A stretch of DNA of 64,000 nt from Halomarina rubra. GTDB lineage: Archaea > Halobacteriota > Halobacteria > Halobacteriales > Haloarculaceae. The stretch lies in contig NZ_JALXFV010000006.1 in assembly GCF_023699475.1 (NCBI RefSeq), positions 1 through 64,000 of the forward strand, written 5' to 3'. Positions 1 through 64,000 of this stretch are shown here, piece after piece; position 1 is the stretch's first letter, and each line of letters opens with the position of its first letter. Below the pieces are notes generated by a model. It did no database searches and had not been told where the DNA came from. It worked only from the letters and a program-made list of their open reading frames with translations. The position numbers and the translations under genes are program-made.

Positions 1-551
1 ACGCCGATAGATGAAATGCACTCAATCTGGCAGGAACTCCGGTGCTACATACGCGGCACGTACCTATCAGCTGAGTCACGCTGAATCGGTGCGAAACAAA
101 CTGTTCGCGTCGCTGGCTGGTTTTGGTAGACAGAGCGCGTGAGTCTATCAGTCGGAACTGACTCGGTTGCTCCTAACTGCGGGGGACAGGTTCTCACCGA
201 AGACCTGTTCAGGCGTTTATTGGGGGAAACCTTCCCCAAACACCCCTGTAGGGGAGACTCGGAGTCATAAAGGACGCTGCGGATGACGCGTCGGGCTGGT
301 CGGGCCACGAGTCAGCTGGCCCTGAAATCAGGGACCCTCTCACCGAGCGGTGAGTTTACCGCTCGGAACTGGCTGTCCACTGATAAGACACGAGTCACTC
401 GTGGGTCGCTGACCGGACTGGGTGGTTGCCCTCATTTTGAACACTCTCTCTAACCCACGCATCACTACTGAATGCTCATTAAATAGCTCACTCACTATTG
501 ATTGCGCAATTTTGCCAAGGGATTTATACGCCGTGAGTGGGAATTGAGCCC
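1..551. other. gene-poor stretch with inverted repeats
   Basis: No convincing gene is visible here. The reading frames present have no recognisable motif. The stretch holds several short inverted repeats: a TTGGGGGAA/TTCCCCAA pair near 218-240 and a CCGAGCGGT/ACCGCTCGG pair near 340-365. The last ~35 bases form the promoter region of the following zinc-finger gene. Confidence 0.5.
519..530 (+). promoter_or_regulatory. TATA-like box of the small zinc-finger gene
   Basis: The sequence GATTTATACG contains TTTATA about 25-30 bases before the ATG at 552. That spacing is usual for leaderless haloarchaeal transcripts, and it supports ATG 552 over the in-frame GTG at 537. Confidence 0.45.
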
Positions 552-758
552 ATGGGCCAGAATGAGTCATCCGGTCAGTCGACGTTCGAGTGGGTCCGTT
601 CGCACTACGATGAGACCGAGATGAAGTGCGCCGAGTGTGGCTACGTGGACGAAGAAGGCAGTTGGACATCCGAGGCAAACGGCAAGGAAATCGTCTATCG
701 TCACGAGTGCCCGAGCTGTGAGGCAGTTCGAGTTCACACCTTCTCGCTGGGTGAGTAG
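552..758 (+). CDS. small CxxC zinc-finger protein
   Basis: This 68-residue acidic protein has two zinc knuckles, CAEC near residue 23 and CPSC near residue 51. They match the small 'CPxCG-related' zinc-finger proteins that are abundant in haloarchaea. The two CxxC pairs probably bind one zinc ion, and the fold may contact nucleic acid or a protein partner. An in-frame GTG lies at 537, but ATG 552 fits the TATA-like box better. The gene stands alone and converges on the Lrp-type regulator. No specific function can be assigned. Confidence 0.75.
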   Translation: MGQNESSGQSTFEWVRSHYDETEMKCAECGYVDEEGSWTSEANGKEIVYRHECPSCEAVRVHTFSLGE

Positions 759-934
759 CGCCAAGTGCGGTCACGCGCGCTCACGGAGCAACGGGGAGAC
801 AGCCCACGACGACGGTTGTGAGTGGATGTCGGAGGGGAACGATGGTGTGTCCATCACCACGGAAAATCGCCGTGGGCAGCCCCCCGATTACACGAAGGCA
901 AGGAGAAAGCCCACGAGTTCACTCGTTGGAGTAG

Positions 935-1681
935 TCACTCGGCTCCCGTGAATCGCAGGATGGTCTTCTGGGAGAGTTCTTCTTTCGAGAAGACGGTCAC
1001 CACGTCATCTGGATGAATCATCGTCTCACCGTGGGGAGTGATAATCTGGCCATCGCGTTCGATAGCAACAACGAGTAAGCCATCGGCTAGGAGTTCCTGT
1101 TCGTTCGCCTCTTTGAGACTCCGACCCGCAATCGGTGCGTCATCAGTCACCGTCACTTCGACGACTTGTGCATGGCCAGCGAGGCTGATGAAGTCGGTTA
1201 GCGACGCGGTCCCATGCCCATTCTCGGGACCGAAGGGGGCGTACGGCTCGACACGCTCGCGTTGGAGCAAGTCTTCACCGTCGATTTCTAAGTCGAACGA
1301 CGCGATTGCTCGAGAGATCCGACTGAGGTCTTCCATGTCCGTTCCAACAGCGACGACATGCAGATTCCGCTGGCCAGTCATCACCTCTCTGACGTTGATA
1401 ACGCCTGGAATCTGACTGACCTTCGCCGCGAGCTTCGCCCGCTCAGGAACGGGGACCGTACAGACAATGAGGTTCGTCAACCGTTTCTCGACGCGTTCGA
1501 AGTCGATGCCGACGTGATAGCCGGTGATGATGTTGTGCTCTTCCATCTCCCGGATTCGGTTGCGAATCGTCCCCGGAGAGACGTTCACCTCGGAGGCGAT
1601 ATCGGGAGCAGACGTGTTCCGGGCGTCTTGCATCAACCGATAGATGACTCGCTTATCGATTTCGTCGAGTCGGTAGTCCAT
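935..1681 (-). CDS. Lrp/AsnC-family regulator with C-terminal TrkA-C domain
   Basis: The 248-residue protein starts MDYRLDEID with an AsnC-type winged helix (residues ~1-60; recognition region around SPGTIRNRIREME). An Lrp ligand-sensing alpha/beta domain follows (~65-150). The C-terminus is an RCK_C/TrkA-C domain (~165-245) with the typical 'GRSLKEANEQELLADGLLVVAIERDG' pattern, shown here only as a short landmark around residues 185-210. This fusion is common in haloarchaea and is thought to couple small-ligand or nucleotide sensing to transcription. The start at 1681 is where homology to the HTH begins; the open frame upstream up to 2023 has no family support. The gene is divergent from the lipoprotein at 1917. 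The target genes are unknown. Confidence 0.88.
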   Translation of the reverse strand: MDYRLDEIDKRVIYRLMQDARNTSAPDIASEVNVSPGTIRNRIREMEEHNIITGYHVGIDFERVEKRLTNLIVCTVPVPERAKLAAKVSQIPGVINVREVMTGQRNLHVVAVGTDMEDLSRISRAIASFDLEIDGEDLLQRERVEPYAPFGPENGHGTASLTDFISLAGHAQVVEVTVTDDAPIAGRSLKEANEQELLADGLLVVAIERDGQIITPHGETMIHPDDVVTVFSKEELSQKTILRFTGAE

Positions 1682-1916
1682 GGGCAACACAAGGGGCGAC
1701 GACCCATTGTCTTTCCCTTCGAATTCACCAAAAAGCCGAGGTGAAGGCCTTGTTCTCACACAGATTCGAGGCGACCGCCCCCGACAGTCGTCGGCGGTCG
1801 CTGATACAGCGATCAACAGGAGCGAGTCAGGCAGGGCTCCGAATCGACACAGCAACTCCTTGATAGTGATTGTAGTTCCCCAAAACGGCTTGTTCCAAAA
1901 CGATACTGTACCTATA

Positions 1917-2870
1917 ATGGACTTATCGCGTCGGGAGTTGCTCACTGCAACTATCGCGTCGTCAACGGCTGCACTCGGGGGGTGTTCCATGACGAAGGTC
2001 ACAGGCGATTCTCCCTCGGACAAGCCGTGTGCCGGTGAGACGTGGGTGGGATTGGATTATCGCGTCGATCTCCTGGAGATCACCTACGAGGCTTCGACTG
2101 ATCGCTGGCAGGGGATGGCGGCACTCGATGTTTCGATGAGCTACATCACTGGTGGGAGTCAGACCGGAATCTACGAGGCAGAGCTCGCGTTCTACGATGC
2201 GGAGGGTGCGCTCATCACTCGCAACGCCCTTGGCGACATCTCCTGGTCTGCCGTCCCAGACTCCGGCCGTTCGACGATGTCGTGTGGCTCCTACGAACGG
2301 GGACGCGTGAGCGAACCGACCACGTTCTCGACTGCGAGGATGCCCGTGTACATCGCCCTCTGGTATTCTGAGATACGAACGGGCGTACTAGAAGCAGCAG
2401 CAGCGCTCAGATACGACGCCGAGACCACGGCGCGGCCATCCTCTGCGGTGACGGCAACTGACTGGAAGTCGGCCAGTGTGGACGACCGCCAGTACTACCC
2501 TCCGGCTGCCCTCCCAGCGCCGTCAATCGGAGATGGGATCGAGTCGGTCGACCTGCAGATAGTGGGGCGAATGTGCCGCTCTGTCGACCTCGAGCATGGT
2601 ACTGCGTACGGAGACACCGATATTGTACTCAGGGGAACACAACCTCTCGACAACCCACAGCACATCGTCGGGCTGGAACGCGCCGAACTGGTCGATGATG
2701 GAACGACTGCTCGCGTCGTGATTCGTGAGTATCCGTACATCCGCCCGCCAACGGTCGAGTGTGACGATGCGTTCGCGTTTTCGACGGTGGAGCTGTCTTT
2801 CGCCGAGGAGCCAGTCCGGTCATTGTGCAACCATCAGCTCACAGTCTCAGTGATATCCTCCTCGCCGTAA
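1917..2870 (+). CDS. Tat-exported lipoprotein, function unknown
   Basis: The 317-residue product begins MDLSRRELL followed by a short hydrophobic stretch and LGGC. This is a twin-arginine signal with a lipobox, so it should be exported folded and lipid-anchored on the outside of the cell. The mature part is acidic and rich in beta-prone segments with no catalytic motif I recognise. ATG 1917 is chosen because the signal peptide starts there; upstream in-frame codons run through the regulator's promoter region. It is a single gene between the Lrp-type regulator and azf. Confidence 0.75.
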   Translation: MDLSRRELLTATIASSTAALGGCSMTKVTGDSPSDKPCAGETWVGLDYRVDLLEITYEASTDRWQGMAALDVSMSYITGGSQTGIYEAELAFYDAEGALITRNALGDISWSAVPDSGRSTMSCGSYERGRVSEPTTFSTARMPVYIALWYSEIRTGVLEAAAALRYDAETTARPSSAVTATDWKSASVDDRQYYPPAALPAPSIGDGIESVDLQIVGRMCRSVDLEHGTAYGDTDIVLRGTQPLDNPQHIVGLERAELVDDGTTARVVIREYPYIRPPTVECDDAFAFSTVELSFAEEPVRSLCNHQLTVSVISSSP

Positions 2871-2990
2871 ACGGCGGGATTCTCGACTTAAAAAAGATAG
2901 CGAGTTCGAGAATAGCGAAGACGAGTGGTGGTAGTGTTGTCCCAGAATGATTCCTGGATGCACCCAAAGCGGCATCCAAGGGGTGTCGAC

Positions 2991-3818
2991 TTAGCCAGAC
3001 CGCTCGGGTGGACCTGACCAGTCGTCGGCGCTGTCTTTCGGCCGGTAGCCGATGGTCGCCCGCGCGTGCTCTACGTCGAACCATCTGGTCGGGTTGTCGC
3101 TGACGCCATAGAAGATGTCGAACTCGACGCTGTCATCGCGAAGACACCGGTCGACCTGGTGGGCAAGGTCGCGACGAGAGTGCCAGGTCGCCCTCATCCG
3201 CGTCACAGTAGCGTCGTACTCGGCACTGTCTCTCGTGTAGCGCCCATCGTCGACGCCTCGCTCCGCATCGCCGAATGGGTGGTCATACCGAGGTGAGCGC
3301 ACACTCCCGATTCGAAGCGCATAGAACCGCTTTGGGTACTCGAACGTCTCGACATACTGTCGCCCCATGGCTTCCCCGAACAGCTTCGATGTCCCGTAAA
3401 ACGAATCCGGGCGTGGTGGAGCCGTATGATCGACGACGAGGCCGAACCCCGGCTCGTAGAGGTCGGGTGCGAACTCGTCTTCGTACATCCCGACGACGTG
3501 ATTCGAGGAGGCGAACACGAACGATTCGACCTCTGCGTTGCGGGCCGCCTCGAGACAGTTGTACATCCCAACGATGTTGTTCTGGAGGACTGCATCCCAA
3601 CTCGCCTCAGTCGATGGCTCTCCGGCCAAGTGGACGACGGCATCCTGCCCATCGAAGGCCGGTGTGATTGCATCGCTATCTGTGATATCGGCGGTCACCG
3701 ATTCGATGTCGGGAGCAGGCTCTCGATCCAGCGCGGTGAACGAATACTCCCCCTCGAGGTGGTCGGTGACAGCAGTCCCAACACGGCCGGCCGCACCTGT
3801 CACCAGGACACTGTTCAT
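2991..3818 (-). CDS. azf: NAD-dependent glucose-6-phosphate dehydrogenase (Azf)
   Basis: This 275-residue extended short-chain dehydrogenase has the Rossmann motif TGAAGRVG at residues 6-13. It also has HLAGEPS, the SSNHVVG region, and the catalytic YGTSK (Tyr and Lys). The C-terminal block YGVSDNPTRWFDVEHAR is characteristic of haloarchaeal Azf, which oxidises glucose-6-phosphate with NAD+ in the archaeal oxidative pentose phosphate pathway. ATG 3818 places the Rossmann motif at the correct distance; a longer frame upstream adds nine unsupported residues. The gene appears monocistronic, and the accessory island begins just upstream of it. The assignment rests on motif recognition, and related sugar epimerases remain a minor alternative. 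Confidence 0.85.
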   Translation of the reverse strand: MNSVLVTGAAGRVGTAVTDHLEGEYSFTALDREPAPDIESVTADITDSDAITPAFDGQDAVVHLAGEPSTEASWDAVLQNNIVGMYNCLEAARNAEVESFVFASSNHVVGMYEDEFAPDLYEPGFGLVVDHTAPPRPDSFYGTSKLFGEAMGRQYVETFEYPKRFYALRIGSVRSPRYDHPFGDAERGVDDGRYTRDSAEYDATVTRMRATWHSRRDLAHQVDRCLRDDSVEFDIFYGVSDNPTRWFDVEHARATIGYRPKDSADDWSGPPERSG

Positions 3819-3868
3819 GCATCTTGATGCTGGGCGGGCTGGCAAGAAGTCTCACCTTCATAGCTGGT

Positions 3869-3908
3869 GTTACCCCACGATTTGAAAATATTGGAACTGT
3901 GGGGTAAC
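3869..3908. repeat. perfect 10-bp inverted repeat around an AT-rich core
   Basis: GTTACCCCAC (3869-3878) and GTGGGGTAAC (3899-3908) are perfect inverted repeats around a 20-base AT-rich core. They lie ~50 bases upstream of azf and ~180 bases before the first island gene. They could be an operator, a terminator-like structure or a scar at the island edge. Confidence 0.6.
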
Positions 3909-4090
3909 TCAGAGCGAGAGTGTGGCGCTCGCCAGCGACGATTCACCTGCCTGAACGTATCGAGAGAACTGGACAGCGCCGCTGAGAGTGCCAGAAACGT
4001 CTTCTCTCTCCGCTCGACGAGTTCGAGTATCGACGTGCTCACTGGGCGAGCGGCCACGTGCCTGCCCGTGAGTGCAGCAATCGATGTGCC

Positions 4091-5260
4091 ATGACGAGCC
4101 ACCTGCCATCTGCCGAAACCCTCCCCGCGTCGCTACTTGAGTACGACCAGTGGCTGTGCTGGCGAAGCGAAGAACGTGAGGGCGCTCCAACCAAGGTACC
4201 AATCGACCCGAACACAGGTCGCTTTGCCTCGACGACCGACCCTGCGACGTGGACGTCGTTTTCTGATGCCCGGACGTATGCAACTGGCGGGGATGTAGAC
4301 GGCATTGGCTTCGTGTTCACTGATGAGGACCCCCTTGTCGGGGTTGATCTGGACCACTGCCGTGTCACCGAGACCGAAACCATCCACGAGTGGGCACAGA
4401 AGATTATCGACCGATTGGATTCCTACACCGAAATCAGCCCCTCGGGGACAGGTATCCATGTCCTTGTTCGGGGCTCGCTTCCTGAGGAGGGCAATCGGAG
4501 TGGCAACGTCGAACTGTATGAGAGTGCCCGCTTTTTCACGGTAACAGGGGCCCGGGTCGACGGTACGCAGAGTGAGATTCGTGAACGGACTGAAGCCATC
4601 GCGGCCGTCCATCGAGAACACATTCCGTCATCGACTACGCAGACTACTCAGAATGCTGCCGAACCGCCTGCAGCTCAGGGTACTGCTGGTGAGTCTCTTG
4701 ACGATACCGAGCTCATCGAGCGAGCACAGCAGGCGGCAAACGGCCAGAAGTTCAATCGCCTCTGGAGTGGGTCGATAGCGGGGTATGACAGCCACTCAGA
4801 GGCAGATATGGCACTTTGTTCGATGCTCGCGTTCTGGAGTGGTGGCGATGCCACGCAGATAGACCGCCTGTTTCGTGACTCGGGGCTGTACCGGGGGAAG
4901 TGGGATGAGGTCCACTTCGCCGATGGCTCGACATACGGTGAGAAGACCGTCGACCGCGCGATTGCAGGAACTAGCGAGTTTTACACGCCCAGTCGCTCGG
5001 ACACGACGACATCAGAAGCCGAGGCTTCGTCTGTGGACACGCAAGCCCAGCGAATCGCCACACTCGAACAGGAGGTCGAAGATCTCACCGAGCGACTCGC
5101 GAAACGACGCGACAGTATCGACGCACTGGAACGCGAACTCCACGTTCTTGAGGAGACAAATGCCGATTTACGAGAAGAACTCGAAGCTGCCCGAGTGTCG
5201 ACGGTGGAAGAAAGCGAGCCAACGCCTGAGGAGTCACTCTGGCGACGCTTGTTGCTATAG
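4091..5260 (+). CDS. PrimPol-like replication protein (phage/plasmid primase-polymerase type)
   Basis: The 389-residue protein resembles the archaeo-eukaryotic primase-polymerase proteins of plasmids and viruses (NrS-1-like). The N-terminal part carries LLEYDQWLCWR and a likely metal-binding VGVDLDHC (~residue 82). SPSGTGIHV (~115) follows, a motif typical of the family. Residues ~221-275 form the helical module found after the catalytic domain (NRLWSG, SEADMALCSMLAFW, DRLFRDSGLYRGKW). The C-terminus (~315-370) is a predicted coiled coil. It probably primes or initiates replication of the element. ATG 4091 precedes the conserved N-terminal motif. It is the first gene of the island, and a decayed second copy lies near 34.2-34.4 kb. 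No helicase domain is fused. Confidence 0.75.
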   Translation: MTSHLPSAETLPASLLEYDQWLCWRSEEREGAPTKVPIDPNTGRFASTTDPATWTSFSDARTYATGGDVDGIGFVFTDEDPLVGVDLDHCRVTETETIHEWAQKIIDRLDSYTEISPSGTGIHVLVRGSLPEEGNRSGNVELYESARFFTVTGARVDGTQSEIRERTEAIAAVHREHIPSSTTQTTQNAAEPPAAQGTAGESLDDTELIERAQQAANGQKFNRLWSGSIAGYDSHSEADMALCSMLAFWSGGDATQIDRLFRDSGLYRGKWDEVHFADGSTYGEKTVDRAIAGTSEFYTPSRSDTTTSEAEASSVDTQAQRIATLEQEVEDLTERLAKRRDSIDALERELHVLEETNADLREELEAARVSTVEESEPTPEESLWRRLLL

Positions 5261-5283
5261 CTGAAAGCGGATTCAACCAGTCT

Positions 5284-5436
5284 CTATGGTGAAAATGGAT
5301 TTGTGGCACTGTTCAGTCGGGTAACCTTCCACGTGATTTTGTCACCGGGCTCGATGTCAAGTCGATCTCGAATTGCTGCAGGAACTGTCACCGAATAGTG
5401 CTCGTTGATAGTTGTCTGCTCACCGTTCGTCGCCAT
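5284..5436 (-). CDS. short AbrB/SpoVT-type DNA-binding protein (probably C-terminally truncated)
   Basis: Translated from the minus strand, this 50-residue frame contains YSVTVPAAIRDRLDIEPGDK, the swapped-hairpin AbrB (MazE-like) fold. Such proteins act as transition-state regulators or antitoxins. Haloarchaeal relatives usually continue for 20-40 residues past the GDKITWKV segment. Here the tail is short (LNSATNPFSP) and stops 24 bases from the converging PrimPol stop codon, so the end may have been lost when the PrimPol gene arrived. No partner toxin gene is adjacent. Confidence 0.6.
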   Translation of the reverse strand: MATNGEQTTINEHYSVTVPAAIRDRLDIEPGDKITWKVTRLNSATNPFSP

Positions 5437-6161
5437 CGGTGATCTTCGAGGCCTACGATGATAATTCTCATGTAGGTCCTCATGAGGGGTTTTCTCCTCA
5501 AACTGCTGAAAGGAGGCATCAGGGGGGGGACGTGCCTCCTCCGAGCACCAAGGCGGGCCAGATAACGGGTGTGAAACATCGATGCTCGTCGGTCACACAG
5601 GGGTGGGGAGACAACTCTGACAACCCGTCTATCCCGCCATGTTATCCTATGCGTGACACTACCATACCTGTGTTGGCTAGATACTTAGATAAATAGACTG
5701 ATTTGGAGAATTTATCTCCCGATTGGTCTGGATTGACGGTCGAAAATCGCTCTGTAGCGGCCTACGTTGGAAGGATGATGGGTTGAGAAACATCTCACAC
5801 CCTCTGGCCCAGTAGAGTAGTGCCCCCAGCGTGCGAACGTCAGTGAGTCACGACTGTGGAGGCTTCCATCTCACCTCACCATGAGCCAACGTCGTGTCGC
5901 CTCATCGGTCTTTTCTCAACAGTGTTCAAACAAACCCGAACTTCGCACAGGAAGTCACGACACCCTGCGTGACATCTATCCGACTCGCCACTAATTGCCT
6001 GAAATTTTACCATATTATACGGAATGCTTATTGACCGCTAGTCAAACGCGCAGTTACGATCGTAGACCCTCGTCTTGGGAGGCTTTCGACATGCGTGCGG
6101 CCTGATATATGGCGCCGATGTCGGCAGCAATGGGGACGAGAGAGATACGATAGTGACCACT
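5437..6161. other. non-coding stretch before the conjugation-type operon
   Basis: No supported gene is present. The stretch has an inverted repeat GGAGGCA/TGCCTCC around 5512-5542 and several short frames without motifs, including a 37-codon frame at 5881. From ~6000 to 6120 it becomes AT-rich (CATATTATACGG, GATATATGG), which is probably the promoter region for the operon beginning at 6162. Confidence 0.5.
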
Positions 6162-6575
6162 ATGCAATCTCAAACCGGCGGCTCGATATCGGCTGTATCG
6201 CTGTGTAACACACGACGACTTGGTCGTGTCCTGATTATCCTCTGTGTCGTGCTTGCCGCATTCAGCATGCCCGTGAGCGCACAGGAGAGCAATCCAATCT
6301 GTTCGGACGAATCCGATACCCTCGCGAGCATGGTCGAGGGGTTCATCCAGATCACGACCGCACTCGGTGTGATGGGCCTGTTGATCGTCTGGCAGGCTGA
6401 TTCGCTCATGCAGATGATTGCGGTCGGGCGTGAGCAGAAAGCGTCTCTTCGTGATCACAAACGAACGGCCATCAAATCGGCGGCCATCCTGGTCTGTCTC
6501 GGGCCGCTGTTCACCGTTGCGGGAACGACGATGGGGCTTCCCATCGCGAGCTGTGTCGACCTCATCCCGTTCTGA
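6162..6575 (+). CDS. small membrane protein, VirB2/TrbC pilin-like topology
   Basis: The 137-residue protein has a signal-like N-terminus (LGRVLIILCVVLAAFSMPVSAQ) and two further hydrophobic helices (~65-85 and ~105-125) joined by a charged loop containing REQKASLRDHKR. This size and topology match VirB2/TrbC-type pilins of type IV secretion systems. Sequence similarity alone is weak, and the inference leans on the VirB6-like and VirB4-like genes downstream. Cysteines near the ends of the mature protein could form a disulfide. ATG 6162 gives the signal peptide directly. It is the first gene of a five-gene operon, with only an 11-base gap to the next gene. Confidence 0.5.
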   Translation: MQSQTGGSISAVSLCNTRRLGRVLIILCVVLAAFSMPVSAQESNPICSDESDTLASMVEGFIQITTALGVMGLLIVWQADSLMQMIAVGREQKASLRDHKRTAIKSAAILVCLGPLFTVAGTTMGLPIASCVDLIPF

Positions 6576-6586
6576 GGGACGCTGCG

Positions 6587-8275
6587 ATGGCCATTCGACA
6601 CACCCTGGTGCTTGCCGTGTTTGTTGTAGCGGTGGTACTCTCCGGGCTCGTCGTCGCGGCCACCCCATCACAGGATAGTTCGACCGAAAATGGGCTGACA
6701 GCCAACGAGTCGGCGACGCTGTGGTCACGCGATGACGACAGTGGCTACATCACGAACGCCGAGTACCGCGAGGTATACGGTGAGTCACGAAGCGCGATGG
6801 CTGAGTTGGCTAACGCGACAGACATCACGTTCACCAGTCCGCCCGCGACGGCGAGTACGTGGTCACGAGAAGACCATCGCGAGTTCGAGGCCGGTGACGT
6901 CAGCACGTCCGTTGCCCCGCGTGGGGCAGCGCGTGTCGATGGGCGGCTCATCAAGGACGCTCACGCCTCGGTGTTCTCCATCACGCCCGCAACGTACGTC
7001 CACGAGGCAGCTGGTGAGACAACGCTGTACGTCGCTCCGGAAGGCACTCTCCGTGGTGTCATCGACTATCGACTCGCACTCGGAAACGCGACGAATCGGA
7101 GTGATGTTCTCGACCACCGCATCGAGGAGGTCCGATTGCTCGCCGATGGAGCGGTCGTTGCTCGATTGAGTGGAACGCATCGCCCCGTGTTGTCCTACAG
7201 TCTCGATGGTCGCCCAGCGTCACTCACGCTGGAGGCAGACATCACCGCCCGAGTTGACCAGCCAGTCGCGAACACGTCGAACAGTTCCAATCAGTCGGGC
7301 TCAGTCGTCGAGGAGACCATCACCGTCCGTGAGTCACGAGCCATTCGTGTTTATCGCCTTGAGCCAACGCTGCGGACGGTTCGGTATCCCAACGGTGACG
7401 TCGGAGTTGCAGTCTCACAAATCGAGCCCTGGCAGGGCTACTCCTTTGGTGATGACAAGCGCGTCCGGGGTGTCTGGCGATTCTATACCGCCCGCGACAC
7501 CGACTGGGATGAACTGACTGAGCGAACCGGGATGGGTGCCGAGCGGGTCGACTCTCCTGCCCGGCCAGTCGCAGTTCACGCCTATCCCTCGGAGTTAGGC
7601 CCACAGGCCAGACCGACCGGAGGAAGCATCGACCTTCGAGAGACGTGGGGAACTGCCAATAGCCCCCCACAACTCGATGAGTCGGTCTTGGCGGAGGTCG
7701 TCGAACGGCCCTACAATTCGACGTGGGGCATCGAGACGCGCCAGGAGACTGTGGGTGAGTCCGTGATGGTCAGCGGTATCGTCCGCGGCCAGAACACGAC
7801 CCTCGCCGTCAACGGGACCGAACAGACCCTTCGTGAGAGCTCGCTCTCACTCGAAGTGCTGAACCACACTGACGAGCAGGTCACCTTGCTGGCCACGCTT
7901 CGCGATGCGGATAGTGGCGAGCCGATCCAGTTAGGCGAGTTCGGGAGTTCGCCGACCGGGCCGGGCGGTGACCAGAATCGTGGTGGCTATCTCACCATCG
8001 CTGGCCAGAGCGTCGGGACCAATGAGTCCGGGATGGCACTGGTGACGGTCTCTGATGCAGGGGCGTACGCCGCACAGTATCACCCCGAGTCGTGGTTACG
8101 CCAGCCAGTGGCGTACACTCCCGCGAGTGCTTCTGCTCGCTGGCATCCACTCACCACCGCAGCGGGGTGGCTGTGGCTTGCTGTTGATGGGCTCATCTGG
8201 CTCTCACCGCTGTTGCTCGCATTGCTCGCTGGGCGGACGCTCAGCCGATTGTTTGCGGATACGAGGTACACATGA
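6587..8275 (+). CDS. large exported protein with N- and C-terminal membrane segments (T4SS-associated, unknown)
   Basis: The 562-residue protein has a signal peptide (residues ~1-25, LVLAVFVVAVVLSGLVVAA). A ~490-residue acidic extracellular region follows, rich in Asn-X-Thr/Ser glycosylation sites. A single C-terminal membrane helix (~525-550) ends in a short basic tail, so it should be anchored with most of its mass outside. I recognise no catalytic motif. Its place between the pilin-like and VirB6-like genes suggests a surface component of the conjugation apparatus, perhaps for adhesion or channel assembly. The stop overlaps the next start as ATGA, which indicates translational coupling. 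Confidence 0.7.
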   Translation: MAIRHTLVLAVFVVAVVLSGLVVAATPSQDSSTENGLTANESATLWSRDDDSGYITNAEYREVYGESRSAMAELANATDITFTSPPATASTWSREDHREFEAGDVSTSVAPRGAARVDGRLIKDAHASVFSITPATYVHEAAGETTLYVAPEGTLRGVIDYRLALGNATNRSDVLDHRIEEVRLLADGAVVARLSGTHRPVLSYSLDGRPASLTLEADITARVDQPVANTSNSSNQSGSVVEETITVRESRAIRVYRLEPTLRTVRYPNGDVGVAVSQIEPWQGYSFGDDKRVRGVWRFYTARDTDWDELTERTGMGAERVDSPARPVAVHAYPSELGPQARPTGGSIDLRETWGTANSPPQLDESVLAEVVERPYNSTWGIETRQETVGESVMVSGIVRGQNTTLAVNGTEQTLRESSLSLEVLNHTDEQVTLLATLRDADSGEPIQLGEFGSSPTGPGGDQNRGGYLTIAGQSVGTNESGMALVTVSDAGAYAAQYHPESWLRQPVAYTPASASARWHPLTTAAGWLWLAVDGLIWLSPLLLALLAGRTLSRLFADTRYT

Positions 8276-9105
8276 CACAACACACACGACGAGCGTTTCT
8301 CGCCGCTGCTGGCGGCCTTAGCGTCGGCCTTGCTGGCTGTCTCGGTCTCGAAAGCGGGGCGAACGACTCGTCATCGACGACGGATGAATCGAACGGTGAC
8401 TCTTCGGTGATTCGCGATGCACGCGTTGAGGAAACCGAGCTCGTCATCGAAGTACGCGAAGAGACGGTCGACCGAATTACGGTCATCGACCCCACTGGCG
8501 AGGCGTTCGCTGACCGGGAACTCACGCCTGGAGCGACGCGGATGACCATCCGCATCGGAACGCGCTATCGCCCCGGTGAGTATCGCATCCATGCAGTGCG
8601 TGACGGTGAGCAAATCGCTGAGTCTGTAATGCAGATTGCCCCCAAGGTGGAGATAGTCGACGTCCGGGTTGGTGCGAATCATCTGGATGAGATGCCGGAA
8701 GGGTTGGGAAATTCACGTGACGTGGAAGCGATTGTTAGAATTCGGAACGAGGGCACGGGTCCCACAACTATTCGAGGTCTGATGTTCGAAGGCGACGTCC
8801 CAAATCCGACTGAGAGAGAAGAGATTCTGACAAACAACGGTCGAAGTGGCATCTACGATAGCGAGGATGGTGGTGACTTGGAAGAGTTCATGCTCACAGG
8901 CGGAGAGCAAGCAACTCTCTACAGTAGCACTTTACCCTTCTCGTGGGCCCGAACAGCAGGGGGATGTCAGGTTAGTGGGGGAAAGATCACCGTATTAGTC
9001 CTTCATGGGCAAGCGCTCCAAGAGACAAGTTGGGAAGAGAAAGTCAGCTATACCCCTGGTTCGGGAGAGTACAAGTGTGAAACCACACTTTCGGAGGCTG
9101 AGTAG
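8272..9105 (+). CDS. Tat lipoprotein of the conjugation-type operon
   Basis: This 277-residue product starts with a twin-arginine signal (TRRAFLAAAGG) and the lipobox LAGC, so it is exported via Tat and lipid-anchored. A Ser/Thr/Asp-rich linker follows, then beta-rich segments that read like Ig-type or CARDB-like domains. Later codons (from ~8690) are visibly less GC-rich than the start. It could serve as the surface-anchored counterpart of VirB7- or VirB9-type proteins, but that is an inference from context only. It is translationally coupled to its neighbours: ATGA overlap upstream, stop directly followed by the next ATG. Confidence 0.65.
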   Translation: MTQHTRRAFLAAAGGLSVGLAGCLGLESGANDSSSTTDESNGDSSVIRDARVEETELVIEVREETVDRITVIDPTGEAFADRELTPGATRMTIRIGTRYRPGEYRIHAVRDGEQIAESVMQIAPKVEIVDVRVGANHLDEMPEGLGNSRDVEAIVRIRNEGTGPTTIRGLMFEGDVPNPTEREEILTNNGRSGIYDSEDGGDLEEFMLTGGEQATLYSSTLPFSWARTAGGCQVSGGKITVLVLHGQALQETSWEEKVSYTPGSGEYKCETTLSEAE

Positions 9106-10230
9106 ATGCAGTCTCTACCACTGGTCGATTTTGGGGTCAAGTGGTTCACAGATATTGTCGGGACCATCATTGGATGGTTTGCGTCCGAGTTAGCAGACGG
9201 CCTGAACAGTATCGCCTCTGATTTCTTCCGCACACCCCTTCCGAGTGGGTCTGGCTCTAATGTAGTGTTCGGGACACCCAGCTCGTCAGACCAGCCTTGG
9301 CAATCAATCTACCAATCCGTCGTCGCGGGTGAGACCATGCTAATTGCTCTACTCATACTCGCGCTCTTTGTCCAAGGCCGACACGCCATCCGAATTTTCA
9401 ATGTCGGAGGGGCATATGAAGCGCAACAATCTCGCCGGTCAGCTTGGACGGGTGCGTTTTTGATAGTTGCTTGGTACTGGATTGCTGTACTCGGGTTGTA
9501 CGTCGTAGATGGACTGACCGTAGCACTTCTGCCGGAACTGGGCGTGGTCACTGATGCTGTGCTAGGAATTCTCCCAACAGCCGCGGGCAACCCTGCAATC
9601 ACACTCGTGATGGCGATGCTTGGTGGTCTATCGATGGTTGCTTTGGAGGCTATCTTCTTCCTGCGTGAACTCCTGTTGTACATCTACCTCTACGGGATGC
9701 CCATTGGCCTCGCAATCGCCTTTGGGAACGTCCCTGTCATCTCCCAGATTGCTTCACGGCTCTGTAAGCAGATGATTCCGCTCGCCGCACTTCCACTGCC
9801 TGCGGCTATCTTGTTCCGTGGCTATGAACTCCTGTTCGTCGGCGATGCCGTGGTCGTCCCTGAGAGCGACTTTCTGCAGTATCTGGTGGTCGTCTCACTG
9901 CCGATGCTCGCACTGCTCGTGACGTGGAAGACGTTCAGATACGCGAGTCCACTCACCACGCGTGTCATCGGGACTGCGTCAGTCGCAGCCGTGACCGTGG
10001 GCGGTGTCGTCGGGGCAGGCTACGCTGCAGGCCCCTATGCAGCCACGACCGCTGCTCGATGGGGGCCGAAAGCAGCCGCTGGGCAGGTGCTCAGTGAACA
10101 CGCATTCTCGAATTCAGACGAGCAAGACCAGTCAGGACAGCATCTGAGTACAGACAACCTCGCACCTCGGACAGCCAATGGCGGCGCACCGGCCTATCGA
10201 CGTGCAGAGGATGACCCGAGTTACTACTGA
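9106..10230 (+). CDS. polytopic membrane protein, VirB6/TrbL-like
   Basis: The 374-residue protein has about seven hydrophobic helices from ~residue 75 to 315. A hydrophilic N-terminus precedes them, and a charged, disordered C-terminal tail ends in SYY. Number and spacing of helices, and the position immediately before a VirB4-like ATPase, match VirB6/TrbL inner-membrane channel proteins. A landmark is LPAAILFRGYELLFVGD (~residue 225), which recurs in a decayed copy at 14.28 kb. The stop overlaps the next ATG (TGATG). Assignment is from topology and context, not from a diagnostic motif. Confidence 0.6.
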   Translation: MQSLPLVDFGVKWFTDIVGTIIGWFASELADGLNSIASDFFRTPLPSGSGSNVVFGTPSSSDQPWQSIYQSVVAGETMLIALLILALFVQGRHAIRIFNVGGAYEAQQSRRSAWTGAFLIVAWYWIAVLGLYVVDGLTVALLPELGVVTDAVLGILPTAAGNPAITLVMAMLGGLSMVALEAIFFLRELLLYIYLYGMPIGLAIAFGNVPVISQIASRLCKQMIPLAALPLPAAILFRGYELLFVGDAVVVPESDFLQYLVVVSLPMLALLVTWKTFRYASPLTTRVIGTASVAAVTVGGVVGAGYAAGPYAATTAARWGPKAAAGQVLSEHAFSNSDEQDQSGQHLSTDNLAPRTANGGAPAYRRAEDDPSYY

Positions 10231-13130
10231 TGGACGGACCACCTGAACAGGCAAAGCGGCGTATCATGGACGGGCTGGGCCAGACCAGTCGGCTCCCACT
10301 GCTCGGCATCGAAGAAGGCGACATCGGCGTACTGCTCGGTGGGCCGCTGCTCGGTGTGTTCATCGCGAGTCTTCTCGGGCTCGATATGCTCATCTTGCCG
10401 TTAGCGCTGTGTGGCCTGACGCTCGGGGCGATGATCGTCTATGCCGCACCACAGCATCTCGATGCGTGGTACTGGTTCCGAACCGTCTCACATCACGTTG
10501 TGTTTCGCCCCAAGCGAACGCTTGCTGGCGCTGTCGATTCCGACGAGCCAACGACTGAGGGTGGGTTCGTCGAGCGCCTCCCGATCACGGTCGATGAGCG
10601 AACACAGGACCTCACACAGATTCACCGTGCGTGGTTTGGGTCGAATGCTGTCGAGCGGACCGATGGATCGATTCAGGGATTCATCGAACTCCACCCGGAG
10701 ACGATGGACTTTGCCCAGTCTGGTGATTGGGCAGCAGTCCAGGAGACGGCCGCGACATTCGCGAACACCGAGGCCGACTACCCACTTCGCCTCTACGTCA
10801 CCACGCGAGAGTTCGATGTCGAGCCGATGGTCGCACAGCTCGAAGAACGACTGAACGACCCACATCTCGAGACACGCCCGCGAATCAGACGCCTCATCGA
10901 AGAGTACCGTGAGGAACGACCAAAAGCGCTCAAAGACACACAGGAACTGCACTACTACCTCGGGACGGAAGTCGACCGCTTTGACGTCCTCGCACGTGGC
11001 CGCCGTGAACCAACGCCTGGTCAAAAGCTCGCGAGCATTCCACTGCTTGGCCTGTTGTTCACCCCTTTCGTCACTCACCGAACGACTGGAGAGGGCTTTG
11101 ACACCGAACAGCGGATGGCTGACCTACTGGACCGCCGTCTCCAACTCATCGAGACGGAGTTCGTCAACCAACTACCGGGGTGGTCGGCCACACGCTGTGA
11201 AACTCTCGATATGGTTGGCCTGGCAACGCAGTTCTGGAACGGTGACTCAGTCGACGAGATCGAGTATGATGCAGATTCGCCGAACCATCAGGAAGCGTCT
11301 GTCGAGTCGGTTGAGGAACGTGATGGCGAAGACCAGCCAGATGAACTGCTTCGGTCGTTAGTCGCTCCCTCGGAGGTTGAGTGGGAGACACGCGCAGCAC
11401 GGGTGGGCGATGAGTGGACGGCGACGATGTACATCGCTGGCTATCCCGACTACCCCTCTGATGCCCTATTGAGCAAGCTCTTCGAGAAGAGTTCGCTCAA
11501 CTACGACCTCTCGATTCATCTTGAGCCAAAACGCCAGCGCAACGCAGAGAATACACTCCGCAACACGGCCGAACGGCTTCGGGCAGATGCAGATATCGAG
11601 CGGACTGTCCGTGGTCGATATCTCCACGAGCGTGCAGAGGAGGCGGCTGCAACCTACAACGCCGTCGAGCGTGGCCAGCGGGTGTTCTCGCTGGCGACGT
11701 ATCTGACCGTCCGCGCCGAGAATCGCGAAAAACTGGAGAAGACTGTCGAGAACATGCAATCAGCTCTTCGTGGCTACCCAGCAGATTGCTCACCGAAACT
11801 CGCCATCTGTGAACAGCACAAGGGATTGCAGTCAGTCGCACCATTCGGGACAGACCAACTTCGTCACGACGTCGTCGCACTGGGTGGGGCAGTTGGGGCA
11901 TTCCTTTCCTCACTCCACAATCCGACCGTACTCGAAGCAGGTGGCATCGAAGTCGGCACGCACTCGAAGACGGGGACGCCTGTGGTGGTCGACCCCTTTG
12001 CTCGCGAAGACGGCTATGCCATGTTCACAGTGGGTGACCCTGGCTCTGGGAAATCGTTCAGCGCGAAACAGCAGTTCATCCGCTCGCTCGAACAAGACCC
12101 TGACCGAATCGGTGTGATTCTCGAACCGCTCAACAATTGGCGTGGAGTCGCCGACGCGCTCGGTGCGAGTCGCATTACAGTCGGGGGGACACGTGGCCTG
12201 AATCCACTGGAGATCAAGCCCACGCCAGAGCACGAACTCGAACGTCGTGGAAACGATGCCAGCCCACTGCGTGAACGGTGCAATCGCGCAATCGGCTTCT
12301 TCGTGAACTACTTCGCCCTCCGCAATGTCGACCTTGGAGATTCCAGAACCACGCTTGAACGAGTGTTCGATGAGGCGTATGCCCAAGCGGGTATCACCGA
12401 AGACGTCCGGACGCACTCCCGTGAGAGTCCGACTGTTCGTGACGTCCTGGACATCTTAGAGGAGATGAGCGAGGATGCATCGGCATGGGTTGTTCGGAAC
12501 TCCGCAGAGGCTGAAAAGCTCGAAGAAGACGCACTGTGGTTGCTCGACCAGCTTCGAGCATTCGATTCGGGCGGCCAGTTCGAGAATCTGGGGCGAGCCA
12601 GTGAGTTCGATATCCGCGATGAGTCCGTAGTCTATCTTGATTTAGTCCAACAGGGTGGGTCACTCGGCGGGGAGACGAGTCTGTTGATGGAGTTGCTCAT
12701 CTCGCTGGTGTATGAGCACGCCAAACAATCCGAGAAGGAGGTCGTATTCGTAATCGACGAAGCCCGCTATCTGTTCCAGAATAAGTCGACCGCAGAGTAT
12801 CTTGAGACCATCTTCAGGCATCATCGCCATCACGACCTCTCGATTCGTCTCATCACCCAAACGGTCGATGAGTTCTTCGCCCACCCCGAGACCGAAACGA
12901 TTCTCGATCAGTGTTCGGTCAAGCAGTTCAACAAACTGGATGGGATGGACGAACGCTGGGCGAAAGAGTTCGGGATGAACTCTGCGGAGATGCGCTTCGT
13001 TCAGAACGCGGTTCCAGGAAGCGACGAGAAAGGCCACTCGGAGGCGTTGATCGGTGTTGATGGCCAGTGGCGTGGCGTCAAGGTCCGAGCGCTTGATTTC
13101 GAGCGTTCGACTATCGATTCCCGGTCGTGA
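10230..13130 (+). CDS. VirB4-like conjugal transfer ATPase
   Basis: The 966-residue protein has two N-terminal membrane helices (~28-70). A long CagE/TrbE/VirB4-type region follows, then a RecA-like ATPase domain. Walker A is GDPGSGKS (~residue 605) and Walker B is VVFVIDEARYLF (~838), followed by RHHRHHDLSIRLITQT, a VirB4-like sensor region. VirB4 proteins energise assembly of type IV secretion channels and are the most reliable marker of conjugation systems. It is the last gene of the 6.1-13.1 kb operon. The domain is full length and shows no disruption. The matching coupling ATPase is the minus-strand gene at 21.6-25.0 kb. Confidence 0.88.
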   Translation: MDGPPEQAKRRIMDGLGQTSRLPLLGIEEGDIGVLLGGPLLGVFIASLLGLDMLILPLALCGLTLGAMIVYAAPQHLDAWYWFRTVSHHVVFRPKRTLAGAVDSDEPTTEGGFVERLPITVDERTQDLTQIHRAWFGSNAVERTDGSIQGFIELHPETMDFAQSGDWAAVQETAATFANTEADYPLRLYVTTREFDVEPMVAQLEERLNDPHLETRPRIRRLIEEYREERPKALKDTQELHYYLGTEVDRFDVLARGRREPTPGQKLASIPLLGLLFTPFVTHRTTGEGFDTEQRMADLLDRRLQLIETEFVNQLPGWSATRCETLDMVGLATQFWNGDSVDEIEYDADSPNHQEASVESVEERDGEDQPDELLRSLVAPSEVEWETRAARVGDEWTATMYIAGYPDYPSDALLSKLFEKSSLNYDLSIHLEPKRQRNAENTLRNTAERLRADADIERTVRGRYLHERAEEAAATYNAVERGQRVFSLATYLTVRAENREKLEKTVENMQSALRGYPADCSPKLAICEQHKGLQSVAPFGTDQLRHDVVALGGAVGAFLSSLHNPTVLEAGGIEVGTHSKTGTPVVVDPFAREDGYAMFTVGDPGSGKSFSAKQQFIRSLEQDPDRIGVILEPLNNWRGVADALGASRITVGGTRGLNPLEIKPTPEHELERRGNDASPLRERCNRAIGFFVNYFALRNVDLGDSRTTLERVFDEAYAQAGITEDVRTHSRESPTVRDVLDILEEMSEDASAWVVRNSAEAEKLEEDALWLLDQLRAFDSGGQFENLGRASEFDIRDESVVYLDLVQQGGSLGGETSLLMELLISLVYEHAKQSEKEVVFVIDEARYLFQNKSTAEYLETIFRHHRHHDLSIRLITQTVDEFFAHPETETILDQCSVKQFNKLDGMDERWAKEFGMNSAEMRFVQNAVPGSDEKGHSEALIGVDGQWRGVKVRALDFERSTIDSRS

Positions 13131-13542
13131 CCGATTCGGTGGGAGGACGTTGATGGTGGGAATTTTCTCTGGTCCTCAAAGTGAGCATGGGTTACATTCT
13201 GCCGGCGCTCAGCAATCGATACGCTGCAGAACTTCTGTGTCTTCGTATCGTCTTGAGCCCCAAAGACGTGCGTATCAGATTTGAAGGGCTGGGGACGACC
13301 TGAACGATGTCTTGAGAGGTTGAATGGGCTGTGCCGGCTGCCCCTACATTCTCGAAGAGTTGGGCCGGTTTGTTGGGTGGCAGCTCGCGAAAAATCTCGA
13401 AATCATTGTCGGTGTTCGGAGTGGTTGCTAATACGGTTTCTATGTTCGACCATTCACAGAAACAATATGAGGGTGGATTTTTTATTCTTGAAAATTTCAC
13501 TCTGGATGAGTGATTAGATTGAGACGCCTATTGGCTTCGACT
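13131..13542. other. intergenic region after the VirB4-like gene
   Basis: About 410 bases without a supported gene. Frames exist on both strands but lack motifs. The last 80 bases are AT-rich (AGGGTGGATTTTTTATTCTTG) and probably contain the promoter of the following membrane-protein gene. Confidence 0.45.
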
Positions 13543-14190
13543 ATGGAGCCGTCTACGTCGCCAGTTTCACCAACAGTCGCCCGTCTTGCACGCCTCGGAA
13601 CCATCGGATTTGGAGTTTCACTCGGGTTTATTATACTAGGGTTTCTCACGAACTCGCTACCGTTCCCGTATTATGACTGGGCAACACTCCCAGTCACACC
13701 GCTTCCGAGTCAACCCAGACTGGGACACTATCCGTTTTCAATCACTATTGGGCTGTGGCTCTGGGAGTTTACGTTTCCATTCGTCTTGATTTGGCTGGCT
13801 GACCGCTGTTCTTTTGGCTCGACCCATGCCCGGAAAGTGATGTTTCTCGTACTCCCCGCAATCTACGCTCTTGGGTTTCATCTCTATTGTCGGTTCATCT
13901 TCCCACAACCCACACCGTCACCGTGGGAACCGGCAGTAACAGCCGTTTGTTACGTATACTGCCAGACCTACAGCCCCTTGTGGAGTTACATCACGCTCGG
14001 AACCGTTGCACTTGGACTACTTGGGGCAGTGCTGTCGAATGAAGAGACGGGTGGTTGGCTCATACTCGTCGTCTTTGGTATTTTGACGTTCCCGCTGGGT
14101 ATCGCTCCGCTATACGAAGCCCTGTTGCGGCGGGATGATTCACCGCCCAGTAACCCTGCTCCTCCTCAAGACACTCCAGAATCCGTTTGA
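13543..14190 (+). CDS. multi-spanning membrane protein, unknown
   Basis: The 215-residue protein has five or six hydrophobic helices, several aromatic loops (PFPYYDW, FHLYCRFIFPQP) and a proline-rich acidic tail. No family is recognised. ATG 13543 is preferred over an in-frame GTG at 13510 because the extra residues are basic and unsupported. The gene lies between the VirB4-like gene and a decayed VirB6-like fragment, so it may be island cargo. Confidence 0.6.
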   Translation: MEPSTSPVSPTVARLARLGTIGFGVSLGFIILGFLTNSLPFPYYDWATLPVTPLPSQPRLGHYPFSITIGLWLWEFTFPFVLIWLADRCSFGSTHARKVMFLVLPAIYALGFHLYCRFIFPQPTPSPWEPAVTAVCYVYCQTYSPLWSYITLGTVALGLLGAVLSNEETGGWLILVVFGILTFPLGIAPLYEALLRRDDSPPSNPAPPQDTPESV

Positions 14191-14274
14191 CATCCTCCCG
14201 CGTTTCCACAACTACTGTGAGTGTGTCTGTCCTACTCGGGACGAACGACGGGTTGGGTGATTCTATGCACAGTT

Positions 14275-14395
14275 TTCTCGCTTTCCGCGGCCGTTCTGCT
14301 CCGTGAGTACGAGATCCCGCTCGTCGGTGAGGTGGTCGTTCCAGAGGGTGCGTTCCTGTCGTCGTCTGCTAGGGTGTTGCTGTCGATGCTCACCC
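14275..14395 (+). pseudogene. fragment of a second VirB6-like gene
   Basis: The translation LSAAVLLREYEIPLVGEVVV continues to PEGAFLSSSARVLLSMLT. It aligns with LPAAILFRGYELLFVGDAVV in the intact VirB6-like protein encoded at 9106-10230, in the same order and spacing. Only about 40 codons survive and the flanking frame is unrelated. This is debris of a related conjugation locus. Confidence 0.7.
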
Positions 14396-14425
14396 GGAGT
14401 TTCGCACGTGGCCCTCGGAGACGCG

Positions 14426-14655
14426 AGCTCGCTCATCCCCCGACTCACCGCCATGGATGGGGCGCTGACTGAACACGCCGTCAAGATACCCCCTAGAGAC
14501 CGGGGGGTATCAGGGAGAGGCCACTTCCACCGAGTGTGGCCACCATGATGAGGACACAACAGGGACACACCACATACCGAGTGAGCGGTCACCATCCTAT
14601 CGGGCGATTCTGTGGTGGTCTCTTCTGCCAATCACACACCCCGTACGGAGTGAGC
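14426..14655. repeat. dispersed repeat, copy A
   Basis: A block with CCCCGACTCACCGCCATG..GGGGCGCTGACTGAA is followed by AACAGGGACACACC, TACCGAGTGAG and GTACGGAGTGAG. The same elements in the same order recur at 33366-33504 and, as the second half only, at 33881-33995. The origin is unknown and is perhaps a decayed insertion element. No gene is supported within it. Confidence 0.6.
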
Positions 14656-14719
14656 ACTGCCTTGGCGACTCGTCACGGCCGGTTGGGCCTCACTCGGTGA
14701 GAATTCTTGAGCCCAGTCG

Positions 14720-15073
14720 TCACCAGAGAGCTGCAATCGTGAAGACGTTCATCACCGAGACGAAGACCCACGGAACGGCGAGGGCGACTGGAACCAATGA
14801 ACCGTACTCGTTGGGGATGAGCCATCGGCCAATCAGTGCAACTGCGAGGGCACCGAATTTCATCACGACCATCCCCACGAGGTAGAACTCTGCAATGACC
14901 CATGCTACATACGGATTGAGCTCGACTGCCCCCAACTCAAGGCCGTACGCTGTCAGCCCGATGTCTGCAATCAGCGCGAAGATTGCGATTGCCCACAGTG
15001 CATGCTCGTGGCGAGCAAGATAGCGAAGCGTCCCCGGCCGCTGAGCCGTTCGTGTTGGATTCTCGTATGCCAT
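14720..15073 (-). CDS. small membrane protein, DUF5658-like
   Basis: The 117-residue protein has four hydrophobic helices and the signature LTAYGLELGAVELNP (~residue 45). That pattern is typical of haloarchaeal DUF5658-type membrane proteins, whose function is unknown. ATG 15073 (MAYENP) is preferred over an upstream frame that adds nine residues. It is a single gene flanked by repeat debris, transcribed against the surrounding genes. Confidence 0.65.
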   Translation of the reverse strand: MAYENPTRTAQRPGTLRYLARHEHALWAIAIFALIADIGLTAYGLELGAVELNPYVAWVIAEFYLVGMVVMKFGALAVALIGRWLIPNEYGSLVPVALAVPWVFVSVMNVFTIAALW

Positions 15074-16045
15074 TATCGAGTCGCCCAGATGGGCATACAC
15101 TCACAGACTCCAGCGTCGACTCTTGTAACCCGCAAACTACGTTCCTGCCTGAAGTGAAGCACAATAAACAGCTATAGGAAAGCCCTCTCCTACTCCTAAC
15201 AGTCAACCATGACATCCATGGTCATTGGTCGCAGTCTCGAATGTGGATAGAATGGCCGTCTCTATGCACTGATGGGTCAAACTCGGGGCGTGGTACAAAG
15301 CTGCTATCCCCAGTTTAGGAACTATTATACGCCCTTCTGAGCGGCGCCTGTATGCGTGAACTGCCTCGGGGTCAAGCCCCGAGGCACTCGCCTTGAACCG
15401 CTTGTAGACTCGAATCAGCACCTACGCCATCGCATTGGGTGTGGTACAATCGACACTGATTCGGGAACGGACTTCAGCGCCTCACGGACGCTCGTGGGTA
15501 TATGTGGGAATCGCAGGCAAATTCAGGAATCGGGCCTCCTGTGGATAGTTGCTCAGGATCAAAGAGAAAGAAGACGGAGAGAGCCCAGACCGTCGATATC
15601 TCTCCCTGAGATGTATGGGTGACTCACATTCTCATGATGTATCGGTGTTCTCCCAGTAGACGGGTAATGGACTAGCTCATGAATAGAAATCATTTTGATA
15701 ATTTCCCTTTTCAAATTACAACTACTTTTGCGCTATATTCAATCAACAGTCCTTCTACGGCCTCATATGCTAATAGTGGGAATTTAGTCGTCGCTCATCC
15801 AGCAATACTTGCGAACCTGACATCAATCTTCAGTAACATATATGGCTGTGGAGTTTTTGCATTATCATATACTCCCAATCTGTGAGAAATCCTGAACTCA
15901 GGCACGATTATAATTCGTCACGACTTAAGTAAAAATTAATAACGAGTGGCCAAGACATCTGTTGAAGATGTTTTCCACAGAGGGGCGTTGCCTGATGTGA
16001 GGTCCCACAGATTCGCAGTAGGAAACCAACGGACATGGAGTGAAT
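15074..16045. other. ~970 bp without a gene; IS200/IS605-type end and AT-rich tract
   Basis: The stretch contains the hairpin TGCCTCGGGGTCAAGCCCCG around 15363-15387. It then turns markedly AT-rich from ~15640 to 15960. A frame at 15679-15885 is open but has biased, motif-free composition and no plausible start signal, so I do not call it. The end of the stretch should hold the promoter of the glycosyltransferase at 16046. Confidence 0.5.
15345..15420 (-). mobile_element. right-end remnant of a TnpB-type (IS200/IS605) element
   Basis: Read on the minus strand this is GGCGAGTGCCTCGGGGCTTG followed by ACCCCGAGGCAGTTCACGC. It is a strong hairpin preceded by GGCGAGTGCC, as seen at the 3' ends of haloarchaeal TnpB elements, where the guide (omega) RNA scaffold lies. 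No tnpB frame is attached. A related sequence lies at 25475-25515. Confidence 0.5.
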
Positions 16046-17380
16046 ATGGATACGGAAAATCAGGAAACACGGGGGGACGGCAGTGGGGTCGTACAAATCT
16101 CTAGACCAATCGAAGCGGAGTCCGAACCCACACAACCAGCGTTCGGTATCGTCGCTGAAGACGACACTGGCGTTCTGAAGAACGTCGCACGGGCAACTGA
16201 GCAAGGGCTCACGACGTTCATCGCAGACACGCCAGAGACGGACTCGGAGGTCGCTCGAATCGCCCAACAGCTCGGTGCGTCAGTCATCGAAACCGAGACT
16301 ATCGACACGGCGGCGAGTGATGCTCGGACGATGCTTGCGACGTACGCCCAGGCCAGTTCCCATCCTGGGATTATCATCCCGGATGATGGCGCTGTGCAGA
16401 TTGACATTGACCGGAGTCTCGAGGCTGCGGGCAGTGAGCAATTCATCACTAGCGGTGTTTCGGAGAAGGCAACGAGCCATCCGGGTGTTCTCGTCGCGAT
16501 TCCAGCCTACAACGAGGCAGCCGCCATCGCAGAGGTCGTTCGTGATGTCCAGCAGTATGCTGATGAGGTGCTCGTTATCGACGACGGGAGCAGCGACAAC
16601 ACGGTCGCACTCGCCAAGGAGGCTGGTGCGGTCGTCATCGAACACGAGACCAACAAGGGGTATGGTGGCGCCCTCAATACGGCCTTCTCCGAGGCTGATG
16701 AGCGAGAGGCAGAACACCTCGTCATCGTGGATGGAGACGGCCAACACGACGCCAGTGACATCCCCACGATGGTAGAGACACTGTCTCAAAATGACGCCGA
16801 CGTCTCGATCGGCAGCCGATTTGCGAAGGGCAGCGAGACAGAGATTCCACTCTACCGTCGATTCGGGATCGAGGTCGTGAACACGCTCACGAACCTCAGT
16901 ATGGGTGTGCTCCGTCCTCGCTCATGGGTTCGGGACACGCAGAGTGGCTTCCGTGCGTACAACCGCAAGGCGATTGCCTCACTGAACGCGGACTCCTCCA
17001 TTGGTGAGGACATGAGCGCCAGCACCGACATCCTCCATCACTGTCATCAAAACAGCTACGAGATTGCCGAACTCGGGACGACGATTAGCTACGACGTTGA
17101 GAACGCGAGTAGCCAGAATCCGCTCTCTCACGGGCTCGGTCTCGTTAACAACATTTTGACGACGATTGAGCGCGAGCGTCCGGTCACCGTCCTCGGCATT
17201 CCCGGATTCGTGAGTGCATTCGTGGGGCTTGGCTTTGGCTACCTCACGTTCTCGAAGTACATCGCCAACAATGTGTTCCCAATGGGGCTGGCAATCACGT
17301 CTGCGTTCTTCGCACTCGCCGGTATCTTCGCGTGCTTCACGGCGATTATCCTTCATTCGATGAATACCCATCTGGACTGA
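16046..17380 (+). CDS. GT2-family glycosyltransferase with N-terminal accessory domain
   Basis: The 444-residue protein has a ~145-residue N-terminal domain without membrane segments. A GT-A glycosyltransferase domain follows, from VLVAIPAYNEAAAI (~150) with DDGSSDN and the metal-binding DGDGQHD. Two C-terminal membrane helices lie at ~385-440. This resembles dolichyl-phosphate hexosyltransferases (DPM1/AglJ type), which transfer a sugar from UDP/GDP-sugar to dolichol phosphate at the membrane. ATG 16046 is used; a GTG two codons upstream is possible. It lies inside the island, apart from the main glycan locus at 37-50 kb. The donor and acceptor are unknown. Confidence 0.82.
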   Translation: MDTENQETRGDGSGVVQISRPIEAESEPTQPAFGIVAEDDTGVLKNVARATEQGLTTFIADTPETDSEVARIAQQLGASVIETETIDTAASDARTMLATYAQASSHPGIIIPDDGAVQIDIDRSLEAAGSEQFITSGVSEKATSHPGVLVAIPAYNEAAAIAEVVRDVQQYADEVLVIDDGSSDNTVALAKEAGAVVIEHETNKGYGGALNTAFSEADEREAEHLVIVDGDGQHDASDIPTMVETLSQNDADVSIGSRFAKGSETEIPLYRRFGIEVVNTLTNLSMGVLRPRSWVRDTQSGFRAYNRKAIASLNADSSIGEDMSASTDILHHCHQNSYEIAELGTTISYDVENASSQNPLSHGLGLVNNILTTIERERPVTVLGIPGFVSAFVGLGFGYLTFSKYIANNVFPMGLAITSAFFALAGIFACFTAIILHSMNTHLD

Positions 17381-17681
17381 CGCGAGAATACGTTCATACA
17401 AACCGCTTACTTGAATTGAGGCGCCACTGGGTGGCATCTGTGCCCCCATCCATTGGCTGCGACCGTTGGCGAAGCGCGCTGGAGTTTCTCGGCTTCCAAC
17501 CTCCACTATGAGGGCCTCTGTCCCATCTGTCTCAGAGGTACCGATCGAAGCGCACCCAGAGCAATCGGCGCTCAGTACCTGCCAATGCGCTCACGCTCTC
17601 TGTATCGATAGACTGGTGCTGTGAGCCCGCTTCGGGGCGGTAGGGCTTAGGCTACAGAACGTGTGTTTCAAACTGTACGTC
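17381..17681. other. intergenic region with a weak copy of the ~95-bp repeat start
   Basis: No gene is supported. GCTCTCTGTATCGATAGAC at 17595-17613 resembles the first part of the repeat found at 18018 and 19324. GC-rich sequence follows up to the next membrane-protein gene. Confidence 0.35.
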
Positions 17682-18014
17682 ATGCTCACATCTGATTCCT
17701 CCCCACGTCTTGACTGGCTCATTGGACGGACCATCGCGACCACGTTCCTCGTCCTCCTCGGGGTGCTCACGCTCTCACTGGTCGCGTTCGAGTTCTTCGG
17801 GCCGACTGCAGCGATTCCGGCATATCTCGTCTACTCGGGCTCGGATGTCATCCAGAACCCGCTTCTGCCCAGATTGAGTGGAATCGGGTATTCAACGTTC
17901 GTCGCTGGGTATCTCTACGGTCTCGCAGTCGTGTTCGGAAACGGCTACCGACTCCTGACGAATCGCCGAGAGAATGGTCCCGTGGAGGACTCCACAGCGA
18001 AACACACGCGATAG
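17682..18014 (+). CDS. small two/three-helix membrane protein, unknown
   Basis: The 110-residue protein has hydrophobic helices at ~15-38, ~45-60 and ~72-92 and a charged tail. No family is recognised. ATG 17682 is chosen over a GTG at 17661. The gene is followed after 3 bases by copy 1 of a ~95 bp repeat; two later small membrane-protein genes also carry this repeat downstream. Confidence 0.55.
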   Translation: MLTSDSSPRLDWLIGRTIATTFLVLLGVLTLSLVAFEFFGPTAAIPAYLVYSGSDVIQNPLLPRLSGIGYSTFVAGYLYGLAVVFGNGYRLLTNRRENGPVEDSTAKHTR

Positions 18015-18017
18015 ACC

Positions 18018-18114
18018 GCTCTCTGTCTATCATTCCCGGCAAGCGATGAACAGGTGTTGTTTTCACGCCAATTAGGGGCGACGCAGCTGGTAGACGTGTG
18101 CCACGAGTGTATCA
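18018..18114 (+). repeat. ~95-bp intergenic repeat, copy 1
   Basis: GCTCTCTGTCTATC..CGGCAAGCGATGAAC..TTGTTTTCAC..GACGCAGCTGGTAGACGTGTGCCACGAGTGTATCA. The 3' part is identical over more than 30 bases to copy 2 at 19324-19418. It contains the small hairpin CGTG-TGC-CACG and sits just after a membrane-protein gene. Confidence 0.8.
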
Positions 18115-18135
18115 AACCGGTATGTGACTCGGTCG

Positions 18136-18606
18136 TTAGTCGTCTGTCTCGACCGTTTGAATCGCCTCAATACCAAACTGAACGATATCCTGCGGAAGGC
18201 TGCTTTCACGTAGGTCTACAGTGGTGTACCATCGCCACGAATCAGCACTCGTTTCCCCAGCGTCCGGTGTTATCTCCCGACTCGGAACGCGGCCATAGTA
18301 GATGAGGTCGATGTGCTGGTGGCCAACCTCACCGTCGTGGACGTTGATGTCGTAGAGCATGTGCTGTTGTGGGAGTGGCAATGCTTGACCGGCCGGGGAC
18401 GGCACGTCGCGGGGGTCGCTGTGGAGCGTCAGCGTGAGTCCCATCTCCTCTTCGACCTCTCGACAGACCGCTTCGTGCGGTAATTCGTCGCGGTCGACGT
18501 GCCCTCCCGGGGGAAGCCACAAGCCATGGCGTTTGTGTTCGTGCAGAGCTATCGCGCCGTCGTTGACGACGTAGGCCGTCGCGGTATGGTGGCGAGTCGT
18601 CTCCAT
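18136..18606 (-). CDS. Nudix hydrolase
   Basis: The 156-residue protein has the Nudix box GGHVDRDELPHEAVCREVEEEMG, given here as a landmark around residues 37-59. It includes the REVEEE core that binds Mg2+ for cleaving nucleoside-diphosphate-linked substrates. The first half contains HKRHGLWLPPGG. Substrate cannot be told from sequence; nucleotide-pool cleaning or nucleotide-sugar hydrolysis are both possible. It lies on the opposite strand to the flanking membrane-protein genes. Start 18606 fits the family length. Confidence 0.85.
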   Translation of the reverse strand: METTRHHTATAYVVNDGAIALHEHKRHGLWLPPGGHVDRDELPHEAVCREVEEEMGLTLTLHSDPRDVPSPAGQALPLPQQHMLYDINVHDGEVGHQHIDLIYYGRVPSREITPDAGETSADSWRWYTTVDLRESSLPQDIVQFGIEAIQTVETDD

Positions 18607-18839
18607 ACCTGTCTGTCGTTGGGTCCCCCTACGAAATACGCTGGCGTACCATCATGAAAGTGAAACTGCCATCCGGATGCATCCTTCTGACAGACCCACG
18701 CTCTACGTCTTTCGTTTGGACCGAAGACGCGTACCGCCCGTGTACTGATAATTCTCGTAGTAATCCCCCGGATGCTTAATGCCGTCATTTGATTCGCCGC
18801 TACCTCTTTTGTATCGGTCGGCAAACAACAGACTGGCCC

Positions 18840-19214
18840 ATGAACCGAACGTCCTCAGAACTGGTATACGACTTGCTGCTCGTGCTCGCGTCCGGACTCG
18901 GCGTCGTTACATACATGCTTGCCATCCTGATGAGCCCGGCACTTGGGGCAGGAGCCAGTCTCATACTCGTTGTCCTCGGACTGTTCACACTGGTCCCCGC
19001 TGGTAAACGTGTCCCCGCAGGCATGATTGGCATCACTGCCGTGGCGCTCGCAGGAATCGTTATCCCTCGAGCAGTTTCACGGGTAGACTCGGCAGTCTTC
19101 CCGCTCGGCAACGAGATGACGACCACGCTGCTCGTAAGCGGGATAGTCCTGCTCGTCACCTTCGCACTCGTACGGGTGACCGCATTTCAGCCCGAACCCC
19201 GTCACAGTACCTGA
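18840..19214 (+). CDS. small four-helix membrane protein, unknown
   Basis: The 124-residue protein has four hydrophobic helices filling nearly the whole length and a short polar C-terminus. No motif points to a function. ATG 18840 follows a divergent promoter region shared with the Nudix gene. It is followed ~110 bases later by repeat copy 2. Confidence 0.55.
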   Translation: MNRTSSELVYDLLLVLASGLGVVTYMLAILMSPALGAGASLILVVLGLFTLVPAGKRVPAGMIGITAVALAGIVIPRAVSRVDSAVFPLGNEMTTTLLVSGIVLLVTFALVRVTAFQPEPRHST

Positions 19215-19323
19215 GCGTCGCCACAAGAGAGCAACCCAACCGTACCGAACTGTTCTCTCACTGCCCTCCTACCCTGGGCGGTGAAATGGTGAGGAGCGGC
19301 CTGTAGCCGCTTGGTACACTCAC

Positions 19324-19418
19324 GCTCTGTGTCTACCAAAACCGGCAAGCGACGAGCGGGTTGTTTTCACACCGGTTCGCGGTGACGCAGCTGGTAGACG
19401 TGTGCCACGAGTGTATCA
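19324..19418 (+). repeat. ~95-bp intergenic repeat, copy 2
   Basis: GCTCTGTGTCTACC..CGGCAAGCGACGAGC..TTGTTTTCAC, then the segment GACGCAGCTGGTAGACGTGT and following bases identical to copy 1. It lies between two small membrane-protein genes. Confidence 0.8.
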
Positions 19419-19468
19419 CGAGACGTTCTGCCCCAGAGATATATTATAGGCCCTTGAGGTAACACAGT

Positions 19469-19696
19469 ATGAATACTCGACGCCTCGGGTGGGGAGTTGG
19501 TTCAACACTCTTTGGTGGATTCGCAATTGCGATCGGGCTTGTCAATGGCGTCTCATTAAGTACGGACTTTGTCGGGCGGGGAAGTGGAGCAGGACTGTAT
19601 ATTTTGAGTGGCCTCGTATTCCTGTACGGAATCGCTATCCTTACCGGAATTATCTCTGTCAAGGAGAACCCTGACAGAAATAGTCAGAGACAGTAA
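19469..19696 (+). CDS. 75-residue two-helix membrane protein
   Basis: The product is a small protein with two hydrophobic helices (~8-25 and ~45-65), a glycine-rich connection and a charged tail. No family is recognised. Support comes from the clean membrane topology and from its position between repeat copies 2 and 3, like the other small membrane genes here. Confidence 0.45.
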   Translation: MNTRRLGWGVGSTLFGGFAIAIGLVNGVSLSTDFVGRGSGAGLYILSGLVFLYGIAILTGIISVKENPDRNSQRQ

Positions 19697-19740
19697 CACC
19701 AATCGTCGAAAATGAGCGGGATACAATCCGTTAGACCCCC

Positions 19741-19810
19741 GCTCTGCGTCTACCGATAGCGACAATCGAGGCGACTTGCATGTCACGCTGGTCCGTGGTG
19801 ACGCACCTGT
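19741..19810 (+). repeat. ~95-bp intergenic repeat, diverged copy 3
   Basis: GCTCTGCGTCTACCGATAGCGACAATCGAGGCGA..GTGGTGACGCA follows the same order of elements as copies 1 and 2. It has lost the conserved 3' part. Confidence 0.5.
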
Positions 19811-20120
19811 TTGATGGCCTACTCCTCTGACTGACGTCGTATATGTCTCGGTGAACGGCTGTACGTGACAATGGACAGTGCAAATACGGTAGCTAATCTG
19901 CATCCACGAAAGTGGACAGACAGAAACTTTCTATCGGTGGCGAGCACGCTCATCGCTCCATCCAACCTTACCACACAGAGCCAACAATCACCACGTTCTC
20001 TGAACGCTCCTCCTCGAAGTCACATTGTAGAATGCTGTTCAAGAGATGGCACTCACGTCCGCTCATTGAGAGGACCGAACAGGCAGGCACAGGTTCGTGT
20101 TGCTGTGGGCGAACGAATTT

Positions 20121-20764
20121 CCACACATGGGTTAAATGGCCGGTAGATGCCTCGCTACTGCGGTTTGTGGAAATTGCGGTGCGTTTGGGGTGTGAGCGGT
20201 GTCCTGTCCCCCGTGTGTTCGAGTACTCGGGCGCGAATCGGAAATCGTCGGTTTGTGAGGGATACGGACCATCTAGCGGCTGAATGCGAGTGGTGACTGT
20301 GGTGAGATGCGCTGGAGTGACTCTGTAATTCGTGTCTCCTGAGTGGGCGATTGTTCCACACATGGACGCCCTCGTGCGATTTTGCATGTGTGTATCGGTG
20401 GGAATCGCCGGTTTGAATCTCGATACGTCTTCGTCGAATATCGGTGTTTGAGCGTCCCTATTATGTGTTGATGGGGAAATCGATGATGGTGGCGAGTGGT
20501 GCTGCTCGATGTGCATTGGCTGTTTGAGGGGGGTTTCAGCGTTCCACACATGGACGCCGTCTATCGGTTTTCACCTGTGAGATGGGGTCGTAAGCGGAGT
20601 TGCAGGCATTGTTGTTGGGGGCTGTATCGCCCGTTTTCGGCTGGCTCTTCGGAACTGTGCTGGGTGGGCTGTCGATGAGGGCCCTCGAGTGGATGCCCTA
20701 ATGGCGGTGAATGCCCACACACAGGTGAGTAACGTACTCTACCGGGGATTGGGGCCATGTGTGG
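20121..20764. repeat. iteron-like repeats of CCACACATGG
   Basis: Copies lie at 20121-20130, 20356-20365, 20544-20553 and (reverse complement) 20755-20764. The second and third share a longer TTCCACACATGGACGCC core. Between the copies the sequence is not repeated. Confidence 0.7.
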
Positions 20765-21179
20765 AGATTCGGGTGGTTGGTGGGCCCGGTTGTGTCGCAA
20801 TTCTCACGCGATGGATCCGGACACTGGGTTGACCTGTGGGGTGGGTGTGAGTAATCGTGCTGGTGAGTGCGATGGGGTCACGCTGGCAGGCTGATAGGAT
20901 GGTGACTGACTCTCGCCAGTGTGTCGACAGTGGTGGGTGTTCACCACGCTGGTGAAACGTGGCCAAATGTCCACTTCTATCGAATCGACGGTGATGGCTC
21001 GGGGGCTTGTTTTCGAGGGCCTTTTTCGGCTTGATTAGCGCTCCGAGCAGTCGGCTCGATCGTGACTTCGAGTAGTCAGCTCAAGTGTAGCTGTGTCCTG
21101 TCTGGGTGGCAGGTCACCTGCCTTGCTCACAGCGGGGTGAGTTCGACTGTGGAGGGCTTTCGTTGGGTGTGATAACGCG

Positions 21180-21575
21180 GCCTGACTTCCTCCCACGACT
21201 GAACTCATAGGGTAATGTATCGCGCTCACACAGGGGCTTGACTGTGGGCTACTCCGACGAAGACACTCCCCGGTGGGATTAGCTACCCACGACTAACGTC
21301 GTAGGCGTCCGCCTCAAATCTCTGTGAGCACCGCTGAGTTCAGGAGAAGTTGACTCGTGGGCCGGCCAGTCGAACGCGGTCGGGTCGATTGGTTACTCGG
21401 CCCGAAACTCAGGTCATCGTTGAACCTGAGAACTCCCAAGATTCCGTGGGCCTAACTCAGTGAGGGGCCCCCGCGACTTCAGTCGTGGAAGAAGTCAGGG
21501 TCACCCTCGCTTTCCTCGAATCACAGCACTGCACTGGAACGTCGTGAAGACGTCCACGACGTCAGTCGTGGGTCG
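21180..21575. mobile_element. cluster of TnpB-type element ends (MITE-like remnant)
   Basis: On the minus strand 21183-21206 reads TTCAGTCGTGGGAGGAAGTC, and on the plus strand 21469-21495 reads GCGACTTCAGTCGTGGAAGAAGTC. Both match the terminal hairpin plus GAxGAAGTC tail of haloarchaeal IS200/IS605-type elements. Further hairpins lie at 21285-21303 and 21552-21572. The two opposed ends enclose ~280 bases with no coding capacity. Confidence 0.5.
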
Positions 21576-21579
21576 TTGG

Positions 21580-24500
21580 CTATTGCGTGTCCTCGGAATC
21601 CTCGGCGTCCTCGCTGAGCATGTCCCGCGCATCGTGGAACGTGTACACCTTGCTCAGTCCGGGCGTGTCGATTGTGAAGTCTCGGGGGGCCGTCGTCTCA
21701 CTGTAGGTTTGCTCGACACGCTGTGGCCCTTCGTTCGGGTCATTGAGCGTCTGGAGGAGCTTGTGAGCAGCATTGCGGCTTTCGACCAGCCAGATTGCGT
21801 CCTCCGGGTCGAACTCTGCCATCTTATCGTAGTCGCTCAGAACGGCTTCGGCGATATCGTGATTGAGCCGCTCGGCCTCGAACGTGACCACGACCTCTCC
21901 ATCGTCGTTCAACGCCACTGCATCGAGTCGTGAGCCCCCGCCGATGTCGTAGTATGGCTTGACCTGTGTTGCCTCTGACTCGGGGTTTTCGACGTAGTAA
22001 CGCCGGAGCAACATCAACCCGAGAATGACCATCGCGACGTGGAAACTCGACTCACCAAGGTCGCCTTCCCCATCACCGAATGCAAGTCCGGATTTGTGTG
22101 CCTCGTTCAGCAGGCTACGGCCGGCCGCAGTGACGGTGTACAGTGTGTGGGGATACTTCGTGTCTTCCGATAAGAGGTCGTCGTCGATGAGTTCCTGGAC
22201 GTGGTGTGACTCAGCGCCAGTGTACTCCTGGAGTCTGACCATCGAATCCCAGATGAGGTCGTACTCCCAGTCACTGTCGACGCGCTGTTGATGGGCGTCA
22301 TAGACCGCCTGAAGGAAGAACAACTGCTGGTCGGTATAGCCCGTGGCCGCCCGTTCATCTGGTGAGAGCTTGGTCGACAGCGAACACAGCGGGACGTCCT
22401 CGCGGTTGAGGCGATCAAGGCCATAACAACACCCGACTGCGATGAGTAGGCCATCGAGTGATGTCTCATAGCGAGTCTCACAATGTGAGCAGACGAGTAC
22501 CTCTGCGGCAGCGTCGAACTCGATGCCCTTCGGGAAGCGCTTTGTGTATCCCAACACGTGCGTGTGGTCTGGTGGCGTTGGCTCGGTGTCGGGGGCTGTG
22601 GATGGGATGACAGTGTTCGCGACGTCGACACCGTGTTCATCGAGGGTATCCTCGCGGAGCAACTCGAATGCGGAATCGAATCTCGCCTGCATCGCTGGCG
22701 TCAGTGGCCTGTCGCTCTTGGGATGGCCATCGGGAAGTGGGTCCGACTGAAGTGTGAATGGCTGTGGCTCCGGAACGCCGTACTCACTGGGGAGCCTGGC
22801 GAGCCATTCACCACTTTTGAGCGCTCGAAGTCGGTTTCCTGCGTCCGTAGCGGACATCCCCGAGGTCGCGAATCGGGTGGCGAGTTCAGCATCGACCGCG
22901 ACGTTCCCCGCGATGATCGTCGAGATGTTGTTGAGAACCTCATCGTACGCCCGGGGACTGGCTGCTTGCAACTGCTTGGGAAACTGCATCGAGAGCCCCA
23001 CAGAAAGGTCGAAGCCACGGCCCTGACTGAGTAGGTCGGTCATGAGGCGTGTGGCTGCAACGTTAGCTGCCTCTTCGATATGGAGGTTGACGGTTGGGTT
23101 CTCTCCCATCCGCGTCGCCCGGCGTCTGAGCGCCGTCCAGAGCTTCGAGAGCAAGACGAGCGTGAGGGCAGTTTGTGACGACGACCGGAAGCCACTGGTG
23201 TCGAAGATGACGGTGGCCTTCTCATCATCGAGGATATCGCTGAACTCGAAGTGGGCATCATCCTCTTCTGGAACGTGCGTGAAGAGCTTGTTGAGCCGGC
23301 TATCTTCGGGAATCTTGTTGATACGGGTCTCTGCCCCACCGAGCACCATCTCGATTGTCTGGGTCGTATCGGAGGTGATACTCCCCAGCATCCGTTCGAG
23401 AACCTCATCGCTCACCGGAGGTGCATCCTCTGTCGCTTTCATCTCTACCGCTGCCTGCTGTAAGTCATCGTGTGAGAACGCATCGCTCCCATGGATCGGG
23501 TCGAACAGTGCCTTGACGAGATAGCGGATGGCCGACGGCGACTTCACCGCCTGGTGGAATCGATCGGTGCCCATCACGATTTCGAGAATTTCGATGTAGT
23601 GGTCGACGATGTCCTCGACGGCTTGGTTTCGCGGCGTGTTCGACGCGAGGTCTGCTCGAACATCGAAAAACGAGAGCGCAGGGAGTGTCTCTGCACACTC
23701 GAAGTAATAGACGTCATCGAGATTCCCGTGTTTCGCGAAATGAGCCTGCAGGTACTCTTTGGGCAATCCATCTCCCTTCCCGTCAATGATGATCGACGCC
23801 CCGAGTTGGCGAGGTGGCTCCTCATCGGTCTCGCTTTCTTCTCGTGGCTCATTGTTGAGCGTCCCAGTCAGCCCGAAAATCGACTTCCCGGAGCCAGACT
23901 TCCCAATGATCAGGATATGCCGTGGTTGCATCGACGGGGGTAATGCGATCTGCTGGGTTGGCTCGCCATCACTCGACAGTGCGGTCCCAAGTGGGAATCC
24001 CGCATCGTACTGTTCGAGAATGTTCTCGGGTGGCTGTGTCAGGCCCGTTCGCTCCGGAGGCGTTGCTGCAATTGCGCGCTTTCCGTTCGCCGTGAGTTGG
24101 TCGCCATCGATGACACACAGATGGGCAAGCGACCGCTCATCTGCAACCAGTGTCGGGCGAACAGCGATAGCGAGAAGCCAGACGAGCAATCGCCTCCCTA
24201 TCGTGAGGGTCGGCATCGTGCGCGCTGCCATCCGCTCAGCAAGGTCTTCTGGCTGATCGCTGCGTACATCCATTATCTTGTAGAATTTCCCATCTGACGT
24301 GGTGAGTGCTGAATCGAGTTTGCCGAGCGCACGGTCGCTCTCGGGTCCCCACGCAATCGCTCGAGTGGCAATCGTAAACGAGCTATCGGTGCTCATCGAA
24401 TCGATGCGCTCTCTGCGGTCTTCATGTTCTGCAAACGTCTCGATCTCCTTTTCGGGGTCCGTTGGGGTCATGAAGTCCCAAAATCGCATTGCTCTGGTGT

Positions 24501-25047
24501 CGAGGTTGTTCTTCAGCAGGTCGTCGCGGTTATTGGCGAGCTGTCTCCAGTCGTCTTTCGCCGTGATGAGTGCCTGATAGACGACGGTCGCCTCGACCTC
24601 CGCAAGTGAGCTGACGAGTGAGGTGAACGCTGGCTTCGTGTCGGACGCAGGGACGTCATCGGTGACGAGTGGCCGAAGCCCAGTCTGCCAGTCGTTCTTG
24701 CGTCTGCCATCGCCCTTGAACTCGACGCCACGCAGTGACGCGTCATCGATTGGCAATGGCTCCATCGACTCGACTCGTCTGAGTGCATACCCCACAAGCG
24801 CCTCTCGGAGAATCGGCTGAATGTCATCGAGAAGGTCAGGGCTGGCACAGATACGGTAGGTGCACACCCCCTCATCGATGATGAACTGCCACTCCAGAAC
24901 CTCCTCTTTGAGATACGAATGACATCGCTTGAGATGCCGAGCAATCTGAATCGGGTCTAACGAATCGGTCGTTGGCGTGATCTCGATGGCAGATCGCTCG
25001 CTCCACTCTGCAAATCTGTCGGAAGTTTGGCTATCGTCTGAGGCCAT
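21580..25047 (-). CDS. VirD4-like conjugation coupling ATPase with large C-terminal extension
   Basis: The 1155-residue protein has an N-terminal region of ~370 residues. A RecA-like motor domain follows with Walker A GKSGSGKS (~residue 381), Walker B SIIIDGKGDG (~419) and a second acidic motif LHIEEAANVA (~656). This is the pattern of the VirD4/TraD-HerA group that brings DNA to the type IV channel. A C-terminal part of ~400 residues contains a possible zinc site (CSHC, ~855) and a winged-helix-like segment. The last third has a KPYYDIGGGSRLDAVALNDDG stretch that resembles a nuclease-like or VirB4-associated fold. A TATA-like TTATTA lies ~27 bases upstream of the start. It is opposite in strand to the VirB4 operon. 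Confidence 0.82.
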   Translation of the reverse strand: MASDDSQTSDRFAEWSERSAIEITPTTDSLDPIQIARHLKRCHSYLKEEVLEWQFIIDEGVCTYRICASPDLLDDIQPILREALVGYALRRVESMEPLPIDDASLRGVEFKGDGRRKNDWQTGLRPLVTDDVPASDTKPAFTSLVSSLAEVEATVVYQALITAKDDWRQLANNRDDLLKNNLDTRAMRFWDFMTPTDPEKEIETFAEHEDRRERIDSMSTDSSFTIATRAIAWGPESDRALGKLDSALTTSDGKFYKIMDVRSDQPEDLAERMAARTMPTLTIGRRLLVWLLAIAVRPTLVADERSLAHLCVIDGDQLTANGKRAIAATPPERTGLTQPPENILEQYDAGFPLGTALSSDGEPTQQIALPPSMQPRHILIIGKSGSGKSIFGLTGTLNNEPREESETDEEPPRQLGASIIIDGKGDGLPKEYLQAHFAKHGNLDDVYYFECAETLPALSFFDVRADLASNTPRNQAVEDIVDHYIEILEIVMGTDRFHQAVKSPSAIRYLVKALFDPIHGSDAFSHDDLQQAAVEMKATEDAPPVSDEVLERMLGSITSDTTQTIEMVLGGAETRINKIPEDSRLNKLFTHVPEEDDAHFEFSDILDDEKATVIFDTSGFRSSSQTALTLVLLSKLWTALRRRATRMGENPTVNLHIEEAANVAATRLMTDLLSQGRGFDLSVGLSMQFPKQLQAASPRAYDEVLNNISTIIAGNVAVDAELATRFATSGMSATDAGNRLRALKSGEWLARLPSEYGVPEPQPFTLQSDPLPDGHPKSDRPLTPAMQARFDSAFELLREDTLDEHGVDVANTVIPSTAPDTEPTPPDHTHVLGYTKRFPKGIEFDAAAEVLVCSHCETRYETSLDGLLIAVGCCYGLDRLNREDVPLCSLSTKLSPDERAATGYTDQQLFFLQAVYDAHQQRVDSDWEYDLIWDSMVRLQEYTGAESHHVQELIDDDLLSEDTKYPHTLYTVTAAGRSLLNEAHKSGLAFGDGEGDLGESSFHVAMVILGLMLLRRYYVENPESEATQVKPYYDIGGGSRLDAVALNDDGEVVVTFEAERLNHDIAEAVLSDYDKMAEFDPEDAIWLVESRNAAHKLLQTLNDPNEGPQRVEQTYSETTAPRDFTIDTPGLSKVYTFHDARDMLSEDAEDSEDTQ

Positions 25048-25892
25048 CTGTTCGGCTCGGAGTAATCGGCTGTAATAACTCCCCCTGTCTTGCCGCTATT
25101 TGCGTCAATAGGGTGGTCAGTAGCGCTCGAAAGGCAATCGAGCAGATGGGTCTGGGGCGATATCCAGTCGCGTCTTCAGGATGGGTTGTGAGTGGTGGAT
25201 GAGGTGTTTCTATCAGAATCTAGTATATGTGTTGTCGTGGTTGTCTGTGTGTGGGCTGTGATCGACACCCAAAGCCAGAGGCGCCAGCCGCGCATTTCCA
25301 TCCTCCACCAGATGCACATGGTCCGGTTGAGCCCTCGCCTGTGGACGAATCTCATCACCTCGCAGTGCTGTTCACCGTGCTCGAATGGATTGTCGAACGA
25401 CGAAATAGCCCGAACGGGTGAGGAGTGGCTCTGGTGTCGAACTCTGGGCTACCTTGTGACCATTGCTACAGAGATTCGAGGCGAGTGCCTCCGAGGGTGA
25501 CCCCCAAGCGGTTCAACCCACTTCGTTTGGTGGCTGCTCGATAGTCGCTCTCGGCTCGTCCCGCTCGCTTCTCTGCCAGCCGACCGCAGCGCTCGTTGCA
25601 CTCGCGGTGCTCACTCGCTCGCCCCCTCCCGGGACGCCAGCACCAAGCGCACTGTCGGTTCTCGCTATCACTCGAACGCGCCACCGGCTTGTGTGCTGGC
25701 CGCTCGTGTCGTCTGGCCCAGCGCGCGGGGCTGGATGGATTCGTCGAAGAAAGCGCTCGCTCGCGCCCGAAGGGCGCTCGAAGGCGCGAGCGAGCGCAGA
25801 TGGAGTTGTGACTGACGGAGAGTCGGTCTGTGAGAAAACCGCGATTAGAGTCGCGGTTGTCGGCGCGTGAACGCCTTCGGTCAACGAAGACC
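25048..25892. other. intergenic region with IS-end remnant and strong palindromes
   Basis: About 845 bases without a supported gene. It carries GT-rich sequence at 25190-25260, a TnpB-end-like stretch at 25475-25515, a 15-bp inverted repeat at 25753-25797 and an 8-bp inverted repeat AACCGCGA/TCGCGGTT at 25837-25858. The last one is ~35 bases before the OB-fold gene and is a candidate operator. Confidence 0.5.
25753..25797. repeat. 15-bp perfect inverted repeat
   Basis: GCGCTCGCTCGCGCC (25753-25767) and GGCGCGAGCGAGCGC (25783-25797) flank a 15-base loop. The stem is very strong and could act as a terminator or a cruciform site upstream of the OB-fold gene. Confidence 0.7.
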
Positions 25893-26735
25893 ATGAGTAG
25901 CAAGATTAGCAGTCACAAAGAAGGTAGCGAAGCATACGAACACGTTGTCGACCCCACGGTCAAGTGGGAAGTCGACGAGCGGGTGGAACTCCGGGCAACG
26001 GTGGCGATGGAGATGCAGGCGACCATCGATTCGGACGTGATCGAGGCGATGGCGGCGGTCGAGAACGGCGAGTGTGAGCGGCCCTTCGGGATGACCCTCG
26101 AAGCCGAAGAACGGTGGGAGGCACGCGAGTTGGAGGTGGAGAGAACGCGGACCAGAGAAGATCGGTCACAAACGTCGAAGCGTGAAGCGGTGTGTCGTGG
26201 AATGTCCGTGAGGCAGTGTGGCCAAGAGACGGTCGAGCGGATCAACCCGATGGATGATCTGGATACGGAGACGCGTAGAGCGGTCGAGACGCAAGCGGCG
26301 CGGATTGCGAGTCGGGTGCGTGGCGGGATGGCTCCCTCAGGTATCGAAGTGCGGATTGCAGAACGGATGAACGCAGGAGCGGATGTCCAGACGGCGGTGC
26401 TCGAGACGCTGGATGAGGTAAAAGCGACACCCGGAGCGGTTGTGCCAATCGATGAGATCGGGACGGTGGGACGCAGTGAGGTCGACATCGAGGGTCGTAT
26501 CTCGAAGCTGTGGACGCCCTCACACCCCTCGATTGCGCAGGTCGGTCTGTTGGAGGATGCGACAGGGACGGTCAAGTTCACCAGTTGGGCGCGGTCGAAC
26601 CAACCCTGGCTGGCAGAAGGTGATGTGGTCCGGCTGCGGAACGTCGCGTGGAACTACTACGGGGAGCGCGTCTCAGTGGCACTGACTGGCTGGTCAACGG
26701 TGGTGTCCTTGGGTTCGTCTCAGACGCCGAGATAA
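25893..26735 (+). CDS. RPA-like OB-fold single-strand-DNA-binding protein
   Basis: The 280-residue protein has a charged helical N-terminal part (~1-180) and a C-terminal OB-fold (~188-270). Landmarks are [25 protein letters not shown] and DVVRLRNVAWNYYGERVSVAL. The OB-fold resembles those of haloarchaeal RPA-type single-strand DNA-binding proteins, often found on plasmids. It probably protects or remodels single-stranded DNA during replication or transfer. ATG 25893 follows a candidate operator (25837-25858). Its 3' third is the parent of truncated copies at 28.2 and 36.1 kb. Confidence 0.75.
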   Translation: MSSKISSHKEGSEAYEHVVDPTVKWEVDERVELRATVAMEMQATIDSDVIEAMAAVENGECERPFGMTLEAEERWEARELEVERTRTREDRSQTSKREAVCRGMSVRQCGQETVERINPMDDLDTETRRAVETQAARIASRVRGGMAPSGIEVRIAERMNAGADVQTAVLETLDEVKATPGAVVPIDEIGTVGRSEVDIEGRISKLWTPSHPSIAQVGLLEDATGTVKFTSWARSNQPWLAEGDVVRLRNVAWNYYGERVSVALTGWSTVVSLGSSQTPR

Positions 26736-26764
26736 GCTCGCTACGCGGTTTGTTTTCCATTCGA

Positions 26765-26838
26765 GACTCCCAGTGCCCATATCCCCACCTCCCCTCCTAT
26801 CGCTCCCGTGGCTCCGCCACGGCAGCCACTACCTTACG
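26765..26838 (+). repeat. 3'-flank hairpin repeat, copy 1
   Basis: GACTCCCAGTGCCCA..CCCC..CGCTCCCGTGGCTCCGCCAC. The stem is CCGTGGC/GCCACGG at 26806-26822. The block follows the OB-fold gene and recurs after its truncated copy (28.5 kb), alone at 29.97 kb, and in decayed form at 36.4 kb. It could act as a transcription terminator. Confidence 0.8.
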
Positions 26839-26875
26839 GCGGGGAGGAGGTCACTCCAACGCGGTCGAGGATCCT

Positions 26876-26910
26876 CGCCCTTCAGGGCGGGAGGGTGTCT
26901 ACGTTTGTGT
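26876..26910 (+). mobile_element. TnpB-type element right-end remnant
   Basis: CCTCGCCCTTCAGGGCGGGAGGGTGTC is the terminal hairpin plus GGxTGTC tail seen at the ends of haloarchaeal IS200/IS605-type elements. No tnpB gene is attached. Confidence 0.55.
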
Positions 26911-26971
26911 CGCACCATTTTCCGAGAATGTGAGCGAAATCGCCTCCACATCGTATTCGTACGGGCGCCGC

Positions 26972-28117
26972 TTACTGTAATATATCGAATACATCGACTG
27001 CCCTGTACTGCTTGCCTTGCTTCTTACCAGTGACTTCCTCGATGATTTCGTCTGCTTCGAGATCTTCGATGACTCGATACGCAGTCGGTCGGGAGACATC
27101 AAGGAACGCTGCAAGGCCCGTCGGTGTGAAATACGGCTTCTGGAGAATCGACCGGGCGAACCGGGCGGTTGCTGTCGTTCCTGTGTACTCCTTGTGGTAC
27201 TCTCGTTCGAGTTCGCGGAGGTCCCACGTTCGGTCGTAGGAAGCTTCAGCTTGACTCCGGAGCCCTTCGATGAAAAACCGAAACCACTCTGTCCAGGCCC
27301 CTTCTTCGCTGACAGCTCGCATCCGACTGACGTATTCGTATTTGTTCTTGTTGAAGTAGGCACTCGGGTAGATGTACGGGCTCTCCAGATACCCCTGCTG
27401 TACGAGATACAGAATAATCAGCAGCCGACCGAGACGGCCATTTCCATCGGAGAACGGGTGGACTGTCTCGAAAAAATAGTGGATAATGGCAGCATCGATG
27501 AGTGGGTGATACGCTCCTCCCGATTGAATGTACGCCTCAAGGGACTTCATGAGTCGCTCGATACTGTCGGGTGTCGGTGGAACGAACGGCCGTTGCCCCC
27601 CTCGTGGGCTATCGAGGTGAACCATGTGGTCTCTGAACGCGCCGATGATGTCTCCGTCGTTGCGAACCCCCTCTAACAGTGTCGCGTGAAGCTCCGTCAT
27701 GAGCTCAAGCGTAATAGGTTCGCCTTCCGTCACCGCATTGAGTCCCGCCATGAGCGCATCTTCGTAGTTGATCGCTTCTTGGAGGTCTTTCTTTGCAGGC
27801 GGTGTAGCGCCATCCTGTGAGTGCTGTGTCCGGTATGCTTCGACATCCTGGTAGTCGACTTCAGCACCCTCGATTCGGGCAGATTCGACAGCCTCGACAC
27901 GGATGAGTGACGCGTAGAGTGAGGCAGAGAAGTCGACTGTCGAACTAATACCATCCACTCTGCCGATTTGGTAGGCTGCATCGGCGACGAGGTCGCGAAT
28001 ATCGTCAGGGATGGCAAGAGGAGGCTTTACCGGGAGCTCGTTGGGAGCGTAATACGGGTTTGGATGATACGGGACATAGTGGCCCGGCGCTGTCTCTGGT
28101 AAACTCCCCTTTCTCAT
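26972..28117 (-). CDS. Fic-family AMP-transferase with N-terminal inhibitory motif and C-terminal HTH
   Basis: The 381-residue protein has the Fic core HPFSDGNGRLGR (~residue 217), which supplies the catalytic His and the Mg/ATP-binding residues for AMPylation of protein targets. The N-terminal Fic/DOC_N region contains SARIEG (~75), which matches the (S/T)xxxE(G/N) inhibitory helix, so the protein carries its own restraint. The C-terminus (~335-381) is a winged helix (FTPTGLAAFLDVSRPTAYRVIEDL). ATG 28117 is preferred to a GTG at 28165. It sits between the full OB-fold gene and its first truncated copy and is transcribed against them. Such proteins act as toxins or stress regulators; the target is unknown. 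Confidence 0.88.
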   Translation of the reverse strand: MRKGSLPETAPGHYVPYHPNPYYAPNELPVKPPLAIPDDIRDLVADAAYQIGRVDGISSTVDFSASLYASLIRVEAVESARIEGAEVDYQDVEAYRTQHSQDGATPPAKKDLQEAINYEDALMAGLNAVTEGEPITLELMTELHATLLEGVRNDGDIIGAFRDHMVHLDSPRGGQRPFVPPTPDSIERLMKSLEAYIQSGGAYHPLIDAAIIHYFFETVHPFSDGNGRLGRLLIILYLVQQGYLESPYIYPSAYFNKNKYEYVSRMRAVSEEGAWTEWFRFFIEGLRSQAEASYDRTWDLRELEREYHKEYTGTTATARFARSILQKPYFTPTGLAAFLDVSRPTAYRVIEDLEADEIIEEVTGKKQGKQYRAVDVFDILQ

Positions 28118-28219
28118 CGTTGCCCTCCCTACACCACCCGTGTGTAAAGTCGTTTTTATAGCCACCTTACAGACAGGGTCTGTTTTACCAGCTCCGTTTC
28201 AAAATGCGCGGAATGTTGA

Positions 28220-28498
28220 ATCGGGACGGTGGGACGCAGTGAGGTGGATATCGAGGGCTGTGTGACGATGTTGTGGACGCCCTCATACCCCTCGATTGCG
28301 CAGGTCGGTCTGTTGGAAGATGCCTTTGGGACGGTCAAGTTCACCAGTTGGGCGCGGTCGAATCAACCCTGGCTGGCAGAAGGTGATGTGGTCAGGTTGC
28401 GGAACGTCGCGTGGAACTACTACGGTGATCGCGTCTCGGTCGCATTGACGGGCTGGTCAGCGGTGGTGTTCCCCGGAAGCTCTCAGACGCCGAGATAA
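28220..28498 (+). pseudogene. truncated copy of the OB-fold gene 3' end (copy 2)
   Basis: From AATCGGGACGGTGGGACGCAG to the stop, this repeats the last ~92 codons of the gene at 25893-26735 with long identical tracts. The frame is intact: VDIEG.., [30 protein letters not shown]. The N-terminal two thirds are absent and no good start codon or promoter fits. An isolated OB-fold peptide cannot be excluded. The similarity continues past the stop into the hairpin. Confidence 0.8.
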
Positions 28499-28526
28499 GC
28501 TCCCTGCGCGATTTTTCGTTCTGCTG

Positions 28527-28605
28527 TGACTCCCAGTGCCCACGACCCCACCTCTCCCCCCACCGCTCCCGTGGCGACGCCACGGCAGCCACTACCTCTG
28601 TCAGC
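28527..28605 (+). repeat. 3'-flank hairpin repeat, copy 2
   Basis: GTGACTCCCAGTGCCCACGA..CGCTCCCGTGGCGACGCCAC, stem at 28569-28585. It follows OB-fold copy 2 at the same distance as copy 1 follows the full gene. Confidence 0.8.
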
Positions 28606-28656
28606 GCCCCCCGAGTGAGGATTGGCCAGACTCGCCAATCTGCGGTGTTCTCCGCG

Positions 28657-28694
28657 GGGGTTCGGTCAGTACTCCGTGAGGGTTCGGTCAGTAC
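28657..28694 (+). repeat. 22-bp tandem repeat
   Basis: GGTTCGGTCAGTACTCCGTGAG is followed directly by GGTTCGGTCAGTAC. It lies just downstream of the HEPN gene end. Confidence 0.7.
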
Positions 28695-28707
28695 GCCACC
28701 TGTTCGC

Positions 28708-29209
28708 TCACAGGTCGCAGTTGCATACACCGCCTTCGCGGATTTGGTTGGTGACGTGCCGGTGGATTCCTCGCGACAACTGACGCATCGTTTCAGCCTG
28801 CCGCTTCGTTGGCCGCCGACCACCGTAGTAGCTGTCCGTCCGATTGTCGCCATACAGGCCTTTGAGCTCGCGTGCCAGTTCTCGTGTAAAGAGTCCCGGC
28901 TGCCCGGTCGTAACAACGGTCGTGTGAATCTGTTTGGAAGTCTCGCAACGTATCATTCCCTTCCTCGATGGCGAACGCTTCCAACGACCGCTCGATACAG
29001 CCAAAGGATAGTTCCACAGTAGCCGTGTAGTAGCCGATTCCCTCAATCTCCTCGACAGCGGCGAGCAGCTGACACCCCTTTGTGAGTTGTGTCTTCCACC
29101 CGGTATCCGTGTCGATTCCTGGCTCGCGTGTCGGAATGCCATATCCCTCCTCGTTGAAGGCATCGACGGCCGCATCGAGTGCATCCCTCACTACTGTTAG
29201 GTCACTCAT
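28708..29209 (-). pseudogene. HEPN-domain toxin gene with a frameshift
   Basis: The first frame from 29209 gives an HEPN-type N-terminus (MSDLTVVRDALDAAVDAFNE, later LRDFQTDSHDRCYDRAAG). Near 28889 the family continuation LFTRELARELKGLYGDNRTDSYYGG..QIREGGVCNC is found in another frame, which ends at 28708. The putative RNase motif R-x6-H (RDFQTDSH) is before the break. HEPN proteins paired with MNT nucleotidyltransferases are RNase toxins. The start overlaps the MNT gene by 8 bases. The frameshift could be a real inactivation, a sequencing error in a G run, or programmed. In the first frame the protein would have a foreign ~35-residue tail. Confidence 0.75.
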
Positions 29210-29894
29210 CTGCGTCCCCGTGGAGTACCATCTTGCGTACGGTATCGAACGCGTCTGTTTGGTGGACAGCGATGCCAGTGCGGAGAATGTCTTGCAGGTC
29301 GGTTACGTACTTTGGGACGGCTTGTAGACCTTCTACATCGATTTCGAAGAGATACCGGTTGCCGTCGAACGTGTCCTCTTCGAGTGATTGCCGGAGTTCG
29401 TTCGCCCGGCGTTGATTGCTCATCCGGTCCTCGCGCACTAGCACCCACAGGTCGATGTCACTGCGCCGATCGGCCTCACCTCGGGCTACACTCCCATACA
29501 GGACGACAGCAAGGACGTCATCAAGTTTCTCGACTAATGCTTCCGTTGCTGTCTGTACGGGGCTATGGAACTCCGACTGAGGAATCTCGAGGTACGGGTC
29601 GTCTGGAATCGTCAACCGGTCGCGGTTAATCTGTACGAGGCGACGTGTCCCGTCTCGTTGTTCAACGACAATGTCGTTCTCAGCGAGGACATCGACCGTC
29701 TTCGTGACTGTCGGACGACTGTAATCAACTGCCTCGGCGAGTTCCGTTATCGAAAATGATCCGGTGTTGTTCCGGGTCAAAAAGAGGAGGACATCGTCCG
29801 TAGCCTTGCTTTTGAATAATCGGCTGTCTCGTGATGGTACATCGAGGGCTATCTGTGTTGTGTTATTCAATCTACTGTTCGTGCCAGTTTTCAT
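29202..29894 (-). CDS. MNT nucleotidyltransferase antitoxin with N-terminal winged helix
   Basis: The 230-residue protein begins with a winged-helix domain (~25-90: FSITELAEAVDYSRPTVTKT). It continues with a minimal nucleotidyltransferase domain whose motif GSVARGEADRRSDIDLWV (~136) carries the metal-binding aspartates. In MNT/HEPN modules this enzyme neutralises the HEPN RNase by adding AMP to it, and the winged helix may autoregulate the operon. It precedes and overlaps the HEPN gene by 8 bases, which indicates coupling. Upstream is AT-rich (TAAATTTTATACC), a good TATA region. The N-terminal part is intact. Confidence 0.87.
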   Translation of the reverse strand: MKTGTNSRLNNTTQIALDVPSRDSRLFKSKATDDVLLFLTRNNTGSFSITELAEAVDYSRPTVTKTVDVLAENDIVVEQRDGTRRLVQINRDRLTIPDDPYLEIPQSEFHSPVQTATEALVEKLDDVLAVVLYGSVARGEADRRSDIDLWVLVREDRMSNQRRANELRQSLEEDTFDGNRYLFEIDVEGLQAVPKYVTDLQDILRTGIAVHQTDAFDTVRKMVLHGDADE

Positions 29895-29966
29895 TGTAAA
29901 CCAATGATTCAGGTAGGTACTTAAATTTTATACCTGAAACCGATTGCCACCTATGTAGTGAAGGAG

Positions 29967-30045
29967 GTGACTCCCAGTGCCCACGACCCCTCCTCCCCAC
30001 CCACCGCTCCCGTGGCGACGCCACGGCAGCCACAACCTCTGTCGC
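29967..30045 (+). repeat. 3'-flank hairpin repeat, copy 3 (without an OB-fold fragment)
   Basis: GTGACTCCCAGTGCCCACGA..CGCTCCCGTGGCGACGCCAC, stem at 30010-30026, nearly identical to copy 2. Here the OB-fold coding part is missing; the MNT promoter region lies directly to its left. Confidence 0.8.
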
Positions 30046-30118
30046 TAGTACTCTCTGGGGTGAAGGCGCTCGAAGGCGACATCGCTCTCTTGGGCAAGAT
30101 GCTTATAAAGAGCAAGGA

Positions 30119-30156
30119 GAATACCCGCGCCTTTAGGCGCGGGATGAATCCGACAA
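30119..30156 (+). mobile_element. TnpB-type element end upstream of tnpB
   Basis: ACCCGCGCCTTTAGGCGCGG followed by GATGAATCCGAC is a terminal-type hairpin with a degenerate tail, matching the right ends seen elsewhere in the window. It may mark a neighbouring, lost element or the left boundary of the intact tnpB unit. Confidence 0.45.
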
Positions 30157-30259
30157 CTCCTCCACAACCCACTGTCGATGGCAGGGCAGGATATTCCACC
30201 ATCTTCAAACCGAATCTTTACAAGAAATTCGAGTATAAGTGGTTATACAGACGTTCAGA

Positions 30260-31579
30260 ATGCTGGAAGTCCATCGCACCTACCGAGCGAAAATCCTCAA
30301 CCACGGTCAGGTAGAGGAACCCCTCGACCGGCACGGGTGGGATGCCAGCAAACTCTGGAACGTCGCCAACTACCACTCTCGCGAAGTCTGGGACGAAACG
30401 GGCGAGATTCCTGACCACGGCAACCTCAAAGACGAGTTGAAGACTCACAACAAGTACAAGGGACTGCACAGTCAGTCCAGTCAGCGCGTTCTGGAGGAAC
30501 TCGCTGAAGCCTTCAACTCGTGGTACGGTAAGAGGAATTCTGACAATCGAGCGAATCCGCCCGGCTACCGCAAGAAAAACTACTACGACCAACAGGGCCA
30601 TCGCGTCCACGAAGAACACCCTCGGTCAACGGTGACGTGGAAGCAAAACGGCATCAAACACGACTCGAAAAACAATCGCGTTCGGCTGTCGAAGGGCGCG
30701 AACCACAAGGGACACCCGAAGGCGTGGGAATACATCCTTGTCGAATACGAGACACGCCCCGGTGTCACGGTTGAGAACTTGCAACAGGTTCGCGCCGTCT
30801 ACGACAAGGCGAACGGACGCTGGGAACTGCACCTCGTCTGCAAAGACGAAATCGAGACGCCCACCGCACCCGGAAACGAAACAGCGGGTATCGACCTCGG
30901 CATCTGTAACTTCGCGGCGGTCACATACAGTACGGAGGAAGCGGACCTGTATCCCGGCAATCGCCTGAAACAGGACGGGTACTACTTCCCAAAGGAAATC
31001 GCAAAGTGCGACGATTCGGGGGGCGAACGGGCCACTCGTCTCCACGCGAAGTGGTCGGAGCGCCGCACCCACTTCTTCCACTCCTTTGCGAAGCACATCG
31101 TAGAACGGTGTGTCGAGCAGGAAGTTGGCCGCATCAACGTTGGGAAACTCGCTGGTGTCCGCGAAGACGAGAACGGCGAGTCGAAGAACTGGGGTAAGCA
31201 CGGCAACCTCGACCTGCACGGGTGGGCGTTCGACCGGTTTACGTCGATACTCACGTACAAAGCGAAGGTCAAAGGAATAGAAGTCGTAGAGGTCTCAGAG
31301 CGCGACACGAGCAAGACGTGTAGCGGGTGTGGTAGAGCAGACGACCGTCAGCGTGTCGAACGTGGTCTCTACGTTTGTGAGACATGTGATGCGGCGTTCA
31401 ACGCTGACGTGAATGGGGCGGAGAACATCCGTCTCGACATCAATCAAAGTAACTCCGAGTCTGCACCCAGTTTGGGTGGGGATAGGAGTACCGGCTGGTT
31501 GGCACAGCCCGGAGTCTACCTTCATGACTTGTCCAGCGGATTCCAACCGCAGGAACAAGTGGTAGACTGCAAACCCTAA
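30260..31579 (+). CDS. tnpB: TnpB RNA-guided nuclease
   Basis: The 439-residue protein has the OrfB N-terminal helical region and a RuvC-like nuclease core with GIDLG (~residue 214). A zinc finger follows (CSGCG..CETC, ~355-380), and NADVNGAEN (~385) holds the last catalytic Asp. The position that usually holds the RuvC-II Glu reads NVGKLAGVRED, so the first Glu is displaced or absent, as seems usual in haloarchaeal relatives. ATG 30260 follows a TATA-like GTATAAGTGG. The protein is full length and undisrupted. The 3' end of the gene and the hairpin beyond it should encode the guide RNA scaffold. Confidence 0.9.
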   Translation: MLEVHRTYRAKILNHGQVEEPLDRHGWDASKLWNVANYHSREVWDETGEIPDHGNLKDELKTHNKYKGLHSQSSQRVLEELAEAFNSWYGKRNSDNRANPPGYRKKNYYDQQGHRVHEEHPRSTVTWKQNGIKHDSKNNRVRLSKGANHKGHPKAWEYILVEYETRPGVTVENLQQVRAVYDKANGRWELHLVCKDEIETPTAPGNETAGIDLGICNFAAVTYSTEEADLYPGNRLKQDGYYFPKEIAKCDDSGGERATRLHAKWSERRTHFFHSFAKHIVERCVEQEVGRINVGKLAGVREDENGESKNWGKHGNLDLHGWAFDRFTSILTYKAKVKGIEVVEVSERDTSKTCSGCGRADDRQRVERGLYVCETCDAAFNADVNGAENIRLDINQSNSESAPSLGGDRSTGWLAQPGVYLHDLSSGFQPQEQVVDCKP

Positions 31580-31645
31580 TATCCCAATCCAGCGGTGCGG
31601 TGCCGTGGGATTCCTCCGCCTTCAGGCGGAGGAGGATGTCAACGG
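31540..31645 (+). ncRNA. putative omega (reRNA) scaffold at the tnpB 3' end
   Basis: In this family the guide RNA is transcribed from the tnpB 3' end through the right-end hairpin, with the guide read from sequence beyond the element. Here the hairpin CCTCCGCCTTCAGGCGGAGG sits at 31611-31630 and the element ends ~31643. The guide would therefore start with GGTATGACTCG. The 5' limit is a guess. Confidence 0.45.
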
Positions 31646-32167
31646 TATGACTCGTATGCGTTCTTGCTCGCGACCCAGCCCACCCTCGACGTCTCGGCGT
31701 CCATCCCCGCCCTCAAGGTGAAGTTCTACGTTCACGTCCTGTATGCTGATGCGATTCCACTCATCTTCGAACACAACACTGGCGGAGCCCTCGCGGAGTT
31801 CGGTCGGGCTGACATCCCGCTCGTGTTGGAGAAGACGCATCTGTTCCCCCGGGCACATACCGAGCAGTACGACGGGGAGGCAGCGGTCGCCTCGCCAGCA
31901 GCCGTTCGGGCCCGTGCCGTCGAACTCGCGTATCATGCTGCTGACCTCAACGCGGCACTGGCCGACCTCGCCGACCGCGCGGCCGCGAACGACATTGACC
32001 TCTCGGTGGACGACCTCGAGCAGCACCTCGCCGACGAACTGGGCGTTCGCGACCCATCGTACAGCGGGGTGTTGACCGACGGCTTCGTCCACTTCGAGGA
32101 ACTCGACCGCTGTTTCTCGTGGACGACCACGGACCAACTACGGGCGGTGCTCCAGCACGTCCCGTGA
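31646..32167 (+). pseudogene. hypothetical protein, 5' end lost at the TnpB element
   Basis: An open frame runs through the element's right end and gives ~174 residues of credible acidic protein: LKVKFYVHVLYADAIPLIFE, several Ala/Asp-rich helices, and HFEELDRCFSW near the end. Codon use is GC-rich and gene-like. No proper start codon exists outside the element, so the N-terminal part was probably removed when the element inserted or the region recombined. I do not recognise the family. Confidence 0.5.
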
Positions 32168-32220
32168 GTCGGTCGCGGAGAAGCAGGGGTCGGTGATTCG
32201 TGTTACAGAAGTTCAAGGAG

Positions 32221-32252
<32 letters not shown>

Positions 32253-32278
32253 TGGCGCTCTGGTATTGGGTCCCCCGT

Positions 32279-32306
32279 ATTTTATTGCCCCCTGACGGGT
32301 GCGGGG
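32279..32306 (+). promoter_or_regulatory. shared promoter/operator element upstream of the ArdC-like gene
   Basis: TTTTATTGCCCCCTGACGGG, then TGCGGGG, is nearly identical to the sequence at 34526-34553 before the SWIM-finger gene. A TATA-like TTTTAT is directly followed by a (near-)palindrome CCCCTGAGGGG, the usual layout of a repressor site that blocks transcription. Confidence 0.65.
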
Positions 32307-32332
32307 CGCTCGAAGTAGCGTTCTGCGTTCTC

Positions 32333-33268
32333 ATGTCCAGTACGACACACCCAGTCAGCGAGCGCGAGACCAGTGACCGACCGGATGCGATGGCCGAAAC
32401 CATCGAATCGTGGATGAACGACCTTTCGACGTTGACCGATGAGGCCAGAGCGAGCGAGGAGTTCCAGGCGTGGTTGGACGTCCACAGTCGGTTCCACGAG
32501 TACTCCTTCCGGAACACGCTGCTCATCAAACAGCAATGCCCCACCGCGACGAAGGTGGCCGGGTACAGAGCGTGGCAGACCGAGTTCGACCGGCAGGTCC
32601 AGACGGGCGAATCTGCGATTTGGATCTGGGCGCCCATCATTACCGAGCGCTGTCCGACCTGCCACGAAGGGCGGCAGTACCACGAGGCGAGCGACTGCGT
32701 GGACAGGACGCCCACTGAGGAGTGGTCCCGTGGCGTGGTCGGGTTCAAACCCGTCCCCGTGTTCGATGCATCCCAAACGGAGGGTGAACCGCTTCCATCG
32801 CTGGAGACGACCGTCTACGGCGATGGCAAACCCTTGGTCGCGCGTCTGCTGGAGTGTGCTCGGTTGCTTGGAATCGAGGTTCGAGTGATCGACGAACAGG
32901 AGTGGCCGTTGGGCGCTGCCAAAGGTGTGTGCCAATACAGGGGTTCGAACTCACCACTCGTGTTAGTGCGACGGTCGACGAATTTTGCGGATATGGCGAG
33001 TACGCTCATTCACGAGTACGCCCATGCCCTCCTGCACATGGACCGCTCGGTGTCTCCCGAAGAGCGAGCGAAACGCGAGGTCGAAGCCGAGAGTGTGGCG
33101 TACGTCGTTGGGCGACACTTCGGGCTTGACGTGGACAATGCGGCGCTGTACATCGCCCGCTGGGAAGGTGACGATACGGACGTGCTCACCGAGCGGTTGG
33201 CTCGCATCGCGACCGCCTCAGAGCAGGTGATTACCAGCGTCGAGGAGCGAATGGCCGCAGTGGCCTGA
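32333..33268 (+). CDS. ArdC-like protein with ImmA/IrrE-type zinc metallopeptidase domain
   Basis: The 311-residue protein has an ArdC-type N-terminal domain (~15-105; FHEYSFRNTLLIKQQ, VAGYRAWQ, GESAIWIWAPI). A short CxxC insert follows (CPTCHEG, ~110). The metallopeptidase domain has HEYAH (~228) and a downstream Glu in EVEAESVAY (~252). ArdC proteins on plasmids counter host restriction and bind single-stranded DNA as it enters the recipient. Its promoter shares an operator-like palindrome with the SWIM gene at 34.6 kb. ATG 32333 starts just after that element. The catalytic residues look intact. Confidence 0.8.
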   Translation: MSSTTHPVSERETSDRPDAMAETIESWMNDLSTLTDEARASEEFQAWLDVHSRFHEYSFRNTLLIKQQCPTATKVAGYRAWQTEFDRQVQTGESAIWIWAPIITERCPTCHEGRQYHEASDCVDRTPTEEWSRGVVGFKPVPVFDASQTEGEPLPSLETTVYGDGKPLVARLLECARLLGIEVRVIDEQEWPLGAAKGVCQYRGSNSPLVLVRRSTNFADMASTLIHEYAHALLHMDRSVSPEERAKREVEAESVAYVVGRHFGLDVDNAALYIARWEGDDTDVLTERLARIATASEQVITSVEERMAAVA

Positions 33269-33365
33269 AGCAGGGTCGGTCTTTCAGCCGTGTTCCCTGG
33301 TGCCTTCCGCTCGATAGTGGGTGATCGGTCAGGTACGACGTCAGGTAGGGAGTCTTCAGAGACGT

Positions 33366-33504
33366 AAGCTCGCTTCCCCCGACTCACCGTCATGAATGGG
33401 TTGCTGACTGAATTCGACGTCAACGTACATCAGGGCAAAGTCACACTGAGCGTGACCGCTATGATGGAGAGCACAACAGGGACACACCCTGTACCGAGTG
33501 AGCA
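33366..33504. repeat. dispersed repeat, copy C
   Basis: AGCTCGCTTCCCCCGACTCA..GGGTTGCTGACTGAA, then GCTATGATGGAGAGCACAAC, AGGGACACACC and GTACCGAGTGAG. It has the same order of blocks as copy A at 14426-14655. Confidence 0.65.
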
Positions 33505-33880
33505 CTTCTATCTTCCTGCGAGGAGAGAATCCCGCCCTTCAGGGTGTTGACGAGACGCGTCGCGTCTCGTTCACACACCAGAACGCGACGCAGTCTGGGG
33601 ACAGGAGTGGATCTGACAACACGTCCACAGTATACTATCTCGAAGCGACTTCGCTTCGATTGTACTCGGAAGCACCTGTGTTCGACTGATAGGCTCTTCT
33701 CAAGTGCGACAGCGATCTGTTGAACTACAGGGAGATATCATTCCGAAATACGGGTCCGCGGCTGCCATAGCTGATGCAGTGGTGAAAAATACGATTTCAT
33801 TTCGATTTAGGGGTCCATATTTCGATATCGGTAAGACCACCCACAGCGAATTCAAATTGAACTCGACACTGAGTGCGGCC

Positions 33881-33995
33881 GCTATGGTGAGGGCACAATA
33901 GGGACACACCGTGTACCGAGTGAGTGACCACCTTCTTCTCGGGTGATTTTGTAGTGATATTTTCTGCGAGTCACACCCCCCGTACCGAGTGAGTA
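33881..33995. repeat. dispersed repeat, copy B (second half only)
   Basis: GCTATGGTGAGGGCACAATA, GGGACACACC, GTACCGAGTGAG, then GTGATTTTGTAGTGATATTT and GTACCGAGTGAG again. It parallels the second half of copy A, including the internal repetition of TACCGAGTGAG. Confidence 0.65.
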
Positions 33996-34009
33996 GTTCT
34001 GTGTGGATG

Positions 34010-34175
34010 TTGGTGCAGTACTCGGGCTTTACAACGGACGTCGTCGACACGTCCGCCTTTTCAACCTCGATGGTAGCCGTGATGCTATCTGTGATACCGA
34101 GGTCGTCGACAATCTCCAACTGGACAGTGTACTCACCAGCTTCGCTGAACGAGTGTGTCCCTTGGCGAGACATGA
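34010..34175 (-). pseudogene. PKD-domain fragment of a surface protein
   Basis: The minus strand reads GTHSFSEAGEYTVQLEIVDD and DSITATIEVEKADV, the classic end of a PKD beta-sandwich as found in large archaeal surface proteins. Neither a signal peptide nor further domains are present. It abuts the PrimPol fragment, so it is a recombination remnant. Confidence 0.7.
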
Positions 34176-34177
34176 CA

Positions 34178-34437
34178 ACACCGCTCCCCACCTCAGACAT
34201 GCTTCCTGAATCGCTCCGTGAGTACAATCAGTGGATTTGCTGGCGAAGCAAGACCCGTAATGGCTCTCTGATGAAGATTTCCATCGACCCCAGGGGATGA
34301 CTGCCATTCGGAAGCCGATATGGCACTGAGTTCGATGCTGGCATTCTGGACGGACGAAGCCGCCACACAGGCCAACCGCCTGTTCCGCGACTCGAGTTTG
34401 TACCGTGGAACGTGGGAGGTCTGGTGTCTGGCGGCAC
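34178..34437 (+). pseudogene. internally deleted fragment of a PrimPol-like gene
   Basis: LPESLREYNQWICWRSKTRN..ISIDP matches the start of the protein at 4091-5260 (LPASLLEYDQWLCWRS..VPIDP). After a stop the sequence continues with CHSEADMALSSMLAFW..NRLFRDSSLYRGTWE, which matches residues ~236-275 of that protein. About 200 codons between these parts, including the catalytic motifs, are missing. It has the same orientation as the intact copy. Confidence 0.85.
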
Positions 34438-34525
34438 TTCCTTTGCAAGTCGCTAGGCCGTTGTTCACCATTCGGATATCCAGTTGGCACTCGCCTGCTA
34501 ATCGACTGAGGAACGCCCGCATGGC

Positions 34526-34553
34526 TTTTTATCGCCCCCTGAGGGGTGCGGGG
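34526..34553 (+). promoter_or_regulatory. shared promoter/operator element upstream of the SWIM gene
   Basis: TTTTTATCGCCCCCTGAGGG, then GTGCGGGG. Compared with the copy at 32279-32306 it has the full palindrome CCCCTGAGGGG. It starts ~40 bases before ATG 34567. Confidence 0.65.
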
Positions 34554-34566
34554 GAACTCGCACAAC

Positions 34567-35052
34567 ATGTCGAAGAACATCACAACACTCGGAGATTGGG
34601 TCGTCGAGTCACCACGGACACGTCGTGCGCGAACCGAACCGATGACTATCGCACTCAAACGAACTGGGGGCGTGTACGAGGTGCGGGTCGCCTCAGGACG
34701 TCGCTACGATGTCGACGTCTCTATTCCCGCATGTACCTGTCCCGATTGGCAAGAACGCAAGCCTGAGGGAGGGTGTAAGCACCTTCGGCGTGTCGAGATG
34801 GAGATCGTGGCCGGCCGTGTCTCAGGACCGGATGGTCAACTTCCCCAGCGCACTCCCGGAGCGATGGATGGCACGCTCGAACCGACCCCGCTCATCACTG
34901 GCCCCCACACCGAGTACGGCCCAGACGGCGTACCCACTGGGGGTGTGTACTACCGATGTATCGAGTGTCGTCGAGAGGCACGCCATCGCGAGGCCATTCA
35001 CAATCCTGGAGAGTGTGGACGAGAGCCTCGAGACGACGAGAACAGAGGGTAG
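34567..35052 (+). CDS. SWIM zinc-finger protein
   Basis: The 161-residue protein carries the SWIM motif CTCPDWQERKPEGGCKH (~residues 56-72; C-x-C-xn-C-x-H), which binds zinc and mediates DNA or protein contact. A second pair of cysteines (CIEC, ~136) and a late Cys near residue 153 suggest another metal site. The rest is acidic and probably disordered. Such proteins are frequent on haloarchaeal plasmids. It shares an operator-like element with the ArdC-like gene 2.2 kb upstream, so the two are probably co-regulated. ATG 34567 lies directly after that element. Confidence 0.8.
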   Translation: MSKNITTLGDWVVESPRTRRARTEPMTIALKRTGGVYEVRVASGRRYDVDVSIPACTCPDWQERKPEGGCKHLRRVEMEIVAGRVSGPDGQLPQRTPGAMDGTLEPTPLITGPHTEYGPDGVPTGGVYYRCIECRREARHREAIHNPGECGREPRDDENRG

Positions 35053-35133
35053 TGCCAACGCTCCACCGAGGCGGTCCTACTCACAGTCATCGAATCCGTA
35101 CACCTACGGAGAACGCAGTTGGTTTCGATACCA

Positions 35134-35700
35134 ATGACTGAGTTGGGAGTGCGGCTGTTCGATGACCGCGACCGTGAGGCAGTGTGGGTACTTCACGAGT
35201 GGGCGATGCGCCACACGGACACCAACCCTGATGATATCCCCGGGACGGAGGATCTCGACGATATTAGCGAATCGTACATTGATGCAGGCGGAGCGTTCCT
35301 TGTCGGCGTGCTCGAAGGACTGCCGGCTGACGTGACGCCAGACAATTCTGTGGTGGATGACCGCTTACCGCCTGCGACCTTCGACGGGACGCTCGTTGCG
35401 ATGGGCGGAATCGTACCGAATGCGGCCGGCCACGACGATGAGCGAACCGTGGATGATGCCGCAGAGCTCCATCGAATGCGCGTTGCACCAACCCACCAAC
35501 GTCGGGGCTATGGCCGAGTGCTGTTAGAAGCGCTTGAGGACGCTGCCCATGAGCACGGATTCGACGTCCTGCTCGCGACGACTGCCCGGACGCAACCTGC
35601 GGCGGTCGAGTTCTATCCTTCGGCAGGCTACGAGATGGTCGGCTCATCGACAGAGGCAGGCTACGAACTGGTCCACTTCGAGAAGCGCTTGGACACGTAA
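35134..35700 (+). CDS. GNAT-family N-acetyltransferase
   Basis: The 188-residue protein has the GNAT fold. The acetyl-CoA loop is RVAPTHQRRGYGRVLLEALE (~116-135; Q-x-x-G-x-G/A variant RRGYG), and the C-terminal motif is AVEFYPSAGYEMVG (~160). It acetylates an amine on an unknown small molecule or protein. ATG 35134 is preferred over TTG 35119. It is a single gene between the SWIM gene and a trpB remnant. Confidence 0.85.
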   Translation: MTELGVRLFDDRDREAVWVLHEWAMRHTDTNPDDIPGTEDLDDISESYIDAGGAFLVGVLEGLPADVTPDNSVVDDRLPPATFDGTLVAMGGIVPNAAGHDDERTVDDAAELHRMRVAPTHQRRGYGRVLLEALEDAAHEHGFDVLLATTARTQPAAVEFYPSAGYEMVGSSTEAGYELVHFEKRLDT

Positions 35701-35761
35701 GTAGGAATTAGCCCTATTGAAACGAGCTACGATGAGTCGCTCTGGCCCATCGACGAGTGGG

Positions 35762-36082
35762 TCAGCCCAAGTCGAACTGTTCGGCTGCTGTTTGCATGTC
35801 CCTGTCCCCGCGCCCACAGAGGTTGACCAACAGCGTGTCGTGGCGGTCTTCCTCGGCGAGTTTGATAGCGAGTGCGATGGCGCGAGCCGGCTCAAGCGCT
35901 GGGATGATTCCTTCTGTCTCGCTCAACTCACGGAACGCGGCCAGGGCCTCGTCGTCAGTGATAGCGTGATACTCTGCTCGGCCCATCTCCTGCAGGGCTG
36001 CGTGCTCTGGGCCAACACCGGGATAATCGAGTCCTGCCGAGATGGAGTGGTTCTCCGTATCGTCGTCGATGACGCGTGTTTT
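35762..36082 (-). pseudogene. trpB: 3' fragment of tryptophan synthase beta chain
   Basis: The minus strand encodes [44 protein letters not shown]-like sequence (here EPARAIALA) and [15 protein letters not shown], then a natural stop. This is the C-terminal ~100 residues of TrpB, with the substrate-region [11 protein letters not shown] intact. The pyridoxal-phosphate lysine and the first ~300 residues are absent. The break coincides within a few bases with the left edge of OB-fold copy 3, so one recombination event joined them. Confidence 0.85.
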
Positions 36083-36354
36083 GGACGGTGGGACGCAGCG
36101 GGGTCGATATCGAAGGTCGTATCTCGACGTTGTGGACGCCCTCACACCACTCGATTGCGGATGTTGACCTTCTGGAAGATGACTCTGGAACGGTCAAGTT
36201 CACTAGTTGGGCTCGGAGTACCCAGCCGTGGTTAGCAGCGGGTGATGTGGTCCAGCTCGGAACGTCGCGTGGAACTACTACAGTGAGCACGTCTCAATTG
36301 CGTTGACGGGTTGGTCAGCGGTGGTGTTCCCCGCGGCTCTCAGAGCCCGAGATA
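36083..36354 (+). pseudogene. truncated, frameshifted copy of the OB-fold gene 3' end (copy 3)
   Basis: It starts at GGACGGTGGGACGCAG, almost exactly where copy 2 starts. It encodes [28 protein letters not shown] and DVVQL. One base is missing near 36258 (CAGCTCGGAAC against CGGCTGCGGAAC in the parent). The end (NVAWNYYSEHVSIALTGW) is therefore in another frame. It is the most diverged copy and presumably the oldest. Confidence 0.82.
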
Positions 36355-36779
36355 AATTCGCTGGGGGGAGGGGTTTCTATCCGCTGTGGCCCCCAACCTA
36401 CGACCCCGCCTCTCCACCCACCGCTCCCGGGGCAAAACCACGGTTCCCCTGCCTCTGATGCTGGTTGGATTCCTCGCTCAGGATGGTTCCTGTGCACGAT
36501 CGTTCATCTGGTCAGCGCTCGAACTTCTTGCAAGAGCAAAGAATCGTCGTCGGCCGACAGAGGTGAGTCAGAAATCGTTTGCGTAGCCCTTTCTGATTTG
36601 GACCTTCCCGAGGCGAAGATCAGCGAACGAGACATCTGAACATGTGGCCATCGTCAACGGCTGGTTAAAGACGAGTCGCGTCGAGAGGTCGCTGCGTGTT
36701 CAGCGTCCGCGAGTTGATTTCCAAGTGCAGCGACCGCCTCGTTTGGATGCTGTTGCATCGTGTCGATGGTGCCTACAAG
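36355..36779. other. non-coding stretch with decayed hairpin repeat (copy 4)
   Basis: CCCCGCCTCTCCACCCACCG..CTCCCGGGGCAAAACCACGG at 36400-36443 matches the 3'-flank repeat but its stem is broken. The rest has no supported gene, although the minus strand from 36779 to ~36660 continues the frame of the next feature after a stop. Confidence 0.5.
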
Positions 36780-36950
36780 TCACTCTTCGGTCATGAGACG
36801 ACTGAATGCCGTTTCGAGCAGGTCATCAATTCGAAGGCCACACCCTCTCAGATGGAACAACCGCTCGACGACTTTGATGTCGCCATCGGTCTGCTCGATA
36901 TTACCGAAGAGTGCGATGAGCAAATACGAATCAATCGCTAGTCCCTTCAT
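36780..36950 (-). pseudogene. short hypothetical protein, interrupted by a stop
   Basis: A 56-residue frame begins MKGLAIDSYLLIALFGNIEQ and ends at TGA 36780. Directly after that stop the same frame continues with LVGTIDTMQQHPNEAVAALG and ends ~40 codons later. Together the two parts look like one ~97-residue helical protein split by a nonsense codon. No family is recognised. It marks the last GC-balanced sequence before the AT-rich block. Confidence 0.4.
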
Positions 36951-37077
36951 TCTGAATAAAATTTGGGTTAATAAGCTACAATATTTGAGTAAAATACATC
37001 GGCCGTTTTGGGGATATTCCGATATACTATTACCCAGGGGCGACATGACGCAACTATACATACTCTCAGTACGCTAA

Positions 37078-38808
37078 ATGGCATCTAAAAAGAAACTCAT
37101 CCTAACTTTATCGCTCTTAGGCTTCTCTGCATTGTTGTTAATCCAGGTTTTGAATCCCTATACAAAGTATGAGTTCTCACTTCTTTCAGCTCTACCAGTT
37201 TATCATTGGATTGGCGTGATTATTTTATTTTCTATTGGTCTATATCTAATACTACAAAGCCACAAAAAAAATTGGGCCACTTGGGACACTGGATTATTGG
37301 TTGTGTTCATGTCACACTTCGTGTTACTGGTTATCCCACTTTCGAGGGGATACTTCATGTATGGGAGTGGAGACCCTGTGACGCAAAGGGCTTTTGTTGA
37401 GTATATTCTTGCAACTGGTAAAGTTCCAGAATATCGTCACCCATTGATTCACTCGCTAGGTGCGAGCGTGTCTCTAATATCGAAGATTTCTCCTAGAACC
37501 ATCGTGACGATTATCCCGATGATTACGTCGCTTTTCTGCATAATTTGTAATTTCCTTGTCATCAGGTCGCTGGTGGATTCCCGAAGGGCGCTCTTGATTG
37601 CATTATGTTTCAGTATCTTTGTGGCGACTCCCCGATTCACCCCATTTCACGTAGGGACTATGCTACTGCCACTTGTCACACTTTTGTATATACAGTTCAG
37701 GCGCCACGAACAAATTTCGTACTTTTGCGCTCTATCCTTAGTATTGCTTGCGATGATTCCTCTTCACGCAATTGTCTCACTATTTAGCTTAATTGCAATC
37801 TGCGGATATGAGCTCTCAAACGAGATCACAAACAAAGTTTCACAAGAATCAGACTCCCTACCTTTTTCAGTTGTCCCTCCCCTTATTCTATGTTCTGTAT
37901 TCACCATATGGTATATTCTACAAGGATTCTTGCTTGAACCGATTAATCGAGTCTTGATATCATACTTTGGGCCAGTCAGAGAGACCACGCAATCGGAACG
38001 ATACGTGAGTATTGTATCGAAAGCAGGAGATCACTTGGCCGAAATTATTGAGGTCGGGTTTTACAGATATGGTGGGTTTAGTATTCTCCTGGCTATGTTT
38101 CTTTTTTGTGGTCTAGTATTTGTATGGGGTGCTTCACGAAACAGATGGAAAGAATGGTTTGCAAGTGCGTTTAGTTTCGTGACTGTCGGTCTATTCGTTA
38201 CCATCATGTTTGCATCCATTTTCACATTCACGATAGTTGGGTTTAAGAGATTGTTTTTGCCAATAACGATATTCTCCCCGATTTTAATTGGGACGACTTC
38301 TGATTTTGTAATGAGTAAGAGCGCTCAACTACCTAGACGTATATACAGTGTGGTTTTGATTGTAGTACTTGTTCTACTGGTGACACACCATACAATCGCA
38401 TTCTATCCCGCCATTGAAGAAAAGCGAACACATAGACAGCTCACCGAAGCAAATTATGAAGGTGGTACATGGTTTATAGAACATTCAAACATTAAGATTG
38501 AAACGCACACTTTTCAGGCAGGGCTATTTCGAATTGCTGACCTCAGCGAAGCTAAGAAGGGGAAACTCACCGATTCGCGCTATCGATGGACTCCTACGGT
38601 CAAATCTGGGTTTGCATATGGTCCCCGATTCTCAGATCGGGTCTATGTTGTCGCCACAACAACTGGTATTGAGTACTACCCGCGCGCTTTCCCTCAATTC
38701 CCGGACAATTGGCGCTATACTCCTGAAAATTTCGAGAACTTCTACCGCGCACAGGATGCAATCTATAGTTCAGGCAGTTTTCACGTTTCTATATCCAATA
38801 GCTCCTGA
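37078..38808 (+). CDS. multi-TM membrane protein of the glycan locus (GT-C- or polymerase-like)
   Basis: The 576-residue protein has about 13 hydrophobic helices over residues ~5-450 and a C-terminal soluble part of ~120 residues. A GDPVTQRAFVEYILATGK segment in the first outside loop, followed by HPLIHSLGASV, is the kind of acidic loop found in GT-C glycosyltransferases or polysaccharide polymerases that use lipid-linked sugars. Composition is AT-rich, unlike most of the window. ATG 37078 is directly preceded by an AT-rich promoter region. It is the first gene of the glycan cluster. I cannot tell polymerase from transferase. Confidence 0.65.
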   Translation: MASKKKLILTLSLLGFSALLLIQVLNPYTKYEFSLLSALPVYHWIGVIILFSIGLYLILQSHKKNWATWDTGLLVVFMSHFVLLVIPLSRGYFMYGSGDPVTQRAFVEYILATGKVPEYRHPLIHSLGASVSLISKISPRTIVTIIPMITSLFCIICNFLVIRSLVDSRRALLIALCFSIFVATPRFTPFHVGTMLLPLVTLLYIQFRRHEQISYFCALSLVLLAMIPLHAIVSLFSLIAICGYELSNEITNKVSQESDSLPFSVVPPLILCSVFTIWYILQGFLLEPINRVLISYFGPVRETTQSERYVSIVSKAGDHLAEIIEVGFYRYGGFSILLAMFLFCGLVFVWGASRNRWKEWFASAFSFVTVGLFVTIMFASIFTFTIVGFKRLFLPITIFSPILIGTTSDFVMSKSAQLPRRIYSVVLIVVLVLLVTHHTIAFYPAIEEKRTHRQLTEANYEGGTWFIEHSNIKIETHTFQAGLFRIADLSEAKKGKLTDSRYRWTPTVKSGFAYGPRFSDRVYVVATTTGIEYYPRAFPQFPDNWRYTPENFENFYRAQDAIYSSGSFHVSISNSS

Positions 38809-38940
38809 CAAACTACTATCCAATCGTGGGTTTTGGATAGTTGACTTGTGAATACATCAGTATTCACAGAGATTAGATCGAATTCTATCTTATAGACAAT
38901 AATTATCCTGTGGGAGCTGACGCGGATATCCCCGGAGGTT

Positions 38941-40494
38941 ATGAAGTCTGTTGCAGCAACAAGATACCATTACGTTCTTTTGGCTAGACTACTATGCCTA
39001 CAATCTGTGGACTCTGCAAAGCGAAATTTTGTACTAATATTTTCTTCCAAATTTGTTGGGCTCCTTATGTCAATCATTGCCACTCCGGTTATTGTCCGTA
39101 TCCTTGGTCCGAGACAGTATGGCCAGTATGCCGTCGTCCTTTCTATGGTGGTGGTCACTATGATTGTGACGAATATGGGGATGTTTGACGGGATTAGAAA
39201 GCATATTGGTGAAAAAGCAAATAGTGCTGGGGAAGTATCAAAGATATTTGGACTTTATACTCGTGTGTCCATTTTTCTAATGCTGATTGTTGCGTCTTTG
39301 CTTCTGGTGGGCACGTACTTTGGGATTGTCAGACGGATATTTGGACAGGAATTTGAACTTTACTTTTATATATCATCTATTATGATTTGTGGCAGACAAC
39401 TATTCCGGCTTGCCAGAGGTGCATTGATCGGCTTAGACCTGACGCAATATTCCGAATCAATTCAAGTTTTTAGGCAAGTTATCTTCCCTATCCTTGCGAT
39501 TGCATTAACAATCTATTTTGAAGGAGTTGTTGGTGTATTGGTCGCCGATATATTGGCGTATGGCTTATCATCACTATTAGGGTTATTCATTGTGGCAAGA
39601 ACAATTCCCTCCCTCAGGACGATTTCGACCCCCGCTTCAACCAATTTGTCCCGAAGAAAGATAATCAAGTTCAATACATCGACGGTGGTCCTTGTATCAC
39701 TTGTCGTATCACTATACCATGCGGATATCCTCTTACTACAATTCTTTAATTACAATAAAAGTATTGGATATTATAAGTCTGCCCTCGTAATTGCTGAATT
39801 TCTTTGGTTCGTCCCCGTAGCTATCCAAACTTCTATTCTTCATTCAATTTCCAAATTGTGGGATGAAAACAAAACCAAAAAAATTACAGAGATTGCCTCA
39901 AGAATCACCCGGCACGTTGTGACATTCTCGTTGCTAATGGTAATCGGTATCGCTGTTCTCGCAGAACCATTAATAACGGTTTACTTCGGACAAGAATTTT
40001 CGGCGTCTATTCTCCCTTTATTGATATTACTTCCAGGAGCCTTTGGATATGCCGTAATCCGCCCAATTTACACAATCGGTCAATCAACTGGGAATATATC
40101 TCAATTGGTGGTCCTTACAGCAATCGCTGCCATCGTAAATGCAGTCTTGAATGTCTTATTGATTCCAAAATATGGGATCGTTGGAGCAGCATTAGCAACG
40201 AGTATTGGTTACGGTTCGATGCTAATTCTTCACATTTATGGCGCGATATGGATTGGGTTTAATCCTGTCGAGCAGATCTATCCTGGTAGGATTCTAATGA
40301 CTGCTGTTTGCTCAGCAACCCCTATATATATGCTCAGCTTGATTCTTCCAGGAATCATTTTCAAGTTGCTAATTGTTCCTCCAGTCGGTTTCCTGATTTA
40401 TTCTGGGGTCGCCGTTTTCTTCGGCTTATTGACGGATGAGGAGCTGAAGGCTGTAAAACGAAAGATACAGGACATGTTCAAAAGCTTCACGTAA
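38941..40494 (+). CDS. Wzx-like oligosaccharide flippase (MOP superfamily)
   Basis: The 517-residue protein has ~14 hydrophobic helices and the typical start of polysaccharide flippases (AKRNFVLIFSSKFVGLLMSI and VRILGPRQYGQYAVV). The late motif LNVLLIPKYGIVGAALATSIGYG is shown here only in part. These proteins move lipid-linked oligosaccharides across the membrane (AglR and Wzx type). It lies between the membrane enzyme and the glycosyltransferases, as expected. AT-rich codon use suggests acquisition by transfer. Confidence 0.85.
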   Translation: MKSVAATRYHYVLLARLLCLQSVDSAKRNFVLIFSSKFVGLLMSIIATPVIVRILGPRQYGQYAVVLSMVVVTMIVTNMGMFDGIRKHIGEKANSAGEVSKIFGLYTRVSIFLMLIVASLLLVGTYFGIVRRIFGQEFELYFYISSIMICGRQLFRLARGALIGLDLTQYSESIQVFRQVIFPILAIALTIYFEGVVGVLVADILAYGLSSLLGLFIVARTIPSLRTISTPASTNLSRRKIIKFNTSTVVLVSLVVSLYHADILLLQFFNYNKSIGYYKSALVIAEFLWFVPVAIQTSILHSISKLWDENKTKKITEIASRITRHVVTFSLLMVIGIAVLAEPLITVYFGQEFSASILPLLILLPGAFGYAVIRPIYTIGQSTGNISQLVVLTAIAAIVNAVLNVLLIPKYGIVGAALATSIGYGSMLILHIYGAIWIGFNPVEQIYPGRILMTAVCSATPIYMLSLILPGIIFKLLIVPPVGFLIYSGVAVFFGLLTDEELKAVKRKIQDMFKSFT

Positions 40495-40687
40495 GGCACT
40501 CTGTTTTAGTCACCGTGTCGACTTTCCACGCTCCACGAAAATAGTTGCACTAAATATGTGAAATTAGCCTTGGACCGAGTGCTCATACCACTGGAAAACT
40601 GAACCGCCCATTCTCGATGGTAGGAAGCGAGAGTTTTCCCTTAGCGATACCGACAACAATAATGTTCCTTTACTTCTCTAGCGGTTG

Positions 40688-41992
40688 ATGGCTAATTCAG
40701 AGGTGCTGATTGTGGCGTTTCATGCTCCACCCGAAAACACATCTTCAGCCCGCCGTATCCGCTGTCTTATCAATAATCTACCAAACCAGGGTTGGTCCCC
40801 AACTGTGCTCACAACTGAAACTGAAACCCTCCCTAGTGAACACTATGCAGAGTATGTTGTGCAGACCCCGTATCTTGGGGACATACACGAGATAATTCGT
40901 CAGCGATTACCGTTTTTAAGTGATGAGTATACACCAGACGAAAGTCCGCATGCTACAATGCCTGAAGACAGTACTAACTCAATCGGCACACGACTTCAGA
41001 AAAAGGCCATCCATTCGGCTAAATCGCTGGTGCTTGATTCGCTTGCGTATCCCGATTCAAAGCGTCTTTGGAGAAAGAAAGCCGTTCACTACGGGAGAGA
41101 ATTGCTTGATAGTGGCGAATTTGACTTGATTTTAAGTACCTCTCCACCGGCAACTAGTCATTTAATCGGAAGACAGCTCGCTAACGAATTCGAAATTCCT
41201 TGGGTTGCTGACTTTCAGGATCTGTGGACACAATACCACTATAACACAAGTAATCCCATCCGAGAGTTCTTCGAATCAAGGCTCCAAAAGAGAGTTATCA
41301 GTGATGCAGATTACCTGACCGCTGCAACAGCACCATTCGCAGAGCAGCTTGAATCATTTCATGAAATACCTGCAATCCCTATTCACCTGGGTCTTGAGAA
41401 ATTGGAGACAAGTCCTCTTACAGACGACTTCACGATTACGTACTCAGGAGGTCTCTACAATGGGAAACGTGATCCAAGAAAAATACTCAAGTCTATCGAA
41501 ATTCTTGAGACCTCTAAAAGTGTGGACCCGGCTAATATAGTGGTTCAGTTCTTTGGTGTTCAAGCACCTTGGCTAAAATCCCTCGTGAACCGGTATAACC
41601 TCGATTCAACAGTTCGTCAGACCGAATGGCTTCCTAAACAAGAAATTTTGAAGAAGCAACGAGAAAGCCAAATCCTGCTTTCTATTCAGTGGGACCATCC
41701 TATGGAATGGATGGTCTGTCCTGGGAAGATATTTGAATACCTCGCTGCTCAACGCCCGATACTCGCATATGGTGGCCCGACCCACGGCGTCGTAGGATCT
41801 ATACTGAACGAAACAAAGGCTGGGCAAAAGTTCGACTCCCCTTCAAAAATTGCAGAATATCTTGAGAATAGATATCACGAATACGAATCGATGGGTGAGG
41901 TGTCATATCATGGTGAGACACAAGCAATTAATTCGTATCGGCACGACAAGATCACGAAAAAGTTTGTAAAGGTGTTCAATGAAGTGCAGTAA
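40688..41992 (+). CDS. GT4-family glycosyltransferase
   Basis: The 434-residue GT-B enzyme begins EVLIVAFHAPPENTSSARRI, a frequent start for GT4 enzymes of exopolysaccharide loci. The acceptor half runs to ~residue 210 (DLILSTSPPATSHLIG, VADFQDLWTQY). The donor half contains FTITYSGGLYNGKRDP and the CPGKIFEYLAAQRPIL motif (~340), which contacts the nucleotide sugar. ATG 40688 is preferred over TTG 40685. The gene is AT-rich and transcribed with the flippase. Donor and acceptor are unknown. Confidence 0.83.
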   Translation: MANSEVLIVAFHAPPENTSSARRIRCLINNLPNQGWSPTVLTTETETLPSEHYAEYVVQTPYLGDIHEIIRQRLPFLSDEYTPDESPHATMPEDSTNSIGTRLQKKAIHSAKSLVLDSLAYPDSKRLWRKKAVHYGRELLDSGEFDLILSTSPPATSHLIGRQLANEFEIPWVADFQDLWTQYHYNTSNPIREFFESRLQKRVISDADYLTAATAPFAEQLESFHEIPAIPIHLGLEKLETSPLTDDFTITYSGGLYNGKRDPRKILKSIEILETSKSVDPANIVVQFFGVQAPWLKSLVNRYNLDSTVRQTEWLPKQEILKKQRESQILLSIQWDHPMEWMVCPGKIFEYLAAQRPILAYGGPTHGVVGSILNETKAGQKFDSPSKIAEYLENRYHEYESMGEVSYHGETQAINSYRHDKITKKFVKVFNEVQ

Positions 41993-42058
41993 CTAGTAAT
42001 AGATAAATTTAGCATCCAATTGGATAGCATGTTAGTAGCGGATTTAACCTTGGCGATT

Positions 42059-43174
42059 TCAACTGATAATTTTTCGAATGGCCTGTACGAATTCATTGGA
42101 TATAGAATGAATTGAATTGTCCTCTGCCACTTTGTTTCTGGCCTGTTTTGATAGCCGATTCCTTAGCTCTACATCTTGTTCAATCTGACGGAGATATTGG
42201 TGAATATTGTCCAATCTGTTCTCTTTGACTAGCATACCACTCTCTCCATGCTCTATTTGTTCTACCATTCCGAACTTTTCCACTGAAATTATTGGGAGCC
42301 CAAAGTATTGTGCTTCAATTATCACATTCGGATATGCATCTCGATACGACACGTATACAAAAACATCTGACTTTGAATAATAGTGGGCTACGTCATCCAC
42401 ATTTCCTACAATGTTAATGCGGGACCTGACGTCTCCATCGAGATCGCCGACATCTCTCATGAGGTTGTCCACATACCTTCCACCACCAACCACAGTATAC
42501 GTTGCATCTTGGTTATCATGCAGATATTTCGATATTTCATTCAAGCCATCTCGAACCCCTCGATATTTCCCCTCGTAATCTAAGTTGGTAACTGTTAGAA
42601 TTTCTGATGAATACTCATCCTCATCTACACCACTATCACTGATTGATATGTGTTCTGAATTTTCATCAAGTGGGATATGAACTACCCCTACCTTAGAGGC
42701 GTCAAATTTTGTGTAATGTATAGCAGTAGGAATTAGTGATTTCGAAACGACAATTAGTCCTGTTGCCCTTCGCTCAGCGAGCCTTTCCAATAAAAATACA
42801 AATACAGTGGATAATGCTTGCTGGTACTCAAGATTGGATGCATGTGCTCTGAATCTCTCTTTTCTGGTTTCCCACCTATTTCCGGCAATTCGAACTATAA
42901 GGGGGGTATCTTGTACAACTGAGACGATCAGGCAAATGAATGTCACCAGTCCCCCGTTTATTGCAACGATGGCTCCCGGAGACTCACTACGAGTATACCT
43001 AAACAGGGATATCAATAAGCAGATGTAACCACGTAATCTCCCGACCTTATCATTGATTTTTATGTAGTTCGCTTGTCCATTTAGTCGATCGAGTGGCCCG
43101 GTCACTTCTCGAAAACGCCGAGATGTGACAACGACAAACGTCTGTTGCTGGTCATCTTCTGCTCCCATCTTCAT
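42059..43174 (-). CDS. GT4-family glycosyltransferase, opposite strand
   Basis: The 371-residue GT-B protein has the N-terminal half with TFVVVTSRRFREVTG and a membrane-facing hydrophobic segment. The C-terminal donor half has TVVGGGRYVDNLM and DVFVYVSYRDAYPNVIIEAQ, followed by FGLPIIS. The open frame reaches 43339, two bases from the divergent sulfatase start. The MKMGAEDDQ start at 43174 (or 43168) fits the fold and leaves room for a promoter. It is the only minus-strand gene in the glycan cluster. Confidence 0.75.
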   Translation of the reverse strand: MKMGAEDDQQQTFVVVTSRRFREVTGPLDRLNGQANYIKINDKVGRLRGYICLLISLFRYTRSESPGAIVAINGGLVTFICLIVSVVQDTPLIVRIAGNRWETRKERFRAHASNLEYQQALSTVFVFLLERLAERRATGLIVVSKSLIPTAIHYTKFDASKVGVVHIPLDENSEHISISDSGVDEDEYSSEILTVTNLDYEGKYRGVRDGLNEISKYLHDNQDATYTVVGGGRYVDNLMRDVGDLDGDVRSRINIVGNVDDVAHYYSKSDVFVYVSYRDAYPNVIIEAQYFGLPIISVEKFGMVEQIEHGESGMLVKENRLDNIHQYLRQIEQDVELRNRLSKQARNKVAEDNSIHSISNEFVQAIRKIIS

Positions 43175-43340
43175 GATATCTAGGGATTCATCAATCACTC
43201 TTACTAAATCTATGCGTTTGTGTATCTGAAAACGGACTTCAACTCTCTGTGTTTTTAAGGTAATTTGTCTGAGGAGGATGCACCTGACACCTTCGTCCCC
43301 AAACAGCACATCTAAGTTGCACTGCGCTATTTTTCCCATA

Positions 43341-44774
43341 ATGAATATACTTGTATACGTGATGGATGCACTTCGGGTAGACCACGTCTCCTCTTATGGG
43401 TATGAGAGAACTACTACCCCGCGGATTGATAAACTCGCACAAAACGGCATCCGCTACACGAGGTGTTTTAGTCCATCAACTTGGACAAAGCCAGTTGGTG
43501 CATCACTCCTAACTGGCGCATACCCACCTACACATGGCGTCCGATCTCGTGAAGATCTCTTCAACACAGATATCACTCGACTACCTGAGTTGCTATCTCA
43601 GGAAGGATACTCAACAGTTGGTGTCTCCACAATGGGGAACGTTTCAGCGAGCCTCGGCTACGACCGTGGATTTGATGAGTACTTCGACTTGTATAAAGAC
43701 CCAGACATAATAGAGCGTCGTGCGACATCCTCCGCGGCAAATGAAGAACTTGACCGTGAGGGTGTCAACCGAGTTGCGCTACCCCGTGCTGAAGATATTA
43801 ATCCACCACTGCTAAAATGGATTGACGAGAACAGTTCAGACGACTTCTTCGCATTCTGTTGGTCTATTGAGCCACATATCCCATACGATCCACCAAGGAG
43901 CCATCGCGAATTCGTCAACCCTGATTACGATGGGGAAGTAGACGGAAGCAGGGAATCGCTCCCCGATGTGTCGAACGACGAAGATATGCGTCAGTTGATT
44001 GGCCTCTATGACAGTGAAATCAAATATAATGATGAACAACTCGGGCTACTGCTTGATGGTCTCCGAGACCGTGATGTCTTGGATGACACCCTCGTTGTTG
44101 TGTTGGGTGATCATGGAGATGCGTTCAATGAGCACGGTCGTCTCACTCACGGGCATCTCGCATATGACGAGTTAGCACACGTTCCGCTCGTGATTAGACC
44201 ACCGAATGGTAACGAAAATAGCAATTCAGACGTTGAGGAGATGACTTCACTTGTTGATCTCTGTCCGACGATTCTCGAAGCAACTGATGTAGAGAATGTT
44301 CCGAAGTCCTCTCAAGGCAGGCCACTGCCTCCTTTTGGACCAACTGGGAGCTCTTCACCGGTGTTTTCGGAGACCCGCTCACGTGACATATATCCCTCAT
44401 TCTACGCTATCAGGACGGACGAGTGGAAATATATGGAGGTGGATGCACCAGAACGGAGTATTGATACACTGTTGGAGACTGCCCGGCAAGTGTATCAGCG
44501 TGGCCTGATTCCTGAAATCATCAGAAATCCGCTGTATTACCTCAATCGATACCGGCACAGCGAGAGCCGGTTTCTGTATAACGTTCGAACTGATCCAGAA
44601 GAGTCCAACAATTTAGTACAGACACGGTCTGAAAAGGTGGCAGAGCTACGGGAATCATTGTACGAATGGTTGAATCAGTCTGAGCAACTGTACGAATCTT
44701 TGGGTAATAGTGGAAGGACAGATATTGATGCAGAGACTGCCGAACAATTGCGTCAACTAGGATATGTCGACTGA
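43341..44774 (+). CDS. sulfatase/alkaline-phosphatase-superfamily enzyme
   Basis: The 477-residue protein starts with metal-site motif VMDALRVDHVSSYGY. It continues with FSPSTWTKPVGASLLTGAYP (~50-70), where the nucleophile Ser/Thr sits, and it has VVLGDHGDAFNEHGRLTHGH (~265), which supplies further metal ligands. In glycan loci such enzymes may remove or transfer sulfate or phospho-glycerol-type groups. No signal peptide is evident, so it may work inside or on the inner face. The stop overlaps the next gene start by 11 bases. Confidence 0.83.
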   Translation: MNILVYVMDALRVDHVSSYGYERTTTPRIDKLAQNGIRYTRCFSPSTWTKPVGASLLTGAYPPTHGVRSREDLFNTDITRLPELLSQEGYSTVGVSTMGNVSASLGYDRGFDEYFDLYKDPDIIERRATSSAANEELDREGVNRVALPRAEDINPPLLKWIDENSSDDFFAFCWSIEPHIPYDPPRSHREFVNPDYDGEVDGSRESLPDVSNDEDMRQLIGLYDSEIKYNDEQLGLLLDGLRDRDVLDDTLVVVLGDHGDAFNEHGRLTHGHLAYDELAHVPLVIRPPNGNENSNSDVEEMTSLVDLCPTILEATDVENVPKSSQGRPLPPFGPTGSSSPVFSETRSRDIYPSFYAIRTDEWKYMEVDAPERSIDTLLETARQVYQRGLIPEIIRNPLYYLNRYRHSESRFLYNVRTDPEESNNLVQTRSEKVAELRESLYEWLNQSEQLYESLGNSGRTDIDAETAEQLRQLGYVD

Positions 44775-46014
44775 CGGAGCCACCGACCAAGATAGGTGTA
44801 GACTGGAAAAAGAGTTGACTGTACTCAACATCGTAATCGCCACGCCGAAGGCGCGTGGTGGTGCTGTGAGGGCGGGGCTCCAACTTGGAGATTACCTTTC
44901 AGAGTTTGTCAACGTGGATACGGTGAAAATGCGCGGTGACTATGATGAATCTTTGCTTAACGAGTTGAAGCTTGCAAATTCAATTCACTCTCTTTCAAGT
45001 CTCACCGCTCTACGGGACTCCCTTAGCATGGTAATGTCTGACTCAAAAAACTATTCAAATACGCTCATCGGAACCAAGCTTACACCACCCAGACCAATTG
45101 ACCAATATGACATTGCACATATCCACAATCCAGTTCCATTAGCAGGAATGGTGAGTGTGGCTCTCACCTGCCGGCTAAACAATCTTCCATACTGCGTTAC
45201 CACTCACGGAATTAGCAAGATTCCAGAGCTTCCAGAGAGCATGGGAATGTCGAAACCGGTCGAGAAGCTATTTCATTTACTCTTCGAACGACCGTACTTC
45301 TGGGTTTTGCGTGAAGCCGCCCACTTGTTTTCCCTGTCTTCTGGCGACGTGCAGCGGCTCAACACACACCTTCCCAATCAATCCATATCCGTTGTCCCAA
45401 ATGGCGTCCGGCTGAACCCACCTGATATTGAATCAGAATCAATTGTTTTTGACGAAACCGGCCTCCAGTTGGATAAACCGACTTTATTATTTGTTGGGAA
45501 ATTAATGGAGAGCAAGGGAGTTGATGATTTACTCACCGCGTATGACAATCTTAATTTTGACTGTTCTATTTTAATTGTTGGCCCTGTGGAAAACAAGAAA
45601 TACGAGAATGTAGCAGGGGATGATTCTGACATCCACCATCTCGGATATATCAACCAGGACCTGTTGGATGCTCTATATCGGGCTTCAGATATCTTTGTGT
45701 TCCCAACCAGATCAGACGTTTTCCCGCTAGTCAACTTGGAGGCAATGGCTGCAGGAACCCCTGTGATATCAACCTCAGTCGGTGGAATCCCCGAACAGAT
45801 CACCGATCAGACTGGAATCTTAGTTTCACCAGGTGACCCTGAAAACCTCGCAACAGCTATCGAGACACTATTGAACGATGATCAGTGCCGTAACATGATG
45901 GCAAAACAATCGTATCTCCGAGCGGCGAATGAGTTCTCGTGGCGAAGTGTCGCGGAACAAACTGCTGAAAAGTACATCGAAATTATTCAACAGACAGAAA
46001 TGGTCGGTCGTTAA
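44764..46014 (+). CDS. GT4-family glycosyltransferase
   Basis: The 416-residue GT-B protein begins properly at VLNIVIATPKARGGAVRAGL after a ~18-residue leader. The donor half has PTLLFVGKLMESKGVDDLL and DIFVFPTRSDVFPLVNLEAM, followed by AAGTPVIST. The E-x7-E-type motif that holds the sugar nucleotide is visible there. It overlaps the upstream sulfatase gene by 11 bases, which suggests coupled translation and a shared role in modifying one glycan. Confidence 0.85.
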   Translation: MSTDGATDQDRCRLEKELTVLNIVIATPKARGGAVRAGLQLGDYLSEFVNVDTVKMRGDYDESLLNELKLANSIHSLSSLTALRDSLSMVMSDSKNYSNTLIGTKLTPPRPIDQYDIAHIHNPVPLAGMVSVALTCRLNNLPYCVTTHGISKIPELPESMGMSKPVEKLFHLLFERPYFWVLREAAHLFSLSSGDVQRLNTHLPNQSISVVPNGVRLNPPDIESESIVFDETGLQLDKPTLLFVGKLMESKGVDDLLTAYDNLNFDCSILIVGPVENKKYENVAGDDSDIHHLGYINQDLLDALYRASDIFVFPTRSDVFPLVNLEAMAAGTPVISTSVGGIPEQITDQTGILVSPGDPENLATAIETLLNDDQCRNMMAKQSYLRAANEFSWRSVAEQTAEKYIEIIQQTEMVGR

Positions 46015-46024
46015 GTAAGTAAAC

Positions 46025-47386
46025 ATGCCAAAGAACGTTCTCCTCATTACGATTGACTCGTATCGAGCCGACCATTTTCGCCCGCTTACTTCATTAACGC
46101 ACTCAATAGAATATCCTCCGGAATCACCTACTCTTGAGTCTGTTTATGAGGAGGGGACCAGCTTCACCGATGCCTATACTACTGGTCCAGGTACGTCTCC
46201 CTCATTCCCGGCGTTACTTACAGGCACTCTCCCGCTGTCATACGGAGGATTGGGTCCTTTGAAGCCAGACCGCCCTCGGCTAAGCAAAGAACTTGGCAAA
46301 TTTGGGCTAGAGACCGCCGGTTTCCAGTGCAACCCATTTCTCTCTCGGCATTTTGATTATGATCAAGGATACGATGAATTCACTGATTATCAAAACCCCC
46401 TGATGGGGGTTGCGACCCGAATTTTCCCCCGTGGAATTGAGATTAGTAACCCGAAGCTCAACAAGGTTGATGATGTCCTCCACATCACTGCCGCAATCAA
46501 AAAATCGTACCAACTGATTAAGGGGAAACCACGTCCCTATGTAAGCGCCGAGGTCATTACCGATGATACGGTTGAGTGGCTTTCAGGGACTGACCAGCCG
46601 TTTTTCTGCTGGACCCACTACATGGATGTGCACCACCCGTGCTATCCGCCTGAACAGTACCGGAAACGATACGACGTCGAGGACGTTACTCAATCCCAGG
46701 TTTCAGAGTGGTACTCTTCGCTCCTTCGAGAGCCAGAAGCACTCACCAAATCGGAGATTGAGTCCTTAAAACAATTGTATAGTGCTGCTATCGAGTATAC
46801 TGATGGCCAAATTGGGCGTATCATCGACCTCCTCAAAAACGAGGATAGATACGAAGATACACTAGTCATCATCACTTCGGACCATGGAGAGTTGTTCGGC
46901 GAACATGGACAGTACGGGAAACCAGAACGAATGTACGATGAATTGCTTCATGTCCCACTTATTGTCGCGAACGGCCCCGATTATCTCGAGAATGATGCCA
47001 ATGACCTCGTGAGTCTCTTGGATATACCCCCAATGATTCACGATGTTCTGGGCTTCGACATTCCTGAAGAGTATGAAGGCCGACGTCCAAAAATTGACGA
47101 ACCTCGTGAGTACATACTTGCGGAACACGAGGTTGATGGCGAAGTGATTGTAGGGGCACGCTCTCGTAACTGGCTCTACGAAGGCGATGAAATTCACGAC
47201 GAGCATCGTCTGTTTGACTTGCGGGACGGCGACTTTGAGCAGGTACCCGTCTCCGAACACCCCGATCTTCTGGAAAAGAAGGTCGTACTCAACCGCCTAC
47301 GTGAACTTGATGTTGATACGAGACGGCTTGAAGACGAGGTTGAGGGCGATGTTCAATCGCGGCTAGAAGATTTGGGATATCTATGA
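46025..47386 (+). CDS. sulfatase-family enzyme, second copy
   Basis: The 453-residue member of the alkaline-phosphatase superfamily has LLITIDSYRADHFRP at the start (metal ligands) and TGPGTSPSFPALLTGTLP (~55-70) around the nucleophile. VIITSDHGELFGEHGQYG (~280) holds further metal ligands. It differs clearly from the gene at 43341 and is not a recent duplicate. It ends ~10 bases before the AT-rich block gives way to GC-richer DNA. Confidence 0.83.
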   Translation: MPKNVLLITIDSYRADHFRPLTSLTHSIEYPPESPTLESVYEEGTSFTDAYTTGPGTSPSFPALLTGTLPLSYGGLGPLKPDRPRLSKELGKFGLETAGFQCNPFLSRHFDYDQGYDEFTDYQNPLMGVATRIFPRGIEISNPKLNKVDDVLHITAAIKKSYQLIKGKPRPYVSAEVITDDTVEWLSGTDQPFFCWTHYMDVHHPCYPPEQYRKRYDVEDVTQSQVSEWYSSLLREPEALTKSEIESLKQLYSAAIEYTDGQIGRIIDLLKNEDRYEDTLVIITSDHGELFGEHGQYGKPERMYDELLHVPLIVANGPDYLENDANDLVSLLDIPPMIHDVLGFDIPEEYEGRRPKIDEPREYILAEHEVDGEVIVGARSRNWLYEGDEIHDEHRLFDLRDGDFEQVPVSEHPDLLEKKVVLNRLRELDVDTRRLEDEVEGDVQSRLEDLGYL

Positions 47387-47471
47387 TATCTGCAATGGTA
47401 ATGTAGGATAGGTTGCTATTGGCGATGAAGAGAAACACTATTACGCTGGTATCGCTGTATCTGGAATCAAG

Positions 47472-48488
47472 ATGGACATAGAGTGGGTAGATTCATCCGT
47501 CCTTGTAACTGGTGGCGCGGGCTTTATTGGATCGTTTCTGACTGAAGAACTGCTTAAGCGCGGAGCCAGCGTGCGCGTAGCAGACAATTTGGCACGAGGC
47601 GACATCGACAAAATCGACCACCTTTTGGACGATATCGAATTCGTACCAGTCGACCTGACGACACATAAGGGGTGCATCGAAGCGACCGAGGACATTGACT
47701 ATGTCTTCCACCTTGCTGCCAGCGTCGGAGGCATCCACTATATCCAGCGCGAGAATGTTGATGGTCTCACACCGAGCGTGCTGATGAATCAGCACATGCT
47801 GGAAGCTGCCCGCGTTAACGGCGTTGAGCGCTTCATGTTCGCTTCGAGTGCCTGTATCTACCGCCAGAAACACGACGACCTCAATCTCTTCAGCGAAGAT
47901 CAGGCTATCCCCGCAGACCCCCACAGCACCTACGGCTGGGCGAAGGTTCTCGGCGAAGTAGCCTGTGAGGCCTACCAGACCGACACGGGCCTGAAGACTA
48001 GCAGTGTACGTATCTTCAACGCTTTTGGTCCACGCGAGAGTCTCGACCCGAAGAGCAGTCACGTCATTCCATCGCTGTGCCGCAAGGTCATCGAGGAACC
48101 AGACGGCGGGTCGATTGAACTGTTCGGAGATGGCACCCAGCAGCGGGGGTTCATCTACGTTACCGATCTCGTCAATGGAATGATTGAGACAATCAAACAG
48201 AAAGGCGATGGCAAGCCAATCAACCTCGGGAACTCGAAAGAGGTCGTCTCGATGAACGAGCTTGCAGAGAAAATCATCGCCATTAGTGGCAAGGACCTGA
48301 GCATCGACCACGACCTCTCGAAGCCCACTGGGACGGACAAATACGCCTGCGACATGACAAAGATGAAAGCCGAACTTGATTGGGAGCCAAGCGTCGCATT
48401 CAACGAGGGCCTTCGTCGTGTCTATGAGTGGGCCGAGGAGGAACTAGAAGAAAAGAAACAAGTCGCCGCAACCGACGGTGGTGAATGA
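47472..48488 (+). CDS. NAD-dependent sugar-nucleotide epimerase/dehydratase
   Basis: The 338-residue extended SDR has the Rossmann motif TGGAGFIGS (residues 12-20), HLAASVGGI, the catalytic STYGWAK (Tyr, Lys), and RIFNAFGPRES for substrate binding. It resembles UDP-glucose 4-epimerase and GDP-mannose 3,5-epimerase relatives that make sugar donors for the glycan cluster. Substrate cannot be fixed. It overlaps the next gene by 4 bases (ATGA). Codon use is GC-richer than the genes before it. Confidence 0.87.
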   Translation: MDIEWVDSSVLVTGGAGFIGSFLTEELLKRGASVRVADNLARGDIDKIDHLLDDIEFVPVDLTTHKGCIEATEDIDYVFHLAASVGGIHYIQRENVDGLTPSVLMNQHMLEAARVNGVERFMFASSACIYRQKHDDLNLFSEDQAIPADPHSTYGWAKVLGEVACEAYQTDTGLKTSSVRIFNAFGPRESLDPKSSHVIPSLCRKVIEEPDGGSIELFGDGTQQRGFIYVTDLVNGMIETIKQKGDGKPINLGNSKEVVSMNELAEKIIAISGKDLSIDHDLSKPTGTDKYACDMTKMKAELDWEPSVAFNEGLRRVYEWAEEELEEKKQVAATDGGE

Positions 48489-49507
48489 TGAGTACTTGGA
48501 ATAACGAACGTGTTCTCGTTACCGGTGGTGCCTCGTTCATCGGATCGCATCTCGTCGAAGATCTCGTCGCTGAGGGAGCTGATGTTCGTGTCGCGGATGA
48601 CTTCTCCAGCGGTGAGGTGGAAAATCTCGACGCCGTTGCGGATGATATCGAAGTTGTCGACGGTAACCTGAAACACTACGAATTCGCCGAAGAAGCAACC
48701 AAAGATATTGATACGGTCTTCCACCTCGCGGCGGACCACGGTGGCCGGGGCTACATCTCGAATTACCCCGCGAACTGCGCCACAAACATGGCGCTCGACA
48801 ACATCGTTTACGAGGCCGCCGCCAAGAACGGCGTTGAGCGCATCACCTTCGCTTCGAGTGCCTGCACTTACCCGACTGACATCCAGCAAGAAAAACAACG
48901 CCTCTCGGAAGAGATGGTCAGCTTTGAGGAGCGTGGTGGTGCCTACGCTGACGAGGTCTATGGTTGGGCGAAGCTCATGGGCGAACGTTCGCTGCAAGCC
49001 TACCAGGAGCAGTACGACATCGATACCAGTATCGTCCGCATCTTCACTGCCTACGGGCCGCGTGAAAACGAGACTCACGCGATTGTCGCGTTGATGGCCA
49101 AAGCATACGCCGAACAGGACCCGTATCAGATTTGGGGCGACGGCGAGCAGACGCGGAACTTCACCTACGTGAAGGATATCACGCGTGCTCTTCGCCTTGC
49201 ATCTGAGAATATCACTGACGGAACCCCTGTCAACGCTGGAATTCGTGATTATATCACGGTCAACGATGTGGCTGAGGCAATCTTCGAACGCCTCGATTGG
49301 GAGCCTGACGAAATTAATCACATGACCGACAAGCCGGTCGGTGTGCGTCACCGTGCTGCAGATACGACACGTGCTGAAGAACTCCTCGGATGGGAGCCCG
49401 AGTATACGCTACAGGACGGTATCGACAATACGCTCGACTGGTATGTCGAAAACCGCGACAAGGAGTACGTCCAGGATAACCTCGAGACGCTTCTTCACGA
49501 GCGGTAA
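48485..49507 (+). CDS. NAD-dependent sugar-nucleotide epimerase/dehydratase, second
   Basis: The 340-residue extended SDR has TGGASFIGS near the start, HLAADHGGRGYIS, the catalytic DEVYGWAK and RIFTAYGPREN. It is a paralogue of the upstream gene, with which it is translationally coupled by ATGA; two ATG codons in a row (48485, 48488) are possible. A pair of different epimerases suggests two steps in the synthesis of one unusual sugar or two different donors. Confidence 0.87.
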   Translation: MMSTWNNERVLVTGGASFIGSHLVEDLVAEGADVRVADDFSSGEVENLDAVADDIEVVDGNLKHYEFAEEATKDIDTVFHLAADHGGRGYISNYPANCATNMALDNIVYEAAAKNGVERITFASSACTYPTDIQQEKQRLSEEMVSFEERGGAYADEVYGWAKLMGERSLQAYQEQYDIDTSIVRIFTAYGPRENETHAIVALMAKAYAEQDPYQIWGDGEQTRNFTYVKDITRALRLASENITDGTPVNAGIRDYITVNDVAEAIFERLDWEPDEINHMTDKPVGVRHRAADTTRAEELLGWEPEYTLQDGIDNTLDWYVENRDKEYVQDNLETLLHER

Positions 49508-49531
49508 CTCTCTCAACTCTTTTAATAGAAA

Positions 49532-50848
49532 ATGTCTGACACCGACAAGGAGTATGTCCTCGTCACGGAGTATTTTCACCCAGATACGGCCTCGACTGGC
49601 CAGCTGATGACCGATCTGGCTGTGGGCCTTCAGGAGCGTGGATTAGATTTGACGGTCCTTACGGGCCAGCCGAACTACCACAGCGGCGACAACGACAAAC
49701 AGCCTTCTGTGTCGACACATGAAGGGGTTCTCGTCAACAGAATCCGAGCCCCACAGCTTCGCCAGTCGTCATTTCTTCGGCGTGGGTTCAACTGGGTCGT
49801 TTTCACAGTTTGGATGTTTCTCAAACTGCTTGTCTCCCGCCCTCGGCGTGACCGAGAGGTAATTTTTGTCTCTAATCCACCGTTCCTTCCAATCGCCATG
49901 TGGCTCGTCTGTAAGCTGCGCGGCTGGGACTACACGTACATCGTCTACGACCTCTATCCGGACTTCACCGTCGAAACTGGGTATTTCGATGCTGGTGGTA
50001 CCGTCGATACCGTATGGAGTACGCTGAACGAGCATATCTTTGAAGATGCAACACACATCGTAGCGCTTGGGCCTGTCATGCGTGATCGCATCATCGCAAA
50101 TGCTGGTGCTGAGTTCGACGATTCGAAAATCAAAATCATCCACAATTGGGAAGACGAGGAGTTCATCGAACCGAAAGCCAAAGATGACAATTGGTTCGCA
50201 AAAGACCACGACCTTACGGACACCTTCACACTCCTATACTCAGGGAACATCGGCGAGAATCACGACCTAGAGACCGTCGTCGAGGCGGCTGCGAATCTGG
50301 ACGAGGATGATGAGGTGACAGTGCTCATCATCGGTCAGGGCGACAAGAAAGATGCAATCGTTGAGTTAGCAGAGCAACACGGGCTTCGTGGCTCCCGAAT
50401 CAAGTTCTTGCCATACCAACCGCTTGACGATCTTCCCTACTCACTAACGTCTGGGGATGTCTCAATCGTTACCGTACAAGAGGGAATGGAAGGAATCTGT
50501 GTATCGAGCAAACTCTACACTGCAATGGCTGCAGGGATGCCGGTACTTGTCATCGCCCAACCGAACGACGACGAAACACAAATCGTACAGGCATGTGACG
50601 CGGGTCTACAGGCAGCACAGGGCGATGCGGAGGAAGTCGTGGATGCGATTCGGACGTGGACTGATGACCCCAACCTAGTCAAGGAACAAGGCGAAAACGC
50701 CCGGATATCGTTCGAATCACAGTTCACGAAAGACCACTCGATCGATCGCTACTACCGGTTGCTCGACGACGAGCTCACTGTTACTCCGGATGCAGTCGCT
50801 CAGCGTTCCAAAACTGACTCCCGGGCTCGACAAAAGGTCTCGAGATAG
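49532..50848 (+). CDS. GT4-family glycosyltransferase (WbuB/WcaI-like)
   Basis: The 438-residue GT-B protein starts VLVTEYFHPDTASTGQLMTD, typical of WbuB/WcaI-type transferases. YIVYDLYPD (~140) belongs to the acceptor half. The donor half has LLYSGNIGENHDLETV and GICVSSKLYTAMAAGMPVL. A hydrophobic segment at ~90-110 may attach it to the membrane. It is the last gene of the glycan run. Its 3' end overlaps the opposite Nudix gene by 49 bases. Confidence 0.85.
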   Translation: MSDTDKEYVLVTEYFHPDTASTGQLMTDLAVGLQERGLDLTVLTGQPNYHSGDNDKQPSVSTHEGVLVNRIRAPQLRQSSFLRRGFNWVVFTVWMFLKLLVSRPRRDREVIFVSNPPFLPIAMWLVCKLRGWDYTYIVYDLYPDFTVETGYFDAGGTVDTVWSTLNEHIFEDATHIVALGPVMRDRIIANAGAEFDDSKIKIIHNWEDEEFIEPKAKDDNWFAKDHDLTDTFTLLYSGNIGENHDLETVVEAAANLDEDDEVTVLIIGQGDKKDAIVELAEQHGLRGSRIKFLPYQPLDDLPYSLTSGDVSIVTVQEGMEGICVSSKLYTAMAAGMPVLVIAQPNDDETQIVQACDAGLQAAQGDAEEVVDAIRTWTDDPNLVKEQGENARISFESQFTKDHSIDRYYRLLDDELTVTPDAVAQRSKTDSRARQKVSR

Positions 50849-51330
50849 CCAGGTTCGAGCCGCTCGGACTCGCTGTCTAATATTTCCGACATTCGCCAAA
50901 AGGAGGCAGCTGCTGCGTCCGACCCAGCCTGCGGTTTGCCCCCTACTGCGCTCCGTGGGGTCGCATATACAATTACGAGGACGTGTTTCCCAGTCGGGTG
51001 TTTGACGAAGACTGTATCGATAAGGGTCAATTCGTCTGTTTTGACCTCGAGGGTTGTCTCTTCACACAACTCACGAACCGCCGCCTGTTCTGGGGGTTCA
51101 TCGGCTTCAAGGTACCCTGCGGGTAGACTCCAGGCACCAACGGCAGGTGGTTCTGTTCGCTTAACTAATAGAATAGACTCTCCATCTACAACAATAACAC
51201 CAGCACACGGCTTGGGATTACGGTACAGAACTCGTTGACAGGATGGACAGAACTGTCGATCGCGGCCTTCTGCTTCTTTCGTGGTCAGTGCTGTACCACA
51301 TTCTGGACAATAGTGTCTGTCGTGAGCCAT
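50800..51330 (-). CDS. Nudix hydrolase with N-terminal zinc ribbon
   Basis: The 176-residue protein has a zinc ribbon (CPEC at ~8, CPSC at ~28) and a Nudix domain with GYLEADEPPEQAAVRELCEE (~70-92), the Mg2+-binding catalytic helix. This arrangement resembles NADH pyrophosphatase (NudC-like) and related haloarchaeal enzymes. It could act on NADH, ADP-ribose or nucleotide sugars. The C-terminal ~16 codons overlap the opposite glycosyltransferase. Confidence 0.87.
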   Translation of the reverse strand: MAHDRHYCPECGTALTTKEAEGRDRQFCPSCQRVLYRNPKPCAGVIVVDGESILLVKRTEPPAVGAWSLPAGYLEADEPPEQAAVRELCEETTLEVKTDELTLIDTVFVKHPTGKHVLVIVYATPRSAVGGKPQAGSDAAAASFWRMSEILDSESERLEPGYLETFCRARESVLER

Positions 51331-51503
51331 ACTATCGTCTTATGAACTGGGTTGATGTCATAAGCGGTTGCGTTGAAACACAACTTCTGCACCCGTGTTC
51401 ATACACGACCGAGATTTGATTCTCAGTAAGTGGCCCGATAGGAGTCCAAATCTCTAATGACGTGTCTGATAGCGATCGTTGTAATCCTGGTGAGTACCTA
51501 TCT

Positions 51504-52592
51504 CTAGCCGGCCTCATTCCCATCCCCCGAGACGTTCACCCACAAATGGACCTCACGGTAGGCGTTTTCGGTAGTTGGCTCTGCGGGTGGGTCACCTGTG
51601 TACAGTAGGTACACCAATCGCAACCGGTCACCAGAAATCGTTGGTGCTACGGTGTGTCGTTCTTGCCATGTGTCGTTGGCCGCGACCGTTGGCGTGAAGC
51701 GTTGTAGTTCTTCCTGTTCTAGAACTTCAACTGATACATTCGTGACGTTCGTTGAATTCGTGCGATTCGTTACGCGAGTTCCGTTCTCGAAATACTGCAC
51801 GTCCACTTTTTGTAATTCAACGACCAGAGTGTAGTTGACTTCCTTCCCTTCGTGATTCCCGATTCCAGTGTACAGCGATGTTGGCTGGCCACGCGTGAGG
51901 TTTGAAGGGTACTCATCGGCGACTAATGCACCACTCTCGTTTTCGGTAAGCAGATACAGTTCACTGAACTGTTCGCCCTTGGTCGGCACCATGACCGCGT
52001 AGCCGATACTCGAAACCGCGAGCAAGAGGCTGAGTACTAAGACGACGTTCAGGAGGGCATCACCACGCGAATCCGGATTGAAAAGCTCTGCATGGGTCCC
52101 CGAGTACCACTCACGATACGGGACGATGAGTCGCTCATCGGTAGGGAGGTTCCAACGCCGCACTGCCCCGACGATACTCACGCCGAGCGTGAAGACACTC
52201 AGGCTCACTACAATAGGTACTAATCGGATTCCGAGGGGGGTGAAATTCAACACCAACCCGATAAGGGGAACTATCGCGATGCTCGTACCTAGGGACAGTG
52301 CAAGCCGTTCGATTCCGTCGACGCCCTCATGGATTTCGTAGGCATCTCCATTGTCCCACTTTGCGTCTTTGTCGTCGATGAGGCCGGTCGCACCCTCGGG
52401 GAACAACGCTGCGATGAACGCATAACCCGGGGCGAACAGAACGAATACCAACCCAAGTGCGATACGGACTGGTGTCTCGTTCAGTATCGGCGTTAGAACG
52501 AACAGATCCGTCAACAGCGTCAGTACGATGATTGCTGCGAGGTCGGCTGGGAGCCGACGAATGGGACGTGGAAGCAGCAATCGAACATCCAT
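51504..52592 (-). CDS. DUF1616-family membrane protein
   Basis: The 362-residue protein has four N-terminal helices with LTPILNETPVRIALGLVFVLFAPGYA, shown only in part as the DUF1616 landmark. A further helix at ~185-205 precedes a C-terminal extracellular beta domain with glycosylation-type sites. The family is typical of archaeal surface clusters and its function is unknown. It is 18 bases downstream of the DUF4129-type gene and on the same strand, so the two are probably co-transcribed. Confidence 0.83.
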   Translation of the reverse strand: MDVRLLLPRPIRRLPADLAAIIVLTLLTDLFVLTPILNETPVRIALGLVFVLFAPGYAFIAALFPEGATGLIDDKDAKWDNGDAYEIHEGVDGIERLALSLGTSIAIVPLIGLVLNFTPLGIRLVPIVVSLSVFTLGVSIVGAVRRWNLPTDERLIVPYREWYSGTHAELFNPDSRGDALLNVVLVLSLLLAVSSIGYAVMVPTKGEQFSELYLLTENESGALVADEYPSNLTRGQPTSLYTGIGNHEGKEVNYTLVVELQKVDVQYFENGTRVTNRTNSTNVTNVSVEVLEQEELQRFTPTVAANDTWQERHTVAPTISGDRLRLVYLLYTGDPPAEPTTENAYREVHLWVNVSGDGNEAG

Positions 52593-52610
52593 TGTCTTCT
52601 CCGAGTTGCT

Positions 52611-54701
52611 CTACTCCGATAAATCAGTTGACTTCCCTGAGTCAGACTCAACTGTATCGGAAGCGCTCGAATGGAGGTCCTGAGCGGTCTGCTGTGAGAC
52701 ACTCTCTCTTGAGAACTGGGCTTGTTCGTACGCACTCGTCAGCCGCTCGAGGAAAGACCGCTCATCGTTCGATAAGACTGCAGCACTCTCATTGTAGAAT
52801 TCCCAGTGAGTGAGGCCAGTCCGCGCCACTCGCTCTTTGAGACTCGCCCGCACCGCTGCATAGGTCGTGACGAGACCCGCATCGGATTGACCCTCTGAAA
52901 GTAACTCTCGAGCACTTTCGAGTTGGTTCTGAACGATTTCGGACCTCGATTGCTGTTCTGTCGTTGATTCCACTGGAGTCGACGCTGGTGCGGGTGCAAT
53001 GTTCTTTGGCTCAGAAGAGCGCGACCAGTATCGTACCCCGAATACGGCTACGAGTATCAGTGTCACTACCCCACCGACAAGTGTGAGGAATTGCTCCAAA
53101 GACAATCCGCTACTCGGAGATTGCAGACCAGTGTTCCCACCTGCTGAAGAAACCGAAACTGTCGCGTTTGCCGCCGAGGAGCCCAGATTCGTGCCCTCAT
53201 CACTGAACGTCGCCTGGACCTCAACCGTTCCATTCGACTCAAAGTCCTGTGGTAACGCTACCTCCGTGTTGTAGTCCCCATCGCGATTGGTCCTCACCGT
53301 CTCGATTTCATTGCCACCTATCGAAAGGGCTACTCTCTGTCCCCCAACGGCCTGTCCATCGGTGGTTCGAAGTGTTCCCGAGACGCGAATCGTTTGCGCA
53401 TCGGTACCGAATGCTTCCATCATCAGCGCTGTCGGTGTCTCATCGACCTGGAGTGTCGAACTCGCTGACGTACTTGCAAGTGCTCGATTCTCCTGTGCTA
53501 CACTGACTACAAGATTCCGTGTTCCCTCATCTATGCCTGCTGGAATCCGCACTGTCACTTGATAGCTCCCGTCTTCTCGACTTTGCGCCGTGGTCAGTCG
53601 CGTCTCACCCAGACGAACAGCCACTGGGACTGATGCGCCAATGCCTTCAGCACGCACCTGTCCTGTCACGGTCACCGTCTGGTTATATCGGGTTTCTGTC
53701 GGAGCTGTGTCGATAGAGATGTTCGGGGTGACCTGTTCGACCTGAATAGGAATCGTATCTGAGGAATTGAGATACGGGGAGGTCGAGACTGGCCGGTAGC
53801 CCACCGTGATATTGGTCGCGTTTGTGGGTAGGGTCGTTGGCCGGTATTCGATAGAGAAGGCCCCGTTTTCGTCTGTCGTCGTCCGATAGGATTGTGAGCC
53901 AATCTGTAATCGAATCTCTTCGGTTGTTACTGCCGACCCATTCTCGGTGGTCAGCGTCCCGGAGAGCGCCAATGGGTCGAGAAAGGACGCTTGCTGACCG
54001 TCTGCACGAACGGAGAGTGTGGTCTCTTCGAACGTTGCCTCCCTGACCTCCTCTTGAGTATCGGTGATATTCTGTTCGACTGCGGTAACAGAGTCCCGTG
54101 CGTCAGCGAAGTCCTGTCCCGTTTGATTACCCAGCTGGCCATATCCATCACGTGTTCGACCAGCGTTCTCACGGACTCGTGAGGCGTCTTCTTCGAGGTC
54201 GCGTGCTAGTTCGCGTGCTTGGGAATTGTTTCCGTTCTCACGTGCCTCACGATACTTTTCATAGGTATCTCGATAGTCCTCGGTCGCGTTCGTCAACTCG
54301 CGCTGGTTGTTTCGCGTCCGTCGAAAGGTGCGTGTTGAGTCTGTCTCACCAGCGACATCCACGAGCTGACCAAGCCGGTCGTTGTACTTGTCGCCAAGGA
54401 GTTTCCGCGCGGCATCGTACTCTCCCTGGCTCAGCTGGATTGACCCCTCGCCCAGACGACCTGCTAGTTGCCCGATGAGCCAGTCTTGAAGCGCTGCTGC
54501 ATCGCCCTCTTGGCCAACTATATCTGGATTACGGTGGGCAATCGAATCGCTCGTGTTGTTACTGGCGCTCGTCCCGTTTGGCCCATCTTGGGCGTACGCT
54601 GAGGTGCGGTCACTTGCTGGACCTGTCTCTGCGAGAACGACCCCGATCGGAGAGGCCAGAACAACCAGAACAACGCAACAGAGAGCGACCGAGCGATTCA
54701 C
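52611..54701 (-). CDS. secreted multi-domain protein with Ig-like repeats and C-terminal DUF4129
   Basis: The 696-residue protein has a signal peptide (~1-24) and an acidic coiled-coil region (~60-235). Two or three carboxypeptidase-regulatory or Ig-like beta domains follow (~240-520; LTTENGSAVTTEEIRLQI, TLRTTDGQAVGG). One membrane helix lies at ~540-562, and the cytoplasmic DUF4129 domain follows (AAVRASLKERVARTG..HWEFY). DUF4129 usually sits with DUF58 and MoxR genes, as here. It starts a minus-strand operon divergent from DUF58. Its role is probably in envelope protein assembly. Confidence 0.78.
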   Translation of the reverse strand: MNRSVALCCVVLVVLASPIGVVLAETGPASDRTSAYAQDGPNGTSASNNTSDSIAHRNPDIVGQEGDAAALQDWLIGQLAGRLGEGSIQLSQGEYDAARKLLGDKYNDRLGQLVDVAGETDSTRTFRRTRNNQRELTNATEDYRDTYEKYREARENGNNSQARELARDLEEDASRVRENAGRTRDGYGQLGNQTGQDFADARDSVTAVEQNITDTQEEVREATFEETTLSVRADGQQASFLDPLALSGTLTTENGSAVTTEEIRLQIGSQSYRTTTDENGAFSIEYRPTTLPTNATNITVGYRPVSTSPYLNSSDTIPIQVEQVTPNISIDTAPTETRYNQTVTVTGQVRAEGIGASVPVAVRLGETRLTTAQSREDGSYQVTVRIPAGIDEGTRNLVVSVAQENRALASTSASSTLQVDETPTALMMEAFGTDAQTIRVSGTLRTTDGQAVGGQRVALSIGGNEIETVRTNRDGDYNTEVALPQDFESNGTVEVQATFSDEGTNLGSSAANATVSVSSAGGNTGLQSPSSGLSLEQFLTLVGGVVTLILVAVFGVRYWSRSSEPKNIAPAPASTPVESTTEQQSRSEIVQNQLESARELLSEGQSDAGLVTTYAAVRASLKERVARTGLTHWEFYNESAAVLSNDERSFLERLTSAYEQAQFSRESVSQQTAQDLHSSASDTVESDSGKSTDLSE

Positions 54702-54834
54702 GTCTGTCTTCGTTCAGATGCCCTCTGCAAAGAGCGTTGTTGCTCGCATTTTTTACACGAGAGTTACTCTGGATACACCCCTACGCAGAACAAGACACCA
54801 GAACGTTCAATCATCCGCGTAGGTTTCACACGGT

Positions 54835-56277
54835 ATGCAGCTGACGCGCCATGGATACGCGACCATTGGCCTTCTCATCGGTCTGGCGACCTTTGCTGTC
54901 CTTCTCCGGTCATGGGCGCTCTTGGCGGGTGCGGCGCTTCTCGGCGCGTGGCTTGTCACTCGCGCTGTTCTGTTTGCTTTGCTTCTCAGGAGGTTCGACC
55001 AGACGCTAACTGTCCAGCAGGACATTCAGTCAACTGCGAGACCGGATGAAACGGTGCCGGTGACACTCAGTGCTCACCTCGCGCATTCTATCCCGCTCAA
55101 AGCGCATATCGCTGCAGAGCCCCCACTCGTCGCTGACGCTCCTACTATTGACAGTCGGTCGGTTCGTCTCATCGAGGAGTTGGAGGAGGCGACAACGACA
55201 TTCACCGTTCGACTCCCTGTCGCTGGTAACGCAACCTTCGATCAGCCATCGGTCTCAGTCACTGACGGCCAGCTATTCACTGAAACATTTGAATTCGGTG
55301 ACCAGCATCGCGTTGTCGTTCGCCCCCGCCAACCAGACGATATGCACATCGGAGAGGGGGGCCAGGAGATTGCAATCGGATACGGTGAACACGAGGCCCT
55401 CCGCCCCAAAGGAGGAGGGACCGAACCGGAGTCTGTTCGCGAGTATCTGCCCTCTGATTCCGTACGCCAGATTGACTGGAAAGCCACCGCGCGGATGCAA
55501 TCTCCCCAAATTCGAGAGTACAGGCCGGAGACTGACCGGGAATCGATGCTTCTCGTCGACCACCGAGCAGCGACTGCAGTCGGTCTGCCGGGGAAACGCG
55601 CCCAAGAGTATCTCAGAGAAGTCGCACTGGCGTTCGTCGAGTACGCAGACCGAGTGGATGACCCGCTAGGCTGTTTCACTATCGGCGATGAAGGAATCAC
55701 CGGGCGTTTCCCTACCACCGCAAGTAAATCTGGTTACGGGAAGATACGACGCCATCTTACAGATTTGTCGCCGACAAACTCGCTCAACGAGCCTACTGAA
55801 TCCCAATCTGACTTCCGAGCAGTGCGTTCGCCTGCTGATGCCAGACGTGCGGCAAAGCTACTGTCTGAGTCCAGCGCGGGTGCGTTCGGACAGAATCTTA
55901 CCCCGTATTTCAAGGCGAGCGAACAGTACGTCAAGCGCATTGATGGCGACCCGCTGTTCGCTACTACACGGCTCGCAATCCGCGATGCTTCCCACTTGAT
56001 TATTTCCACCACAGATACGAACCGCGCTGGCATTCGTGAGACAGTCAAGCTTGCGCGGCGAGGAGATCGCCTTGTGACGGTCTTCCTCGCGCCTACAATG
56101 CTCTACCGTGCTGACGGACTTGCAAATATGGATTCGGCATATGATGAGTACCTCGAGTTCGAAGAGTTCAGGCGAGAACTAGCCGGCCTTGATCGTGTCG
56201 ACGCATATGAGGTTGCGCCAGGTGCGCGACTGGCGGCGGTCCTTGACAGGCGGTCTCGAAGAGGTGCGTCTGCATGA
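54835..56277 (+). CDS. DUF58-family protein
   Basis: The 480-residue protein has two N-terminal helices (~10-52) and a beta-rich region. The DUF58 core follows with REYLPSDSVRQIDWKATARM and LLVDH (~240), where a vWA-like fold starts. These proteins work with MoxR-type ATPases, possibly as metal-dependent assembly factors of surface complexes. It overlaps the next gene by 4 bases. A divergent promoter region of ~130 bases separates it from the DUF4129 gene. Confidence 0.88.
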   Translation: MQLTRHGYATIGLLIGLATFAVLLRSWALLAGAALLGAWLVTRAVLFALLLRRFDQTLTVQQDIQSTARPDETVPVTLSAHLAHSIPLKAHIAAEPPLVADAPTIDSRSVRLIEELEEATTTFTVRLPVAGNATFDQPSVSVTDGQLFTETFEFGDQHRVVVRPRQPDDMHIGEGGQEIAIGYGEHEALRPKGGGTEPESVREYLPSDSVRQIDWKATARMQSPQIREYRPETDRESMLLVDHRAATAVGLPGKRAQEYLREVALAFVEYADRVDDPLGCFTIGDEGITGRFPTTASKSGYGKIRRHLTDLSPTNSLNEPTESQSDFRAVRSPADARRAAKLLSESSAGAFGQNLTPYFKASEQYVKRIDGDPLFATTRLAIRDASHLIISTTDTNRAGIRETVKLARRGDRLVTVFLAPTMLYRADGLANMDSAYDEYLEFEEFRRELAGLDRVDAYEVAPGARLAAVLDRRSRRGASA

Positions 56278-56792
56278 CTGACCAATCACGACTCACCCCT
56301 CAACAAAACTCCATCCGGCGCGAAATCGGCGGGGGCGGATGGACCGCGTTCACCATGCTTGGAGGGCTACTAGCTGCAAGTGGGTTTGTTCTCACTGGGC
56401 AGGTGGGTGGATTCGTCGCTGCGGCTGTCGTATTCGGCGCAGCGGTCGTACTCACGACACCATTCGCGCTTACTATCTCCGTCCTCCTCATTGGTGTAGT
56501 CGACCCGAGCGAGTTTCTCCCAATGTTACTTGCCGGGAGTGGTCTCTTGTTTATCGCCCTCAGCGGCCTCGAAGGGGTACGCAGGCCTGGACTAGCTACC
56601 GCTGTTCTGGTGATGATTGCGAGCAGTATGATTGGAGTGGCGTGGGTCGCGTGGTCGATTTGGCCACCGTGGTTAGCGACTGTCGCAGTCCTCGTCGTGA
56701 TAGCGATACTCGGATATGGCACCCACCGATACGAGCGAGTGATGCTTGGGCTCGTCACCGACCCGATTCCCGAGTCGGAGGCTGAGCCATGA
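56274..56792 (+). CDS. four/five-helix membrane protein of the MoxR cluster
   Basis: The 172-residue protein consists of hydrophobic helices from residue ~20 to 145 and an acidic C-terminus. It belongs to the small membrane proteins usual in haloarchaeal DUF58/MoxR clusters (DUF7269/DUF7519-like), but no motif fixes the family. It is coupled to both neighbours by 4-base overlaps. Confidence 0.7.
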   Translation: MTDQSRLTPQQNSIRREIGGGGWTAFTMLGGLLAASGFVLTGQVGGFVAAAVVFGAAVVLTTPFALTISVLLIGVVDPSEFLPMLLAGSGLLFIALSGLEGVRRPGLATAVLVMIASSMIGVAWVAWSIWPPWLATVAVLVVIAILGYGTHRYERVMLGLVTDPIPESEAEP

Positions 56793-57670
56793 GCGAATCG
56801 GTTGAGACCAGTCCAAGCGAGATGAGCGACGAGCAGGACCAGACGTCGCTCTCACGTGCAGAAATCCTCGCACAGGTCGAAACCCTCCGTGCGGAAAACA
56901 ATCGCCTCAGAACAGCATATCGCGACGCACAGCGCCAACGCTACCGCCGAACGGCTGCAGGGTTCGGTATTGTTGGTGTTCTTGCGCTGCTCGGTGCTGC
57001 ACTATTCCCTGGAGTCAGGACGGTCCTGCTCGCACTTGGTGGCACGGGCGTGTTTGCGGCTGTGATGACGCTATATCTCACACCAGAAGCGTTCATCTCA
57101 GCGAGTGTTGGCGAAGCCGTTTCTCAAACGTACTCGGAGAATACTAGTGCAATCGTCGCCGACCTGGGATTGAGCGACAACCGAGTCTACCTCCCCACAG
57201 ACGACGAGACACGCCTGTACCTTCCTCAGTACGAGGACTTTGACACACGTAAAGGAGTGTCGCTGGACACACCGTTTGTCACCGCCGAAAACGAGCGCTC
57301 TCGTGGGCTAGCTCTCCTCCCAACAGGCAGTTCGCTATATGACCAATTCGAACAGGCTCACTCAGGCCCAATTCCAGAGCGCCCCTCCTCGCTTGCACGA
57401 GCGCTCGCCGATGCCGCAATCGAGCAGTTTGAACTTGCCGATACAGTTGACCCCGAGACCGAGAATGGGCGACTCGCACTCGGCGTCGCTGGTGCACGAA
57501 TCGAACCTGTATCAGCACTTGACCACCCGCTCGCTTCACTCGTCGCTGTAGGATTGGCGACACAACTCGGAACAGCAATCGATGTCACCGTTCAGGCGCC
57601 AGATGACGAACGATACGACTCAATCGTCGTCTATACTTGGGACTCTGACGATTTCGACTTGATGGAGTAG
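56789..57670 (+). CDS. membrane-anchored coiled-coil protein of the MoxR cluster
   Basis: The 293-residue protein has an N-terminal coiled coil (~20-55), two membrane helices (~58-100) and a soluble domain (~110-293) that ends in YDSIVVYTWDSDDFD. No known family is recognised. The gene overlaps the upstream one by ATGA, so the three plus-strand genes from DUF58 onward form an operon. Confidence 0.7.
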   Translation: MSESVETSPSEMSDEQDQTSLSRAEILAQVETLRAENNRLRTAYRDAQRQRYRRTAAGFGIVGVLALLGAALFPGVRTVLLALGGTGVFAAVMTLYLTPEAFISASVGEAVSQTYSENTSAIVADLGLSDNRVYLPTDDETRLYLPQYEDFDTRKGVSLDTPFVTAENERSRGLALLPTGSSLYDQFEQAHSGPIPERPSSLARALADAAIEQFELADTVDPETENGRLALGVAGARIEPVSALDHPLASLVAVGLATQLGTAIDVTVQAPDDERYDSIVVYTWDSDDFDLME

Positions 57671-57729
57671 CACCGAGTCTGGCGCGGATGAGATTGATTG
57701 CGAACCGCTATCTTTGCTGCTCGGAACGG

Positions 57730-58233
57730 CTACTCTTCTTCGGAAGCTTTTGAGGCATTGACGACCTCAAGGAGCACTTTGCGGTCATCAAAATACGCTG
57801 GTGCATCGTTCTCTGCTTCGAACTGAATGGTACGCTCAAGTGCGGCATCAGCTTCTATCTCGTCGGTCTGGAACTCTTCAGCGAGGTCCGCATACCCCGA
57901 AGCAAGGTTTTGGTACAACTCGATACGGGCCTCAATCGCTTTCACCTCTGCTTGTTGCTCGTTGAGGGATTGCTCTCTCTGTTCTAACGCGTCGACTGTT
58001 GACCCGCCATTGCCGGGTTGTTCTGGTGACTCTGGAGTCGGAGTTCCATCGATTTCCTGACGTGGCTGGTCCAGTGTTGACTGCAGAGTTGCCATCTCTT
58101 CGTCGATACTGTCGAGTATGTCGTCGGCCTCCGCTGCCATCGTTTCGACCGAACCGAGGAGAAGTCTTGTTTGAACGCGGCAGTACTCGACAAATTCGTC
58201 GAGCGAAAGCGGTGACCGGTCCATACTGAACAC
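57730..58233 (-). CDS. coiled-coil protein, unknown
   Basis: The 167-residue acidic protein is almost entirely helical with heptad-like patterns (VETMAAEADDILDSIDEEMA; ERTIQFEAEN) and a central flexible linker. No catalytic motif is seen. It lies 41 bases downstream of the MoxR gene on the same strand, so it is likely part of that operon and may be a structural partner. Confidence 0.65.
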   Translation of the reverse strand: MFSMDRSPLSLDEFVEYCRVQTRLLLGSVETMAAEADDILDSIDEEMATLQSTLDQPRQEIDGTPTPESPEQPGNGGSTVDALEQREQSLNEQQAEVKAIEARIELYQNLASGYADLAEEFQTDEIEADAALERTIQFEAENDAPAYFDDRKVLLEVVNASKASEEE

Positions 58234-58274
58234 CTGAAGGCGTCAGCGAAGTCAGTTCCGACTCACCAAGCCTC

Positions 58275-59279
58275 TCATTCGCTCAAATCGCCACCATCCC
58301 CAACCGCGGTCGATGCCGTTGCCTCCTCGTTACTCCCTGGCGGTTCGACTGTCCCGACTACGTCCTCAACAACAGCACGTGCATCGAGGTCGCTGAGTTC
58401 TGCATCGGTACTCAACACAAGTCGGTGAGCGAGAATGGGCTTTGTGAGCAACTTGATATCGTCTGGAATCACGTAGTCTCGCCCATGGATGGCCGCTCGC
58501 GCCTTCCCTGCATTAAGGAACGCGAGCGATGCACGGGGTGAAGCGCCATGACGCGTGTCCGAACTCTCGCGCGTTGCGTCGATGATATCGAGGATGTACT
58601 CCTTCAGTTTTGGTGCGGCGTGCACGTCTTCGACAGCATCACGTGCAGAGCGAAGCTCGTCGGGGGTGACGACACGTTCGACGGCGTCCGGACCAAGGGT
58701 TGGCGCTGAGTCGAACACATCCAACAGCTCACGTTCTTCGTCACGCTCTGGGAGTGAGACATCCAGTTGGAACAAAAATCGGTCTCGTTGTGCTTCTGGC
58801 AGCTCGAAGGTACCTTCCATCTCAATTGGGTTCTGCGTCGCGACGACGACGAACGGATCTGGAAGACTGAGGGTCTGGCCCTCGATAGTCACTGTCCGTT
58901 CGGCCATCGCCTCGAGTAGTGCTGATTGCGTCTTCGGCGTGGCGCGGTTGATTTCGTCAGCGACAACTACGTTTGCGAACACCGGCCCCTTGCGCAGTTC
59001 GAACTCGCCGGTTTGCTCACGATAGACGGTCGTCCCGGTGACGTCGGCCGGAAGTACGTCTGGGGTCATCTGAACGCGGGTGTACTGGAGGCCGGTCGAC
59101 CGCGCAAACAGATTGGCGATGGTGGTCTTGGCAACCCCTGGAACCCCTTCGAGGAGTACGTGTCCACGCGTCAGCAGTGCGATGGTGAGCCCTTCGACGA
59201 TTGAGTCCTTGCCGATAAGGACTGTGCTCATCTCGTCGTGGAGAGCGCTGTAGAGAGATTCGGGGTCGCGCGCACTCAT
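58275..59279 (-). CDS. MoxR-family AAA+ ATPase
   Basis: The 334-residue protein has Walker A GVPGVAKTT (~40), Walker B VVVADEINRATPKTQSALLE (~110) and sensor region VVATQNPIEMEGTFELPEAQ (~150). The C-terminal lid domain follows at ~240-320. MoxR ATPases act as chaperones that insert metals or assemble protein complexes with DUF58/vWA partners. It lies downstream of the DUF4350 gene with a gap of ~53 bases. Its motifs are intact. Confidence 0.92.
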   Translation of the reverse strand: MSARDPESLYSALHDEMSTVLIGKDSIVEGLTIALLTRGHVLLEGVPGVAKTTIANLFARSTGLQYTRVQMTPDVLPADVTGTTVYREQTGEFELRKGPVFANVVVADEINRATPKTQSALLEAMAERTVTIEGQTLSLPDPFVVVATQNPIEMEGTFELPEAQRDRFLFQLDVSLPERDEERELLDVFDSAPTLGPDAVERVVTPDELRSARDAVEDVHAAPKLKEYILDIIDATRESSDTRHGASPRASLAFLNAGKARAAIHGRDYVIPDDIKLLTKPILAHRLVLSTDAELSDLDARAVVEDVVGTVEPPGSNEEATASTAVGDGGDLSE

Positions 59280-59332
59280 TTTACTGCCCTACCCGTTCGG
59301 GGTGTAAAAACGCTCTCACATCAAGCGTCATC

Positions 59333-60505
59333 TCACTGATGCCGGGAAGTCTCGGATTCATCGCCGCTATCATCCATCTCGGCTCCGTGATGGTCGCCTC
59401 GCCAGGGGTCGCGTGGGCCGTCTGAAGCCAACGCTTGTGCGACGCGGTTGATGCGGCGTTCGTCCCACTCTGGCCGTCGACGGCGAAGGGCAGCGGCAGC
59501 CGATGTGGCGTCGAGATGTGCGCTGATGTCCTCGTCGCCATCACCGAAACGAGTACGCAGTCGACGAATCGATGGGTGTTCACGGAGTGCCGGCCACTTC
59601 AGATAGACCGCGATACCCCACACCAACAGTAGCCCAACCCACAGTTGGACGAACACTGAGCTTCGGAGAGTCACCAACAGGAAGGCAAGCGGTGGCAGGC
59701 TCGCAGTGTGTGAGTAATCGAGTGCGACTCGGTCACTCCCGGAGATGAGTGCCTGGGCGAATCTACGGTTGTTCGGGCGGTCGAGCATTGCGTTGATGAG
59801 CGCACTTGAGTCACTCACGACCACGACTCGACCCTTCCCAACTGACTCGACTGTTGCCACCGGGCGAGTTGCCAGCGTCTCCGAATCGTCGAGTTGGTCG
59901 TTCTGGTTCGAATCCAGATATGCGAATTCGGAGGTAGAGATGAGCACACTCGCATTTTCAGGTCGAACCACGCTCCCATAGTTGAGCGTCAATCGCTCTA
60001 CACCGCTCGTGAGGTTGGTCGCGTTTCCCGACCCTGCTGACTGATTCGAGCGCGTCGTCGTGTTGGTCACGTTCGTCGCGAGTGGAAGGGCGGGGCCGCG
60101 GAAATACCGATGTTCGTCACGAACTAGCTGTCCATCAACACGCGCCGATGCACCGACCGATGCGAGCAGGCTATTCGACCTGCTACTGTCGTCGGCAACG
60201 ACAAGCGTGCCACCGCGATCGACGAATGAACGCACCTGTGCCGATTCGTTTGCTGTGTACGGTTCATCTGGCGCAAGAACGAACGCTACGCTCTGATTGG
60301 ATAACGAATTGTACTCGCTCGTGCCCTGTATGTAGACTGCGTCCGTCCCCTCCCCCTCCGCAATACCTCGAAGAGAACTCCCACCATCCCAGGAAGGATT
60401 GAACGCTCCATATGCAGCTCCCGAAGTACTGGCACCAATGACGATTCCAAGTGCGACGACAGCGACGAGTGCCCACAGCGCGATTCGAGGCACATCTGTT
60501 CGCAC
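59333..60505 (-). CDS. DUF4350-family membrane protein
   Basis: The 390-residue protein has an N-terminal helix (~8-28), an exported DUF4350 domain (~35-245; VRSFVDRGGTLVVADDSS is a landmark) that resembles glutamine-amidotransferase-like folds, and a second helix (~262-288). A basic cytoplasmic tail follows. It is a standard member of MoxR/DUF58 clusters. It is separated by 3 bases from the upstream membrane-protein gene. Confidence 0.83.
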   Translation of the reverse strand: MRTDVPRIALWALVAVVALGIVIGASTSGAAYGAFNPSWDGGSSLRGIAEGEGTDAVYIQGTSEYNSLSNQSVAFVLAPDEPYTANESAQVRSFVDRGGTLVVADDSSRSNSLLASVGASARVDGQLVRDEHRYFRGPALPLATNVTNTTTRSNQSAGSGNATNLTSGVERLTLNYGSVVRPENASVLISTSEFAYLDSNQNDQLDDSETLATRPVATVESVGKGRVVVVSDSSALINAMLDRPNNRRFAQALISGSDRVALDYSHTASLPPLAFLLVTLRSSVFVQLWVGLLLVWGIAVYLKWPALREHPSIRRLRTRFGDGDEDISAHLDATSAAAALRRRRPEWDERRINRVAQALASDGPRDPWRGDHHGAEMDDSGDESETSRHQ

Positions 60506-60508
60506 GAC

Positions 60509-60784
60509 TCAGAACACCCCCGGTGGAAGTATATCGAGGATGCGCTTGACTACGAGATAGGCGAATACGAGCAATCCTGCGGCGATGACCCACTTCAATC
60601 GAGAACGCCAGCGTGGCGTGACTGCAATCGGCGCGGTGAGTTCGACGAGAACGAGAAACGCGATGAGCGAGACGACGAAGACGAGTTCAAGCGTCAGGCT
60701 TCCAAGTGCTGCCAGTGCGATGATTGTCGCACACGTCGCCGCGAGATGGCCGAAGACGAACCGCTGGCGACGTTGCAGTCTCAT
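60509..60784 (-). CDS. small three-helix membrane protein
   Basis: The 91-residue protein has three hydrophobic helices and a basic N-terminus (MRLQRRQR). It starts the DUF4350/MoxR operon, with a 3-base gap to DUF4350. No family is recognised; position suggests it belongs to the same complex. Confidence 0.65.
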   Translation of the reverse strand: MRLQRRQRFVFGHLAATCATIIALAALGSLTLELVFVVSLIAFLVLVELTAPIAVTPRWRSRLKWVIAAGLLVFAYLVVKRILDILPPGVF

Positions 60785-60926
60785 CTATTCAGAGAACAAC
60801 GACGTGGCCATACAAGTATTACGAGACACACGCCTCCTCTCTCGAATGGTGGGCTGAAAATATCCCTCCCGGTATTACAGGCTGTTTCCAACGGACCTAT
60901 CCACGTGGTCGCTGAACGCACCGATA

Positions 60927-61481
60927 ATGTGGCCATGGGGACACGCGGCACTCGGCTATCTTCTCTACAGGGTGGTACTGCCTAGTCGTGGCCGACCTTG
61001 GCCACCAAGTGATGGCACAGCGATTGCGCTGGCTGTCGGAACGCAGTTCCCAGACCTCATCGATAAGCCGTTGGCGTGGTCGTTTGGGCTCATCCCCTCC
61101 GGACGGTCGCTTGCTCACTCACTGGTACTCGCAACCATCGTCTGTCTGCTGGTCGTCACAATTGCACGCCGAAGCGGCCAGAGTAAGCCAGCATGGGCAT
61201 TCGCGTTTGGATACTATGCTCATCTCCTCGGTGACGCACTGTTGCCCATCCTTCAACTGGACGCAGAGTTCCTTTCATTTCTTGCGTGGCCCCTCCTACC
61301 CCCACCTCCCTATGAGAGCGACTCGAGTTTTCTCGAACATATCCTCAACCTCAGCCCAACACCGTTCACACTGTTCGGACTCCTGTTGACCGTGTTTGCA
61401 ATGGGAATTTGGATTTATGATGGCTACCCAGGTCTTCGGTGGCTAGGGACTGAGTCGGGGACACCTGTCAGCAACGACTGA
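60927..61481 (+). CDS. YdjM-like membrane-bound metal-dependent hydrolase
   Basis: The 184-residue protein starts MWPWGHAALGYLLY, the motif with the first metal-binding His. It continues with GTQFPDLIDKPLAW and HSLVLATI, then YYAHLLGDAL (~100), which carries the remaining His and Asp ligands. These are features of the YdjM/LexA-regulated membrane hydrolases. Its substrate is unknown. It is a single gene, convergent with the ABC-transporter operon (7-base gap). Confidence 0.83.
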   Translation: MWPWGHAALGYLLYRVVLPSRGRPWPPSDGTAIALAVGTQFPDLIDKPLAWSFGLIPSGRSLAHSLVLATIVCLLVVTIARRSGQSKPAWAFAFGYYAHLLGDALLPILQLDAEFLSFLAWPLLPPPPYESDSSFLEHILNLSPTPFTLFGLLLTVFAMGIWIYDGYPGLRWLGTESGTPVSND

Positions 61482-61488
61482 CGTGTGT

Positions 61489-62151
61489 TCACTCTCGGTG
61501 TAACGTCCCTGCTGAAAGCGTGTACTGCTCATCGAATGCACCACTGAGTCGGCTATCGTGGCTCACGACCACGAGAGCGGTGTCGAACGACTCTCGAACC
61601 GTGAACAGTGTCTCAAGAACGGCGTCCGTCGTCTCTGGGTCCAATTGACCGGTTGGTTCGTCGGCCAAAACAACGCTTGGGCGATTTGCTAATGAACGGG
61701 CGATAGCGACGCGCTGGCGCTCCCCTCCGGAGAGCGTCGGCGGTAGCCGGTCGGTGAGATCCGCGATGTCGAGTCGCTCGAAGAGGCTGTCGAGCCACTC
61801 CTCATCAACGGAGCCCGCATGTTCCTGCGGGACCCGAGCATTTTCGTAAGCGGTCAAGTCCTCTATGAGCTTGAAATCCTGAAAGACGAAACCGAGATGG
61901 TCGCGACGAATGGCTGCCCGCTTGCGCTCGGGAAGCGTCGACGTATCGGTCCCATTCACCAACAGCGTCCCTGAATCTGGTGTCGTGAGCAACCCGAGCA
62001 CCGAGAAAAGTGTGGACTTTCCAGCGCCGCTTGTCCCTCTGATGAGGGTCTGAGCGTGCTTGGGTACCGAAACCGATAGTCCCGCGAAAACAGGGTCGTT
62101 TCCCCGAGAAATGGAGATATTGCGAGCGGCCAGTACCGAATCCTCGCTCAT
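61489..62151 (-). CDS. ABC transporter ATP-binding protein (LolD/MacB-like)
   Basis: The 220-residue protein has Walker A GTSGAGKST (~38), Q-loop VFQDFKLIEDLTAYEN, signature LSGGERQRVAIARS (~140), Walker B VVLADEPTGQLD and the H-loop VVSHD. The sequence places it in the LolD/MacB/FtsE group that pairs with FtsX-like permeases. Its start overlaps the end of the membrane-protein gene by 4 bases, and a second membrane-protein gene lies one further upstream. Confidence 0.9.
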   Translation of the reverse strand: MSEDSVLAARNISISRGNDPVFAGLSVSVPKHAQTLIRGTSGAGKSTLFSVLGLLTTPDSGTLLVNGTDTSTLPERKRAAIRRDHLGFVFQDFKLIEDLTAYENARVPQEHAGSVDEEWLDSLFERLDIADLTDRLPPTLSGGERQRVAIARSLANRPSVVLADEPTGQLDPETTDAVLETLFTVRESFDTALVVVSHDSRLSGAFDEQYTLSAGTLHRE

Positions 62152-63776
62152 CGGGCGTTCCCCACAGGTGGTTGATTACAGGTTCCTGGCTCCCAGTGAA
62201 GGACGATTGACTCGGCAGCTCCCCCGGAGTACACGACATCGCCAGTCATGACCCATTGGTCGTATGCACCCGAAGAAATGCGGAGTGGTTCTGGGACTGC
62301 GGGTGCGCCAGTCGTCGTCCACGATTCACGACTCATTGTTGGGCACTGGGGTGGTCCCGATTCCCCCCGAAGCCACGCGTTCGCCGATATGTCCGAAACA
62401 TCTTCCCCACGGTACTTGGTCGCGATGTGACTGAGATGGTCGTCGGATGCCCACCCACCATCCGTGTACTCGGCCCCGAACATCGCTGCCTCGAATTCAG
62501 ATGGCTCTGTGACTGCTTCGAAGGGTTTCGTCTCTAAGCCGGAAAACGGGAATGGGGCAGACACGAGAATTGCGAGAACAACGACTACGACTGCAACTCG
62601 CCCAAGCGTTGGACGACGATGGACTAGCATCGCCAGCGTGACTGCCGTAATAACCAGAACACCAAGATGCATGAACGTCGTTGAGCGGGTGAGCAATGCT
62701 TGGTAGTCAGCTGTTCGGCCACCTGTCAGCGCAAACCCGAGCGCGGCGAGCGGTCCAACGGTAACTGCGAACATCGCGATACCGGACTTGGTGGTCACCA
62801 ACGGAGTCCCGTAGGCCGCCACAATAAGGAGAGCGACGAGTGGAAGCGTGAATAGCAGCAATAGGGGCGACGTCGATGGCATTCCGGGGAAGACTGGAAG
62901 TGCCGCATTCAACACAAACACGAGCGAGCCGAGTCCGAATAACCCCACTGGAATGGCTCGCTGGGTGGGCGACCCTGCGATATCGAGCCATCGTGCGAGC
63001 ATCGTTATGAGAATCGTCCATCCTATGAAGAGCCCCGGTGCTGCCGAGATGGTCGCCGAGTACGGCAACTCAACGAGTTCGTTGTACCCGAACGCGAGCA
63101 GCCAGAACCCCACGACGCCAAGCATGCCAATGAGCGCACGCCGAGCGGTGAATTCTCGGGTGACCACAATCGCTACGAGCGTAGTGAGAATGAGCCCGAG
63201 GATGAACGTACTTCCGTTGTGAACTGCTGGCATCAGACTGCTCAGGACAACGGCGAGAGCGAGCAATCGCCGGTCCTCGCGTGTGATGCCCCAGTGAAGT
63301 GCAAAGACGATGATGGCGACGAATGCGAGTCCATAGACTTCACTACTGATTGTTGCCGTCCGCCAGAGATAGAGGCCCTCTATTGAGAGCCCAATCCCTG
63401 CAAATGCAGCAGCACCTCGCTGGTACGTTCTTGGAAGTCCTCTTGTGAGCGAACGAGCGTATGAAACTGCGATAAGCGAAGGAATGATCGCCAGACACGC
63501 AATGAGAATCTGCACGAAATACAGCGGCTGTATCCCGACGACCTCGCTGGACATTGCGAGCAGCATGTCGAACAGATACTCATCAGGCGCTGGGGCGGTT
63601 GGTCCAACGAATGCGAGTCGATTCGCTTGCTGAATCTGCTCGGCACGACGCACGAATACGAAGGCGTCGGTATTGAACGGAAGCGGCGAGAGATGCCACG
63701 GCAAGAGTCGTGTGGCGATACCAACCGAAAGGACTGCCAGAATCAGCAACGGGTCTGCCCGCTGTTTCGAACTCAT
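62148..63776 (-). CDS. multi-TM membrane protein, GT-C-like, in the ABC operon
   Basis: The 542-residue protein has about 12 hydrophobic helices and a C-terminal extracellular part (~440-542). The first loop reads SPLPFNTDAFVFVRRAEQI, an acidic motif reminiscent of GT-C glycosyltransferases such as oligosaccharyltransferases. ATG 63776 is used because the upstream extension (to 63953) is basic and non-homologous. Both ends overlap neighbours by 4 bases, so it is firmly within the operon. Function is inferred from topology only. Confidence 0.7.
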   Translation of the reverse strand: MSSKQRADPLLILAVLSVGIATRLLPWHLSPLPFNTDAFVFVRRAEQIQQANRLAFVGPTAPAPDEYLFDMLLAMSSEVVGIQPLYFVQILIACLAIIPSLIAVSYARSLTRGLPRTYQRGAAAFAGIGLSIEGLYLWRTATISSEVYGLAFVAIIVFALHWGITREDRRLLALAVVLSSLMPAVHNGSTFILGLILTTLVAIVVTREFTARRALIGMLGVVGFWLLAFGYNELVELPYSATISAAPGLFIGWTILITMLARWLDIAGSPTQRAIPVGLFGLGSLVFVLNAALPVFPGMPSTSPLLLLFTLPLVALLIVAAYGTPLVTTKSGIAMFAVTVGPLAALGFALTGGRTADYQALLTRSTTFMHLGVLVITAVTLAMLVHRRPTLGRVAVVVVVLAILVSAPFPFSGLETKPFEAVTEPSEFEAAMFGAEYTDGGWASDDHLSHIATKYRGEDVSDISANAWLRGESGPPQCPTMSRESWTTTGAPAVPEPLRISSGAYDQWVMTGDVVYSGGAAESIVLHWEPGTCNQPPVGNAR

Positions 63777-64000
63777 CGACTCCCTCCAAACAGGCGAGAT
63801 GGGTCGACCACCGCGAATCGAATTGTTACGACGAGCGCACTGAACAGCGCCAACACGACTCCGCCCACCGTGATGAGTCCGAGAGTTCCGACTGGAAAGC
63901 TGGGAGCAAGTTGCACACCGAACACGGTGAGAGCGCCTACCCACGAGAGACATACTAACACGAGAATTGCGAGGGTGACACCTCCAATCCCCGCTGGAAT
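63773..64000 (-). CDS. membrane protein, C-terminal part only (FtsX-like permease?)
   Basis: The frame is open to the window edge, and 75 residues are visible. Two hydrophobic helices are followed by VTIRFAVVDPSRLFGGSR, a short basic end like those of FtsX/MacB-type permeases. With the LolD-like ATPase in the same operon, a permease is the natural reading. The N-terminal part lies outside the window. Confidence 0.5.
   Translation of the reverse strand: MPAGIGGVTLAILVLVCLSWVGALTVFGVQLAPSFPVGTLGLITVGGVVLALFSALVVTIRFAVVDPSRLFGGSR

Follow-up and report, generated by a model that had tools for sequence, protein, structure and literature searches.

Here we describe a non-coding module of four short sites that lies beside the gene of a VirD4-like ATPase in a haloarchaeal mobile element, and that recurs in other haloarchaea with the same rigid geometry, with arms that covary, and with a link to VirD4-like genes whose clades the arm type follows. 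We tentatively read it as a cis-acting DNA-processing site of haloarchaeal mobile elements, similar to an origin of transfer, on which a multi-site nucleoprotein complex would assemble; with equal reserve, we propose that the reader of such a site is the VirD4-like protein or a partner. To our knowledge, where DNA processing starts in haloarchaeal conjugative-type elements, and how it proceeds, has not been established. The module, recognisable by its sequence and spacing and with arms that track VirD4, is a concrete cis-element.

Anatomy of the module

Within the window (the whole stretch of 64 kb that was analysed) the 10-mer CCACACATGG occurs at 20121, 20356 and 20544 on the plus strand and at 20755 on the minus strand, with start-to-start distances of 235, 188 and 211, and is absent from the rest; four copies were reached by none of 100 shuffles. 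These positions bear out the evenly spaced repeats, three direct and the last inverted, of a preliminary description made from the sequence alone. Its account of a gene-free, G/T-rich stretch also holds, as no plausible gene or open reading frame falls within 20121-20764 and G+T stands at 60-66% between 20118 and about 21200. The surroundings of the inverted last copy match those of the inverted first copy (79% over 34 nt). A search of related elements, as the description had proposed, found the repeats kept at a spacing of 234/188/212 in genome G056, beside the closest homologue of the VirD4-like gene, with 71% DNA identity over about 650 bp.

The 4.07-Mb genome as a whole contains 13 copies of CCACACATGG, against 8 of the reversed control. 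Occurrence of the motif elsewhere in the genome was to count against the preliminary description; it does occur elsewhere, but this is informative because several of the other copies make up further modules. Three of them (C9:620705, 620939 and 621336) are all part of another module, and one (C9:329770) lies inside a third. Alignment of the window, G056 and C9 copies revealed that each 10-mer opens a longer unit, and the following features were delineated:

20121-20764, plus strand: whole four-site module, 644 bp, non-coding, oriented U1 to U4
20121-20170, plus strand: U1, outer site, with arm CCACA, core CCGGTAGA and inverted arm TGTGG
20356-20383, plus strand: U2, inner half-site, arm CCACACATGG then GTGCGATTTT
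20544-20571, plus strand: U3, inner half-site, arm CCACACATGG then CTATCGGTTTT
20622-20644, plus strand: candidate weak fifth motif, from the alignment of modules
20715-20764, minus strand: U4, outer site, inverted copy of the U1 type

U1 and U4 form an outer pair in inverted orientation, each following a plan of about 50 bp in which a 5' arm NNACA, 12-14 nt, a core CCG[GC][AT]AGAA (with variants) and an inverted 3' arm TGTNN succeed one another. The inner units U2 and U3 consist of an arm and then a core ending in GCG[AG]TTTT, and the fifth motif is clearer in the aligned modules C12, C3 and G056d, as TGAAACGCTTGAATTC. Arm sequences vary between lineages, yet change together inside one module: the C12 module, beside the second VirD4 paralogue of the host genome, has the same cores and spacing with arms GTACAC/GTACAG. 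When measured on an alignment of 15 outer sites, the outer-site arms covary as inverted repeats, with 88% of cells paired and 11 double changes, against 16-61% paired in slid controls.

As a separate observation, the region 21180-21580 of the window contains repeats CCCACGACTnA / TCAGTCGTGGG that resemble the ends of IS1341/TnpB-type elements, with no gene, and similar pieces are present on contigs C10, C11 and C14. The stretch 21180-21500, to the right of the module, looks like such element ends and is separate.

Geometry and distribution

Spacing is rigid across the 15 modules compared. The U2-U3 distance is 186-189, U3 lies 218-221 from the end of U4 (exactly 220 in 11 of the 15), U1-U2 falls into two classes (230-235 or 249-252), and total length is 638-661. 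The U2-U3 interior has an ungapped identity of 28.8%, against 25.5% for shuffled sequence, which together with the rigid spacing indicates constraint on spacing and hardly any on sequence; copies in the same genome have almost nothing in common except sites and spacing. Helical phasing of the spacings was dropped, because about 18 bp separate the two U1-U2 classes, no whole number of turns.

A scan combining position weights and spacing was trained without the whole tested lineage (the g1 species, or G122 with G066), and its top score in about 20 kb fell on the true module for 13 of 14 held-out modules, the single miss (G122d) being 26 bases off; the best score for C9b, absent from every training set, was also at the true module. 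Held-out scores ranged from -0.1 to 57. Shuffle controls, run with the full model, reached at most about -11 in the main control, and one shuffled GC-rich locus scored 5.7 under wider spacing limits, so that G122b and G122d, at the bottom of the held-out range, do not reach significance alone.

Outer sites were sought more widely with R1, a covariance model built from the alignment of 15 outer sites, which matches U1 at 20119-20172 (42.7 bits) and U4 at 20713-20766 (42.4 bits). At E up to 10 it gave exactly ten matches in the host genome, making five inverted pairs, on C13 (the window module), C12, C9 (twice) and C3. At E up to 0.5, 11 of 146 genomes of the family were positive, with inverted pairs mostly 554-612 bp apart, and a class-wide search of 242 genomes added G317, G308 and G174. 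G174 belongs to another family, and its module is complete, with sites spaced 226/186/218. Modules were also sought along the 3' sides of VirD4-like genes, where further arm types came to light (CTACA, GTACA, CTTCA, GAACACWTCGG and TCAYAATCGG); the TCAYAATCGG type has three sites, about 185/207 bp apart, and G308 carries the three-site type adjoining its VirD4-like gene. Arms are mostly uniform among the modules of one genome, and two arm types do co-occur in one genome. R1 modules are present in two of eight species of the host genus, and most species, close relatives included, are R1-negative.

Exact-pattern and blastn scans beyond the host genome, covering plasmids, phages, viral contigs and genome contigs (the last two each scanned with two patterns) and 391 haloarchaeal genomes, returned nothing, because arms differ between lineages. 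A lone DNA match in G092 was rejected as a module, being a match in a coding region. Simple 12-mer geometry scans without core motifs were noisy in GC-rich coding DNA, and the covariance model and the weight-matrix scan with spacing were used instead. The part of the literature covered by our search, which took in few subscription journals, contained no account of such a module.

The VirD4-like gene and its surroundings

The window module sits between type IV secretion-like genes and the VirD4-like gene of the same element:

4058-5260, plus strand: primase-polymerase-like gene (NrS-1 HBD domain)
9106-10230, plus strand: TrbL_3/VirB6-like, transfer-type gene
10230-13130, plus strand: VirB4-like, transfer-type gene
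21580-25047, minus strand: VirD4-like ATPase, 1155 aa, with Zn ribbon, winged helix and predicted PD-(D/E)XK-like C-terminal domain
25830-26735, plus strand: RPA-like single-strand DNA-binding (OB-fold) protein

The preliminary description had named the flanking gene VirD4-like, and its best library match is indeed the VirD4-like CD1115 conjugation family, but the match is weak (E 7e-7) and far below the model cut-off. The C-terminus of the protein comprises a Zn ribbon, a winged helix and a predicted alpha-beta-beta-beta-alpha-beta domain with a conserved D and E-A-E, and its Foldseek neighbours include winged helices and PD-(D/E)XK nucleases, all of them weak, with no E below 1e-3. The VirD4-like protein is a candidate reader of the module.

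Arm type tracks the VirD4 tree. On a tree of 16 VirD4 proteins it requires 5 changes (minimum 4), against a shuffled mean of 8.2, a value as low being reached in 1 of 200 shuffles, and one arm type corresponds to a VirD4 clade with 100/100 support across two host families. The W-type and C12-type VirD4 paralogues, both in the host genome and neighbours in the tree, bear different arms. Such combinations amount to natural swaps, in which one genome gives its two paralogues different arms and two host families share an arm type. R1 modules are also associated with the long VirD4 type (Fisher p 0.002, 146 genomes), in a test that corrects neither for phylogeny nor for the limited reach of R1.

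Many modules lie directly downstream of a VirD4-like gene and others stand alone in intergenic DNA. U4 is the unit closest to the 3' end of the VirD4-like gene in the window and in the other VirD4-linked copies read. The compared VirD4-linked elements have little in common beyond VirD4, although an RPA-like protein is encoded in seven, and several VirD4-linked modules have no TrbL-type secretion gene nearby. Among the R1 loci outside the model-building set, 2 of about 17 are near a VirD4-like gene, at about 0.5 kb in G308 and about 5 kb in G047, and no universal neighbour gene was found within about 10 kb of 18 modules. In G056 and G122, which belong to different genera, a module lies upstream of the gene for a DRG GTPase, and other DRG loci searched had no R1 match. 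At the one locus of this kind that was delimited, in G056, the insert is about 1.5 kb, with the module inside and ends that do not coincide with the arms. In three genomes, modules are found near a DUF7287-7289 operon. Genes flanking modules have mixed orientation.

The accessible part of one account of haloarchaeal integrated mobile elements (PMC9259645) describes VirB4, HerA and TraG/VirD4-type genes; the window element resembles these in its VirB4-like and VirD4-like ATPase genes, and differs in its cis-acting module, which is not part of the description given there. No fusexin gene was found in the window element by a sequence search of one candidate, a 562-aa gene at 6587-8275 that had no PDB sequence match, leaving a fusexin relative unsupported. 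A short inverted repeat, GTTACCCCAC...GTGGGGTAAC, lies at 3870-3905, just before the primase-polymerase-like gene and likely near the left edge of the element.

Candidate functions

Rigid spacing, a free interior, palindromic outer sites and inner half-sites together point to a DNA site for an assembled protein complex, and, given the VirD4 link, the likeliest single reading is a function resembling that of a transfer origin or some other form of DNA processing. From this we infer that the module may be bound by protein, folded, cut and transferred. A protein would read the arm of about 10 bp at each of the four sites: the outer ones, U1 and U4, would present it as an inverted pair, and the inner ones, U2 and U3, as a half-site. 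The intervening DNA would fold and bring the sites together, which would account for spacing that is rigid although the sequence is free. The VirD4-like ATPase, with a predicted winged helix and PD-(D/E)XK-like fold at its C-terminus, would most likely belong to the resulting complex; this complex would open or cut the DNA and feed it into a transfer pore, the linked RPA-like protein would shield single strands, and stand-alone modules with matching arms could be served in trans.

Origins of transfer are non-coding, contain inverted and direct repeats, adjoin a coupling-protein-like gene and have a lineage-specific site sequence. The module resembles the origins of conjugative and mobilisable elements in all these respects, its sites being specific to element lineages. 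A coupling-protein-like gene is linked to it in many elements, and most of the unlinked R1 loci are not beside one. It differs from them in that no relaxase was found among the annotated genes of the element and no nick site was identified for the module, in having four sites over 640 bp with rigid spacing, and in further copies with no transfer genes nearby. VirD4-like plasmid records were all typed as non-mobilizable by MOB-suite. The preliminary description had regarded repeats near a VirD4-like gene, with strand asymmetry, as features of a replication or transfer origin. The recurrence of modules downstream of related VirD4-like genes and the agreement of arm type with the VirD4 tree keep that proposal ahead of other kinds of explanation, but its argument from skew fails: when computed, skew was strong only in the window copy and its nearest relative, and it was rejected as a general module feature, being near zero or reversed in the others. 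A bolder version of our reading, a relaxase-independent archaeal transfer origin at which a VirD4-type motor fused to winged-helix and PD-(D/E)XK-type nuclease domains would recognise the rigid four-site module, cut it and export the DNA, so that dispersed chromosomal copies would open parts of the host chromosome to transfer, we regard as doubtful.

Of the copies located independently of VirD4, the majority have no VirD4-like gene next to them, which keeps two other explanations serious. The first, which we rate as rather unlikely, is a selfish non-autonomous mobile element or its residue, with U1 and U4 as recombinase or transposase ends and U2 and U3 as internal sites; selection for mobility would preserve sites and spacing while the interior drifts. 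Like transposon ends and miniature inverted-repeat elements, the module has inverted ends, internal sites, no gene inside and dispersed copies, several per genome at different places and with arms common to copies within a genome. Presence is sporadic, even within the host genus, and the insertion upstream of DRG in G056 and G122 is absent in the other genomes examined. Against this, no convincing target-site duplication was found at the arms of 15 modules (two 5-bp matches are at chance level), the G056 insert is not bounded by the inverted repeats at this sole locus examined, same-genome copies are alike almost only in sites and spacing, and placement beside VirD4-like genes in fixed orientation is not random. 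A transposon with duplications was accordingly rejected on the first two grounds.

Quite unlikely, in our estimate, is the second: a host chromosomal site, for segregation, nucleoid organisation or the like, read by a host protein, of which mobile elements would carry copies so as to exploit or evade it. Genomes with at least five modules, arms that seldom differ between the modules of a genome, and housekeeping places shared across genera (upstream of DRG, and the DUF7287-7289 operon) would suit such a site, whereas the R1-negative state of most species, arm types that follow VirD4 clades across host families, and a genome with two arm types speak against it. Should either of these two explanations hold instead, a nucleoprotein site of 640 bp in which spacing is fixed and sequence free would still be unusual for archaea.

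We consider it improbable that the module is the replication origin of the element, even though RPA-like and primase-polymerase-like genes are carried there. Archaeal Orc1/Cdc6 origins have inverted recognition sites in intergenic DNA with lineage-specific site sequences, and the module is like them in this. It differs in lacking an origin recognition box, no match to the archaeal pattern being found in the window or in other modules beside VirD4 (the preliminary description had likewise seen no match of its motif to the usual box); in its mean AT profile, which runs at 36-50% over 15 modules with no distinct peak that would mark an unwinding region; and in having no orc1/cdc6 among annotated neighbours. 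An Orc-box origin was rejected on the absence of box and AT-rich region, and the primase-polymerase-like gene is 16 kb from the window module. The interval between VirD4 and the primase-polymerase gene in G120 and G115 does offer an inverted-repeat region with an origin-box-like motif. This region of about 490 bp (L041 14207-14697 and L055 6871-7357, respectively) is bounded by 39-nt inverted repeats and contains the motif TTCCACCGGAAACGATGGGGGTG; its cores, CCCGCAAGG / TCCGCAGTG, suggest by their sequence that it may be a distant relative of the module.

Least probable is that the module encodes a large non-coding RNA closed by pairing between U1 and U4 at its ends, as the long-range complementarity and compensatory arm changes could imply, since RNAalifold gave mainly U1/U4 pairing, on both strands as any inverted DNA site would, with little consensus folding beyond it (interior alignments being unreliable), Rfam gave no match up to the relaxed threshold of E=1, and flanking gene orientation is mixed; neither Rfam nor consensus folding supports a structured RNA.

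Other features of the element were recorded in passing. A 25-nt hairpin repeat, CCCGTGGCnnCGCCACGGCAGCCAC, lies at 26805-26829, 28568-28592 and 30009-30033 of the window, with a degenerate copy near 36400, and at 524313, 525428 and 526963 on C12. The six copies in the genome have one orientation throughout and are confined to the two VirD4 elements, where they follow the RPA-like gene or fragments from its 3' end and lie between cargo genes (Fic, nucleotidyltransferase, TnpB), and look like a cassette array. The 3' end of the RPA-like gene, its OB-fold part, recurs as fragments at 25545-26834, 28220-28598 and 36083-36443. From 37001 to 46000, GC content drops sharply to 40-48%, against about 58% around it.
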